A stretch of DNA of 46,420 bases from a virus. How positions within the stretch are numbered: position 1 is the stretch's first letter; each line of letters begins with the position of its first letter. Under the pieces are notes generated by a model that did not search any database, was not told where the DNA came from, and saw only the letters and a program-made list of their open reading frames with translations. The stretch is from positions 1 to 46,420 of IMG/VR virus record IMGVR_UViG_3300031227_000089; one strand, 5' to 3'. Positions 1 through 46,420 of this stretch are shown here, piece by piece. The translations under genes and the position numbers were made by a program.

Positions 1-72
1 GCGGGAGTGGAAAGATCATCTGTCGGTAGCCAAAGAGCCTGATTACGGCCCCTGGGTCCCGACGTGGACGAT

Positions 73-98
73 CTGTCGTGATGTTCTGTCGTGATGAC
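73..98. repeat. Tandem 13-bp direct repeat
   Basis: Two adjacent 13-bp units beginning CTGTCGTGATG (73-85 and 86-98) lie immediately before the dyad element at 100. A looser relative, CTGTCGGT, occurs near position 20. The arrangement is iteron-like, but two copies are few. The 12-mer ACGGCCCCTGGG also occurs twice nearby, at 45 and 127. Confidence 0.7.
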
Positions 99-99
99 T

Positions 100-123
100 G
101 TAGTTTTAGCGCGTTAACGTTAC
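100..123 (-). promoter_or_regulatory. 24-bp dyad element, copy 1
   Basis: Imperfect palindrome with a CGCG core at 110-113. Read on the minus strand its left arm is GTAACGTTAA and its right half CTAAAACTAC, which matches the oriented family consensus much better than the plus strand does. This predicts a leftward unit starting near or beyond the left edge of the window. I found no start codon with a ribosome site in the 99 bases available. Confidence 0.7.
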
Positions 124-286
124 AAAACGGCCCCTGGGCGCGCCCGAAAACACCGCGTCGGGAGGGTGACTACGCCGCTACGGGCCACGAGTGCCGTCAC
201 CACGCCTTCCCAACGCCAAACGTGACTAATTGTGCGCCGACGCCCCGCCACGCCACCACGTCGCGCTTACGGCCCCTCCGGGCCAC

Positions 287-350
287 GCTTTTTTGGCACA
301 CGTCTTGCATAAAAAAATACCCAACAATTCCGGTGGGTTACGTCGCCTAA
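287..350 (+). repeat. Diverged repeat copy (partial)
   Basis: This stretch resembles the ~100-nt repeat at 463-565: both contain CGCTTTTTGGCA (one extra T here), then an A-run, CCCAACAA and a GGTTA block. Its ATTCCGGTGGGTTA (328-341) is also shared with the inverted copy near 783-885. A further fragment, AACAAAATCAA, recurs at 411 and 514. The family is therefore present at least three times, strongly diverged. Confidence 0.5.
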
Positions 351-462
351 TCCCCAAAAAGCTGTAAACCTTGGCCTGATCCTGCGCAATTTCCCAAAAC
401 CGGAAAACTGAACAAAATCAACCACTTACGCCGTTTCGCCCGATTTCCACATCAACCGTGGA

Positions 463-565
463 TGTCAAAGGTGGGACACAGAAAACCGGCCCGCTTTTTG
501 GCAAGAAAAACCCAACAAAATCAAGAGGTTACCCAAACCTTGGACCTTGGACGGTTAGCCAGGTG
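463..565 (+). repeat. ~100-nt inverted repeat, left arm
   Basis: This arm pairs with 783-885 in opposite orientation. Bases 537-560 are a perfect reverse complement of 788-811 (24 bp). Outside that, CAAAGGTGGGAC, GAAAAC and GGCCC blocks align in the same order over ~100 nt with scattered differences. The arms enclose ~220 bp containing the AT-rich tract and the dyad element at 695. I see no transposase or coding signal inside. Confidence 0.8.
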
Positions 566-694
566 TGCGCCGTTTTTTTTTTGCGCCCAATATCCTGTGT
601 GTGCATGAGCCCTCAGTTGTATGTCTATAAAAAATATATATATAATACTACTATATTACAGACATGTACATCCCCACAGCACAGCCGCATGGTC

Positions 695-718
695 GTAACT
701 TTACCGCGCTAAAGTTAC
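695..718. promoter_or_regulatory. 24-bp dyad element, copy 2
   Basis: The most symmetric copy: arms GTAACTTTAC and CTAAAGTTAC around CGCG, with a single mismatched pair. Orientation cannot be read from it. It lies inside the inverted repeat of the left flank and ~290 bp before the early promoter, not directly next to a gene. Confidence 0.75.
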
Positions 719-723
719 GGGGA

Positions 724-749
724 GGGCTAAAGCCCAAGGGCTAAAGCCC
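724..749. repeat. Tandem GGGCTAAAGCCC doublet
   Basis: Two identical 12-mers, GGGCTAAAGCCC, at 724-735 and 738-749. Each is nearly self-complementary. They directly follow the dyad element at 695. They could be paired protein-binding sites or a hairpin; function unknown. Confidence 0.7.
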
Positions 750-782
750 CAGCATAACCCCACTAAGAAAAACAACGTCACG

Positions 783-885
783 CACGTGGCTAACCGTCCA
801 AGGTCCAAGGTACGGCTAACCCACCGGAATCGTTGAGGAAAAAACTTGAAAAGGTGGGCCAGTTTTCCACGTCCCACCTTTGCAG
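783..885 (-). repeat. ~100-nt inverted repeat, right arm
   Basis: Reverse-orientation partner of 463-565, with 24 perfect bases at 788-811 and a diverged remainder. On the minus strand it reads CAAAGGTGGGAC, then GAAAAC, GGCCC and finally the doubled ACCTTGG block. Confidence 0.8.
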
Positions 886-1007
886 GCAAGGACCTGCAGC
901 AAACAAGCTGGGTTCCTGCTACCGATCCCATCCCAAATGCCACAGGGATCAAGGATAGACCGCGTAAGTGACTGAAATAACTAAGAAAAATAGTTTAAAG
1001 AAAAAGC

Positions 1008-1036
1008 TTGACAACCGCTTTCGGTCGTGGTAAGAT
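1008..1036 (+). promoter_or_regulatory. Sigma70-type promoter of the early operon
   Basis: Consensus -35 TTGACA at 1008-1013, a 17-base spacer, and -10 TAAGAT at 1031-1036. Transcription should begin near 1043, giving a ~95-base leader before the first well-supported start at 1139. No dyad element overlaps it, so it may be the constitutive early promoter. Confidence 0.8.
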
Positions 1037-1138
1037 AAGGGTAGAATGAGATTAAAGAAAACAAGAGCGGCGACGGAACGAGGAACTGGAAACAGTCCTA
1101 CCGTCGTCCAAGATAAACCCAAAAGAAAGGAGACGAAG

Positions 1139-1357
1139 ATGGAAAAGAAGAACACTGTGGACCGAGAAGATTTAATAAACCTTGTTCGTGATTTAAGTAC
1201 CACACTTTCGTATGTTTTAAAGTGTTCCAGTATTGTAGATGATGATAATGTAGCCAAGGCTGTTTTTAAATTGGACGACGGAATTAAATCTGACCCGATT
1301 GACCTGGAAATAATTCATTCTTTAATAGTTGCGATAGAAGAAGATGCACTTAGATGA
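1139..1357 (+). CDS. Small early protein, unrecognised
   Basis: Predicted 72-residue acidic, probably helical protein; no family recognised. I chose the ATG at 1139 because AAAGGAG (1127-1133) stands at proper spacing. An upstream in-frame ATG at 1046 lies at the predicted transcript start and has no ribosome site. It is the first gene after the promoter at 1008 and overlaps nothing. Confidence 0.7.
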   Translation: MEKKNTVDREDLINLVRDLSTTLSYVLKCSSIVDDDNVAKAVFKLDDGIKSDPIDLEIIHSLIVAIEEDALR

Positions 1358-1455
1358 ATAACTCGGATACGGCCTATCCGTCGGGAAAGATATCCCGGAC
1401 AGATTATCCGTCGTCAATCCAGAAACAAAATCCACAAAGAAAGGAGGTGAATAGG

Positions 1456-1674
1456 ATGGAAGAAAGAATCGACAAAAACGAACTGCTGGATAACGGACAC
1501 TGGACGGATGAATGGTATGCACAAAGAATCACCGCGAAGCAGTGGAGAGCTCTATTGCTTCAAAATGACGATAAGATAATATGCGAGGGCAATATTCGTA
1601 AACTCAAGGCTAATCACTTAGGACTCGGTGTTTATGAGATTACCAAGGAACCACTAAAAGAAGGAGGTGAATAG
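1456..1674 (+). CDS. Small early protein, unrecognised
   Basis: Predicted 72 residues, beginning MEERIDKNEL, with several tryptophans in a WTDEWYAQR segment; no family recognised. The start at 1456 follows a very strong AAGGAGGTGA. The 20 bases at 1441-1460 that span the ribosome site and start are repeated exactly at 1661-1680 before the next gene, so the initiation regions appear duplicated. Confidence 0.7.
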   Translation: MEERIDKNELLDNGHWTDEWYAQRITAKQWRALLLQNDDKIICEGNIRKLKANHLGLGVYEITKEPLKEGGE

Positions 1675-1675
1675 G

Positions 1676-1981
1676 ATGGAACAATCAGCAGAAAAGAAGT
1701 TACTCGCGGGAATTTTTGGAGCAGAGTTTCAGCAAGATCCAGAAACCTGGAGGCCGATTAGATGGTTTGAAAAAACCTACGAGGTCTCGAACCAGCTAAG
1801 GGTGAGGCGAGTTAGAGGAACAGACGGAGCGAGAAGATACCGATATTTGAAGCCCGGGCGTACGCATGGATTTAGCCACGTCAGCCTTTATAGAAATAAT
1901 GTACAAAGTAGCCGACAAGTGTATCAGCTCGTTATCGAGGCATTCACGCACGGTACCAACTTTGGAGAAAGAACAAGATGA
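1676..1981 (+). CDS. NUMOD4-like protein lacking an HNH domain
   Basis: Predicted 101 residues. The segment TWRPIRWFEKTYEVSN followed by LRVRR and YLKPG resembles the NUMOD4 module that precedes the catalytic HNH domain in phage-borne homing endonucleases, and the following HVSLYRN to QLVIEAF stretch fits the same architecture. The protein ends just where the HNH part would begin; no NH-type metal site is visible. It may be a decayed homing endonuclease or a stand-alone DNA-binding module. The start at 1676 follows the duplicated AAGGAGGTGA leader. It overlaps the next start by four bases. Confidence 0.7.
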   Translation: MEQSAEKKLLAGIFGAEFQQDPETWRPIRWFEKTYEVSNQLRVRRVRGTDGARRYRYLKPGRTHGFSHVSLYRNNVQSSRQVYQLVIEAFTHGTNFGERTR

Positions 1982-2112
1982 AAAAATCATACCCAAATAC
2001 AGAATTTTCAGATAAAATTTGTACAAGGTGTGGAAAACGCTTGAAGAAACGCATAGCGGAAGAACACCCAAAATTTAAACTCTGCTATGACTGCTGGAAA
2101 ATTAAACACTAA
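1978..2112 (+). CDS. Tiny zinc-ribbon protein
   Basis: 44 residues with two CxxC pairs (CTRC and CYDC) separated by a basic linker, so probably one zinc-binding ribbon. Its ATG overlaps the preceding stop (ATGA), and GGAGAAAG stands upstream. It directly follows the truncated NUMOD4 protein; whether they act together is unknown. Confidence 0.6.
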   Translation: MKKSYPNTEFSDKICTRCGKRLKKRIAEEHPKFKLCYDCWKIKH

Positions 2113-2184
2113 CCGCAGCAACAGTAAGGGGGAGACGATTTATCGTCCAAAGAAATCCACCAAACCAAGAAGGAGGTAGACGAA

Positions 2185-2448
2185 ATGTACAAGGTCAGAG
2201 GCAAGTATATCCCAGAAAGAATGATGTCCGGAATCCATAACTATGTGGATCACGGGGTCATTCCAGGAGACTTTTTGCAGGCAGTTATTTGTAACAATCT
2301 TAAAGAGGCATTTAGGCGTGTGGACGATGAAAACTTTGAGAACATGGCAGCGTTTGTGGGATATTTTTATAACGAAGTTCCAGCGAATTGCTGGGGATCT
2401 CGGGAAATAATGGAAACTTGGAGCAAGATGAAAGGAGGAAGGCAATAA
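2185..2448 (+). CDS. Conserved small phage protein, function unknown
   Basis: 87 residues. The sequence IPERMMSGIHNYVDHG, then GDFLQAVICNNLKEA, and a C-terminal CWGS motif resemble a widespread family of small phage early proteins of unknown role, recognised from memory only. The ribosome site AAGGAGG is close to the start. The next gene begins immediately after the stop. Confidence 0.75.
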   Translation: MYKVRGKYIPERMMSGIHNYVDHGVIPGDFLQAVICNNLKEAFRRVDDENFENMAAFVGYFYNEVPANCWGSREIMETWSKMKGGRQ

Positions 2449-2610
2449 ATGGAATATAAATTTGTTAGATGTAGCAATTGTGGGAGGCCACTCGAGCCTA
2501 TAAAAGTACGAAAGGACGGAGTAGGCGTAGGAATTGCATATGTGTATTCCTGTTGCTGCCAACAGATTGCTGAGATGAAGGAACAGGAACAAAAATTGAA
2601 AGGAAGGTGA
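2449..2610 (+). CDS. Small cysteine-rich protein
   Basis: 53 residues with an N-terminal CSNC pair and a later CCC cluster, consistent with a small zinc-binding fold. Start and previous stop overlap (TAAATGG region), and AAAGGAGG lies within the preceding gene's end. No function can be assigned. Confidence 0.6.
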   Translation: MEYKFVRCSNCGRPLEPIKVRKDGVGVGIAYVYSCCCQQIAEMKEQEQKLKGR

Positions 2611-2615
2611 TGAGC

Positions 2616-3005
2616 ATGTCAGTAACCGAAGTTGTATCACCCGAGCGCAAGAAGATAGTCGAAGCAATGCGAACGTCGACCATACCAAAAACTACCCACA
2701 TATATGCCAAGGGAGACGCTAAGATACTTCGCGCCCAGGTTAAAAAGTGTGCATCCAGACGAAAGATTCAAAAACGAGCTATTGACGAGATGGATTCACG
2801 ACTGAAGAATCTACGCAGGTATCTCTACGAAGCGGAACTGCAGCACACACCAATCACAATTCTGGCCTCAAGTGCATCCAGCAAAAAAGAGAAGAAAAAA
2901 TTACTCAAACCAGGTAAGATGACGAAAGAATCAGCAGAGCAGATTATTCAACTGTTGTTGAAACAGGGGCTTATAAATCAAAGTGATCTGGCACAAACTT
3001 CGTAA
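2616..3005 (+). CDS. Basic helical early protein, unrecognised
   Basis: Predicted 129 residues, strongly basic and mostly helical, with a likely coiled coil in the middle and a lysine-rich tract before the C-terminus; no family recognised. I chose the ATG at 2616 because AGGAAGG (2601-2607) is well spaced; ATG 2610 is too close. The stop codon at 3003-3005 lies inside the dyad element that starts at 3002. Confidence 0.65.
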   Translation: MSVTEVVSPERKKIVEAMRTSTIPKTTHIYAKGDAKILRAQVKKCASRRKIQKRAIDEMDSRLKNLRRYLYEAELQHTPITILASSASSKKEKKKLLKPGKMTKESAEQIIQLLLKQGLINQSDLAQTS

Positions 3006-3025
3006 CTTTAACGCGGTAAAATTGC
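3002..3025 (+). promoter_or_regulatory. 24-bp dyad element, copy 3
   Basis: Left arm GTAACTTTAA, core CGCG, right half GTAAAATTGC, oriented with the rightward genes. Its bases 2-4 are the TAA stop of the preceding gene. The ribosome site and the start at 3046 follow within 20 bases. Confidence 0.8.
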
Positions 3026-3045
3026 GACAATAAGGAGGCTCAATT

Positions 3046-3258
3046 ATGCAAAAATCAAAATGGATGGTAGTAGTCAAAAAGACCAAAGAATTGGATTGTT
3101 TACTTTTGGAGCAGCTTCGATACGCCGGAGTTGTTAGAGTCAAGAATGACTCGATTGAAATTCCGCAAATAGCAGGCGTCGACGGAAGTATCTGGTCCGA
3201 TATGAACGCCAGGAGAATGCAGTCTTTTGGGTTATCAGCAGAAGCTAAGCTAATGTAA
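3046..3258 (+). CDS. Small early protein, unrecognised
   Basis: 70 residues, beta-rich start (WMVVVKKTKELD) and a short acidic middle; no family recognised. It is the first gene after the dyad element at 3002 and has an AAGGAGG ribosome site. Confidence 0.65.
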   Translation: MQKSKWMVVVKKTKELDCLLLEQLRYAGVVRVKNDSIEIPQIAGVDGSIWSDMNARRMQSFGLSAEAKLM

Positions 3259-3267
3259 AGGAGACAA

Positions 3268-3441
3268 ATGATACCAGATATTGGAGTAATGATCGGTGCA
3301 TACATACTCACAAGGATGCTTTCCATCCTAACAAGGAAAGACGCAAACGCGGGAGCAGGACTTGTAAAAGGTTTTGCTTATATCACTATGTTGATCACGA
3401 TAATCAGTATGATAAGCTTAGTGATGGGAGGAGTTAAATAA
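3268..3441 (+). CDS. Small two-helix membrane protein
   Basis: 57 residues with two hydrophobic helices (IGVMIGAYILTRML, and AYITMLITIISMISL) joined by a short basic, glycine- and alanine-rich loop. AAAGGAG precedes the ATG. Its last base is the first base of the next start (TAATG). Host-envelope takeover or superinfection exclusion are typical roles of such early proteins, but nothing here proves either. Confidence 0.6.
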   Translation: MIPDIGVMIGAYILTRMLSILTRKDANAGAGLVKGFAYITMLITIISMISLVMGGVK

Positions 3442-3665
3442 TGTCTTTTGAATCAGAAAAAAGTAAACTCGACCGGGACGACGGATACCGCATCGGCTGG
3501 AAAGATGGCTACGACGCGGGATATGACAATGCGTGGCAGGAAATGGAGATGCTAAAAGCCTCCGAAGACGAATGTGGAGACTCGGACGTGAGCCAATTTC
3601 CGGCAGATTTCCAAGCGATAAAAGTGGGCAAAGGGGCAGAAAATTCGGAAAAACAGATTACATAG
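3441..3665 (+). CDS. Small acidic protein, unrecognised
   Basis: 74 residues, strongly acidic, with tyrosine-glycine repeats near the start (GYRIGWKDGYDAGYD). The GGAGG ribosome site is inside the preceding gene. No family recognised. A frame +2 overlap (3533-3730) is a shadow. Confidence 0.65.
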   Translation: MSFESEKSKLDRDDGYRIGWKDGYDAGYDNAWQEMEMLKASEDECGDSDVSQFPADFQAIKVGKGAENSEKQIT

Positions 3666-3674
3666 GAGGGACAA

Positions 3675-3932
3675 ATGGAGACGACAGAATCAATGGAAGC
3701 AGTACGAATGGGGATGACAGCAGCAATTAATGCAGCACCTGGTAGTCGAGAGGCTCTTGAAATCGAGCACGGCCAGGTATGGGATACAAATGAATTATCC
3801 GCAGACTATGTGGTGGAGGCATTTGCTGCTCCATTCGTAATCGTGACTAAGAAGTCATCAGGCAAACGTGGAAGCCTGATGTTCCAGGATCGTCCACGAT
3901 TTTACTTTTCATTCAACAAAACGGAGGAGTAG
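3675..3932 (+). CDS. Small early protein, unrecognised
   Basis: 85 residues. The stretch VWDTNELSADYVVEAFAAPF followed by VIVTKKSSGKRGSLMF and a beta-strand end suggests a small alpha/beta domain. AGGAGGG precedes the ATG at 3675. It belongs to the unbroken early operon; no function assigned. Confidence 0.65.
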   Translation: METTESMEAVRMGMTAAINAAPGSREALEIEHGQVWDTNELSADYVVEAFAAPFVIVTKKSSGKRGSLMFQDRPRFYFSFNKTEE

Positions 3933-3936
3933 ACAA

Positions 3937-4119
3937 ATGCCAGAGACAATCAAACAAGTGTTGATGAGACGGGACAAGATGACTTCCGAACAGGCAGATA
4001 GCTTAATCAAAGAGGCACAAGACGACCTGAATTATCGCCTCGCTGATGGGGAAACGCCTTATAATATCTGCGCAGAATGGTTTGGTCTTGAGCCAGACTA
4101 TGTTATGGAGCTAATCTAA
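3937..4119 (+). CDS. Small helical protein, unrecognised
   Basis: 60 residues, helical, with MTSEQADSLIKEAQDDL and a C-terminal WFGLEPDYV segment. The ribosome site GGAGGAG overlaps the end of the gene before it, and the next ATG follows the stop with no gap. Confidence 0.65.
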   Translation: MPETIKQVLMRRDKMTSEQADSLIKEAQDDLNYRLADGETPYNICAEWFGLEPDYVMELI

Positions 4120-4416
4120 ATGCGCCACAAATATCTCACTGCAACAGCAGCTACCACCTTCGCTGCTGTTGCAGCAACCTACTCATTATATGCCCTAACT
4201 GTTAGGACGTATAATGAGATGTCCTCACCCGCTGGACACGTAGTATGTGCAAAAGTTAAATCTGCTATGCAATTCCACGGAGACCGATTCTCCACGTTCA
4301 GCGACAGTGATGGCATACTCTGGTTCAAACGAGATGGCCAAGTCTGCAGACTGTATACAGATGCATTCGAAGCCAAATGGAACAAAAATCTATCTAAAAA
4401 GGAGGTGATAAAATGA
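4120..4416 (+). CDS. Small membrane-anchored protein
   Basis: 98 residues with an N-terminal hydrophobic helix (about residues 6-28, alanine-rich) and a soluble remainder with two cysteines (VVCAKV, QVCRLY) that could pair outside the membrane. There is no separate ribosome site; the ATG abuts the previous stop, so translation is probably coupled. Function unknown. Confidence 0.6.
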   Translation: MRHKYLTATAATTFAAVAATYSLYALTVRTYNEMSSPAGHVVCAKVKSAMQFHGDRFSTFSDSDGILWFKRDGQVCRLYTDAFEAKWNKNLSKKEVIK

Positions 4417-4655
4417 ATCTGTATCTAATATCCCAAAGTGTGAACAGAAACTATGATACCTTCTCCGCAGCTGTAGTTGCTGCCGAGTCGAGGAACGAGG
4501 CCAGACAAATTCATCCTGGCCAAGGCTGGGAAGATGATCAGGATGGCTGCTATTCTGAATGGGCTCCAACATCGGATGACGTCATAGTTGAGAAGATTGG
4601 AATAACCACCATAACTGAAGCGGGAATAATCTTATCGTCGTTTAACGCAGGATAA
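4413..4655 (+). CDS. Conserved small phage protein
   Basis: 80 residues. The layout MNLYLISQSVN, YDTFSAAVVAAES, IHPG and IILSSFNAG resembles a small phage protein family I recall from many genomes; its role is unknown. The ribosome site AAGGAGGTGA is in the end of the gene before, and the start overlaps that stop by four bases. Confidence 0.75.
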   Translation: MNLYLISQSVNRNYDTFSAAVVAAESRNEARQIHPGQGWEDDQDGCYSEWAPTSDDVIVEKIGITTITEAGIILSSFNAG

Positions 4656-4676
4656 CTCACTACGGAGGTAAAGGTT

Positions 4677-4859
4677 ATGATATCAATTTGTGGCTACAAA
4701 ATTTCGTTAATTCGCCCAGAAAGAATCCATAAACCAATATTACCAAAGTATCAATGGCGGGTGAGCTACAACACGAGAACTCGAACAATTAAACATTCAC
4801 TAAAGCGTCTTGCGGAGATATCCAACGAAATGGGATACACGTGGACAGGAGGAGCGTAA
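4677..4859 (+). CDS. Small basic protein, unrecognised
   Basis: 60 residues, very basic (many Arg and Lys), ending YTWTGGA. ACGGAGG stands before the ATG. Possibly nucleic-acid binding by charge alone; no family recognised. Confidence 0.6.
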   Translation: MISICGYKISLIRPERIHKPILPKYQWRVSYNTRTRTIKHSLKRLAEISNEMGYTWTGGA

Positions 4860-4861
4860 CC

Positions 4862-5071
4862 ATGACCAGTACGGGTAAGAATCTTTATCGAGGCATATTT
4901 AATTGGTCTGGCGAAACGCACGAATTTTACACTCATGCGTCCTCCCCTGATCGAGCTTTCAGACTCATGATTACGAAACTCGCAAAGAAGCTGGACCGAA
5001 CACGATATTCAGTACTGATCAGATTTATCGACAACCGAGCGGATAATTACAGAATCGAAAGAGGTGATTAA
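4862..5071 (+). CDS. Small early protein, unrecognised
   Basis: 69 residues with a beta-strand start (LYRGIFNWSGETHEFYTHAS) and a basic helix (AFRLMITKLAKKL). The start at 4862 follows AGGAGGAGC; an in-frame ATG at 4841 lies inside the preceding gene and has no ribosome site. No function assigned. Confidence 0.65.
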   Translation: MTSTGKNLYRGIFNWSGETHEFYTHASSPDRAFRLMITKLAKKLDRTRYSVLIRFIDNRADNYRIERGD

Positions 5072-5072
5072 A

Positions 5073-5372
5073 ATGAACGCCACCGAACACAAAGAAAAAT
5101 TGGACCTTATTGCCGACATGATCCTTGGTTCCTACATCTGTTCCACAAACAACAAAGACCAGATGAAGGTTCCTCTTATGGTCGACGTTTCAGCAAGTTG
5201 GGCACAGACCATGAAAGAAATATGCGCATCGATAGATTTGGACTTTGCTCCGACGCTTGAATCAGTTATCTATGAAATCTTTCAAGATGGTCTCGTGTTC
5301 CGTACCAAATATATGCAGAAGAAATACAATAGCCCAACAGACCTTCTTGAAAAGTTCATGAGGTCACAATGA
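5073..5372 (+). CDS. Small early protein, unrecognised
   Basis: 99 residues, helical, no recognised family. I chose the ATG at 5073 because GAGGTGA stands just before it. It overlaps the next gene by four bases (ATGA). Confidence 0.65.
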   Translation: MNATEHKEKLDLIADMILGSYICSTNNKDQMKVPLMVDVSASWAQTMKEICASIDLDFAPTLESVIYEIFQDGLVFRTKYMQKKYNSPTDLLEKFMRSQ

Positions 5373-5683
5373 AGAATTTTTATTGCATCGGCCTCGGCCC
5401 GCAGAAAATTGCATCTGCAGAACTCATCCCGTATCACAAAGGCTGGATGATTACACGGATATTCGTGCCCGACGATTATGCGGACCAAGGCCACGACGTC
5501 GAGATACTTAAACAAGTAATGGACGATGCAGATGCAGAAGCAACCATCCTTTATCTAAGTAACCATATAGGTATCGACAAAACACTTATGTATTGGCCAT
5601 ACGGCTTTAGCACCTACAAAGGCGTAGCTAGGAGACGCCCAGATCTGAAAGGAGGAACGTATGAAAAATCCAAGCATGGCTAA
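5369..5683 (+). CDS. Possible GNAT-like acetyltransferase fold
   Basis: 104 residues. The strand-helix pattern WMITRIFVPDDYADQGHD, EILKQVMDDADAEA and TILYL resembles the core of compact phage GNAT proteins (central strand, acetyl-CoA loop, long helix), and the ending VARRRP also recurs there. The usual R/Q-x-x-G-x-G/A loop is degenerate (ADQGHD), so catalysis is doubtful. The start overlaps the preceding stop; the next small gene starts inside its 3' end. Confidence 0.5.
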   Translation: MKNFYCIGLGPQKIASAELIPYHKGWMITRIFVPDDYADQGHDVEILKQVMDDADAEATILYLSNHIGIDKTLMYWPYGFSTYKGVARRRPDLKGGTYEKSKHG

Positions 5684-5765
5684 AAACGCCTCACCTAAGT
5701 ATCGCAAAGCCCGCAAGCTCAAAAACAAAATGGCAACAAAATCCAGGCGGAAAAATCGGAGGTGA
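5661..5765 (+). CDS. Tiny highly basic protein
   Basis: 34 residues, with about two in five Lys or Arg. AAAGGAGG precedes the ATG at 5661. It overlaps the ends of both neighbours. The charge suggests nucleic-acid binding, but it may simply be a spacer peptide in a coupled operon. Confidence 0.5.
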   Translation: MKNPSMAKNASPKYRKARKLKNKMATKSRRKNRR

Positions 5766-5770
5766 TAACG

Positions 5771-5950
5771 GTGTTGTTCTCTAAAAACAGTAAAAAGCGC
5801 AAGCAGCTGGAGGATAGGTGGGATGAAGATGCCGAGGCAGATGCTAACGCCGAGTCTCTCGAAGCCTACACAGATCGTTTGTACAAGGATCTCAATGTGG
5901 AAAATCCGTACAAAAAGCAGGCCAAGAGGAAAGTGTGGAATCCAATATGA
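5771..5950 (+). CDS. Small charged protein with GTG start
   Basis: 59 residues, alternating basic and acidic blocks, no family recognised. The likely start is GTG at 5771, since CGGAGGTGA (5757-5765) is correctly spaced for it and no ATG is in frame. Its stop overlaps the next ATG (ATGA). Confidence 0.55.
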   Translation: MLFSKNSKKRKQLEDRWDEDAEADANAESLEAYTDRLYKDLNVENPYKKQAKRKVWNPI

Positions 5951-6120
5951 AAAAATACACATTAAAACGTGTTACCAAAAAGATCAATCGCCTCGAAAAG
6001 AAATACGAGTCGACGCCTGATGCGGCTTTCCTCACAAAGCAGGCAATTGAGCGAAAAATGCGGAAGTTACTAACCATTGAGCAAGAGCTGAAAGGCTACA
6101 GAAAGGAGAAAAAACAATGA
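5947..6120 (+). CDS. Small basic coiled-coil protein
   Basis: 57 residues, mostly one charged helix (KKINRLEKKYES, KMRKLLTIEQELK). The ATG at 5947 overlaps the stop of the gene before. It overlaps the next gene by four bases. Confidence 0.55.
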   Translation: MKKYTLKRVTKKINRLEKKYESTPDAAFLTKQAIERKMRKLLTIEQELKGYRKEKKQ

Positions 6121-6416
6121 AAACGACAATAAGTCAGTATACTTGGGTGCATGATTGCAAAAGCATCAAGCCATTCGCAATTCCCAGCGAACCAAAATTC
6201 GAGCTTGAGATTCCCAGAGCAGCAACTATTCTGGATGTCTCAGCAAAACAGGGAGTTCCCTATCTTTGGATTCTCCACGATACCGACGGTGTCCTGATTT
6301 GGAGAACATTCATTCTGGTCCCTGCATTCAAAACTATCCCAAACACACTCGATACTCAGTATGTCGGATCTTTTAACACAAAAGCAAATCGAATCTTCGT
6401 TTTTGAGGAAATTTAA
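6117..6416 (+). CDS. DUF7352-like small phage protein
   Basis: 99 residues. A beta-rich layout with IPRAATILDVSAKQGVPYLW, a middle strand pair and a C-terminal RIFVFEEI resembles the small phage family DUF7352, usually of unknown function. Recognition is from pattern memory. AGAAAGGAG precedes the start, and the next ATG shares its last stop base. Confidence 0.6.
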   Translation: MKTTISQYTWVHDCKSIKPFAIPSEPKFELEIPRAATILDVSAKQGVPYLWILHDTDGVLIWRTFILVPAFKTIPNTLDTQYVGSFNTKANRIFVFEEI

Positions 6417-6592
6417 TGCGGCGAAAAAGTAGATCACGCTACGTTCCCGAAATGTATCGATGCCCGACCTGTGGTCTTGGCTTTTCTGTTTATCGCAATA
6501 GTGGAAAGCTACGGCCACGGCGGCATCTAAAACGCCTATACTGCATTATTTGTGCGCGAGATCAAAACTTTAAAAAGGAGGAAGTCAGATGA
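6416..6592 (+). CDS. Small zinc-ribbon protein
   Basis: 58 residues, basic, with CPTC at residues 16-19 and CIIC at 43-46, a typical single zinc ribbon. It starts on the last base of the previous stop and overlaps the next ATG (ATGA), so it is tightly coupled. Confidence 0.65.
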   Translation: MRRKSRSRYVPEMYRCPTCGLGFSVYRNSGKLRPRRHLKRLYCIICARDQNFKKEEVR

Positions 6593-6894
6593 AAAGAGAA
6601 GAAACAAATTCAATTACACATCTCGTTAAAATTGTAGCTGGTGAAGTCTTTGACGAGAGAATGCGTGAAAGAGATGATTACCATCGTGAAGAAAAAGAGG
6701 CTGAAGATATCATGAACTTTAATTTTTTAGATAGTATTAATTTTTCACCAGCTAACGCAGGTGTGATATGGACCGCAAGAGAGGACCGAGTATTAATCAG
6801 GGAAGTAAAAGCTGCTATTTTCAAAATATCAAGAAACCATGGCAGGTCGAAGAGATCTATTAGATCAAGGATATGCCAAAGAGATCTTATTTGA
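6589..6894 (+). CDS. Possible SANT/Myb-like DNA-binding protein
   Basis: 101 residues. The C-terminal part WTAREDRVLIREV, IFKISRNHGRS and SIRSRI follows the pattern of small phage helix-turn-helix proteins of SANT/Myb type (W-ED-L, HGRS-x-x-AI-x-SR). The N-terminal half is acidic and helical. AAAGGAGG is correctly placed. It may be a regulator of phage or host genes; unproven. Confidence 0.55.
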   Translation: MKREETNSITHLVKIVAGEVFDERMRERDDYHREEKEAEDIMNFNFLDSINFSPANAGVIWTAREDRVLIREVKAAIFKISRNHGRSKRSIRSRICQRDLI

Positions 6895-6910
6895 AAGGAG
6901 GAACGAAAAA

Positions 6911-7126
6911 ATGATCAAAGAAATAACTCTAACCGATGAGGAAACAGAAACAATCAAACACATAAACCAAATGACCCAAAGCGAAATGGCATCTCTATGG
7001 AGACATGCTCCATCGGGTCATCCATACTTTGATACAACAAAGCCATACTTTAAAGTATTTGATAAAAGATTTGAAGAGCTTGGAGGATTCACGCCTACAA
7101 TATCAAAAGCTATTGGATGGAGTTAG
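6911..7126 (+). CDS. Conserved small phage protein
   Basis: 71 residues with an SEMASLWRHAPSGHPYFD segment and a C-terminal ELGGFTP, which I recall as a recurrent small phage family of unknown role. The start at 6911 follows AAAGGAGGAACG; the in-frame ATG at 6839 lies in the neighbouring gene. Confidence 0.65.
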   Translation: MIKEITLTDEETETIKHINQMTQSEMASLWRHAPSGHPYFDTTKPYFKVFDKRFEELGGFTPTISKAIGWS

Positions 7127-7163
7127 GTAATTAAAATAAACATAGGAAGGAGGTGAATAATCT

Positions 7164-7349
7164 ATGACCAAAGCAACGCTAAAGCGATGGCAGCGAGATG
7201 GCCTCGAAGCACTACATGCGTTAAAATACGAGTCGAGTGACAAGTCGAAACAGATAAAAATTCATGCAAAACGCACCGTAGTTTTAACTGATGAGCTGCT
7301 TCTCGCTGAGCTGGTAGATTCGATGAACAAACAAGTGCCGAGTAATTGA
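7164..7349 (+). CDS. Small basic protein, last of the early operon
   Basis: 61 residues, basic and helical. A very strong AAGGAGGTGAATA leader resembles the ones at 1441 and 1661. It is the last gene before the 215-base non-coding gap. Confidence 0.6.
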   Translation: MTKATLKRWQRDGLEALHALKYESSDKSKQIKIHAKRTVVLTDELLLAELVDSMNKQVPSN

Positions 7350-7399
7350 TCTGAAGCTGGAGGCAAGAATCCACAAGGGATTCCCGCATAAGAAACAGC

Positions 7400-7428
7400 T
7401 TGACTCGGCCAAAATTTTATGTTATAAA
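7400..7428 (+). promoter_or_regulatory. Sigma70-type promoter of the second rightward unit
   Basis: TTGACT at 7400-7405, exactly 17 bases, then TATAAA at 7423-7428. Transcription should begin near 7435, only a few bases before the dyad element at 7442, so a protein bound there would block the promoter. A small inverted repeat (GAATCC/GGATTC, 7367-7383) lies upstream. Confidence 0.8.
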
Positions 7429-7441
7429 GATAGTGAATTTG

Positions 7442-7465
7442 GTAATTTTAGCGTGTTAAAACTAC
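7442..7465. promoter_or_regulatory. 24-bp dyad element, copy 4
   Basis: Arms GTAATTTTAG and TTAAAACTAC around CGTG (the core is altered in one base). Its direction is ambiguous, slightly better on the minus strand. It is the only copy placed just downstream of a clear sigma70 promoter, in operator position. Confidence 0.7.
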
Positions 7466-7485
7466 AAAGATGAAAGGAGGTAAAG

Positions 7486-7500
7486 ATGACACATTTCTAG
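7486..7500 (+). CDS. Four-codon leader ORF (M-T-H-F-stop)
   Basis: ATG-ACA-CAT-TTC-TAG preceded by a perfect AAAGGAGG at good spacing, and followed at once by a T-run (7505-7515). It lies between the dyad element and the first gene of the unit. It may be a translated leader acting in cis, or a remnant of a lost gene. No attenuator hairpin is obvious. Confidence 0.4.
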   Translation: MTHF

Positions 7501-7565
7501 ATATTCTTTTTTTTTTAAGTTCCTGTACCACAACCAAAAACTTTTAATCCAAGGAGAAAAAGCAC

Positions 7566-7844
7566 ATGAAAACAATCGAAAAGGAAGTTAGAAGTGACAA
7601 GGTCGTGATCGGTGTAGTTAAGATCCCCCTGTACGACAGCCTGAAAGAATTTGTAGCCGCTATGACAGAGGAAAAGGTTCTTGCTCTGGCCAACAGGCAG
7701 AATGCCAGTGACATCGCAAATACCTATCGTGCCGGGAAGACCCAGTCCACATCGGCCACTACGCAGTTGAACCGCCTTGCCAAGAGCAATCCGGATCTGC
7801 AGAAGGCCATCGAAGCCCTGGTCTCCAAGTACGCAGCAGCGTAG
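7566..7844 (+). CDS. Small protein, single-gene unit before a strong terminator
   Basis: 92 residues: an N-terminal beta segment (VVIGVVKIPLYDSL) and a helical C-terminus (LNRLAKSNPDLQKAIEALVSK). No family recognised. The AAGGAGAAAAAG leader is strong. Promoter 7400, this gene and terminator 7870 form a compact unit, which suggests high expression of this one protein. Confidence 0.7.
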   Translation: MKTIEKEVRSDKVVIGVVKIPLYDSLKEFVAAMTEEKVLALANRQNASDIANTYRAGKTQSTSATTQLNRLAKSNPDLQKAIEALVSKYAAA

Positions 7845-7869
7845 ACTCCACGTTAATCTCCAGCTTTTA

Positions 7870-7903
7870 CCGGCAGTCAATCCTCATCCGACTGCCGGTT
7901 TTT
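7870..7903 (+). terminator. Intrinsic terminator
   Basis: Perfect 9-bp GC-rich stem, CCGGCAGTC (7870-7878) with GACTGCCGG (7890-7898), an 11-base loop and a TTTTT tail. It closes the unit started at 7400; genes downstream need read-through or antitermination, as I see no promoter between it and 7916. Confidence 0.9.
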
Positions 7904-7915
7904 AAGGATCTTTTT

Positions 7916-8080
7916 ATGGGACAAAAACCTGAGGACACGAATTTCGTATTACGAACTCCAGATGATATACACAAAGCATGGAAGTCGACTGCAGCTTTGA
8001 AAGGTATGACGATGCAAAAATACTGCCTGGTTGCATTAAGGCTGCAGATTCAAAACGATCTAATTAAAATGCGAGGATAA
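7916..8080 (+). CDS. Ribbon-helix-helix (Arc/CopG-like) DNA-binding protein
   Basis: 54 residues. A short strand (NFVLRTPDDIH), then helix one (KAWKSTAALKG) and helix two (TMQKYCLVALRLQIQ) match the Arc/MetJ/CopG pattern, whose dimers bind palindromic operators through the strand pair. It is the only small classical regulator fold I recognise in the window, which makes it a candidate ligand of the 24-bp dyads, by inference. The ribosome site is weak (AAGGAT), and it follows the terminator at 7870. Confidence 0.6.
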   Translation: MGQKPEDTNFVLRTPDDIHKAWKSTAALKGMTMQKYCLVALRLQIQNDLIKMRG

Positions 8081-8088
8081 AACATATA

Positions 8089-8316
8089 ATGTTTTCAGAT
8101 AAAGAATATCAAGGATTAACAAAACAAGAGCTTGAAGAACGCCTCAAGGCTCTCCGCCAACAGCGCAAGACGAGATATACTATGCCGAAAAAGGGGATTA
8201 GCACAAAAGAGCCAGTCGTAGCGAGCTTGAAAGGAATCGACTCTGCGATTGCGGCCAAGATTCTTGAAGAACTCCTTGCTACACTTGAAGCCGATCCGAA
8301 GGAAGTTCAGGCGTAA
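8089..8316 (+). CDS. Small helical protein, unrecognised
   Basis: 75 residues, with QELEERLKALRQQRKTRYT and a C-terminal helix. The ribosome site is weak. A T-run follows the stop at 8316. It may be co-translated with the preceding ribbon-helix-helix gene. Confidence 0.6.
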   Translation: MFSDKEYQGLTKQELEERLKALRQQRKTRYTMPKKGISTKEPVVASLKGIDSAIAAKILEELLATLEADPKEVQA

Positions 8317-8343
8317 TTTTTTTTTCTCTGAAGGAGGTCGAGC

Positions 8344-9171
8344 ATGGAAAAATGGAGTCACAGTAAAATCAACACATTTATTCGCTGTCCATGGATGTAT
8401 CGCTGGCAGTATATTATAAAAATCAAGCCAAAGATAAAATCAAAACCATTGGTTCTTGGTGGATGCATGGCGGAGGCGCTTGCAGGATTCCGCGACGTGG
8501 GAACTTTTGAAGCCGCATCCGATGCCTTCATGAAAAACTGGGTCGAAGAAGGTAAGGTTTTGCCTATATCCAAAGAGGACGATCCCATGCGCTCAGTCGA
8601 GCGAGCACTCGAAATTCTCGATGCATATGTCAAAAACTATCCCGACGAGCCTGCACAGATAATCCAGCCAGAAATATCTTTCGAGGAGGAGATTGAGCCC
8701 GGAACCATCTTCCGTGGACGAATCGACGGAGTCATCAACGACGGGGGTAGCATAGGAATTATCGAGGATAAAACCGCGTCCCGCCTTGGAGATTACTTCT
8801 TCGTTGAGAAGGGAAATTCGTATCAAATGAAATGGTATCTTTTCATCGCCTCAAAGCTTGGACTTTTCGACCTCACAAAGAACAAGATGCCACGAGGTAT
8901 CATCAACGCAATCTACATTCACAAAAAAGAGTTCCGATTCCGACGCGAGCCTGTGCTCAAGATGCAAAAAGATATAGAAGCTGCGGGCCAGGACCTCTTG
9001 GATTGGATTCATCACATCAAATTAGCCACAACACAGAACAGCTTTCCTAAGGCTGATTATAGCACCTGCTCACAGTACGGCGGATGTGATTATCTCCCCC
9101 TTCGTAGAGCATCAGGAAAAATTCTTGATCGAGTTATTGATGCAAACTACGTCACATCAACGCACAAATAA
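8344..9171 (+). CDS. PD-(D/E)XK nuclease, Cas4/RecB-like
   Basis: 275 residues. The catalytic core is visible as D128 in RGRIDGV, then E141-D-K143, with the trailing Q161 of the QxxxW/Y motif. Cys15 (FIRCPW) and C242/C248 (TCSQYGGCDY) fit the iron-sulfur staple seen in Cas4/AddB-type nucleases (PF12705 clan), although only three candidate cysteines are obvious. The likely role is 5'-end processing of phage DNA for recombination, alongside the Sak4-like ATPase (11665) and ligase (9362). AAGGAGG lies upstream. Length is typical of phage members. Confidence 0.85.
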   Translation: MEKWSHSKINTFIRCPWMYRWQYIIKIKPKIKSKPLVLGGCMAEALAGFRDVGTFEAASDAFMKNWVEEGKVLPISKEDDPMRSVERALEILDAYVKNYPDEPAQIIQPEISFEEEIEPGTIFRGRIDGVINDGGSIGIIEDKTASRLGDYFFVEKGNSYQMKWYLFIASKLGLFDLTKNKMPRGIINAIYIHKKEFRFRREPVLKMQKDIEAAGQDLLDWIHHIKLATTQNSFPKADYSTCSQYGGCDYLPLRRASGKILDRVIDANYVTSTHK

Positions 9172-9213
9172 ATCAAACATTCCAAAAAGATAACCAAGAA
9201 AGGGGGTGAAATT

Positions 9214-9345
9214 ATGCCTAAAAGAGATCAAACAGGGCCGCCGAAAGAATCTGGTGGCGAACGTGATGGCCACGGCGGAGGTAAAGGCCAGGCTCCCGGA
9301 AAAGGAACTGGGAAAAAGACTGGGGGCAAAAAAGGTGATCGTTAG
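9214..9345 (+). CDS. Gly/Lys-rich tiny protein
   Basis: 43 residues, about a third glycine and a quarter lysine, starting MPKRDQTGPPKESGG. Similar MPRxDxTGP-type low-complexity peptides occur in many bacteria and phages; their role is unknown. AAAGGGGGTGAA precedes the ATG. Confidence 0.55.
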   Translation: MPKRDQTGPPKESGGERDGHGGGKGQAPGKGTGKKTGGKKGDR

Positions 9346-9361
9346 CTAAAGGGAGAAGAGA

Positions 9362-10231
9362 ATGAGCAAGCGCCAAGGAATTCAATTGGCATATCCGTTC
9401 GAGGAGACCAGGTTAGCCAAATGGTCTCCTCCTTACATCGTCCAACCTAAACTTGATGGAGATCGCTGCTGGAACCAGGTCGACGAAATTGATCCGTACA
9501 ATATAAAATGCGACTTGATAACATCGGAAGGAAACATCTACCAATCCGTACCTCACATCAACAAAGAGCTTGAGGAGTCGCGATATAGGAGTTTGCCCTT
9601 AGATGGTGAACTCTACAATCACGACATCTACCTCGAAGGCGGCCACGAGCTTATTTTTTCAATCATCTCGCGGACAGTAAATTTGCATCCACGACACAAA
9701 GAAATGGAGCTCCACGTCTTTGACTTTAAGTCATCCCAACTGGCTCAAGCCGAGCGAGCAAACTTTCTACAAGGATTTGGATCCGATTTTCCACTTCACG
9801 TCAAATTAGTTCCGATGCGCATAGCAAACAACCTGGATGACATCAAACGGATCTACGACGAGTTCATCGAAATGCAATACGAGGGCATTGTTGTACGAAA
9901 TATCAAAGCCCTCTATGTCGAGAAGCGTAGTATCTACATGATGAAGTTCAAGCCTAAGAAATCTGACACGTACCAGATCGTCGGCTGGAATGAAGAAGTA
10001 TCCATCGATGGAACGCCCAAGGGTAGGATTGGATCGTTGACCCTATCGTCGGGCCTCGGTGATACATTCTCCGTTGGTGCGGGGTTGGATGCTGCGCAAA
10101 AAGAATACCTCTGGGACATCCGAGACACCATCGCGGGTAACAACGCAACTGTGTTTTATCAACATCTAACCAACAAGAAGATTCCGAAAGGATCGTTTGA
10201 TATCATAATCCCCTCACTTGGTATCACCTAA
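9362..10231 (+). CDS. ATP-dependent DNA ligase
   Basis: 289 residues. Motif I KLDGDR gives the nucleotidyl lysine K30; motif III is HVFDF, motif IV EGIVVR and motif V MMKFKP. The C-terminal ~90 residues form the OB-fold part. This is the size of minimal phage and bacterial ATP-dependent ligases, with adenylation and OB domains only. It seals nicks during replication and recombination. GGGAGAAG precedes the ATG, and the next small gene starts on the last base of its stop. Confidence 0.9.
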   Translation: MSKRQGIQLAYPFEETRLAKWSPPYIVQPKLDGDRCWNQVDEIDPYNIKCDLITSEGNIYQSVPHINKELEESRYRSLPLDGELYNHDIYLEGGHELIFSIISRTVNLHPRHKEMELHVFDFKSSQLAQAERANFLQGFGSDFPLHVKLVPMRIANNLDDIKRIYDEFIEMQYEGIVVRNIKALYVEKRSIYMMKFKPKKSDTYQIVGWNEEVSIDGTPKGRIGSLTLSSGLGDTFSVGAGLDAAQKEYLWDIRDTIAGNNATVFYQHLTNKKIPKGSFDIIIPSLGIT

Positions 10232-10317
10232 TGAGTCCCCGAGATTTTTGGCAAACGATCTTTGGCTGGATAATCTTTATTTTATTCATCTTATGGGAAA
10301 TGCAGAGAGGAGAATAG
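10231..10317 (+). CDS. Single-helix membrane peptide
   Basis: 28 residues: a short polar start, one hydrophobic helix (IFGWIIFILFILW) and a charged end. Its ATG overlaps the ligase stop (TAATG), with no ribosome site of its own. The AGAGGAG in its 3' end serves the next gene. It is too short for certainty. Confidence 0.4.
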   Translation: MSPRDFWQTIFGWIIFILFILWEMQRGE

Positions 10318-10326
10318 GAGTGAGAA

Positions 10327-11163
10327 ATGAAATGTTTATTTCACAGAAGTGATCTTGACGGCATATGTTCTGGGGCTATTGTACGGATGAAATATCCAGG
10401 ATGCACAATGGTAGGATATGAATATGGTGATGAGTTTAAATTCGAGCAGCTGAATCCAAAAGAGCTTCATGTCTTGGTGGATATAAGTTTGCCATCAGAC
10501 ACAATGAATCGTTTTTTACGGGACGAGATAAAAGTCATTTGGATCGATCACCATTACTCAGCTATCCGGAAATCCGAAGAAGATGGATATGCAAAAATGC
10601 GCGGCCTACGCAGGGTGGGAGTCGGTGCATGTGTCCTAACCTGGCAGTATTTTTTCTCCGCCCCGCCACCCAAATCAGTACAAATGCTTGGCGAATACGA
10701 TGTTTGGAATCACAAAAATCCAAACACAGTGCCATTCCACTGTGGGCTTAACTCCATGGATCTATCCGTCTACAGTAGACTTTGGCTGAAACTTTTTGAC
10801 GATATGGATCTTGAGCACAGTATCTTTACTGGCAAGCGAATACTTAGCTACATCAAAGAGTCGACGAGAAAGATTGCTAACCTTACAATGCATAAAAAAC
10901 TCTGGAAAGGCTACAGTGTATTGTTTATCAACTCGTGCGTTCTGGATAGCGTATTCTACAACTTCCTTCCAAAGGCCAATCTGTCTGAATGCGACTTCAT
11001 AGCCGCATACTATATGGATAGAAGTGAAGAATATCGCGTGTCTCTCAGGGCACAGAAAGATGAAGTCGACGTAAGTAAGATAGCCACGTTGTATAGTGGT
11101 GGTGGACATAAGTCTGCCGCTGGATTTGTTTGTAAGACATTACCCTGGGAGGAGACAAAGTGA
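10327..11163 (+). CDS. DHH/DHHA1-family phosphoesterase (NrnB-like)
   Basis: 278 residues. Motif I HRSDLDG supplies D9 and D11, motif II VDIS gives D52, motif III is D74-H-H, and the C-terminal DHHA1 nucleotide-binding motif GGGHKSAAGF sits near residue 257. This is the architecture of RecJ-related small enzymes such as NrnB oligoribonucleases, which use Mn2+ to cut short nucleic acids or pAp-like dinucleotides. It probably recycles short oligonucleotides during host nucleic-acid breakdown; exact substrate unknown. It overlaps the next gene by four bases. Confidence 0.85.
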   Translation: MKCLFHRSDLDGICSGAIVRMKYPGCTMVGYEYGDEFKFEQLNPKELHVLVDISLPSDTMNRFLRDEIKVIWIDHHYSAIRKSEEDGYAKMRGLRRVGVGACVLTWQYFFSAPPPKSVQMLGEYDVWNHKNPNTVPFHCGLNSMDLSVYSRLWLKLFDDMDLEHSIFTGKRILSYIKESTRKIANLTMHKKLWKGYSVLFINSCVLDSVFYNFLPKANLSECDFIAAYYMDRSEEYRVSLRAQKDEVDVSKIATLYSGGGHKSAAGFVCKTLPWEETK

Positions 11164-11471
11164 AAGTAGTTATTCTTACAGGTAAAGAAGATATGGATAG
11201 TTTTAAGATAAAGCTTAAAGAGGCTTTTACGCATGTCATTGGACGTATGAATGGTATTGACATGAATAATCCTTTTCTTCCAGGCGATTGGGTCAAAATT
11301 GGCTGTAACATTAAAGATAGTTATGGAGAAATTTGGCATCAAAAAGGAGATTCTTTACAAGTAGAAAGCGTAGCAAAAGATGGTAATGGTTTAATGTTTT
11401 ATTCGAATCTTGGGATTCATTGGATGAACGTGAAACGCATATCACAGCAAGAGACAAAGGAGGAGAAATGA
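11160..11471 (+). CDS. Small protein with GTG start, unrecognised
   Basis: 103 residues, with a beta-barrel-like C-terminal half (GDWVKIGCNIKDSYGEIW). The start is GTG at 11160, overlapping the previous stop, with GGAGGAG nine bases upstream. No family recognised. Confidence 0.65.
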   Translation: MKVVILTGKEDMDSFKIKLKEAFTHVIGRMNGIDMNNPFLPGDWVKIGCNIKDSYGEIWHQKGDSLQVESVAKDGNGLMFYSNLGIHWMNVKRISQQETKEEK

Positions 11472-11668
11472 TGACAATATTAAAGCTAACAAAAGATAGC
11501 AGGGATGAAATTTTAATATCAATTGCAGAGGACATGAAAGAGGACGCAAAAGCTTTTGATGGGCAAGTCTTTGATGGAAAAACTGTCGCTAAGTATAGTG
11601 GATATCAAGGAGCGGCTATAGCAGCATTGGCTGATGTTGTAAGGTCAATGAATGAGGAGACGAAATGA
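11468..11668 (+). CDS. Small helical protein, unrecognised
   Basis: About 66 residues; ATG 11468 and ATG 11471 are equally possible starts after AAGGAGG. It is acidic at first, with an alanine-rich helix (GAAIAALADVV) at the end. It overlaps the next gene's start by four bases. Confidence 0.6.
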   Translation: MMTILKLTKDSRDEILISIAEDMKEDAKAFDGQVFDGKTVAKYSGYQGAAIAALADVVRSMNEETK

Positions 11669-12453
11669 ACTACCTTTTAATTGGTCCACCAGGAGCAGGA
11701 AAAACTACCGCATCATGCACCGCTAAGCCACCGATTTTTCTAATTGACATCGACGGCAAAGCGCATGAAATGGAGAACCTCAGCAACCTTGTGCAAAAAG
11801 GTGATCTTGTAATTCACCACATGAAGTCTCGCCTTGTCGATGACTCGCTTGCATATCGCGCATTGAATCCAAACAAGCCAATCAAAAAACAACCTGGAGG
11901 TTATGTCGAGGTCATCGAGCTATTGAGTCGAATTACCGATCTGGATTCCGAGTTCGACCAATTCAACACATTCGTCCTTGACTCATTGACTCGGTTATCC
12001 GAGCACCTAAAACGCTTGCTAATCTATCATCGGGGCCAGGGCGTCTTTGGAAAAGTAAATCTATCGAAAGGTACAGTCAAAGAGGTCGATTCTAATTGGC
12101 CATCTTGGGGCTCCTATCTCTCAAACCTGGAAGAACTTTTCGATGTTGCAACGAAGTATATGCCTGATGGCAAAAACTTCATCTGTACTGCACACGAAAA
12201 GCAACTCATTGAAAAAGATCCCCTAACCGAAGTCGAGGTGTTGAAGGGGATTTGGCCGTTGATTGATGGCCAAATGCGAGAAAAACTTGCGGGCTATTTC
12301 TCCGAAGTTTATTTCCTCAACAGGAAGGACATGAAAGGCAAACCCACCGAGTTTCAGTTTAGGACATCAGGCCGAAAGTACTGCGCCAGGACGTCCAAAA
12401 AGCTGGCTGAGTTTGTTCCGGCGTCACTCGGCTACTCATTGGAAGGAGTATGA
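11665..12453 (+). CDS. Sak4-like RecA-fold ATPase (recombinase)
   Basis: 262 residues. Walker A GPPGAGKT is at residues 7-14, a hydrophobic strand ending in aspartate (FNTFVLDSLT) is the Walker B, and a later FICTAH strand fits sensor I. The order and length match phage Sak4/AAA_24 proteins, RecA-related ATPases that help single-strand annealing. Its company of Cas4-like nuclease, DUF669-like protein and ligase supports a recombination-replication module. It overlaps its neighbours by four bases on both sides. Confidence 0.85.
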   Translation: MNYLLIGPPGAGKTTASCTAKPPIFLIDIDGKAHEMENLSNLVQKGDLVIHHMKSRLVDDSLAYRALNPNKPIKKQPGGYVEVIELLSRITDLDSEFDQFNTFVLDSLTRLSEHLKRLLIYHRGQGVFGKVNLSKGTVKEVDSNWPSWGSYLSNLEELFDVATKYMPDGKNFICTAHEKQLIEKDPLTEVEVLKGIWPLIDGQMREKLAGYFSEVYFLNRKDMKGKPTEFQFRTSGRKYCARTSKKLAEFVPASLGYSLEGV

Positions 12454-12455
12454 TA

Positions 12456-12665
12456 ATGGCTATGACAAAGGCTAAGCTTCAGAATATGCGAAGAGTAAAA
12501 GTGATGGATATAAAGATGGCTACGATACTGGAGTCAGATTCCACGCTGTGTAGTGGATTTAGAGCTCCAGAAGATTGTCCACACGAGAGTAATTTTGACT
12601 ACAACAGCAAATTCTGTAAAGAATGTTGCGATAACGCGCTAAAGGTTTTAACAGAAAGACAATAA
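12456..12665 (+). CDS. Small cysteine-rich protein
   Basis: 69 residues, with Cys spread as TLCSGF, DCPHES and FCKECC, so one or two zinc sites are likely. Start at 12456 chosen because GGAAGGAG is well spaced; ATG 12450 is too close. A partial resemblance to the dyad element (CGCGCTAAA) at 12634 is inside this gene. Confidence 0.6.
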   Translation: MAMTKAKLQNMRRVKVMDIKMATILESDSTLCSGFRAPEDCPHESNFDYNSKFCKECCDNALKVLTERQ

Positions 12666-12707
12666 ATATGCCGACCCGTTATTCTGGATAAAAGTAAAGG
12701 AGTATTT

Positions 12708-13061
12708 ATGGCTGATGCATTACATGACCCAGACAAATTAAAAACTCGGTTAATCAACCGAAGGACTGGTGACTCATACACAATTTACATCGGCCGTAAA
12801 CATGGACATCGACACTATGGAAATCCATTCGTAATCGGTGTTGATGGATCTCGTGACGAGGTGGTTAAAAAGTGTGATTCCTGGCTAAAAGGCATTGCGT
12901 ATACAGAAATCGAGCCAGTGAGGAGATCTTGGATTCTCCGAAACCTGGATCAACTGGAAGGCGAAGTCCTCGGTTGCTGGTGCACACCACTACCTTGTCA
13001 TGGAGATATTTACATCCAACTCTTAGAGGAAAGGAGACGTGGCATATGTATAAAAGCATAA
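12708..13061 (+). CDS. DUF4326 protein
   Basis: 117 residues. The signature YIGR, YGNPFVIGVDGSRDEVV and WL, with C-terminal LEGEVLGCWCTPLPCHGD, is typical of DUF4326 (PF14216), found in many phages. The conserved cysteines and histidine of GCWC and PCHGD may bind metal; the activity is unknown. It overlaps the next gene's start by 16 bases. AAAGGAG stands before the ATG. Confidence 0.85.
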   Translation: MADALHDPDKLKTRLINRRTGDSYTIYIGRKHGHRHYGNPFVIGVDGSRDEVVKKCDSWLKGIAYTEIEPVRRSWILRNLDQLEGEVLGCWCTPLPCHGDIYIQLLEERRRGICIKA

Positions 13062-13309
13062 TTTTTACCGTCCTATTCCTTACTTTTTCTGTACCTGCTT
13101 TAGCCGAGGAGTCAGATATCCAAATATTCGACAATGATTATGAACGCCAAATGATCATAAAGCAGGAAGATGGCCAATTTGATGTTTTTGATAGATCCTA
13201 CAATCGCAGAGGCCACATTCGGGACAACGATATATACGACAACAGATATGATAGAAAAGGATCTATTTATAAAGGAGGTGATAGAAGATCAAACAGAGAC
13301 TATCGCTGA
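13046..13309 (+). CDS. Secreted protein with three 11-residue repeats
   Basis: 87 residues. The start MYKSIIFTVLFLTFSVPALA is a Sec signal peptide with a clear ALA-E cleavage site. The mature ~67 residues carry three copies of an 11-residue pattern, [FY]DxxY-x-R-x-x-x-I (FDNDYERQMII, FDRSYNRRGHI, YDNRYDRKGSI). A secreted protein inside a replication operon is unusual; a role at the host surface or periplasm, such as exclusion of other phages, is possible but unproven. Start at 13046 chosen because AAAGGAG is well spaced and gives the signal peptide. Confidence 0.75.
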   Translation: MYKSIIFTVLFLTFSVPALAEESDIQIFDNDYERQMIIKQEDGQFDVFDRSYNRRGHIRDNDIYDNRYDRKGSIYKGGDRRSNRDYR

Positions 13310-13348
13310 GTATCTATTCACTTTTAACATCTAACAAAGGAGTAAGTT

Positions 13349-13720
13349 ATGCCCCGTATAAATGTAAATCTTACCGAAGTTGAATCTGGTTTCGAGGTCT
13401 ATCCCGATGGCCAGTACCTTATCGAGCTCACCGAGATGTCAAAAGTTGCAAAGTCCAATGAGGGCGGAGCATATGTCCGTTGGGTCGCAAAGATCATCGA
13501 CCCCGAGGAGTACGAGGACAAGCTCATTTCCTGGACATCCAGTTTTCTTCCTCAGGCTCTTTGGAACTTGAAGAATTTGATGGAAGTAATCGACGTTCCT
13601 TTTGATGACGAAGGCTTTGAATTCGAAGATACTTTCGGCAAGCAGCTGTTAGTTGATAACGAAGTCCGCGAGTACAACGGACAGGATCGCAACAACATCA
13701 CTGCTTACTACGCTGTGTAG
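13349..13720 (+). CDS. DUF669-like single-strand DNA-binding protein
   Basis: 123 residues. A beta-strand layout with an early GFEVYPDGQYLIELTEMSK, a middle FLPQALWNLKNLMEVI and an acidic end fits phage DUF669-type proteins, which sit with Sak4 and Cas4-like genes and are believed to bind single-stranded DNA. Last gene before the terminator at 13724. CAAAGGAG precedes the start. Confidence 0.7.
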   Translation: MPRINVNLTEVESGFEVYPDGQYLIELTEMSKVAKSNEGGAYVRWVAKIIDPEEYEDKLISWTSSFLPQALWNLKNLMEVIDVPFDDEGFEFEDTFGKQLLVDNEVREYNGQDRNNITAYYAV

Positions 13721-13723
13721 CAT

Positions 13724-13768
13724 AAACGACTCTATGGACTTAACATTATTCATAGAGTCGTTTAATCT
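13724..13768 (+). terminator. Terminator hairpin
   Basis: Perfect 13-bp stem AAACGACTCTATG (13724-13736) with CATAGAGTCGTTT (13751-13763), a 14-base loop, then AATCTT. The U-run is short, but the stem is long. The dyad element begins three bases later. Confidence 0.75.
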
Positions 13769-13770
13769 TC

Positions 13771-13794
13771 GTAACTTTAACGCGCTAAAATTGT
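13771..13794 (+). promoter_or_regulatory. 24-bp dyad element, copy 5
   Basis: Left arm GTAACTTTAA, core CGCG, right half CTAAAATTGT. It lies between a terminator (ending ~13768) and an AAGGAGG that starts one base later (13795), with the ATG at 13806. There is no room for a sigma70 promoter between terminator and element, so the element itself, or read-through, must supply transcription. Confidence 0.85.
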
Positions 13795-13805
13795 AAGGAG
13801 GCCTT

Positions 13806-15212
13806 ATGCCAAACATTCAAATCTCTAAAATCATAATCACAAAACGAGCCAGGCAAGAAATTGGAGACGATTTTGAGCAGCTGAAAGAAAGCATCAGACT
13901 TCGAGGTCTGTTCCATCCAATCATTGTTTCAAAAAGTGATCTCGAACTTGTAGCAGGATTCCGTCGCCTCCAGTGTCATATCGCCCTTGGCCTCGAAGAA
14001 ATCGAAGTAAAATACGAGGAGGACCTATCCCCACTCGAGAAGAAACTAATCGAGCTTGAAGAAAACATCCATAAAAACTTAACCTGGGATGAGCAAGCTG
14101 AGCTACGTGCAGAAATTCTTATCCTTGAGCAAGAAATTCACGGAAAGGCTGTACGTGGCCATGAATCAACGGGACGCAAGATGGCCGATACTGCCGAATC
14201 TCTCAACATCTCACCAGCAACATTGTCACAGGACATGCGGCTTACTCGTGCTTTAGAAGAGGTTCCTGAATTGCGTAAGATCGGGAGTCGAAGGCAGGCT
14301 TTAAAGGCTGTTGATCGCCTCGAAGAGCTCGCACTTCTAACTGAGCTTGCGAGACTGGACGCAGAAGATGGGGAAAGCGCAACATCGAAAGACCAACCGT
14401 ATCTTCTTATTTGTGGCGATGCAATCAAGGAAATGCCAAAAGTACTTGAGAACGAAACTGTTGATCTTACCATCTTTGATCCGCCTTGGGGGATTGATGC
14501 ACACATTATTGCATCGAGTCGTGGCCCTAAAGGAGAAAAGATTTCCTATGACGATGACTCGGCTGATACAGCAATCAACACAGCTTTCGACCTTCTGCCT
14601 GAGATCCATCGTGTCATGAAACCCGATGCCCATATGTACATGTTCATCGGCATCCAGTTCAAGGAACTCTACCATGACTTCTTGACTAATTTCTCCGAGA
14701 TGCCTTTACGCATCCAAGTCTGGAAAAGATTCATGCCAGAGCTCACGCCACAATTGGATATCCTCGAGCAACGAGTCGCGAAGATCCAGAAAAAGCGAAC
14801 ATGGTCCTTCCACGTTGAGATCGTCCCCCTAATCTGGGTAAAGGAAGGTGGCGGATTCACAGACTTTGATCATAAATTTATGCCCCGATACGAGACACTT
14901 CTTTTTTGCAGCAAAGGCGAGAAGAAAAAGCTGAACGAGGTATCATCAAACGTCTTCGAGTTTAATCGACCACTGAACACTGAACGAATCCATACCCAGG
15001 AAAAACCTATTGAGCTAATCCGTCAGTTTATAAAAATCTCGTCTCAGCCGAATGAAATTGTTCTTGACCCATGTGCAGGTAGCTTCGTTACTGCTATGGC
15101 CGCAACACTGTTGGGTCGACGATCTGTGTCAATTGAGCAGGATAAAACAGCCTATGCCAAAGGTCTGCAAAGACTTACTGGGCTGTTGGTTCCTGATGAG
15201 GAGGTGGAATGA
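13806..15212 (+). CDS. ParB-like domain fused to a DNA methyltransferase
   Basis: 468 residues. Residues ~1-110 are ParB/Srx-like, with LKESIRLRGLFHPIIV, VAGFRRLQCHIALG and a helix-turn-helix near 125-150 (NISPATLSQDMRL). From ~195 comes an amino-methyltransferase of the N6/N4 class: motif IV DPPW near 224 and the SAM-binding motif I LDPCAGSF near 419, thus beta-type order. DPPW fits adenine or cytosine-N4 methylation. The role is probably protection from host restriction; the ParB part may give DNA contact. The ribosome site directly follows the dyad element. Confidence 0.85.
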   Translation: MPNIQISKIIITKRARQEIGDDFEQLKESIRLRGLFHPIIVSKSDLELVAGFRRLQCHIALGLEEIEVKYEEDLSPLEKKLIELEENIHKNLTWDEQAELRAEILILEQEIHGKAVRGHESTGRKMADTAESLNISPATLSQDMRLTRALEEVPELRKIGSRRQALKAVDRLEELALLTELARLDAEDGESATSKDQPYLLICGDAIKEMPKVLENETVDLTIFDPPWGIDAHIIASSRGPKGEKISYDDDSADTAINTAFDLLPEIHRVMKPDAHMYMFIGIQFKELYHDFLTNFSEMPLRIQVWKRFMPELTPQLDILEQRVAKIQKKRTWSFHVEIVPLIWVKEGGGFTDFDHKFMPRYETLLFCSKGEKKKLNEVSSNVFEFNRPLNTERIHTQEKPIELIRQFIKISSQPNEIVLDPCAGSFVTAMAATLLGRRSVSIEQDKTAYAKGLQRLTGLLVPDEEVE

Positions 15213-15316
15213 TGAAAAAGCCAAAGCCTGAGCTAAAGGATGAGATCAGAGATTTAATAATCGCGCTTAAAGAAGTTACGGATGTCTTAACAAAAATATG
15301 GAAAAAGATAGATTAA
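15212..15316 (+). CDS. Tiny helical protein
   Basis: 34 residues, one amphipathic helix (DEIRDLIIALKEVTDVL). ATG 15209 and 15212 are both possible after GAGGTGG. It overlaps the methyltransferase stop. Function unknown. Confidence 0.5.
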   Translation: MKKPKPELKDEIRDLIIALKEVTDVLTKIWKKID

Positions 15317-15328
15317 GGAGGTGGAACA

Positions 15329-15532
15329 ATGGAAGCTATGATAAAAACACATGTCGAAGTATCCCTGAAAATGAATAAGAAATCAGCTTTATGGTTAAGA
15401 GCTCTTATGCAAAATCCGATTGAGAACGGACCTGAGATGGACGAACCCGAGACGGACGAAAATGCTGATATGAGAGCTGGGTTTTTCGAAGCCTTAAACG
15501 ATCTTGACGATCTCGAACTCGGGGAGGACTAA
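15329..15532 (+). CDS. Small acidic protein
   Basis: 67 residues. A VSLKMNKKSALWLRALMQNP start, an acidic middle and a DDLELGED end resemble small phage proteins next to replication genes. The role is unknown. AAGGAGG precedes the ATG. Confidence 0.6.
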   Translation: MEAMIKTHVEVSLKMNKKSALWLRALMQNPIENGPEMDEPETDENADMRAGFFEALNDLDDLELGED

Positions 15533-15535
15533 ATT

Positions 15536-16072
15536 ATGAATTACGTAACAATGGACATCGAAACGACCGGATTAGATATCTATGAAGATGAGCCAATCCA
15601 AATGGCCTACACAGTTCACGACGACCAAGATCAACTCTTACACGAGAACTCTTTTTATCTCTATATAGATCGTGATCTTCCAGCCATAATTACAAAAATC
15701 ACAGGGATAACTCAAGAGACTCTGCAGTCCAAGGGCATCCACGTCAGCAAGGCTCTCTTACTCTGGAAGAACTTGATCAAAAAATACCAACCTGTAGCTC
15801 TTGTCGGATACAACATCATCAACTTTGACTTCCCGATGGTACAGAATTGGATAAATGCCAACTCCATTGAGAAGTTCAAATTCCCACCCATCTGTTGCAT
15901 TGACGACGTTATGATCACACTTGCAGCTCGACGTCGCTCCAAATGGTTGAAGCTGGCCAAAGCTGGAGAAGTCATGGGAGTCGAGTTTGATCCAAACGCG
16001 CTCCACGATGCCTTAGCCGATGTTCGCTTAACCTGGGAGATTTATAAAAAGCTACGAAATCAGGACAACTAA
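15536..16072 (+). CDS. DnaQ-like DEDDh 3'-5' exonuclease
   Basis: 178 residues. Exo I is DIETTG (D7, E9), Exo II is NIINFDFPM with its aspartate, and Exo III is HDALADVRLT, with the catalytic His and Asp of DEDDh nucleases. It lies two genes before the polymerase, which has its own 3'-5' exonuclease region, so this may be a second proofreading or end-trimming enzyme. The ribosome site GGGGAGG is in the end of the gene before. Confidence 0.85.
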   Translation: MNYVTMDIETTGLDIYEDEPIQMAYTVHDDQDQLLHENSFYLYIDRDLPAIITKITGITQETLQSKGIHVSKALLLWKNLIKKYQPVALVGYNIINFDFPMVQNWINANSIEKFKFPPICCIDDVMITLAARRRSKWLKLAKAGEVMGVEFDPNALHDALADVRLTWEIYKKLRNQDN

Positions 16073-16087
16073 AGGAGGAGACCACAG

Positions 16088-16282
16088 ATGACTCAGATAA
16101 GGGATTCTTTTCTCCAGGCTTTTAACCCCATAACCGCGATCAAAATAACGTCTATCGACAACAAGCCTATCAAAGTCTTAGTCGATGATATTTTCACCTT
16201 CATCCAGAAGAAGAAATATGAATCAATACTTGATCAAAGCACTAACACTATCTATCTGGGTAAGAAAAGGATTAAAAAATGA
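16088..16282 (+). CDS. Small basic protein before the polymerase
   Basis: 64 residues: an FLQAFNPITAIKI start, a beta-turn-beta middle and a basic tail (YLGKKRIKK). No family recognised. It overlaps the polymerase start by four bases, so it is translated in step with it; a polymerase accessory role would be a guess. Confidence 0.6.
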   Translation: MTQIRDSFLQAFNPITAIKITSIDNKPIKVLVDDIFTFIQKKKYESILDQSTNTIYLGKKRIKK

Positions 16283-18627
16283 CAGATTATGAAATTACAG
16301 TTCCGGGTTTTGGCCCGATAGATTCGCCAATCGTTTTTGTTGGTGAAGCTCCTGCAAAAAACGAGGTATACGAGGGAATACCCTTTGTAGGCTCGGCTGG
16401 CAAGTATCTAAACAAAGTCACAGCTCTTGCAGGCATCAATCGAGACGACGTGTATATCACAAATGTTTCTAAAATCCGAGCACCAAGTGATAAAATGGAT
16501 CTTCTTGAGTCGAGACATCCAAAAGTATACTCTGCTCAGGTTCAAGGTCTCATCGATGAAATCAATGATCTTCCTGATGTAAAAATCATCGTAGCTCTTG
16601 GTGCACATGCCTTAAAAAATCTAACATCTGTGCGTGGCATTCATCATTGGAGAGGAGCTCCATGCTCCCCAATTGATGCCATCAAACATGATTGTGTAGT
16701 TATCCCTACGTACCATCCATCCATACTTCACTACAACTACCAAGCTTGGATTCTTATCGTAGCTGACTTGATGAAAGTTAAGCGTATCCAAGAAGAAGGC
16801 TTCGTTTTCAAACTTCCTACCTGGGATTTCATAATCCGCCCAACATTTCAACAAGCAATAGATACCTTAAGTCTTATCCAAGAAAAAGGCCACGCAGTGA
16901 TAGATGTTGAAACTCCACATAATATGTTATCCTGTGTAGGATTTGCTTGGAGTAGATCAGAAGCAATTAGTATCCCATTCTTTTATGGCACAGGAAGAAA
17001 TTACTGGACATATGAAGAAGAAGAAGCTATTTGGGAAAAGATCAATGAAGTTTGCACAACAACAGAGATGTCTGCTCAAAATGATTTATTTGACTGGAGA
17101 ATTATGTACGAGCATAATATACATCTGTTAAGACCAAGGTGGGATTCTATGCTTATGCATCACTGTCTCTACAGCGAAATGAGACATGGACTTGACATTA
17201 TCACAAGTATTTATACAGATCTTCCCTTTACAAAAAAGGATGAATCTGACGAAAAAGGATCAGTTCTTCGTGCTGGAGGTGAAGTTAAGCATTGGACATA
17301 CAATTGTTTTGACTGCATTAGTGAATTTTGGGCCATTGAGGAATTGGAAAAAGAGCTGAGAGAAGAAGGCATGCTCGATACGTACAAAAACCTTTATGCC
17401 GATATGCTTATGCCACTTTTTAAGATGAACATACGTGGCATCCCAGTCGACATGACTCGATTGATCAAAGTCCAGGGTGAGTATAAAGAAATGATCAAAC
17501 AGTACTCAAGCAAAATTGCAGACGAGACTGGGTGCGTCACTGTAATAAATGCGGCTGAGCAAAAGGCATACATCAAAAAGCACAAAGGAGACGAACTTGC
17601 TCTGGAATCGATCAACATCGCGTCTCCAAAGCAGGTAGCCGATCTTCTATTCAACAAGATGAGCATGGTTCCATACAAAGGAAACAGCACAAACAAGAAG
17701 GCTTTGGAGATGCTTGCCTACAAATACAAAACAGAGGTTCCAAAATACATCATAGACATCCGTGCGGCTCAAAAGTCTCTGGGTCTTTTTTCGGCTGAAA
17801 ATATTGTGGATGGAAAAGCCAAATGCGAATATTCCTTGGGAAGAACAAATACAGGAAGAATCGCGTCCCGCAAAGGCCGTGGTCGTGGGGGTATGAATCT
17901 CCAAAATGTAAAGGTAGGCGAGACGAGGAGATTCTTTACCGCAGAAAAAGGCCATATCTTTATGAATGCAGATCAAAAACAAGCAGAGGCTCTTTGCGTC
18001 GGCTGGTATGCAAAGGACAAAGCAATGCAAGCACTCGGCGAGAATGGTAAGTCCATCCATGTTGAGCGTGGCAAACAACTCTACGGTCCAGATTTTAATA
18101 AAAAACATGAACTCTACCGTATAATAAAGGGAACGGTTCATGGTGGAAATTATGGCCTCGGGCCAAGAACTTTTGCATTGATGACCGGTCTCCCATACAA
18201 GGAGGCGAAAAATCAATTAGAAAGTTATCATAATGACTTTCCTGGAATTAGGAACGTCTTTCATCAGTATGTTAAAGATGAGATTCGTCGATGTCGTGCG
18301 TTATACAATCCATTTGGTCGACGGGAGATCTTTCTCAATCGTATCGATGAAGCCACATTTCGTGCCGGTTTTGCATTCCTTCCCCAAAGCACCAGTACTG
18401 ACATCAACAAAACGGCTCTGAAACGAGTCGATAAATATTATCATGTTCTTTTGGATACTCATGATGGCATAGCCATTTCAGTTCCAGAAAAGGAAGTCAT
18501 GGTAGCTGCAGAAGTGTTGAAAGAAGCTTATGATGTGGAATTCGAGATCTGGGGCGAAATGCATACAATTCCTGTAGAAATAACTTTTGGCCCTAATTGG
18601 GAAGATCAGACTGTGATTGACATCTAA
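16279..18627 (+). CDS. Uracil-DNA-glycosylase-like domain fused to family A DNA polymerase
   Basis: 782 residues. The first ~165 form a family-4/5-type UDG fold: GEAPA at 22-26, PFVGSAGKYL, VYITNVSK and the HPS motif near 146. An exonuclease-like part follows (VIDVETP with D209 and E211, AQNDLFDW and YNCFD). The polymerase part has motif A NADQKQAEAL near 562, the O-helix GTVHGGNYG near 617 and motif C THDG near 725. UDG-like domains on family A polymerases are known in SPO1-type phages. Whether the glycosylase part still cuts uracil is unclear; it may only recognise it. This is the replicative polymerase of the phage. Confidence 0.9.
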   Translation: MTDYEITVPGFGPIDSPIVFVGEAPAKNEVYEGIPFVGSAGKYLNKVTALAGINRDDVYITNVSKIRAPSDKMDLLESRHPKVYSAQVQGLIDEINDLPDVKIIVALGAHALKNLTSVRGIHHWRGAPCSPIDAIKHDCVVIPTYHPSILHYNYQAWILIVADLMKVKRIQEEGFVFKLPTWDFIIRPTFQQAIDTLSLIQEKGHAVIDVETPHNMLSCVGFAWSRSEAISIPFFYGTGRNYWTYEEEEAIWEKINEVCTTTEMSAQNDLFDWRIMYEHNIHLLRPRWDSMLMHHCLYSEMRHGLDIITSIYTDLPFTKKDESDEKGSVLRAGGEVKHWTYNCFDCISEFWAIEELEKELREEGMLDTYKNLYADMLMPLFKMNIRGIPVDMTRLIKVQGEYKEMIKQYSSKIADETGCVTVINAAEQKAYIKKHKGDELALESINIASPKQVADLLFNKMSMVPYKGNSTNKKALEMLAYKYKTEVPKYIIDIRAAQKSLGLFSAENIVDGKAKCEYSLGRTNTGRIASRKGRGRGGMNLQNVKVGETRRFFTAEKGHIFMNADQKQAEALCVGWYAKDKAMQALGENGKSIHVERGKQLYGPDFNKKHELYRIIKGTVHGGNYGLGPRTFALMTGLPYKEAKNQLESYHNDFPGIRNVFHQYVKDEIRRCRALYNPFGRREIFLNRIDEATFRAGFAFLPQSTSTDINKTALKRVDKYYHVLLDTHDGIAISVPEKEVMVAAEVLKEAYDVEFEIWGEMHTIPVEITFGPNWEDQTVIDI

Positions 18628-18638
18628 GGAGAAGCCAC

Positions 18639-18866
18639 TTGATAATAATAACCTGGATACTAACACTTTTATCACTTGCTGGAGTAATCTTAAACATCAA
18701 GAAACGACGGGAATGCTTTTACATCTGGACATTCACAAATGCAAGCTGGGCAACAGTAGATTATATAGAGGGCATCTACGCTCAAAGTTTCCTCTTTCTA
18801 ATCTACACTTGCCTTGCGGTATGGGGGATACTCGAATGGAAAACAGATTCTGATAATAGGCGATAG
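18639..18866 (+). CDS. Small three-helix membrane protein, PnuC-like fragment
   Basis: 75 residues from a TTG start at 18639, preceded by AAGGAG at good spacing. It has three hydrophobic stretches (ITWILTLLSLAGVIL, WTFTNASWATVDYI, FLFLIYTCLAVWGI). The layout resembles the N-terminal part of PnuC-type nicotinamide riboside transporters, but it is far shorter. A different frame at 18617-18853 is not supported. Confidence 0.6.
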   Translation: MIIITWILTLLSLAGVILNIKKRRECFYIWTFTNASWATVDYIEGIYAQSFLFLIYTCLAVWGILEWKTDSDNRR

Positions 18867-18876
18867 GATATGATTA

Positions 18877-20055
18877 ATGCAAATAAAACTGAAGCGAGAC
18901 CGGAAGCTTGGCGAATCTTGGCTTCCCGCATACCGACGTTATATCATAAAACAAGAGTCGCCAGATATTTTCCACTTCTGGATAGCAATGGCAATCGTTG
19001 CAGCTTCCCTAAAGCGAAACGTATTTGTGGATAGGGATGCTTATAAAGTTTACCCAAATCAGTACATCTTTCTCGTCGCCAAATCTGGTATGTGCAAGAA
19101 GTCGGCTGCTATGGATATTGGCTTGGACCTTATCCAAAAAATTGAAGAGATTACTGTAATTCATGGCCGAGCTACTGTTGAGGGACTCATTGATTTAATG
19201 AATAAAGCTGCGCCAGATCCGAACGGTGTGATCAAACCCGATGGCAGTGTGCTTATACACGCGGATGAACTTTCGTACCTTTTTGGCAAAGCATCATACA
19301 TCACGGATCTTATAACCTTTTTTACAGCGGCATATACGTCAAAAGCCAGACTTGACTTCTTGACCAGAGGAAAAGGCTTGGCTAAAGTACGCAATCCATG
19401 TCCAACAATCCTTGCGGGCACAACACCTGAACAGATGGGTGACATCTTCCCATCCCTTGTATTGTCGAGTGGCTTCATGGCCAGGATTTTGCTTGTCTGG
19501 GGATCTGACGTCCGACGTGTAGCAAAACCAGCTTTGGACCATAGAATGGAGGATGCGTTGGTTCACGACCTGGGTTGCATTTCCCAACTATGTGGAGAGG
19601 TAAAGATGACAGACGAGGCTGAAGAATACTTTGATCCTTGGTATGAGGCTCTTCCACGACCCGAGGTGCCTGAGTTGATTGCATTCTACCAAAGGAAACA
19701 CGATCATGTTTTGAAGACTGCTATATGCATTTCCGTAGCTGAATCAGACAATTTAATTATTACCTTAGACCATCTCAACTCTGCCATCGCGGCAATCGAA
19801 TATGTCGAGTCGCAAATCCCTGAGGCCATTGCGAGTATAGGTGCTACGGCTCAAAGCACAATTTCAGATCACATTCTTGCCATCGTCCGCTTAGCTGCTC
19901 CACACGGAGTATCACATTCTGAAATCCTACGCAAAATCTACAAACGATTGACTTATGGAGCTCAGGAGTTTCAACAAATTATTGATTCACTAAAACAGGC
20001 AGAGAAGATTTCTGAATCAGCGAATAAAAAAGGTATTTTTTATCATCTAAAATAA
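18877..20055 (+). CDS. DUF3987-like ATPase, probable helicase/primase component
   Basis: 392 residues. The start YIIKQESPDIFHFWIAMAIV and PNQYIFLVAKSGMCKKSA (a degenerate Walker A with CKKS) resemble DUF3987-type ATPases common in phage replication modules. A middle VLIHADELSYLFG is the Walker B, and a winged-helix end (GVSHSEILRKIY) closes it. It probably acts with the polymerase as helicase or helicase loader. No zinc primase domain is visible. The ribosome site is weak. Confidence 0.7.
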   Translation: MQIKLKRDRKLGESWLPAYRRYIIKQESPDIFHFWIAMAIVAASLKRNVFVDRDAYKVYPNQYIFLVAKSGMCKKSAAMDIGLDLIQKIEEITVIHGRATVEGLIDLMNKAAPDPNGVIKPDGSVLIHADELSYLFGKASYITDLITFFTAAYTSKARLDFLTRGKGLAKVRNPCPTILAGTTPEQMGDIFPSLVLSSGFMARILLVWGSDVRRVAKPALDHRMEDALVHDLGCISQLCGEVKMTDEAEEYFDPWYEALPRPEVPELIAFYQRKHDHVLKTAICISVAESDNLIITLDHLNSAIAAIEYVESQIPEAIASIGATAQSTISDHILAIVRLAAPHGVSHSEILRKIYKRLTYGAQEFQQIIDSLKQAEKISESANKKGIFYHLK

Positions 20056-20067
20056 GGAGCTACGAAA

Positions 20068-21096
20068 ATGGATTTCATGAAAGCAATGTATGTACTATGG
20101 CCAGATCGTGATTACATAGATAAAGCAATAGAGGCAGGAGTAAACACTCTCTTTTTTGCAATCTACAATCCGAGACCTGACATCAAACAAAAGACCGAAT
20201 TTGGAACTTATAACGCTACGATAACTACGATGCGGCACTACAAAAAACTTAACAATGTCAAGGTTATTTTAATGCCCGCATGGTGGCAACCTTGGTATCT
20301 GTTGGTCGATGGATGTTTCTTCTTTGATGGCGAGAAATCCTATCGTAAAACACCATGCCCACTGAGTGATTATTACATAAACTGGGTAATGGAGTATCCA
20401 CTAAAGCATTACAAAGACGGAGACTGTGACGGAATATTCTGGGATTTTGAAGATTATGGATCTACCGATCCTGAGCGGCTAAAGTACTTTGATGACTGGA
20501 ATCAGGACAAATTTAGATGCATGTGTGAGAGATGCAAAGGTCTGACTGAAGATGAACAACGCACAGCTTTATACACAAAGATTTATGACAAACTGCACAT
20601 CTCAGGCGTAGCCATAAATGGGGAATACACTTATGCCGATCCAAAAATGTGGAAAGGTTTTCCCTCCGAGCAGTGGTGGGTAAATGCATACACATACAAA
20701 GACTTTGGAGTGCTCAAGCGGATATGGAAATATACCATTCCAAATCGATGGCTAAAAAACAGCAGAGTCGAGGGGATTACATGCGGCATATGGCTCGAGC
20801 ACTTTACGGCTAAAGCGTCGTTAAAATTTTTAACATCCGTTGGAAAGTCCGCATCAACAGATGGGTATTGGATCTATCCGCAAATGAGAATGTCGAAGAA
20901 TTGTTACTGGAGAGTATATCCTATAGAGCCGTGGTCTAAGTATGAAACAAATACTTTACCATATACATCTTTTATAGATACTGATGATCCAAATTACTTC
21001 GAGCACCTCAAAGACGTAAATAAGAAGATAAACGAGTATCGAAAAGGATGGTGGTTTAAGGCTAAAAGATTTTTGGCCATGACTTTTGTTAGATAG
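20068..21096 (+). CDS. TIM-barrel glycoside-hydrolase-like protein, function unknown
   Basis: 342 residues, no signal peptide. The strands KAMYVLWP, NTLFFAIYNP, KVILMPAW and CDGIFWDFEDYG look like successive beta strands of a (beta/alpha)8 barrel; the DFED on the fourth strand sits where glycoside hydrolases keep catalytic acids. It is rich in tryptophan and tyrosine, as sugar-binding sites are. A cysteine pair (CMCERC) could bind metal. It is the last gene of the rightward operon and ends at the convergence hairpin. It may act on an intracellular sugar, but the specific function is unknown. Confidence 0.55.
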   Translation: MDFMKAMYVLWPDRDYIDKAIEAGVNTLFFAIYNPRPDIKQKTEFGTYNATITTMRHYKKLNNVKVILMPAWWQPWYLLVDGCFFFDGEKSYRKTPCPLSDYYINWVMEYPLKHYKDGDCDGIFWDFEDYGSTDPERLKYFDDWNQDKFRCMCERCKGLTEDEQRTALYTKIYDKLHISGVAINGEYTYADPKMWKGFPSEQWWVNAYTYKDFGVLKRIWKYTIPNRWLKNSRVEGITCGIWLEHFTAKASLKFLTSVGKSASTDGYWIYPQMRMSKNCYWRVYPIEPWSKYETNTLPYTSFIDTDDPNYFEHLKDVNKKINEYRKGWWFKAKRFLAMTFVR

Positions 21097-21104
21097 ATGA
21101 TTAA

Positions 21105-21142
21105 CCCTCCATGGTGCAGCAGATACTCAGAGCCGTGGAGGG
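21105..21142. terminator. Hairpin between convergent operons
   Basis: Stem CCCTCCATGG (21105-21114) with CCGTGGAGGG (21133-21142), one mismatch, 18-base loop. It separates the rightward replication operon from the leftward lysis genes. The U-runs are weak on both sides, but the position suits a bidirectional terminator. Confidence 0.7.
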
Positions 21143-21151
21143 CGTTGTTCC

Positions 21152-21598
21152 TTACTTACCAGTGATCAAGGAAAGAATCTTACCTTCTGCACCTCTCTTT
21201 TCCATCGTCCTGCCAACAGCCCATACACTACAGATAGATGTCCATGCCCACCAAAATTCTGTAGGCAATTCCATTTGAGGCATTGTAGGAATAACTTTAC
21301 CCGATAATGCAGCAACATAAAGAGCTATTTTAGGTACTACATTATTAAGAAAGATAAAAGCAAGACCTGCATATACAACTGTGGGTCTTGCTCTCTTAGT
21401 AAATTTATCACCCTGCTGCATTTCAGCAACAATGATGCTTTTCTGCGCATCAAGTATCGAAGATTCCCGTGCCTCTATAACCTTTTGTAACGCCATCTGT
21501 GCTTTTAGCTTTTCTGTTGGATCAGCATCAGGGGGCCATATCTTGTCCAGAACCCCTTTTGCAAGATCCGCTATTGATCCTAAGCCTGTAATATCCAT
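21152..21598 (-). CDS. Holin, three-helix GTA-type
   Basis: 148 residues. A helical, charged N-terminal half precedes KRARPTVVYAGLAFIFLNNV, a central hydrophobic segment and a C-terminal helix (FWWAWTSICSVWAVG). This is the pattern of the 3TM holin family (PF11351) of gene transfer agents and phages. It would make the membrane holes that let the peptidases reach the wall. It is the last gene of the leftward late unit and sits directly after the M15 endolysin. AAGGAG precedes the ATG. Confidence 0.85.
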   Translation of the reverse strand: MDITGLGSIADLAKGVLDKIWPPDADPTEKLKAQMALQKVIEARESSILDAQKSIIVAEMQQGDKFTKRARPTVVYAGLAFIFLNNVVPKIALYVAALSGKVIPTMPQMELPTEFWWAWTSICSVWAVGRTMEKRGAEGKILSLITGK

Positions 21599-21609
21599 TT
21601 TTACTCTCC

Positions 21610-22011
21610 TTATTCAACTAACTCGAAGTGAACCAGGTCTTGAAATTCCTGGTCTGTGATTACTTCATCATCCCTATCCCAGTTACCACCCCATCGAATT
21701 TTGGTCTCGATTATTTTTGCAACTCCCATCACCACACCAGCAAAATAGATACAATGATTTTTATTCCAGGATAAAGCACCATGTACATATGGAGCTACAT
21801 CTACAGCTTTCGATGGAATTTGATTATGCTTTCCATCTGGCCATTTAACTTTTGATCTACCTTTAGCATAATACCTATCTTGGTCCTTCTGACCTCTGTG
21901 GCCCTCAATAATTGTGCATTCAAAGCCCAAGGCATCAATTCCTAAAAACAGCTCTTGCAGTTCTTGGTCACATGTCGAGAGCCTCTGTCGAGATTTTTCT
22001 GAAAAGGGCAT
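21610..22011 (-). CDS. M15 peptidase endolysin (L-alanyl-D-glutamate type)
   Basis: 133 residues. EGHRGQKDQDRYYAKGRSK, then KHN with H62, PSKAVDVAPY with D71, and a C-terminal VHFE histidine give the H-D-H zinc site of M15-type phage endolysins. It cleaves the peptide stem of peptidoglycan; no signal peptide is present, so it needs the holin. It starts one base inside the stop of the M23 gene, and AGGAGGG is close to the start. Confidence 0.9.
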   Translation of the reverse strand: MPFSEKSRQRLSTCDQELQELFLGIDALGFECTIIEGHRGQKDQDRYYAKGRSKVKWPDGKHNQIPSKAVDVAPYVHGALSWNKNHCIYFAGVVMGVAKIIETKIRWGGNWDRDDEVITDQEFQDLVHFELVE

Positions 22012-22436
22012 TAAATCCTCCCTCTCAAACTCTTGTAAATACTGATTAAAAGATCCGGGTCTATCTTATCGATTTGGAAGTGAACATGGGGTAAAACGCC
22101 TTTGTGCACAAGGGATATATCTTCGGCATAACCAATGATTTCTCCCTCCTTGAGCTCGACATTTATGAAACTATCATCCATCTTCACGTAAAACAGCGTC
22201 CCGATAATTCCCCTGCCTCGGAAAAGAACTCCATGATACCCCTCACATGGACTCTTTTTCCTGATCGGTATTGCAGTAAAGGGCATAAACACCTCCTGGC
22301 CTGGAATGCAGACGTAGTCTCTTCCACGGTGGCGATATCTCTTCACCTTCCCATTCTCAGTCTTCTCTCGTGGAGCACCGAAGTATCCAAGGCCACGTGC
22401 ATCACGTCTAACATTCCCACCAGTAGGGTTTATCAT
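22011..22436 (-). CDS. M23-like peptidase domain protein
   Basis: 141 residues. Zinc ligands are visible as H36 and D40 in HRGRDY, and H117/H119 in HVHF, the H-x3-D and H-x-H motifs of LytM/M23 endopeptidases; the DARGLGYFGAPR start is also typical. No signal peptide. It is probably a second peptidoglycan cutter, either in lysis or as part of the particle. It overlaps the M15 gene by one base. Confidence 0.85.
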   Translation of the reverse strand: MINPTGGNVRRDARGLGYFGAPREKTENGKVKRYRHRGRDYVCIPGQEVFMPFTAIPIRKKSPCEGYHGVLFRGRGIIGTLFYVKMDDSFINVELKEGEIIGYAEDISLVHKGVLPHVHFQIDKIDPDLLISIYKSLRGRI

Positions 22437-22439
22437 GAC

Positions 22440-22916
22440 CTACACCTCCGGCTTTTCTTTTCCTGGAACGGGTTTTAAAGCTCGTACCGCATTTCTGCTA
22501 TCGGATTCAAAAACATCGATGAACTGGTAGATAGAACTAATGTCTGCTCCACTCCATTTACCCACAGCATTCATAGCTTTTGAGGGGATTTTAATCTTCT
22601 CGGTGTTAACCTCTATGTCGCTACCCAGCAGCTCGGTAAATTTTTCCTGGAAAGTTTTCAGGCCGTCGGGATCTTGATTAAAACTAAATTGTCCATTTGG
22701 GCCCTGAATGGGTTCTCCAGTTTCTGAATCTTTATCACAGTAACGATTGATCAATTCTTGTTTTGTATCCACATATGCCTTTAATGCTGGTTTAAGTTCC
22801 TCATTTTGGCGTCGAATCTCCAATACTAAGAGAATGTCGTCGAACTCAGTAGTGAAAAGTTTCTGATACCCAGGACTTGACACCAATGCCTCCAGATCTG
22901 AATTCTTAAGTTTCAT
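22440..22916 (-). CDS. Unrecognised phage protein before the lysis genes
   Basis: 158 residues, mostly helical, with EIRRQNEELKPALKAYVD and a central acidic-polar stretch; no family confidently recognised. It is the first gene after the dyad element at 22968, with a 51-base leader that holds two small dyads. It could be a small tail-associated or lysis-linked protein. GGAGG precedes the ATG. Confidence 0.65.
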   Translation of the reverse strand: MKLKNSDLEALVSSPGYQKLFTTEFDDILLVLEIRRQNEELKPALKAYVDTKQELINRYCDKDSETGEPIQGPNGQFSFNQDPDGLKTFQEKFTELLGSDIEVNTEKIKIPSKAMNAVGKWSGADISSIYQFIDVFESDSRNAVRALKPVPGKEKPEV

Positions 22917-22932
22917 GTTTACTACCTCCTGA

Positions 22933-22960
22933 TGTTATATGTAACATGCGCAAGGCGCAT
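22933..22960 (-). promoter_or_regulatory. Two small dyads in a 5' leader
   Basis: TGTTATATGTAACA (22933-22946) and ATGCGCAAGGCGCAT (22946-22960) are adjacent inverted repeats between the dyad element at 22968 and the ribosome site of the 22916 gene. Without U-runs they are not terminators; they might fold in the RNA or bind protein. Confidence 0.5.
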
Positions 22961-22967
22961 TAAAACC

Positions 22968-22991
22968 GTAATTTTACCGCGTTAAAGTTAC
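22968..22991 (-). promoter_or_regulatory. 24-bp dyad element, copy 6
   Basis: On the minus strand: left arm GTAACTTTAA, core CGCG, right half GTAAAATTAC, a full match to the oriented consensus. It stands 15 bases after the tail-tip stop and 51 before the next start. A related half-arm, GTAACGTTA, lies at 22997-23005. Confidence 0.85.
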
Positions 22992-23006
22992 CAAGATAAC
23001 GTTACT

Positions 23007-26000
23007 CTATGCTGACAAAGTATAGAATGGAATATGATAAGCTCCATCTATTACTTGATTCCCAACATCTTCTACATATATTTTTAACCAACCTGCTAAA
23101 GTTGCACTGCCTTGATCACCTTCATCAACTATTGATTGTGTTAAGACTCCACTTGCCGCTGAACCAATAAATTTGATAAATTCCTCTGAAATATCAGCCT
23201 GGTCTACAGTAATAACTGGTTTTGCTCCATCAGTAGCAGATTGATCTATGTGAAGTTTTGCAAGAGGGACTGCAGTGGGAATACCAATATCCCCAGTAGA
23301 AAGATTACCTTTTATTACACCTCCAATATTTAATTGGTCATCAGCAGTTGCGCTATCAGCATTTATATCATAACCAATTATAAGGTTATCTGAACCTGAA
23401 GTTATATTATCACCAGCTTTATACCCGATAACAATATTATGCTCACCAGTTATTAATTGTCCTGCATTATGACCTAATGCGATATTATTATGACTTTCAG
23501 TATTACTATAAAGGGAATAACTTCCTATCCCAATATTATAAGTACCCCCATTATTTAAATAAAGAGCACTATATCCTATAGCAAAATTGTTATAGCCATC
23601 AGTATTTCCTATTAATGATAAGGTGCCTATGCAAATATTGTTATAGCCACTGGTATTACTGGTAAGTGAAGTAATGCCTATGCAAATATTATCATAACCT
23701 GTAGTATTGTTATATAAGGGCTGATAGCCTATCCCAATATTATTATAACCAGTAGTATTATCATATAAAGATTCATATCCTAATCCAATATTAAAAGATC
23801 CCTTTGTGAGAGAGTATAAAGCCCTATATCCAACCCCTAAGTTATAAGAGCCTTCAACTACTAAAGTTGCAGTACTACCTATAGTCAAATTACCGCTTTC
23901 AATACCAAAGAAATTATTGAGACCGTTTGGCTGAACGGTTCCATTATAGGCGGGATTAAAATCATATAACCATCTCTTTCCATCTTTATAGATAATACCA
24001 TCACCAGTTCCGATATTAGCTTTAACATTTAAGGTTAAAGTAGCACCGTCCCATTTAAAGTAGCTATGTGCATCTCCAATGTTAAATTTATATGCATCAG
24101 TATCATATCCGAGCCAGAAACCCGCGTCTGTGTCCGCATAAGTAGTTTTTCCTGTAGTATAAAGAGCACTTGTAGCTCCCATAATAAGCGAAGTTGCATT
24201 CAGCGTAAATCCACCAAGAGTTGCACCAGTACAGATAAGATTTCCAGATGCATCAAGTTCCGAGTTAGCTCCTTTCCATTGAATCTTAGTTCCATCCCAC
24301 CACAGGTAGTTAGCATCAGTCCCGATGCCAAACTTATAGGCATCGGTATCATATCCCAGAAACACTCCAGCAGTAGCTGAGTTATAAGAGGTCTTTGCGT
24401 TCATCACAATATGTTTCTCAGTTAGATCAAAATAAGTATTTGCATCACTGGATATCAACTTACCGGTTCTCATCAAGTTAGCCGAAATCACCCCTGTACC
24501 ATTTTGAGCTGGATTTGTATACAAAGATCTAACTTCATTTTCAGTTAGCTCCTTATCAAAGTACCTAATTTCATCAACAGCACCATAAATATTATCAATT
24601 AACCTTATGGATTTATCAGTAGATCCTCCAATATCAGCTTCATCTGATGTATCAGAATCTATTAATATCGCATCGACATACAAGCATGCTAACTTAGTAT
24701 CATAATTATATGTACACACAATATGTTGAGCTCTTGATGGTAAATCGCATGTATCTGAATTTATACTAAATAATTGAACATAGGTAGCTGCTGATGATAA
24801 TGTACATATATCAGCTACTTCAGCTGGCGAAGTCTCTTTTAACTTATTAGTATTAGTAAAAGCCCCATCAGCACTATGAACTTCGAGAGTTCCCGAAGCA
24901 TCTCCGTCTCCCCACGCCCCACCAGTTTTATCTATAACTTTTATGGTGCCTGATATACCAGTTGTCTCATCTTCAACTACATCGCCAACAGCTATAGTTC
25001 CAGGGCCTCCATCTATAAAAGAGTAAATGGTTTTATATCCCTGGAAATAAATTCTTCCTGCCTTATCTAAAATACTTCTCCAGAATCTATCAGTTCGAGT
25101 TGTTTGCTTATGAACTAACGCCCCACCATAAGAATTAGTAATAATAGCGGAAAAGCTATTCTCAGCCTTAGTTGTATTATTCAAAACTTCAGGATTGGCA
25201 GGAATGGTAGTGCAAAAAGTTCCTGTTTGCTGCTTAAAGTACATTATTCCAGCAGCGTCACCATCGACCCAAGCTCCAGTAGTTACAGTGGCTCGAACAA
25301 AAGTAGCTGTAGCTCCGCTCTCAGCTCCAGTTATTGTATCCCCAACATCAGGTTCAGCATCTCCATCAGTATAAGCCAACCAACAATGTGCATAAGGCAG
25401 ATACCAAGCAGAAAACGAAAGTGAATTAGTATTTAAAGAAGTGTCATCGATAACAAGCGCCAAGGCATTATAGTCAAATAGCATACCGGAACCATGCACT
25501 CCTTCCAGAAGCTTCCATTCATACGTACCAGAAAGAGTTCCATGATTTTCATGCCCAGAAGCATCTAAAACCTGTGATCCTACACCATCATTAAAACCCC
25601 AAGCGCCTTTCAAAAAGTAATCCCAAACAGGCGTATAGATCGATGCTACATCTATATCACCCTTGATAAGAAGCTCTGCTCCGCTCCATTTTAAATAAGA
25701 GTTTGCATCACCGATATTAAATTGGTACCCACTATCATACCCGAGGAAGAATCCCGCTGTTGTACTGGCATAAGTTGCTTTACCCGTTGTGTAGATAGAT
25801 CCAGCATTGCCCATAATAAGCGGCCCAGCAATGCTGCCAGAAGAGGCATTAATCTCACCCGTAATAGTTGCGGATGTAGCAACCAACGCTCCAGCATGCG
25901 AAACACTAAATTCAGCACTTGCCGGAGTATCGTGTCCCGCCCAAAATGCATAAGTGGCATCTCCCGTAGCTGTTGCTACGCCTATCCCAGTTGACGTTAT

Positions 26001-29000
26001 CTTCCCAGCAGCAATTACCCAACCAGATGTACCACCAATATAGCCTGTATCAGCAACAATGACGCCTTTCAAATAAACGCTATCAGACCATAACCCCCAA
26101 ACATCGGTTGCGCTCAATCCTGTGTCTGCGTCTGTTATTCCTTTTAACCATCCCAATCTTGCATGGTTAGTGAAATCTAATACACCAGTACCAGTTCTTT
26201 TGATGATATCTATAAATGGACCATAGGCTGAATAACTGTCCAGCATAATATATCCAGTCTTAACAGCAGCACCACCTCTGCCCTTAGAAACAACTGCTGT
26301 TCCTTTTTGCCAAGCAGGATTTGTATCTGCTGCATAATCTCCAGCAATATCTCTTGTTACAACATAAGTTGGGGCACCACTATCATCGGTAACAAGCATA
26401 GATTCATCGTCTACACCATCTTTCATTTGGATTACTTCATCATCGAAAAAGGTAGTATCTCCAGTAATTGTTACTGTAGAGACATCTGCAGCTGTCATAG
26501 CTGTATCAAGAACATCAGAACTTGAGACAAGAAGGGGTCCGTTTATGCACGAGATAACTTCTTTCTGGAAAACAACAGTTGATAAAACACCTCTTATGTG
26601 GGCATTTAAAAACTCTGCCTTACCATCATTATCTATACGCCATCCTTTTTCTCCGGAAACGAATGCTGTTGAGCCAATCGAGCTGGCAGCTAAAACACAT
26701 CCACCAATCGTACCAGATGTAGCTGTCAATACGCCTGCTTTTGTAACCCTGAAAGGTGAATCTGCATAAACCGCGTCCCCGATGGCAAGACGATATGTTG
26801 CATCTGCTGCATCTAAAGAAACTACGTCATCCCCAGTTCCAAGAATTATCTTTTGGTTTCCAGCATCTAACAATAAATTAGTAGCAGTTAGTGTCGTAGC
26901 TCCTAATGTAAATCCACCAATTGTTCCAGATGTAGAAGTTATACTTCCAGTGATAGTTGCGCTTGTTGCTACCAAAGCTCCAGCAGCCGAAACAGTAAAA
27001 ACATTATTCCCGAAGCCAATTCCATCAGTGCCGAGATGAACACCTGCGTTTGCGTCATCATATGCGGTTTTAGAGCCTGTGTATAAATGACTCGCATTCA
27101 GAGTAAATCCACCTATAACCCCACCCGTGCAAGTTAGATTACCAGATCCATCTAATTCTGTATTCGCACCTTTCCACTGAAGCTTGGTTCCATCAAATTG
27201 GAAAAACGCATTTGAACCGTCTCCAATATATGCACGTGGGGTCCCTGCATTGTACTCAAGTTGGATACCAGTACTTCCAAAAGTTGGGTTGTTGATAGAT
27301 ATTGATTTATTATCTGCGTCTAAAACAATATATGCATGATTTGCAAGAGTTGTTTGGCTTACGACCCAACCAGCTATCATACTCTGTGTATCTGACAGTT
27401 CGAATAGTACATTTGATCCACCAGAGTCGTATCCCTTAATTCCATATACTCCTGCAGATAAATATCCAAGTTCTAACCTCTTAGCTGTATCCTCATAAAT
27501 AATAATACCTTCATTAGCAGATGCCAAAACTATACCATCACTTGGCGCACTTGATGGTGTCCCGCTTTGTAGACTATAGAGATATCCCCCAGCAACAGCC
27601 CATCCACCAATATCTCCAGACGTAGCTGTAATAGCCCCTGTTATGCTTGCTGATGTCGCAACTAAAACTCCGGCTTCTGAGACTCTGAATGGTGCAGACC
27701 CAAAAACAGTTGCACCTGACCAGAATCCAACACCGACCTTCATTTGAACTCGGGTTGCATCTGCGCCAGCATACAATCCTTCTACTGCACTAATTGTGAA
27801 TCCACCAATGATTCCTGCTTCAGCAGTCAAGACTCCAGCATTAGTGACGTTGAAAGGAGCATCTCCAATCGCAGTTGCACCTGCCCAAAAGCCAGCACCC
27901 GACTTCATCTGCACACGAGTCGCATCAGCTCCGGAATAAAAACCATCTGTGCCATCGATAGTAAAACCTGCAATCACCCCACCAGCAAATTTTACAGTTC
28001 CGTCCTTAAGCACATATGCATTTGCATTAGCCACAGCTGAATTGAAATCTGCTTGATCACATCCCCACCAGGTATCTCCATCCGTAGCTACATGAAAACT
28101 ATCTGCAGTTACGAGATCAGGAATGTGTATCTCTCCGGCAATAAGTGTGCCACGAACAGTTACATCGTTAAATTCAGCATAGCCATCATTCACCCCACGA
28201 AATCCAATAAACCATCCAGAAGTATCTGCTACATAGTTTTCTGATTGGATTGTGTCAAAGATATCAGCTTCCTTGACATAATATGGATTGTCGTTAACAG
28301 ATGCGGATTCGGCACTGGCATTTCCAGCGGTGTCGTAGGATTTTAGCCAGTAGTAATATGTAACCGTATACGCAACGTCGCGATCAACAAAGCTTAGAGT
28401 CTCTCCAGGCTTACCTGGTACAACATAGTTAGCGTCTCCTCCTGGGAAAACATCAGCTTCGGCTCTCCAGATTCCTGTATATTGAAAGTCTGCAACTTCT
28501 GGATTTGTCCACTCAATCCTAACTCCTGCTATAACTGGATTGGCCGTAATGGCTGATGACACGTCAGGAGCGGTAGTTTTGCCAACGATGGTATGTTGCT
28601 CCTCTGCGCTCCATTGAGTAACACCTCCATCCCGAAGATTAAAGCGTGCACGAAGTGTATACTCCACACCTTCTTCAACATCTAAAATTGATATCTCTTC
28701 GGTACCACGCCAATGAATCCCCTTAATTTTCCATGACTCATCAGTATCATATATCTTCCAATTAATTTCGAGAGAGCTAATCTGACTTATGTATCCACCA
28801 ACAGATTGTAATGTAATAACCATCTTTGGGCGAAGTGATCCATCTGTGTCTCTATACATAACAGATTCATCGGATCTAATATTATAAATTACGGGAATGC
28901 CGGATCGACCTACATCACTATAAGGCAATGTGATGTTGCTATCATGTTCGCCAATAACGCCTGATGCTGCAGTATACACAGCTGGAGAATAATCCACACA

Positions 29001-31862
29001 GGTAAGCTTTGCAGTAAGATCGTCTCCAGGCTCTATAGATAGGATTAAAAGCTCAACCGACTCCGAATCCGTTTCACCAAAGAGACCGAGATCACCAGCT
29101 ACAGGTGCATCTGCGATTAAAATTGGTGTAGTAAAAACTAACGTAGTTTGCTCACCTGCGTTGAGAACAACAGGAGCTAAAAGCGTTGCTCCGTCAGACA
29201 GTCTAAATCGAATAGCATAAGTTTTACCAAGCACCATCGTCATGATTGAGTCCATAACAACGGCTGTAGCATCTGTTCCATCATCCGTTACCGATTTAAC
29301 TCGTCCTGTAGCTATGCCCCATAACGGAACGTCATGCGTGACACGAATCAAATCTCCTCTTGTCGATACGAGGTTTTCAACATCAGCGTAAAAGAAGTAT
29401 TTTTCAGGCCTGAGCGTGAGAACAGCTAAATGATATCTTGCAAGAGCATATGCTTGGTCTGGATCAGTAACACCAGGTAGTTCAAGTTGCTCATATAATG
29501 TGGCAGCTAAGTCACCACCACCAGCCTCAGCCGCGTACCCATCTGCAAAAACCACACGTTCATCAACTTCCCAATTAGTTAATCGATTAGCAAAGATTAT
29601 GCGCAGAGCGTGTGGTATTCTTGGATAGGAAATGCTACCAGAAAAGCTCCATGAGTTTCGTGGTGTAAAATGCTGAATTGGTGTAGTCTGTGCCTGATCA
29701 ATAACCACACTGTACTTGCCATCAATATAAGTCGGTGCAGCTTTGCCAGCAGCAGCAATTTGCTGTAAAACATCACTTACGGATGACTGGTAATCTATAA
29801 GGCTGTTAAACTCCAAACCGATAGTGGTGATTAGCTCAGACCCATCAAAAGCTTCAACTGCGTATGTTGCTGTAATTATTACTTTATCTACTGTTGAAGC
29901 TGCATCAACTGAATATCTACCATCGTAGGCTGCAGAACCAGAGATATAAATCGTATTATTTGTCTCAAATGGCTGCCCAGTACATGGTATTCCAACTTTT
30001 CCTCCAATCTCCTCAACCGCTGAATCTATATCTACAGAAGCCGTATTCTTCTTACAAAATGCATGCCATTCTATCAGCTTAGTTAGATCAATCTTCGCAT
30101 CAGCAACAGCTCGTTTATTAGCTGGGTGCTGGAGAACATATCTATAAAGTGACGCTGGATTAGACGTTGCTCGCTTAACCCAGGCCACTGCAGTCACGTC
30201 CCAATCCAAACAAATAGATGTTCCAATGCAGTTAAAAGTATCAATTACATTATTCAACTGATCCGAAGCCTTAATACGCATAGCAACTAAAGCTACGTCA
30301 TCAGCCGTAACGGGAAGTTCTTTGGTAATTGATCTTAGGATACTCCAATAAAGATCATCATAAACATGGTCATCAACACTATCAGCTGTAACACGCTTGA
30401 TACGAACATCATATTGACCATTGGGAACTGAGAAACTATGCGCCTTACGCACAGTTTCATTTGATTGTCCTTGTATCTCTGGCTGGTAGCTAAAAGTTCC
30501 TTCTGCTACTGTAACATAGGTAGACTGTGGAGCTTCCTCTGTAACTTTAAGATCTGTTGCTGGATTATCTAAAACAAGACGCGCGTCATCTGCACGTTCA
30601 TCTGTAATTTGTGCATTAGCAATAACCGCATTACCATCGCATAAACCATCTACAATTGTACATAAGGGAATAGAAATCTTCGCAAGAGAGCAGCAATTAC
30701 TGGGTACCTGGGGAGGAGTTGGATCAGACAGCCTACCCAGCGTAGAATCACAATATCCTTGTCCGCCCCAGATAACAGATCTTATTTTAGTCGTAAGATT
30801 AATAATTACTCTACAAATCCGGTCTACATTAGGAGGTGTTACAAAAGGTCCTTTGGTACCTTCAGTCACGAGAGTATTTTCATATGTGCCTACCCAGCTA
30901 TCGCCAGAGTCTTTTACTCTGTACTCAATCGCGTATGTTACTGATCTACGCGTACGATTACCATTACTGTCAAAAACACATAATCCCTTTGGACATACAA
31001 GGTCAACTACTATCTCATCAGTATCCGCCTGTGTAGTTCGTTGGGTCCATCCACTTGCTTCTAAAAGCTCGATATTAACAGCCAATTCATTAACTGTAGA
31101 TGTGTATAATGTTATATCCTCATCAAGATCAACGTCATCGAAGCACCTAACTTCTGTCTGAACGCCATCAAAGTCTTCAAGATCAGTTTCCCCAACCTTA
31201 AACTCAGATAGGGTCATGGGCATATAGCCAGGCACAAAAAGAAGGCGAAGAAATTGATCATTACCAGAAATCTCAGTATAGGGTCTGGCAGCATAAAAAG
31301 GCACCATTCTATGCCTGCCAAGAAGCACAGGAATAGGTCCATACGGATTAGCCTGGTTTCTGGCATTTGTAATCGAATTGACTACACCCTCTAAATTAAC
31401 TCCTGCACGTTCAGTTAGACGGGATTGAGCCGGTGGGCATAACGCATTGATTAGAAGACTTCCAGCCATGCTTACTGCTGAAGCGACTGCGGCCGCCCAT
31501 ATTGGCCCAAGAGCCTTGAGACTTGTCCCGTATGTATAGATGCTTGCAACTATTACAGCAATGGACATGAGTATGCGAAGAGGCATCTTACCATCGTCAC
31601 CACCGCCCATAGGTAAAACACGGATACTTATATATGCACCTTCTGGCGGATAATAACAAGGCCAAATCTCTGGCTGTACTGGTGTACCATCAACCTGTAC
31701 CACCATGATATGATTTTCTGGAAGCTCCTTGACGGAATCAATGACTTCCTGCAGAGACATTCCAAACGGAACAGTACGACTTATCTTCTCCATCAAGAAT
31801 GGGTGAGGACATACAGTTAATATGTGCGGATCGTATACCACTGGAAGCAGGTTATTTTGCAT
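23007..31862 (-). CDS. Giant tail tip (gpJ-like) and fibre fusion
   Basis: About 2951 residues. The N-terminal third resembles the gpJ/TipJ baseplate hub, with a hydrophobic stretch near 120-170. A fibronectin-III-like part lies near 1090-1200. Next come repeats of a GGFTI/VQMK pattern with V[LA]TATSGTIGG linkers (about 1250-1900), then a LamG/concanavalin-like domain from ~2085 interrupted by two inserts with a GDxxxG/SGATA/GDA pattern. Then come tandem NIGIGYxSLYxNTTGYN-type repeats like trimeric-autotransporter heads (~2670-2845). It ends at ITVDQADISEEFIKFIG-type C-terminal residues. It should recognise the host and is the last tail gene. I chose ATG 31862, after GAGG; a start at 31916 would overlap the NlpC gene further. 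Confidence 0.85.
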   Translation of the reverse strand: MQNNLLPVVYDPHILTVCPHPFLMEKISRTVPFGMSLQEVIDSVKELPENHIMVVQVDGTPVQPEIWPCYYPPEGAYISIRVLPMGGGDDGKMPLRILMSIAVIVASIYTYGTSLKALGPIWAAAVASAVSMAGSLLINALCPPAQSRLTERAGVNLEGVVNSITNARNQANPYGPIPVLLGRHRMVPFYAARPYTEISGNDQFLRLLFVPGYMPMTLSEFKVGETDLEDFDGVQTEVRCFDDVDLDEDITLYTSTVNELAVNIELLEASGWTQRTTQADTDEIVVDLVCPKGLCVFDSNGNRTRRSVTYAIEYRVKDSGDSWVGTYENTLVTEGTKGPFVTPPNVDRICRVIINLTTKIRSVIWGGQGYCDSTLGRLSDPTPPQVPSNCCSLAKISIPLCTIVDGLCDGNAVIANAQITDERADDARLVLDNPATDLKVTEEAPQSTYVTVAEGTFSYQPEIQGQSNETVRKAHSFSVPNGQYDVRIKRVTADSVDDHVYDDLYWSILRSITKELPVTADDVALVAMRIKASDQLNNVIDTFNCIGTSICLDWDVTAVAWVKRATSNPASLYRYVLQHPANKRAVADAKIDLTKLIEWHAFCKKNTASVDIDSAVEEIGGKVGIPCTGQPFETNNTIYISGSAAYDGRYSVDAASTVDKVIITATYAVEAFDGSELITTIGLEFNSLIDYQSSVSDVLQQIAAAGKAAPTYIDGKYSVVIDQAQTTPIQHFTPRNSWSFSGSISYPRIPHALRIIFANRLTNWEVDERVVFADGYAAEAGGGDLAATLYEQLELPGVTDPDQAYALARYHLAVLTLRPEKYFFYADVENLVSTRGDLIRVTHDVPLWGIATGRVKSVTDDGTDATAVVMDSIMTMVLGKTYAIRFRLSDGATLLAPVVLNAGEQTTLVFTTPILIADAPVAGDLGLFGETDSESVELLILSIEPGDDLTAKLTCVDYSPAVYTAASGVIGEHDSNITLPYSDVGRSGIPVIYNIRSDESVMYRDTDGSLRPKMVITLQSVGGYISQISSLEINWKIYDTDESWKIKGIHWRGTEEISILDVEEGVEYTLRARFNLRDGGVTQWSAEEQHTIVGKTTAPDVSSAITANPVIAGVRIEWTNPEVADFQYTGIWRAEADVFPGGDANYVVPGKPGETLSFVDRDVAYTVTYYYWLKSYDTAGNASAESASVNDNPYYVKEADIFDTIQSENYVADTSGWFIGFRGVNDGYAEFNDVTVRGTLIAGEIHIPDLVTADSFHVATDGDTWWGCDQADFNSAVANANAYVLKDGTVKFAGGVIAGFTIDGTDGFYSGADATRVQMKSGAGFWAGATAIGDAPFNVTNAGVLTAEAGIIGGFTISAVEGLYAGADATRVQMKVGVGFWSGATVFGSAPFRVSEAGVLVATSASITGAITATSGDIGGWAVAGGYLYSLQSGTPSSAPSDGIVLASANEGIIIYEDTAKRLELGYLSAGVYGIKGYDSGGSNVLFELSDTQSMIAGWVVSQTTLANHAYIVLDADNKSISINNPTFGSTGIQLEYNAGTPRAYIGDGSNAFFQFDGTKLQWKGANTELDGSGNLTCTGGVIGGFTLNASHLYTGSKTAYDDANAGVHLGTDGIGFGNNVFTVSAAGALVATSATITGSITSTSGTIGGFTLGATTLTATNLLLDAGNQKIILGTGDDVVSLDAADATYRLAIGDAVYADSPFRVTKAGVLTATSGTIGGCVLAASSIGSTAFVSGEKGWRIDNDGKAEFLNAHIRGVLSTVVFQKEVISCINGPLLVSSSDVLDTAMTAADVSTVTITGDTTFFDDEVIQMKDGVDDESMLVTDDSGAPTYVVTRDIAGDYAADTNPAWQKGTAVVSKGRGGAAVKTGYIMLDSYSAYGPFIDIIKRTGTGVLDFTNHARLGWLKGITDADTGLSATDVWGLWSDSVYLKGVIVADTGYIGGTSGWVIAAGKITSTGIGVATATGDATYAFWAGHDTPASAEFSVSHAGALVATSATITGEINASSGSIAGPLIMGNAGSIYTTGKATYASTTAGFFLGYDSGYQFNIGDANSYLKWSGAELLIKGDIDVASIYTPVWDYFLKGAWGFNDGVGSQVLDASGHENHGTLSGTYEWKLLEGVHGSGMLFDYNALALVIDDTSLNTNSLSFSAWYLPYAHCWLAYTDGDAEPDVGDTITGAESGATATFVRATVTTGAWVDGDAAGIMYFKQQTGTFCTTIPANPEVLNNTTKAENSFSAIITNSYGGALVHKQTTRTDRFWRSILDKAGRIYFQGYKTIYSFIDGGPGTIAVGDVVEDETTGISGTIKVIDKTGGAWGDGDASGTLEVHSADGAFTNTNKLKETSPAEVADICTLSSAATYVQLFSINSDTCDLPSRAQHIVCTYNYDTKLACLYVDAILIDSDTSDEADIGGSTDKSIRLIDNIYGAVDEIRYFDKELTENEVRSLYTNPAQNGTGVISANLMRTGKLISSDANTYFDLTEKHIVMNAKTSYNSATAGVFLGYDTDAYKFGIGTDANYLWWDGTKIQWKGANSELDASGNLICTGATLGGFTLNATSLIMGATSALYTTGKTTYADTDAGFWLGYDTDAYKFNIGDAHSYFKWDGATLTLNVKANIGTGDGIIYKDGKRWLYDFNPAYNGTVQPNGLNNFFGIESGNLTIGSTATLVVEGSYNLGVGYRALYSLTKGSFNIGLGYESLYDNTTGYNNIGIGYQPLYNNTTGYDNICIGITSLTSNTSGYNNICIGTLSLIGNTDGYNNFAIGYSALYLNNGGTYNIGIGSYSLYSNTESHNNIALGHNAGQLITGEHNIVIGYKAGDNITSGSDNLIIGYDINADSATADDQLNIGGVIKGNLSTGDIGIPTAVPLAKLHIDQSATDGAKPVITVDQADISEEFIKFIGSAASGVLTQSIVDEGDQGSATLAGWLKIYVEDVGNQVIDGAYHIPFYTLSA

Positions 31863-32250
31863 ATCTATAAAAACCTCGAATACGTTTATCCCACATGGGA
31901 GTATTATAACGCTCAAGACATGTATTTACTTTAGCAAGTACGTGGATCATTAACCCAGGCTTTACAACCATGCCAATGTGTATAGGTAATCCACGTAGTC
32001 GAAGAATCACAGCATCATACGGCCGTTCCATGCCTCTTTCGATCAGTAGCCATTCAGGTATATGTGCGTTAACTACATCCGACACCTTGTCATAGAAACG
32101 GGCATCAACATACTCATTAGTATAAGATGAAAGTTGTATGCCCCGCATCTCCCGATAAATCAAGCGTAGTAAACCCCAGCAGTCAAGACCTGAATAGTCT
32201 CTACCACATGACTTAAATGGGATGCCTATATACTTTTTGATGTCCATCAT
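31852..32250 (-). CDS. NlpC/P60-type tail peptidase
   Basis: 132 residues. DCWGL gives the catalytic Cys24, and PIHIGMVV supplies the histidine; the fold is NlpC/P60, as in phage tail-tip assembly proteins (lambda gpK C-terminal type). It probably trims or crosses the peptidoglycan during DNA entry. No ribosome site precedes the ATG at 32250: the dyad element begins two bases before it. Either translation is leaderless or the start is downstream. Confidence 0.85.
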   Translation of the reverse strand: MMDIKKYIGIPFKSCGRDYSGLDCWGLLRLIYREMRGIQLSSYTNEYVDARFYDKVSDVVNAHIPEWLLIERGMERPYDAVILRLRGLPIHIGMVVKPGLMIHVLAKVNTCLERYNTPMWDKRIRGFYRYAK

Positions 32251-32251
32251 T

Positions 32252-32275
32252 GTAATTTTACCGCGCTAAACTTAC
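32252..32275 (-). promoter_or_regulatory. 24-bp dyad element, copy 7
   Basis: On the minus strand: left arm GTAAGTTTAG, core CGCG, right half GTAAAATTAC. It fills the whole gap between the DUF1833 stop and the NlpC start, leaving no room for a ribosome site. Confidence 0.85.
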
Positions 32276-32279
32276 GCCC

Positions 32280-32753
32280 CTAAAACAACCCCGGGAAATA
32301 GGAAGGAATAAAGGCGTCTCCGGGGAAAGGCTCTTCTACAAAAGATTCCACACTTAGAGATCCAGATATGGTTTGTTCATCATAACTAATATTTACAAGC
32401 TCAAAATCGGGATATGTAATTTCTACTGTATTTGGGTCACTCGCTAAAACAATTTCCATGGTAATTAATAATGCAGTAGAAATCGACCTAACTGAGCTTA
32501 TAATTGTCTGTGATACATTCTCTATTGTAAGCCTGCCCTGGGAAAATGGTCTTTCGGTATCGTCGGGCAGAGACAGCGTGAATGGGAAAGGTAGAAAGGA
32601 TTCACCAATAGATACAGTTGCAACACCATCACTTGTGACACGAATGGGTGCAGCCATTTCATCATGGTCAACTTTGATAAGTACAATATATGCCTCATCT
32701 GTCTGTGACCCAAAGACTGTAGATTTAAATGTACTTGATACAGATCGACTCAT
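32280..32753 (-). CDS. DUF1833 minor tail protein
   Basis: 157 residues. The patterns IRVTSDGVATVSIGESF, FPFTLSLPDD, LTIENVSQTI, NTVEITYPDFEL and the terminal SYFPGLF match DUF1833 (PF08875), a tail-tip protein family next to NlpC/P60 in siphoviruses, comparable in place to lambda gpL. It overlaps the gene before it by four bases. Confidence 0.85.
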   Translation of the reverse strand: MSRSVSSTFKSTVFGSQTDEAYIVLIKVDHDEMAAPIRVTSDGVATVSIGESFLPFPFTLSLPDDTERPFSQGRLTIENVSQTIISSVRSISTALLITMEIVLASDPNTVEITYPDFELVNISYDEQTISGSLSVESFVEEPFPGDAFIPSYFPGLF

Positions 32754-33121
32754 GGCATCTCCTCAAGTTGGAAAGATACAATGTAGCCCTGATCTCGTTT
32801 TACATATGTAGGTACTGATGCAAAGCGATGGTCACTTGACGATGGCGCTTCCCCCTGCCTATTAACTCTTGGGGAATAGAAGCTGAACTCTAAAGATCCA
32901 TGTTTAGATGTCGTAACATAAAAGGTTTCAAATGTAGCCACTAATGCGGTTGTGAAAAACATCTGAACCGAAAACTTACGAACAGCAGCAGTACCACGTC
33001 TCCGCACCTTTTCGGGGCCAACATCCATCTTAGTTCTAACTGTATTCTCAGGAGGAATCTCCTGAAAACCTTCTTTTAGGATGAACCCATATAACGTTGC
33101 TGGCCAACTGATACCCGCCAT
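32750..33121 (-). CDS. Minor tail protein (gpM-like position)
   Basis: 123 residues. WPATLYGFILKEGFQEI and DVGPEKVRRRGTAAVRKFSV form a beta-rich tail protein of the type found between tape measure and DUF1833. I cannot name its family. It overlaps the DUF1833 gene by four bases. AAGGAG stands before the start. Confidence 0.75.
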   Translation of the reverse strand: MAGISWPATLYGFILKEGFQEIPPENTVRTKMDVGPEKVRRRGTAAVRKFSVQMFFTTALVATFETFYVTTSKHGSLEFSFYSPRVNRQGEAPSSSDHRFASVPTYVKRDQGYIVSFQLEEMP

Positions 33122-33126
33122 TTTTT

Positions 33127-36100
33127 TTATCTCCTTATTGTCTGAGATTGTAAGCCGTATGTCGATTTAAGAGCCTGACCAAGTGGTCCACCTTTGTAGA
33201 CGTCTTTTGCCGCCATCTCACCGATCATGATACTAATATCTTTGCCGCCTCCAGATTTGCGTGTTTCAGATACTTCTGGGGTAATGCCGGTGTTGTTTAT
33301 AATTGTAACACCCTCAATCGGGGATTCACCTTTCGCATAAACCGTTTCGCCCTGCTGGAGAATCGCTGGGTATTCATCGCTGCGTAAGCCACTATGCAAT
33401 CGCACAGCATTTTCCAGAAGTGAAAGGGGCATTGGCTCTGTCGGAGCTTGACTCGATCCAACAATGCCACCTTGATGCATATAAGTCCAGTCTTTAGACA
33501 GACCTAAATTTTTAGACATGTCCAAAACATTAGTCTCAGTTGCGATTTTAAGTGCATTTAAGAGTTTAGATATATCTAAAGTCTCAGACATGCCCCAAGC
33601 TTTAGATTCTTCCTTTGAATAAACTGTTTCACCTCGCTGAAGAATTGCAGGATATTCATCACTGCGCAAACCGTTATGTAGGCGAACAGCATTGCCTAAA
33701 AGAGACATGGGTAATTGTTTCTTCGGAATGTTGCTGTCTCCTACAACTCCGCCCTGATGCCATTGACCGTAATATCCTCCTGGGTCAAAGCCACCACTTT
33801 CTACACCGCCACCGCCTCCACCTTTAAACCAATCATCAAAAAGGTCGCTCAGCCATCCCCCAGAGTATCCACCACCACCCATCTTCTCACCTATAAGCTT
33901 TCGCATAACAGCACTTGAGAGGAAATCGGCTAAAGAGCGTTGCATACCACGTAGAGCATTCTCAGCTACACTTGCGAGATCATCCCAACTTGTCGTCATC
34001 ACATCGAAGAACAGATCTGAGAAACTGTTTTCCATGGACTGCGCAACGTCATCGGCAAGTTTAGCCAGGCCATTAAACTCATTTTCAATTGATTCACGAC
34101 GCGCATTTGCATACTTCTCAATCATTCGAATAAGCTTATCGTTGCCTATAGCCAATGCGCGAAGATCCTTAAGTTCTTCATCAAGAGACCAAAGTCGATA
34201 CTGACTGCCCGTCATGACAAGGTTATTATAATCATCTTGAACACTTTCAAGAGCCTTAAGCTGTTCTAAATATCTTTTCAGGAAAAAAGTTGCATCATTG
34301 TTTGCTAAAGCCGCCTCTCTCCAATTATAGATAAGATTTGTCAAATCAAAATATTCGTTCCATTGATCTACAGATATTGTATCGGGGTCTATCTGTACAC
34401 TTAAAGCCTCAGCCATTCGAGTATAGGCCGCTGTAATTTCTTCAATCTTTGAGACCTCTGCAACATCTTCAGGCCTAAGCAAGCCGGCTTTTAAATCATT
34501 CAAAGTATTGATAAATGCGGGAGTTTTATCCGAGAACTTCTCCATCTCACGTCCCATCTTTTTAAGATCCGCAAAAACTAAAGGAGGAAGCTTCGAACTA
34601 AAAGTCACACCTATTCTATCTCTGATGTCTGTAAAATCAGGAACTGGTGGAGCCTCAAAAAGGTCTTCGCCAAAGGCACGAAGTTTATCCCAATAGGGTT
34701 TGATGTAACCATAAAGAACATCTAATCCTTTTCTAAAAGATTCTCCTTGAATACTAATATCTTCAAGAAGCCAGCCTGTGAGATCTGTGAAGAAGCTTTT
34801 AATTTTGTCCACTGCAGAAGGCTCTGGTACATACCCCTCAATAGGCATTCTTACATATGGACCTTCCTTAGGAGGTATAGGATAAAACGATGCTCGACCT
34901 AAATCTGCTATGACCAAGAACTCTTTGTATCCCTTTTCCATCGAGTCTAATTGATCAATAATATACTCACTCGTAGTCTTCCATGCGCTTTTTAAATCTT
35001 TCCACACCTGCTCTAAACCACCAAGATGCTCAGTAATCTTTCCGACTACGAGTACAGTAACTGCACCGAGAGCTGCAGTAGCTAAGAGCAGCGGAGCAAA
35101 AACAATCCCAACCACACCACCCAGGAGTTTAAAGGGGCTAAGAACAAGCCAACGAATCGTCTTTCCAAGCAGCTGTAGCCCTTTAATCGTTAGCGTAATG
35201 ACAGTCAAATCACCCAAATAGCCCCATATGGTACTAAACTCCCTTGCCAATCCTCCTGCTGCCATAGCAAGAGCTGCAATGCCCGTAACAGATTTATTGA
35301 AAAGGTCCACCAGGATAACAAGGCCATCATTTAACTTACCGATAAAATATACTAAACGAGCTGTATCATCAGCATTAATACTATCTCTAAACTTATCCGC
35401 ACCTTTAAAAAACGTCTCACCAAATAGATTCTCCACGCCTTTCATTTGAGACGCAAGAAGAACAGCTTGGACCAATACCTTCTGGATAGACTTTTCCCAG
35501 TATGCAAAAGCCCGCTCGGGTGACGATCTAATCAGCGTATCAACCATGGCCAACCAACGAACATGAATAGCGTCAGCAACCTTTTCAAAAATTTCTGCAC
35601 GATTTACCATTTTCTTGAGGTCGCTCAGATTCTCCCGAGTCAGAATGCCCATATTAGTCAGAACGCGGACCAGCTGATTTGTAACACGAGATGTACCATC
35701 CATCAATGCCTGCATCTCCTGCCTAATTTGTCGAGTGGTTGATCCAACAGTTTGAGCAACCATGCCTGTAAAATCAACCAAGGAGACCATCTGAGGCATT
35801 AATCTTTCTGTGATTGGTAAACCGGCCTGAGCGAGTTCATCAATACCCGTCGTCAACTCGTCGATAGAACTGATCGATCGAACAGACTCTATACGAAGAG
35901 CATTTATAGCGCCTGATGCCTTTTTAAAAGCATCTGCAAAGGATATAGTCTTATCCGCAAATACCGTCATCCAGAAAGCATTTTTAGCCTGCTGTTCAGC
36001 CAACTGCCCACTTTGCAGAATAGCTTCTTTGAAAGTAGCACCTAATTTCATAAGGCCGTTTTCAAAGACATTCATGGCACGATATGCAATAGTAAAACCA

Positions 36101-36303
36101 AGAGCAACAGTACCGAACCTCTTCCACCAGGTGCCTGAAATCTCCTGACCACGTCGGTTCATAGTAGTCGCAAACTGGCCAGATTTCTTTTCCATACCAA
36201 GAAACGTCTGCGTCATCTTGTTAGCTGCAAACCTTGCAGCCTGAATGAACTGTGTTAAGTCAAGATAAATGCTACTCTGAATATCCGGTCCTTTAATTGC
36301 CAT
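33127..36303 (-). CDS. Tape measure protein
   Basis: 1058 residues, with long helical stretches, hydrophobic segments near 50 and 390-420 (FAPLLLATAALGAVTVLVVG), and a C-terminal glycine-rich part. The end carries a ~50-residue duplication: two copies of HQGG[VI]VG, LL-NAVRLH-GLRSDEYPAILQ and GETVY, common in such proteins. It sets tail length and sits after the chaperone pair. It starts inside the end of the upstream reading frame (11 bases). Confidence 0.9.
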   Translation of the reverse strand: MAIKGPDIQSSIYLDLTQFIQAARFAANKMTQTFLGMEKKSGQFATTMNRRGQEISGTWWKRFGTVALGFTIAYRAMNVFENGLMKLGATFKEAILQSGQLAEQQAKNAFWMTVFADKTISFADAFKKASGAINALRIESVRSISSIDELTTGIDELAQAGLPITERLMPQMVSLVDFTGMVAQTVGSTTRQIRQEMQALMDGTSRVTNQLVRVLTNMGILTRENLSDLKKMVNRAEIFEKVADAIHVRWLAMVDTLIRSSPERAFAYWEKSIQKVLVQAVLLASQMKGVENLFGETFFKGADKFRDSINADDTARLVYFIGKLNDGLVILVDLFNKSVTGIAALAMAAGGLAREFSTIWGYLGDLTVITLTIKGLQLLGKTIRWLVLSPFKLLGGVVGIVFAPLLLATAALGAVTVLVVGKITEHLGGLEQVWKDLKSAWKTTSEYIIDQLDSMEKGYKEFLVIADLGRASFYPIPPKEGPYVRMPIEGYVPEPSAVDKIKSFFTDLTGWLLEDISIQGESFRKGLDVLYGYIKPYWDKLRAFGEDLFEAPPVPDFTDIRDRIGVTFSSKLPPLVFADLKKMGREMEKFSDKTPAFINTLNDLKAGLLRPEDVAEVSKIEEITAAYTRMAEALSVQIDPDTISVDQWNEYFDLTNLIYNWREAALANNDATFFLKRYLEQLKALESVQDDYNNLVMTGSQYRLWSLDEELKDLRALAIGNDKLIRMIEKYANARRESIENEFNGLAKLADDVAQSMENSFSDLFFDVMTTSWDDLASVAENALRGMQRSLADFLSSAVMRKLIGEKMGGGGYSGGWLSDLFDDWFKGGGGGGVESGGFDPGGYYGQWHQGGVVGDSNIPKKQLPMSLLGNAVRLHNGLRSDEYPAILQRGETVYSKEESKAWGMSETLDISKLLNALKIATETNVLDMSKNLGLSKDWTYMHQGGIVGSSQAPTEPMPLSLLENAVRLHSGLRSDEYPAILQQGETVYAKGESPIEGVTIINNTGITPEVSETRKSGGGKDISIMIGEMAAKDVYKGGPLGQALKSTYGLQSQTIRR

Positions 36304-36580
36304 GTCCCTGCCTCAATAATTGCCAAGATGACTCAACATCTTTTGGCTTGGTAATCAACGAAGGTATCATAATTGCTCTAACATATTTTTGAGTAAGTTC
36401 TTGTCTGTGTTCTTTATCCACGTAAGGATAAATAGCCGCATCAAACATACGCAATTGATCATAAGCCTCAAAGCGTCTGATGTACCGAAGGTATATACAA
36501 AACTGCTTGACAGTCAAGTGCATGACTTCGTAATGCGTCCATTTATACTTATACGCAACCGAGGCTATTGCCTCAGACAA
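36293..36580 (-). CDS. Tail assembly chaperone, frameshift extension
   Basis: About 95 residues in the -1 frame relative to the gene upstream. It has no ATG near its start and no ribosome site; it opens only with TTG at 36580. It is probably made as a -1 frameshift extension of the 36583-36912 protein, like lambda gpGT, giving a larger chaperone that binds the tape measure. The helical content (HLTVKQFCIYLRYIRRF) fits. Confidence 0.8.
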   Translation of the reverse strand: MSEAIASVAYKYKWTHYEVMHLTVKQFCIYLRYIRRFEAYDQLRMFDAAIYPYVDKEHRQELTQKYVRAIMIPSLITKPKDVESSWQLLRQGHGN

Positions 36581-36582
36581 AG

Positions 36583-36912
36583 CTAAGGGTTTATAGGTTC
36601 CTCAGAACTCGCCTCCAGTACGTCTGTTGGCATAGGCACCCCAACCGCATCAAAAAGCCAGCTCTGAATTTCTTTAATGGCCATTGCGGCTGCCCGATAG
36701 CCGATGTTACCTAAAGTTTCAACATCAACCTCGAACAGCCGTGCAAGCTGGTTATGCAGGATTTTTGGGTCTCCTGCAGTTCCTTCATCTTTAGCTACAT
36801 CAAGAAAAACATGAAGCGGAACGTCTTTTACTGTATAAGTCTTGCCTCCAATGGTGATCTCCAATTGGTCATTGCCAATTAAAGCATCAATATCCGTAGA
36901 CTTCTTTGACAT
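36583..36912 (-). CDS. Tail assembly chaperone (gpG-like)
   Basis: 109 residues with a beta start (ITIGGKTYTVKDVP) and helical rest. Its position between major tail protein and tape measure is that of lambda gpG. The stop TAG (36583-36585) immediately follows the slippery heptamer. AAGGAG precedes its ATG. Confidence 0.85.
   Translation of the reverse strand: MSKKSTDIDALIGNDQLEITIGGKTYTVKDVPLHVFLDVAKDEGTAGDPKILHNQLARLFEVDVETLGNIGYRAAAMAIKEIQSWLFDAVGVPMPTDVLEASSEEPINP
36586..36592 (-). other. Slippery heptamer for -1 frameshift
   Basis: On the minus strand the gene reads ATA-AAC-CCT-TAG, so A-AAC-CCT fits X-XXY-YYZ (X=A, Y=C, Z=T) directly before the stop. Slipping back one base gives AAA-CCC-TTA-GCT-TTG, in frame with the 36293 gene. 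AAACCCT is less usual than GGGAAAC-type sites. Confidence 0.75.
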
Positions 36913-36924
36913 GGTGAGTCTCCT

Positions 36925-37449
36925 TTATGAGCCACCGTCAGCAGCATCTTTACTACCGATGTAATAAAGAATATCGCTGGCGTCCGGAAAAGCTCGGAAT
37001 TCAGATTGAATAATCCTTTGGGTTGATCCATCAAACATAATTTCTGGATTTCCTGTCGGTGCAGCATTTGGGAAACGAAGCCAATTTTCTTCATCTGCGG
37101 ATTCTGATCCATCAATATACTTCTTGAGGAGCAGACTGTTTGCATAATCAGTCAGCTTCGTACCAACAACACTATCACCGAGAATGCCCTCAACGCCAGC
37201 CAAATCCAGCACGCTTTTATGTAGAGCAATCGCATAATTCGCCAAAGAGTAATCAGCCATAGGAATCGTGATTACAGCGCCATGACCAGTAATTACCTGA
37301 TCTTCCGGCTCTGTTCCGTATTGATCCGATAAAAGATCTGCAACGGCCTGACTGAATACAACTTTAACCCCACCTTGGGTTTTTCCAAGATCTACCTCGG
37401 AATCTTCGGTTCCAAACCATACACCACAGGGGCCTAAATCTAATGCCAT
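36925..37449 (-). CDS. Major tail tube protein
   Basis: 174 residues, beta-rich, with TQGGVKVVFSQAVADLLSDQYGTEPEDQVITGH and a helix near ANYAIALHKS, like siphovirus tail-tube subunits. Position before the chaperones agrees. AAAGGAGG precedes the ATG, and the dyad element at 37478 lies 28 bases upstream, suggesting independent high expression. Confidence 0.85.
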   Translation of the reverse strand: MALDLGPCGVWFGTEDSEVDLGKTQGGVKVVFSQAVADLLSDQYGTEPEDQVITGHGAVITIPMADYSLANYAIALHKSVLDLAGVEGILGDSVVGTKLTDYANSLLLKKYIDGSESADEENWLRFPNAAPTGNPEIMFDGSTQRIIQSEFRAFPDASDILYYIGSKDAADGGS

Positions 37450-37477
37450 AATAAATACCTCCTTTCGTTAAATTTTC

Positions 37478-37501
37478 GTAGTTTTACCGCGTTAAAGTTA
37501 C
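37478..37501 (-). promoter_or_regulatory. 24-bp dyad element, copy 8
   Basis: On the minus strand: left arm GTAACTTTAA, core CGCG, right half GTAAAACTAC. Its bases 2-4 are the TAA stop of the radical SAM gene. It marks the border between the glycan cassette and the tail genes and lies just before the major tail protein. Confidence 0.85.
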
Positions 37502-38847
37502 GAGCTTATACCCGTCCAATCAAACAACGAGTTATACTTCCGCCGCTTATGCCAAGAGTAGATAAGATCATAGAATCTATTTCTTGGCATAGATATTAAA
37601 AACCGGGCAAAAAAGCGCAGGAAGGGAAAATCGCATATAAGACCAAAGAGACGCTGGAGATTTTCAAATCTACGTTTTTGACCATCATTAATATTTAAGA
37701 CTGACTTTTCAAAAAAGGTAGATGGTATGCTGGATAAATTACCATCAAAAAGTCCCTGCTCAACAGCAGCAACGCCTAAAGCTGTTTTTGGATACGGCTG
37801 GAAAAGTGAGGACCATCCAATCTTTGGCTTACATGCCATGTTTAGATCAAGAGTTTCAAGTGCTTCATCAACAGTCTCATTTGGCAAAGCCAGCATATTT
37901 TCGGTTCTAAACGAAATGCCTTTTTTATGCAATAGATGTGCTGCATCATATATCGTCCTGTTTGAGATTTTACGATGTAAAACGCCTTTTCGTATCTTTT
38001 CGTTTCCAGACTCGATGGCGAATGTAACACTTGTGCATCCAGCTGCTTTAAGGGCATCAACCCTTCCTTCAGTAAGGAAATCAATTCTAAGTTGTGCATG
38101 AAACGGAATTGCTACTTGTCGCATCCATTTTTCGCTAAATTCGTGGAGACGCTTTTCTCGACCAATGAACTCATCGTCCACGAAGAAGATGTATTTCGTC
38201 TCAGGGTAATCCCCTACCAATTTAAGAGCCTCCTCGACAACACTATCAATGCTTCGATAACGGAGTGATTTGCCAGAGAACATCTTTTTAATAACTGAGT
38301 TGTAGCAGTATGGACATGAAAAAGGACATCCCCTACTCGTCATAATGTTTTTAATTGGATTATTCCTATTCGTCTGGAATTGGTAAATCAAGCCCCTATC
38401 CGGAAAGGGTAAAAGGTCCAGGTCCTGGGGATTCTGGCGTAGCCTTACGGTGCTCTTCAGCGGTATCCCGCCATTCAAAATCCGGGTAAAAACATTCGAT
38501 ACAAACAAATCAAACTCGCCTTGGCAAATGATATCTACAAAAGGCTCGTTTACAAAGTCTCGGAAGAATGTTGCATGTGGCCCACCAAAGATGCTTATTG
38601 GATGCATAAAATGTTCTGCAAGGCCACTTCTAATACTTCGGTTGAGCTCTGCAAACTTTTTATGTCTTCCTGTGTAAATGCTATATGCTAAGATATCTGG
38701 ACAAGCCTCAACCACAGGATCTATTGATGTGATATCAACAGTCCTCAGCAAAGATACCTCGTGCCCATCTTTTTTCAAAGCTGCACTGAGATAAGCAATG
38801 CCTATTGGATCAATAACATAAGGTTCTGTGATGAATAAAACTTTCAT
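37498..38847 (-). CDS. B12-binding radical SAM protein
   Basis: 449 residues. The N-terminal ~130 residues look like a cobalamin-binding Rossmann domain (VLFITEPYVIDPIGIAYLSA, ISIFGGPHATFF). RGCPFSCPYC (C174, C178, C181) binds the 4Fe-4S cluster of radical SAM enzymes. FVDDEF and IESGNEK fit the radical SAM barrel. Such proteins methylate or rearrange unactivated carbons, often in antibiotic or sugar biosynthesis. It is the last gene of the glycan cassette and overlaps the methyltransferase by four bases. The substrate is unknown. Confidence 0.85.
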   Translation of the reverse strand: MKVLFITEPYVIDPIGIAYLSAALKKDGHEVSLLRTVDITSIDPVVEACPDILAYSIYTGRHKKFAELNRSIRSGLAEHFMHPISIFGGPHATFFRDFVNEPFVDIICQGEFDLFVSNVFTRILNGGIPLKSTVRLRQNPQDLDLLPFPDRGLIYQFQTNRNNPIKNIMTSRGCPFSCPYCYNSVIKKMFSGKSLRYRSIDSVVEEALKLVGDYPETKYIFFVDDEFIGREKRLHEFSEKWMRQVAIPFHAQLRIDFLTEGRVDALKAAGCTSVTFAIESGNEKIRKGVLHRKISNRTIYDAAHLLHKKGISFRTENMLALPNETVDEALETLDLNMACKPKIGWSSLFQPYPKTALGVAAVEQGLFDGNLSSIPSTFFEKSVLNINDGQKRRFENLQRLFGLICDFPFLRFFARFLISMPRNRFYDLIYSWHKRRKYNSLFDWTGISS

Positions 38848-39344
38848 ATCATATCCGCCAAAACACGTTTATTCTTACATACAAAAGCCAAACCGCCAAT
38901 AAGATTCTTTTCCTCAACAGGGCCAAAAAATTCATGTACAACACGTTGTATTTCCGGGTAAGATGCGTGTCCATAGTCATGAAAACAAAAGACTCCATTT
39001 AGTTTTAACTTATCCCACCAAGCTAAAATATTTCCTTTTGTTGTATCATAATCGTGTGTAGTATCTTCAAGAATAAAGTCTACAGATTCAGGATCGAATA
39101 GTCCACTTGCCTTCTGAGCAGACATCGTATAATAAGTCACTGGATAGCCAACAATACTTTCTGCTAATTCAAAACGAAGATGTTTATCGACAGTATGCAC
39201 ATGTTCCGCCACTTCCGCAAGACATATCGTAGATCTACCTTTAAAGCTACCCAACTCAACGCATACGTTCCCGATAGTACGTTTTTGTATCTCTACGCCT
39301 TCTTGTTCTGAGAAATAACCTGCAACATCACGCCATTTTTTCAT
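38844..39344 (-). CDS. Class I SAM-dependent methyltransferase
   Basis: 166 residues. VCVELGSFKGRST is the SAM-binding loop; VDFILEDTTHDYDTTKGNI and NGVFCFHDYG match the Methyltransf_24 / CmcI-like group, often O-methyltransferases on sugars or small molecules. In this cassette it probably methylates a sugar or glycan end. It overlaps both neighbours by four bases. Confidence 0.8.
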   Translation of the reverse strand: MKKWRDVAGYFSEQEGVEIQKRTIGNVCVELGSFKGRSTICLAEVAEHVHTVDKHLRFELAESIVGYPVTYYTMSAQKASGLFDPESVDFILEDTTHDYDTTKGNILAWWDKLKLNGVFCFHDYGHASYPEIQRVVHEFFGPVEEKNLIGGLAFVCKNKRVLADMI

Positions 39345-40396
39345 AACTCAAGTCTCATCCACTTGCACAACATCTCACCATTTTTGAAAGATCTTGTGCG
39401 AAGATCATCGACCATAGTAGAATCCGCAATCGCGATTCTTGGATCTTCTCGAACTTCATCAATTATTTCTTTCAGCTCAGGTAACGTGATGTCCATGGGC
39501 AGAATATGCTTAAGTCCAAGCTCGTCAGCCATAAGCATCGTTTTTGGCTCTCGAACAAAAGGAATACATGGCACACCGATAAGTGCACAGAAAAGCATCA
39601 TATGCATTCTCATTACGATAACAAAATCGCATCCAGCAAGAATCTTCAAAAGATCGGAGTAATTGATGTATTCATCGTAAAGGATGCCATCGCACACTTC
39701 AGCGAGCTCTTTTAAAAGGAAGTAGTCAAATCCTTCCTCTTTTCGAGTCTCGCCGCATATACAAGCAAGATCCGAATAAAAAGACTCTTCAAGCAGCAGT
39801 TGTTTGATAACATCAAAGTATTCATATTTATCTGGTAAATTCTCATGGACCAAATTAATGCCCATGGTGCTTGATGGACTATGGACTTCATATCCACGTT
39901 CAATGGCGAAGGCTCCGTCTGCACATACCCACAGCTTGTCGGGATTCAATCCCCACTTAATTGCGAGGTCTCGATCATTGTCTGATCGCAAGGTTATCAT
40001 GTCGAGACTACCGAAATGCGTGACTAACTGCTGTTTCTGTTCTGCTGAAGGAGTTAACGATGTTCCTGCGGCAAGCATACAAATAGGCTTTTTCAGCTTT
40101 TGAGCCCTGATGATTAAATTAGAACAATGATCAATAGACCATCCAGATAAAAGCGAGGCTCCGCCAAGAACAATATGTGTGGCCCATTGGAATGCTTTGT
40201 CCACACCAAGACTAAAATCAAAGACCTGATCTAAGTCAGCATTCTTCTTAGTAAATTCTGGATTAAATGTCAAGGCTCCGTATTGTGTATCTTCGCGTAA
40301 TTGCATCTTCGCAGAAAACAAAAGGCCACTTAGAATTGCGTCATCTCCTATATTTCCTGCACCGTAACCAGCACCGCAAAAAAGTACTTTATTCAT
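39341..40396 (-). CDS. Polysaccharide pyruvyl transferase (CsaB/PssM-like)
   Basis: 351 residues. The N-terminal GAGYGAGNIGDDAILSG is the hallmark of the family, and the C-terminal VIVMRMHMMLFCALIGVPCIPF is the conserved RxH helix. These enzymes put a pyruvyl ketal on sugars of secondary cell-wall polymers, exopolysaccharide or lipopolysaccharide, using PEP. Phage-borne copies are uncommon. It lies between methyltransferase and FrhB-like genes, overlapping the latter's stop. Confidence 0.85.
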   Translation of the reverse strand: MNKVLFCGAGYGAGNIGDDAILSGLLFSAKMQLREDTQYGALTFNPEFTKKNADLDQVFDFSLGVDKAFQWATHIVLGGASLLSGWSIDHCSNLIIRAQKLKKPICMLAAGTSLTPSAEQKQQLVTHFGSLDMITLRSDNDRDLAIKWGLNPDKLWVCADGAFAIERGYEVHSPSSTMGINLVHENLPDKYEYFDVIKQLLLEESFYSDLACICGETRKEEGFDYFLLKELAEVCDGILYDEYINYSDLLKILAGCDFVIVMRMHMMLFCALIGVPCIPFVREPKTMLMADELGLKHILPMDITLPELKEIIDEVREDPRIAIADSTMVDDLRTRSFKNGEMLCKWMRLEL

Positions 40397-41253
40397 CAGT
40401 TCCTCCTTTTGTTTTCTAATTTACGAGCAATTTGGCTAAATTGTGATCTCTGAATATATGACTCGTCGCATTCATCTAAAATCAAAATACCTTCTTGAAT
40501 AAGATTTTTAATACAGGATGTGCCTAAAGACGTATGAGCCAAAACAATAGAATGCCCCTCTTGCTCACCACGATATTCTTCTAACCAAGCATCGCAGCAA
40601 GCGACATCGGCCTGTTCCGCTGCAAAATCAGAACATACTTTACATGCATCTGGCATGTATTCAAAGCCGTCCCACAGTTTTTGTATCGGTGAATCCGACC
40701 ATAAAAACTCTTTAACATCTCCATCAAGCATTTCCACCTGGTAGTAAAATGGAAACCATCCACGAGCCCTGTATGTAACTTTTCTAACGCTTTGGATATT
40801 AACTCCAGATTGCTCAAGAGCCAAGATAGTGGCTTTTGCGTACATATTACGCCCACACATAATTCCAAAACAGACCACGATCTTATTTCGTAACTCCTCA
40901 TCTGTTTGTAGCCTCTGTTTAAGAGCTGAAATTTGACATGGAAGTCCTACAACAGCAATCCGCTCGGCCGTCAAATCATCTTTAGCATGACATAAACCAC
41001 GATTAATCTCTGTTACACAATAGATAGACTTTGCACTTAATAGAAGATCCGCTTCAGTTTTTGCAAAAATGCTTTTACCATGTGGTGGAAAATCAAGATC
41101 AACTACATTTACCACAGCACCATCAATAGCATCAGATCGCAACAGGGCTAATAATGCTCCAGTGACAATGCCACCAGATGACGAATTAAGCCTTATGGCC
41201 TGGTCAGCTGTGTGGCCTATCCAAACTTTATCAACTGTGCCTATGCCATCCAT
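40396..41253 (-). CDS. FrhB/FdhB-like flavoprotein
   Basis: 285 residues. SSSGGIVTGALLALL, AKSIYCVTEI, VVGLPCQISAL and CFGIMCG, and then DACKVCSDFAAEQADVACCDAW with its clustered cysteines match the coenzyme F420 hydrogenase beta-subunit family (FrhB_FdhB), which uses FAD and Fe-S. Members occur next to pyruvyl transferases in bacterial polysaccharide clusters, though their reaction there is not established. It lacks the usual N-terminal ferredoxin part. It sits between the glycosyltransferase and the pyruvyl transferase. Confidence 0.8.
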   Translation of the reverse strand: MDGIGTVDKVWIGHTADQAIRLNSSSGGIVTGALLALLRSDAIDGAVVNVVDLDFPPHGKSIFAKTEADLLLSAKSIYCVTEINRGLCHAKDDLTAERIAVVGLPCQISALKQRLQTDEELRNKIVVCFGIMCGRNMYAKATILALEQSGVNIQSVRKVTYRARGWFPFYYQVEMLDGDVKEFLWSDSPIQKLWDGFEYMPDACKVCSDFAAEQADVACCDAWLEEYRGEQEGHSIVLAHTSLGTSCIKNLIQEGILILDECDESYIQRSQFSQIARKLENKRRN

Positions 41254-41256
41254 AAA

Positions 41257-44200
41257 TCACCAATCCATTGAGATAAGATGTTCGCCTTTCCAATCATCGG
41301 CAAAAGCGCCCTTAGCAGCATCAAATTTAAAAAAGTCATAGACACTAACCTTTCCAACTGTGTTTTTCATCCGCAGCCAGCCCTCATAGAGGCCATCATA
41401 TCCATAATAACTTTCCTTAAACTTTATTTGATTTGAATGAACGTAGCCATAATGGTGATAACCTAAATGTGCAACTTCATTTCCCTGGAAAGGATTTACT
41501 TGAAGTAATGACTGTCCTATTGTATTTACCAGTACTGGAGGCTCATGCGACTTCCAAGTATATCCTGGTTTGTATCTCCATGGCCTTGGAAAACTGTCAC
41601 TCCCCCATCCTGATTTATTATGCACAACATGCTTAGTCTTGCTCATAAAAGCGATGTGAGGAATAATAGCTACAGTCTTTTTTGGATTAGCAACGAACAT
41701 ATTATACAATTCTATCATAGAAGGAATTGGGTAAAACTCGTCAGCATCAATTTCCCACAAAACGCATTCATAGTCAATATGCAAAAGTGGTGTATTCACC
41801 ATCGCTAACTTGGAGGGCCAAATATCATTGCTTCTATAAACTGTAACATTTGATAAAGGTGTAAGTTTATCCAGGTATTCCCTGGTTCCATCAGTACTCA
41901 AATACCCCTCACGATTCTCGGGAAGATGTCCTCCACGGGCTTCATGTCCTTTAGCTCCGCTGTCACCAGCAATTTGGGCCAATCCCTCAACGATATACCA
42001 ATGCCATAGAAAAGGCAACTGCTTAAAGCGTTCAAGATGATATTCAATAAAAGGCATTCCATCAAGTACTATGGTAAAAAAAGCTACAGGTAATTGGGTA
42101 TCCTGCTCATACCAATCAGGTTCAATCTTAGGCACAAGAAGCTTAGCTCGACTTGGGTCACATTTAAGATCCCAGAGTTTCACATGTCGTTTGTGCCTAC
42201 CGATTTTTAAACCGTCCATAAGATTCATAACACAGCTGTTTATGCAATGAAATTCCCTTGCGGATTCAAGAATACCAATCCAGTCGAAAAGACAATGACC
42301 ATTAATCGGTTGGACATCTACAGTATTCGGAAAATTAAAAACACAGCTTCCTGCAGATTCTCCTTTTGAATGTGTAACAACGTATCCACTTGACAAGCCT
42401 AACTTTTTCTTCAAAGCCTCTTCTTTGTCGTGATGACGTGTAATTTGCAAATTGTATTTTTCATTAAAAGGAACACCAGCCTCTTCGTACTTCCATTGAT
42501 CAAAAGTCAACTCAGATTTTAACCAGTCATCCTCATTTCGACCAAAGCCAATACCTAAGTTGATAACTCGGCCAACCTTGTCTTTTAGCATATCTACAGA
42601 CTTTGCATAGCTCTTTCCAATATCCACACCCACACCAACAGGCTGGACATAATTAATATGTTCGAACAGGGGTAGATATTTATCGCATACTGGCCAAATA
42701 ACCTCGTAACCTTTATCTGCATACCACTTAGCAATCGGCAAAACAATTATAATATCTCCGATTCTTCCCGGTTGTACAATCCCAATCTTATTCCGTACTA
42801 AAGTCCATCTTTGGTACCATTGCTTCCAAGGAAATTGAGATCGTAATTGTGTAGATATACCAATAGAATCGAGAGTAGCCCCATTATATCGTCCATCATT
42901 ATGTTTACCAGTCCATCCTGGCGGATGTACAACGTGCCAAATCTCTCCGTACCTTACATCTATACTATCTTTACCAAACTCACGCCACATCCAATGGGCC
43001 AATCCATCGTCCCAATTACACGCTCCGATAACAAGTTCTGGATAGTCAGATGCAACTTTCTTAAAAGTAGTAGCGGACCAAATGAAACAATCCTTGCCTG
43101 ACCAATACGACATAGTACTCTTTGTACTGTTTGTACAATCATGCACATCCAGTCTATGATGAAGAGCTACTTGATAACCGTATCCAGGCAACAGAGACTG
43201 TACATCCACATTCGAGGGTAAAATTATATCTGAATTAACATATCCATAAAAGTCTTTGTCGGGATAAATCTCCAATAACCTGTTATATAAATCTTTGGTA
43301 ATAGGCTTTGTTTTGTCGCTTAGTCCTCGGACCTTTGCGTTATCAGGAGTAAAAAAAGAATCATATCCATCAGGAACCTTTGTTCCTTCATCTGTTACAG
43401 CAAGAATAAGAACATCTTTTGGCCACGATGTAACCGCGTTATCTATCCGTGAACTTCCACTGTAGTAAGGCATTACAACTTTTAAATTCTTCTTCCCCTT
43501 ATGTGGAATTAAAAGAACTTTGTTTATGAATGGAGGTAGAGGAGTTCTCGAAATAGTATCTATTTTAAATGAGTGCAAAAAGATCCTTTTTAAAACATCA
43601 TCCACAGTAATAGCATCCATACACAAGGACTTATTACAATTATGCCAAAGTACAGATTGATAACACGGAGCACATGACACAAACTTTCGTACAACTTGAT
43701 ATGAGGAAACTAATGGATGCGCTTTTGTCACAGGTGTAGGTCCCACAAGAAGGATAATCGGCACACCGAGGGAGTCGGCAACATGCATCAACCCCGTATC
43801 TACTGAAACTATAAGGTCGCATTGACTAATCACCTTACTTGTTTCGAAGATATCAAGTTTATCTACAAAGTTTACACCCTCACAACCTCTGAGTTCCTCG
43901 CCCTGACCCACAAGAATAACTTCGTATCCAAGAGTAGTTAATGCCCGTGATAACTCTGGAAAACGACTCCATCCAGTTTTACTTCCTTTTCTTGACCCGA
44001 CCCGAACAGATGAATTTGCCAATGCAATCTTTGGCCTACTTGAACTAAGTATTGGCCTATTGGCTGTCACGGGAAGAAATCCAGAAAAATCAGAGTTAAC
44101 AGCATCAATCATATTCAAATAAACCTGTACTTCGTGCATTCCAGCGTATGATGAATGATTAATCCACCAAACTGGACCTCGATGAGCATCCTTTGCCTCA

Positions 44201-44454
44201 ACCATACATTCTGGACAAGACCAATCACCTACGTAAATTCGATCAAAAGCATTCTTTTTATATGTTGTATAGATACCATCAAATAATTTCTCTGCCATAC
44301 CTTTTACCGCTGGAAATTTATGTAAAATATCTTTATCCGTTATCAAGTAAATTTTATCCTTACTTCTCTTCCGCAGTATTTTTAATGCTGCAGTCATAAG
44401 GATGAAATTTCCCAGGCAGTTAGAAAAGCCTATTGCTACTTGATTAGCTGACAT
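41257..44454 (-). CDS. Multi-domain glycosyltransferase (two GT9-like and two GT-A-like parts)
   Basis: About 1065 residues. Part 1 (~5-300) is GT9/heptosyltransferase-like: NCLGNFILMTAALK and IVSVDTGLMHVADSLGVP near 220. Part 2 (~320-545) has a GT-A feel, with YVNSDI as a possible metal motif near 410. Part 3 (~555-780) again starts GT9-like, GRIGDIIIVLPIAKWY. Part 4 (~790-1065) is GT2/GT92-like: PVAFFTIVLDGMPFIEYHLE and WEIDADEF near 903. It could assemble a short glycan alone. I chose ATG 44454 for its GGAGGG. Whether all parts are active is unknown. Confidence 0.75.
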   Translation of the reverse strand: MSANQVAIGFSNCLGNFILMTAALKILRKRSKDKIYLITDKDILHKFPAVKGMAEKLFDGIYTTYKKNAFDRIYVGDWSCPECMVEAKDAHRGPVWWINHSSYAGMHEVQVYLNMIDAVNSDFSGFLPVTANRPILSSSRPKIALANSSVRVGSRKGSKTGWSRFPELSRALTTLGYEVILVGQGEELRGCEGVNFVDKLDIFETSKVISQCDLIVSVDTGLMHVADSLGVPIILLVGPTPVTKAHPLVSSYQVVRKFVSCAPCYQSVLWHNCNKSLCMDAITVDDVLKRIFLHSFKIDTISRTPLPPFINKVLLIPHKGKKNLKVVMPYYSGSSRIDNAVTSWPKDVLILAVTDEGTKVPDGYDSFFTPDNAKVRGLSDKTKPITKDLYNRLLEIYPDKDFYGYVNSDIILPSNVDVQSLLPGYGYQVALHHRLDVHDCTNSTKSTMSYWSGKDCFIWSATTFKKVASDYPELVIGACNWDDGLAHWMWREFGKDSIDVRYGEIWHVVHPPGWTGKHNDGRYNGATLDSIGISTQLRSQFPWKQWYQRWTLVRNKIGIVQPGRIGDIIIVLPIAKWYADKGYEVIWPVCDKYLPLFEHINYVQPVGVGVDIGKSYAKSVDMLKDKVGRVINLGIGFGRNEDDWLKSELTFDQWKYEEAGVPFNEKYNLQITRHHDKEEALKKKLGLSSGYVVTHSKGESAGSCVFNFPNTVDVQPINGHCLFDWIGILESAREFHCINSCVMNLMDGLKIGRHKRHVKLWDLKCDPSRAKLLVPKIEPDWYEQDTQLPVAFFTIVLDGMPFIEYHLERFKQLPFLWHWYIVEGLAQIAGDSGAKGHEARGGHLPENREGYLSTDGTREYLDKLTPLSNVTVYRSNDIWPSKLAMVNTPLLHIDYECVLWEIDADEFYPIPSMIELYNMFVANPKKTVAIIPHIAFMSKTKHVVHNKSGWGSDSFPRPWRYKPGYTWKSHEPPVLVNTIGQSLLQVNPFQGNEVAHLGYHHYGYVHSNQIKFKESYYGYDGLYEGWLRMKNTVGKVSVYDFFKFDAAKGAFADDWKGEHLISMDW

Positions 44455-44981
44455 AAGTCCCTCCAAAAGAATGCAGAATCATCTACATGAAAATGACGAT
44501 TAAAACCCCAGTAACTTACGTCAGGAGGCAAACTTCGATTGACCCAAATTGATGGAATACCATATTCGCATGCAAAATTTATGAAACTAAAAAGTTTTTC
44601 AACAGTATCAGCACAACAGACTACGATACATTTAGCATAATGTATAACGCTTATATCTAATTCATCAAACCACCGACAATCAAAACCATACAAAGATCCT
44701 TTAGCAAAAAGGCCGTTGTAGTCTTTTCCCATCCAAAGAATCAATGGATCTGTCGGTGCCCTATCTGCAACTATCGGTGCCCTATCTGCAACTGTTGAAG
44801 AATTCAAAGGTACAACAGATTGCTCAACATAAATAGTATGGGGAGATGGCAAATATGCATGTCTGTCAATCTGCTGTTGCATTGAAACTGGAACACGTAT
44901 CGCTTTGCGCCTAAGTGCCCTACGATTTAAAGGGCTTGTTTGAAGTCTTGATTTTGAAAGAAATGCAGTTGGAAAAGCCAT
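44436..44981 (-). CDS. Unrecognised first protein of the glycan cassette
   Basis: 181 residues. The N-terminus is very basic (SRLQTSPLNRRALRRKAIR). A middle region contains VADRAPI-VADRAPT, encoded by a 21-bp tandem duplication, and the C-terminal half looks like a small Rossmann-type fold (KCIVVCCADTVEKL, YGIPSIWVN). No family recognised. It overlaps the glycosyltransferase start by 19 bases and lies directly after the dyad element at 44991. Confidence 0.6.
   Translation of the reverse strand: MAFPTAFLSKSRLQTSPLNRRALRRKAIRVPVSMQQQIDRHAYLPSPHTIYVEQSVVPLNSSTVADRAPIVADRAPTDPLILWMGKDYNGLFAKGSLYGFDCRWFDELDISVIHYAKCIVVCCADTVEKLFSFINFACEYGIPSIWVNRSLPPDVSYWGFNRHFHVDDSAFFWRDLCQLIK
44753..44794 (-). 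repeat. 21-bp tandem duplication inside a gene
   Basis: Units 44753-44773 and 44774-44794 differ only in the last base and encode the repeated seven residues VADRAP(I/T). The near identity points to a recent slippage event. Confidence 0.9.
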
Positions 44982-44990
44982 ACCAGCCTC

Positions 44991-45014
44991 GTAATTTTAG
45001 CGCGTTAAAGTTAC
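44991..45014 (-). promoter_or_regulatory. 24-bp dyad element, copy 9
   Basis: On the minus strand: left arm GTAACTTTAA, core CGCG, right half CTAAAATTAC. It stands nine bases before the start of the glycan cassette, whose GAGG ribosome site follows it at once. The 64 bases between it and the 45079 stop hold only short inverted repeats (for example GACTGA/TCAGTC, 45062-45080). Confidence 0.85.
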
Positions 45015-45078
45015 CGTCAGTTTAGAAATTAGCTCGAACATCCAGATTTTGTAGTCTTTCGGACTGATTGGAAGTCAG

Positions 45079-45759
45079 TCATATCCCAACCATCTTAAGT
45101 TGAATTGTTATAATCTCATCTTCACCATCAAAATCTATTTTGTAAAAAGATTGGTTTGAAAAACTACCTGGAATAGTTGCACCGGCTGAAGTATTAGAAC
45201 ACAAAATCGTTGTTGAATTGATTGTGGCTAAATTGGTTCCAGTGGTTATTATAAATGATCCAACATATAAATCTACTTCGGACATATCTGTGGTCGATTC
45301 CCATTCAAGCTCTAACGGTTTGTAATACCGTTCTCTCGGCATTATTTGTTGCAACTTTTCAACTTTAAATTCAACCTTGATAATACCATTTTCTGCCCTG
45401 CTTGGATCATCAACGTCAGGATGGTTGAGAGGAACAAACTTAAACCTCTTGCCTTCAGTAAGAGAATCATTCAAAAATCGTTCAAGATCAAGTATGTCAT
45501 TTCCATTAATGATGAAATTCCCCATCTCAGAAACCTTAGCTCCATCAATATAGACTGTTGCGGAACATCGCCTTTGATGGTTGTTCTTAAGTCTGAGTTT
45601 GTACTCTGTGTTAAATGGGATAGCTACTTGACCGTTAAACTCACGAACAGGATTGTTATCCTTGAGAACGGTTAAGGTGAAATCCTGCTGGGTAGCCGCA
45701 TGAGCAATCCCGCACGAAACCCATAATAAAGCAATGATTATAAATATTAGTCTTTTCAT
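45079..45759 (-). CDS. Secreted beta-rich protein
   Basis: 226 residues. The start MKRLIFIIIALLWVSCGIAH is a Sec signal with an AHA-A cleavage site. The mature protein is beta-rich, with VLKDNNPVREFNGQVAIPF and KLRLKNNHQRRCSATVYIDG, like jelly-roll proteins of unknown role that I have seen in phage and environmental genomes. It lies between the glycan cassette and another secreted protein. Export of a late phage protein suggests a surface or periplasmic function. Confidence 0.65.
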   Translation of the reverse strand: MKRLIFIIIALLWVSCGIAHAATQQDFTLTVLKDNNPVREFNGQVAIPFNTEYKLRLKNNHQRRCSATVYIDGAKVSEMGNFIINGNDILDLERFLNDSLTEGKRFKFVPLNHPDVDDPSRAENGIIKVEFKVEKLQQIMPRERYYKPLELEWESTTDMSEVDLYVGSFIITTGTNLATINSTTILCSNTSAGATIPGSFSNQSFYKIDFDGEDEIITIQLKMVGI

Positions 45760-45760
45760 T

Positions 45761-46189
45761 TTACTCCCCCGTCAAATCAAACGCATCATTGGCAGCCGCA
45801 GTCGAAGCAGCAGCCTTAGCGGCAATATAGTCGTTCTCCGCCGTCTTACGTGCTACAGTTTCTACCCATCCAAGGTACTGGTCTATGATGGGCTCTTTGA
45901 TCATCTTCTTAATGAAGCAGTTCTTAACAGACAATAATCCCTGTGTCCATGTCTCTTCAGCGGCCTGGCAAGCCTCCTGAGTCTCATACTGGATGTCAGA
46001 GCAAGCGTATATGCCAGAGCCGCAATCATTTGTATTCATGTATCGGGAAGTCACCATAGTGGCGAGTTTTGGTACGTAAGCATCAGGAATCACGATACTG
46101 ATAACCATATCCGCTGCATTAGCCCAAAACACACAAGTCCCGAATGCAAACACAAAACACATAATTGATGCGATTAAATATTTCTTCAT
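45761..46189 (-). CDS. Secreted cysteine-containing protein
   Basis: 142 residues with a Sec signal peptide ending ANA-A. The mature part has four or five cysteines (DCGSG, YACSD, EACQA, KNCFI) that may form disulfides outside the cytoplasm, and an alanine-rich tail. No family recognised. It ends one base before the start of the 45079 gene. Confidence 0.65.
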   Translation of the reverse strand: MKKYLIASIMCFVFAFGTCVFWANAADMVISIVIPDAYVPKLATMVTSRYMNTNDCGSGIYACSDIQYETQEACQAAEETWTQGLLSVKNCFIKKMIKEPIIDQYLGWVETVARKTAENDYIAAKAAASTAAANDAFDLTGE

Positions 46190-46212
46190 TTTGTTTTCCT
46201 CCTGTTAGTTGT

Positions 46213-46420
46213 TTATTCACTCAAATCCATCTGTTTCAGCATTGCCAGCACTGTCTTATAGAGCTTCTTCAGCGCTGTTTTCTGTGCCGCTGACAGATTG
46301 CCAAACGTGTTATCAACATAATTATCGACCTGTGCATACGACAACGCAGCTATATCAGCAAGCTGTGTCTTAGCCGTGGATCGTTCTGTGGCTACTGCCT
46401 CGACCTCTGCGGTGACTGTG
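46213..46420 (-). CDS. Partial protein running off the right end
   Basis: The C-terminal 68 residues of a helical, lysine-rich protein (for example QVDNYVDNTFGNL and KKLYKTVLAMLKQMD) with its start beyond the window. No family recognised. The frame stays open to the edge, which shows that the leftward operon continues upstream. Confidence 0.6.
   Translation of the reverse strand, partial: TVTAEVEAVATERSTAKTQLADIAALSYAQVDNYVDNTFGNLSAAQKTALKKLYKTVLAMLKQMDLSE

Follow-up and report, generated by a model that had tools for sequence, protein, structure and literature searches.

A putative virion-glycosylation island at a fixed site in the tail module of an uncultivated tailed phage

The window analysed here, 46,420 nucleotides of an uncultivated tailed phage (IMG/VR record IMGVR_UViG_3300031227_000089, positions 1–46,420), carries six minus-strand genes that probably make up a modular island for virion glycosylation, its likeliest targets being the tail tube and/or the capsid. 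The genes fill the space that two 24-bp dyad copies enclose (37478–45014; Table 1), and their coordinates, junctions and Pfam matches bear out an initial annotation of six coupled leftward genes; with junctions of −31, +3, −1, −4 and −4 nt in order, every gene is either packed against its neighbour or translationally coupled to it. That annotation also proposed a unit modifying glycans with pyruvyl and methyl groups, which holds as to one transcription unit inserted in the tail module, while pyruvylation and methylation are chemistry predicted from sequence. Of the two functions it offered, the evidence favours glycosylation of the virion over masking of the host surface.

Table 1. Features of the cassette and its surroundings, with the domains of the glycosyltransferase fusion
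Feature	Position	Strand	Remarks
226-aa protein	45079..45759	-	signal-peptide-like N-terminus; upstream of cassette
142-aa protein	45761..46189	-	signal-peptide-like N-terminus; no family match
Right dyad, 24 bp	44991..45014	-	ends 9 nt before first cassette ATG; GAGG between
FxSKS-motif protein, 181 aa	44436..44981	-	first cassette gene; receiver/flavodoxin-like C-terminal domain
Multi-glycosyltransferase fusion, 1069 aa	41257..44466	-	Pfam GT9 7e-16
D1 of fusion	residues 1-300		GT9
D2 of fusion	residues about 320-560		glycosyltransferase-like by association only
D3 of fusion	residues about 560-765		phage sugar-cluster family
D4 of fusion	residues about 790-1060		GT2-like
FrhB-like flavin/Fe-S oxidoreductase	40396..41253	-	Pfam FrhB N+C 7e-12 / 7e-31
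Polysaccharide pyruvyl transferase (PPT), CsaB-like	39341..40396	-	Pfam PS_pyruv_trans 3e-20
SAM methyltransferase	38844..39344	-	Pfam Methyltransf_24 8e-12
B12-binding radical SAM enzyme	37498..38847	-	CxxxCxxC; Pfam B12-binding 1.5e-11, radical SAM 4e-20
Left dyad, 24 bp	37478..37501	-	28 nt upstream of MTP start; radical SAM stop codon 37498-37500 inside
Major tail protein (MTP), Ig-type	36925..37449	-	downstream of cassette; candidate acceptor; C-terminus ...DAADGGS
Other dyad copies	100, 695, 3002, 7442, 13771, 22968, 32252		

That the cassette is an insertable, interchangeable block at one fixed site of the tail module is supported by its relatives, which were found by alignments, single-protein scans of IMG/VR with the FrhB-like protein, the MTP and the 226-aa protein having returned none. 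In L016, G001, L033, L038, L039, L040 and L045 a glycan block directly follows the tail-terminator gene and, wherever the contig reaches the MTP gene, ends right before it, the side on which the window cassette agrees with them; in L018, L046, L047, L049, L051, L052 and most distant kin the tail-terminator and MTP genes abut. The comparison for presence or absence that had been proposed thus finds the site filled in seven relatives and empty in others. All seven blocks begin with an FxSKS protein and a GT9 glycosyltransferase, and every complete cassette includes a methyltransferase; the remaining content is drawn variably from methyltransferases, pyruvyl transferases, acyltransferases, a nitroreductase and FrhB. 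The earlier statement that siphovirus tail modules hold no counterpart stands for ordinary phages, but close relatives have one at the same site. Cassette presence requires about four changes on an MTP tree of weak support, which hints at a history of patchy gain and loss. Misassembly with a host island is unlikely, because analogous junctions to phage genes recur in seven separately assembled relatives. Assignment of a host from two MAG loci (Lentisphaeria and 'Bathyarchaeota' bins) was rejected, since finding related viral contigs binned under two different domains suggests errors of binning.

The dyads themselves had been regarded as the boundaries of the cassette, and their placement just ahead of the first ATG and over the last stop codon is confirmed. 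Two near-identical copies flanking a block could mark recombination or insertion boundaries of a mobile cassette or moron, and the right dyad also lies after the tail terminator in L033, at the same spot, and in L042, with other genes behind it. Nevertheless, the wider distribution of the element has mostly refuted this reading, which now seems hardly tenable. The pattern GTARYTTTARCGCGSTAAAAYTAC, allowing up to 3 mismatches, occurs at 9 places in the contig and in none of 100 shuffles, so that the copies are not due to chance, but they head most operons of the contig; the dyad is an operon-head site used genome-wide, the phage's own operon signal. Moreover, cassettes at the same site lack one or both copies: none is recognisable before the first cassette gene in G001, L016, L038, L039, L040 or L045, and L040 has a dyad at neither end, while counterparts of the left dyad, recognisable or diverged, precede the MTP gene in L016, G001, L039 and L045. 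By the initial annotation's own terms, relatives with the same genes but no flanking elements would speak against it, and L039 comes close to this at the same site: FxSKS protein, glycosyltransferase fusion, FrhB and PPT, four of the six families, occur there with a methyltransferase, no right element and a diverged left one. The dyads of L039 and L045 are similar in their outer sequence and different in their cores, as expected from regulator–operator co-evolution. Neither terminator-like nor sigma-70 promoter-like sequences are in excess at the cassette; the description "complete moron" therefore holds for its insertion between genes adjacent in relatives, but not for its expression signals, as a phage-wide dyad stands at its head.

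The FxSKS protein, a homologue of which is the first cassette gene in 7/7 relatives, has no match in Pfam or among GenBank phages. It comprises an N-terminal FLSKS motif, a low-confidence linker and a receiver/flavodoxin-like domain (residues 78–181, pLDDT mostly 75–89), which in the predicted model adopts a CheY-like fold (VIA Z 12.4, rmsd 2.6–2.8 over 100–105 residues). The N-terminus is kept in every family member found, with the linker variable. A predicted receiver-like fold does not show function, and an alignment of eight FxSKS sequences contains no conserved phospho-acceptor Asp or acidic pair and no Asp in its invariant columns. We consider the protein to be probably a docking or acceptor-recognition subunit of the glycosyltransferase to which it is coupled. 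In that glycosyltransferase, D1 resembles LPS heptosyltransferases, and a GT2 profile matches the D4 region of the homologue in L067 (7e-10). No profile recognises D2 or D3 as a glycosyltransferase, PDB profile searches with D2, D3 and D4 returned nothing credible, and the AlphaFold model of the 1069-aa protein (mean pLDDT 41) is unusable beyond D1. An assignment of D3 to GT9 was discarded, as it is not recognisable by profile–profile comparison.

PPT scores above the PF04230 gathering threshold (73.8 vs 25.3 bits) and is closest to CsaB (1.5e-20), below the equivalog cut-off (73.7 vs 213.1). The FrhB-like protein, similarly under its equivalog cut-off (88.6 vs 331.5 bits), is only a family homologue of the F420 hydrogenase beta subunit. 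Its gene is coupled to that of PPT. The two also lie close together in bacterial genomes: across 29 genomes from the phylum of G002, a Lentisphaeria-labelled bin, 13 of 25 FrhB matches are within 5 kb of a PPT. PPT has no match among GenBank phages, and no report of a phage-encoded polysaccharide pyruvyl transferase appears among the titles and abstracts listed from an open-access library, which does not exclude one. FrhB matches in three faecal 'Bacteriophage sp.' records were rejected as phage precedents: L035 reads as a bacterial exopolysaccharide locus, in which inspection by eye picks out ORFs resembling a flippase and a nucleotidyltransferase, and no phage gene match is seen in the others. 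None of the six cassette proteins has a clear transmembrane segment by KD19 hydropathy or Pfam (the highest KD19, 1.95 at PPT residue 260, is taken as a buried strand), and the cassette thus lacks a flippase, a polymerase and a lipid-linked priming transferase. The genes scanned included none for nucleotide-sugar synthesis.

This lack of membrane segments argues for a virion glycan, as do the position lock between tail terminator and MTP, the conserved FxSKS and GT9 core with its variable decorations, and the recurrence of the FrhB–PPT neighbourhood in bacterial genomes. A further argument comes from an unrelated phage lineage (L063, L064, L066 and L067), in which a D2-D3-D4 fusion (36–39% identity over about 500–790 aa) immediately follows the major capsid gene (phrog_10), with methyltransferases and a GT4 gene after it in L067 and, in L063, a B12 radical SAM domain fused between D3 and D4. 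Phage-encoded glycosyltransferases are linked both to tail-tube genes (the cassettes of the clade, directly upstream of MTP) and to capsid genes (the fusion of the second lineage), although this argument from neighbouring structural genes is one of guilt by association. The MTP itself may point the same way: a short terminal extension with C-terminal Ser/Thr is carried by 7/7 cassette-linked MTPs and missing in five of six close empty-site relatives (L046, L048, L049, L051 and L052; the MTP of the exception, L018, still ends ...NNGT), counts that are phylogenetically dependent. In mycobacteriophages, glycans are reported to sit at the C-terminal ends of both capsid and tail-tube subunits (Freeman 2023, as cited in PMC12619734).

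Coupling these observations, we infer that the cassette would share the late expression of the tail genes, driven by the same kind of dyad-headed operon signal, and that its soluble enzymes may build up a short oligosaccharide in the cytoplasm, where the fusion protein could carry out as many as four sugar transfers from nucleotide sugars of the host. PPT would add a pyruvyl ketal, with FrhB as its putative flavin partner, and the methyltransferase and B12 radical SAM enzyme would supply O- and/or C-methyl groups. The glycan would be placed before or during assembly on an abundant structural protein, the likeliest candidate being the adjacent MTP, possibly at its C-terminal Ser/Thr tail, and/or a capsid protein. 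A variable, charged coat could bring shielding, less unproductive adsorption or stability, and would explain the exchange of modifying genes. In a more specific version, possible but doubtful, the island is self-contained and swappable and has an acceptor code of its own, the FxSKS protein docks the glycosyltransferase onto the MTP Ser/Thr tail, and exchange of decorating genes for pyruvyl, methyl, acyl or radical-SAM chemistry at the single site makes the coat differ among close relatives.

Modification of the host surface, wherein capsule, LPS or a secondary wall polysaccharide is remodelled during infection, is in our view unlikely. It draws on the frequent adjacency of FrhB and PPT in bacterial genomes and on the surface-glycan enzymes that the CsaB-like PPT and heptosyltransferase-like D1 resemble, but, unlike gtr-type conversion modules, the cassette encodes neither a membrane protein nor a flippase, a polymerase or an undecaprenyl-linked transferase, it and its kin lie between tail genes or, in another lineage, right after a capsid gene, and late-gene expression would come late for exclusion. 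This reading would cover receptor masking, superinfection exclusion and release from debris. Quite unlikely, too, is another phage acceptor, be it the exported proteins (45079–46189), the giant fibre (23007–31916) or the FxSKS protein as carrier or primer. The two signal-peptide-type proteins just upstream could be acceptors instead of MTP or capsid, but they have no counterpart in the cassettes of relatives; the uniformly conserved FxSKS N-terminus would suit a carrier, but that protein, enzyme-coupled and with a receiver-like domain, does not have the profile of a virion protein. DNA hypermodification, in which the glycosyltransferases decorate modified bases of the phage genome, is very improbable: phage glycosyltransferases do act on DNA (T4; Pyle 2024 as cited in PMC12619734), but the early genes scanned include no base-hypermodification enzyme, an ordinary N6/N4 DNA methylase is present, and pyruvyl and acyl transferases in a tail module fit poorly.

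We favour virion glycosylation, of which the locus is most likely a new, chemically richer, position-locked variant; such glycosylation has been shown only recently, in few phages. In mycobacteriophages (Freeman et al. 2023, Cell Host Microbe, as relayed in PMC11256854, PMC12619734 and PMC13313380), phage-encoded glycosyltransferases modify the virion, reportedly at the C-termini of capsid and tail-tube subunits, to which the cassette offers a candidate likeness from its genes; it differs in its four-domain fusion and in being a multi-gene island locked between tail terminator and MTP, with further genes for a pyruvyl transferase, FrhB and a B12 radical SAM and, in relatives, acyltransferases. 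A methyltransferase is implicated by inference in virion modification of Rhodococcus phages, and the cassette also has one. In chlorovirus PBCV-1, A064R (three domains) and A111/114R (three glycosyltransferase functions), which build an atypical glycan on the major capsid protein, likewise join several enzyme domains in one protein (PMC9614988, PMC7826918), a likeness without demonstrated homology, as this is a eukaryotic virus and the window has a GT9 D1 and a separate, coupled FxSKS protein. Mimivirus fibrils match the predicted chemistry, with a 4,6-pyruvyl ketal on polysaccharide 1 and a methylated sugar on polysaccharide 2 (PMC9614988), but these are polysaccharides of a giant amoebal virus made by a separate gene set. 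Bacterial CsaB/exopolysaccharide pyruvylation loci share the CsaB-like PPT and frequent FrhB neighbour, but the cassette sits in a phage tail module and has no genes for lipid-linked assembly, for export or for an S-layer. In T4-like sugar clusters such as that of cyanophage S-SM2 (within L069–L090), homologues of D3 and D4 are encoded by separate genes, often neighbours, among genes for sugar nucleotides and transferases; these clusters do not adjoin the tail tube, and the loci scanned gave no match to PPT or FrhB. A gtr-type seroconversion cassette consists of a flippase, a bactoprenol glucosyltransferase and a membrane glucosyltransferase, Pfam families that the window cassette lacks.

The virion chemistry predicted from the locus is unusual, a pyruvyl ketal possibly joined by radical-SAM methylation. 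Swapping of glycan genes at one fixed position may be how phages vary their coats, which, if true, would be a phage analogue of diversification at bacterial capsule loci. To our knowledge, a pyruvyl-ketal glycan on a bacteriophage particle would then be the first known. A sequence rule (a glycosyltransferase island that separates the tail-terminator and tail-tube genes or directly follows the capsid gene), together with FxSKS plus receiver-like domain as a new marker family and a candidate acceptor site, could allow such phages to be found in bulk. In the window as a whole, neither an Rfam match nor a tRNA was found, and jumbo phages of Xanthomonas and Stenotrophomonas encode distant homologues of the 226-aa protein.

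The six-gene glycan block described in the initial annotation was confirmed: its genes are real and coupled (gaps of -31, +3, -1, -4 and -4), with family matches to GT9, FrhB, pyruvyl transferase, Methyltransf_24 and B12-binding plus radical SAM, and no family match for the first gene. The strict reading of the block as a moron was not supported. Relatives were found by alignment-based scans with the major tail protein (MTP), GT9 and capsid protein, and the interval from tail terminator to MTP was read in each. Several carry a cassette there, headed by a homologue of the first protein, named FxSKS for its N-terminal motif; the site is empty in loci L018, L046, L047, L049, L051, L052 and most distant kin, and L048 lacks the cassette, its tail-terminator call being unclear. 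The interval is therefore a fixed insertion point, at which a two-gene start is conserved and the remainder is exchangeable. L039 has counterparts of several window proteins (62% identity in the glycosyltransferase fusion, 55% in FrhB and 57% in the polysaccharide pyruvyl transferase, PPT). In L042 (6077-7280), the tail terminator and a dyad are followed by two unrelated ORFs (165 and at least 221 aa) without Pfam matches, possibly an alternative cargo. L038 and L039 are related viral contigs, yet were binned into Lentisphaeria and Bathyarchaeota MAGs, placements that are likely binning artefacts.

Window features around the insertion site and cassettes of relatives (protein sizes in aa; MT, methyltransferase)
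Feature	Position	Strand	Content or remark
MTP, window	36925-37449	leftward	last tail gene before cassette
Two signal-peptide-type proteins, window	45079-46189		at position of relatives' tail terminator
Truncated ORF, window	46213-46420		at position of relatives' tail terminator
G001 cassette			FxSKS 126, GT9 293, MT-fusion 536
L016 cassette			FxSKS 142, GT9-GT2 563, MT 208
L033 cassette			tail terminator, dyad, FxSKS 206, GT9 (76% identical), contig end
L038 cassette			FxSKS 130, glycosyltransferase 568, MT 210, Methyltransf_24 202
L039 cassette			FxSKS 134, fusion 1072, FrhB 284, PPT 372, MT 157
L040 cassette			FxSKS 151, 558, 239-aa protein, PPT, nitroreductase, GT2, MT, 391-aa protein, two hexapeptide acyltransferases
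L045 cassette			FxSKS 146, glycosyltransferase 566, MT 213

The window differs from its relatives in having two exported-type proteins upstream of the cassette, the larger of which (226 aa) is distantly related to proteins of Xanthomonas and Stenotrophomonas jumbo phages.

Host-surface masking and virion glycosylation had both been proposed as the role of the cassette; we favour the latter over host-surface modification. The strongest argument for a virion target is that one lineage carries the fusion next to its tail tube and another carries the same fusion next to its capsid gene. The first domain (D1) of the window fusion is GT9, and the fused D2-D3-D4 trio recurs in L063-L068, where in L063, L064, L066 and L067 it follows the major capsid gene (phrog_10) with one small ORF intervening. 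D4 corresponds to a GT2 match in L067, which additionally encodes a GT4 as well as FkbM-type and other methyltransferases; D2 and D3 are putatively glycosyltransferase-like, by association and motif only (NSD in D2, QPGRIGD...LPIAKWY in D3). Homologues of D3 and D4 occur as separate, often adjoining genes in other phages (L069-L090), amid sugar-nucleotide genes in S-SM2. The L063 trio has a B12 radical SAM domain inserted as a fusion between D3 and D4; the 1354-aa single chain (4188-8252, after the capsid gene) joins a zinc ribbon, glycosyltransferase-like domains and B12 radical SAM.

Each of the seven MTPs linked to a cassette has a short C-terminal extension with Gly-Ser or Gly-Thr as its last residues, before which the MTPs of five close empty-site relatives end; L018, also empty, retains the extension, and no glycosyltransferase of the cassette types was found in its 42-kb record, a fragment. 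In mycobacteriophages, glycans are reported at the C-termini of capsid and tail-tube subunits (PMC12619734). These observations are suggestive of the MTP tail as a candidate glycan acceptor.

FxSKS proteins (126-206 aa) share F-x-S-[KR]-S at the N-terminus in every member found, then a variable-length linker and a C-terminal receiver-like domain (in the model of the window protein, pLDDT mostly 75-89 over residues 78-181; top-scoring alignments to PDB structures at Z 12.4 with an rmsd of 2.6 over 100 residues) with no conserved phospho-acceptor Asp. Because its gene is coupled to the glycosyltransferase start, the protein would most simply be a docking or acceptor-recognition subunit of that enzyme.

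The cassette PPT most closely resembles CsaB. In 29 genomes sampled from the phylum to which the Lentisphaeria-labelled bin belongs, 13 of 25 FrhB hits have a PPT no more than 5 kb away; a bacterial polysaccharide locus is therefore the probable source of the phage's FrhB-PPT pair. Mimivirus fibrils are a precedent for pyruvyl ketal on a virion glycan (PMC9614988); we noticed no report of it on a phage virion glycan in the open-access literature. Three faecal records labelled 'Bacteriophage sp.' (L035-L037; MT835848, MT835675, MT837708) are bacterial in look, L035 resembling an exopolysaccharide locus, and are probably mislabelled.

The suggestion that dyads mark the cassette boundaries fails, as the flanking copies are only two of nine in the window (GTAACTTTAACGCGSTAAAAYTAC, 24 bp, at 100, 695, 3002, 7442, 13771, 22968, 32252, 37478 and 44991). 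Most gene groups are headed by one; copies with a clear downstream gene read with transcription and end ~2-50 nt ahead of the group's first start codon. G001 has five sites with the same element; the pre-MTP dyads of L039 (17367, GTAACTTCAGCCCGCTGAAAAACC) and L045 (15213, GTAATTTCGTAACGACGAAATTAC) are similar in outer sequence and different in core. The dyad looks like an operator of a phage regulator or an operon-head signal, co-evolving with its protein.

The 46,420-bp window is a whole virus record, and probably a fragment of a virus genome. Rightward early genes (among them DNA polymerase, primase, ligase and N6/N4 DNA methylase) precede leftward lysis and tail genes to MTP; the cassette follows, and the two exported-type proteins come last before the contig ends. 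The scanned parts contained no head genes, whose place is therefore probably past the right end of the record. A rightward 342-aa protein (20068-21096), encoded between the primase and the lysis genes and with no Pfam or PHROG match, resembles, by eye, a glycoside-hydrolase-type barrel. Immediately behind a dyad, 13806-15212 encodes a ParB-like domain fused to N6/N4 DNA methylase.
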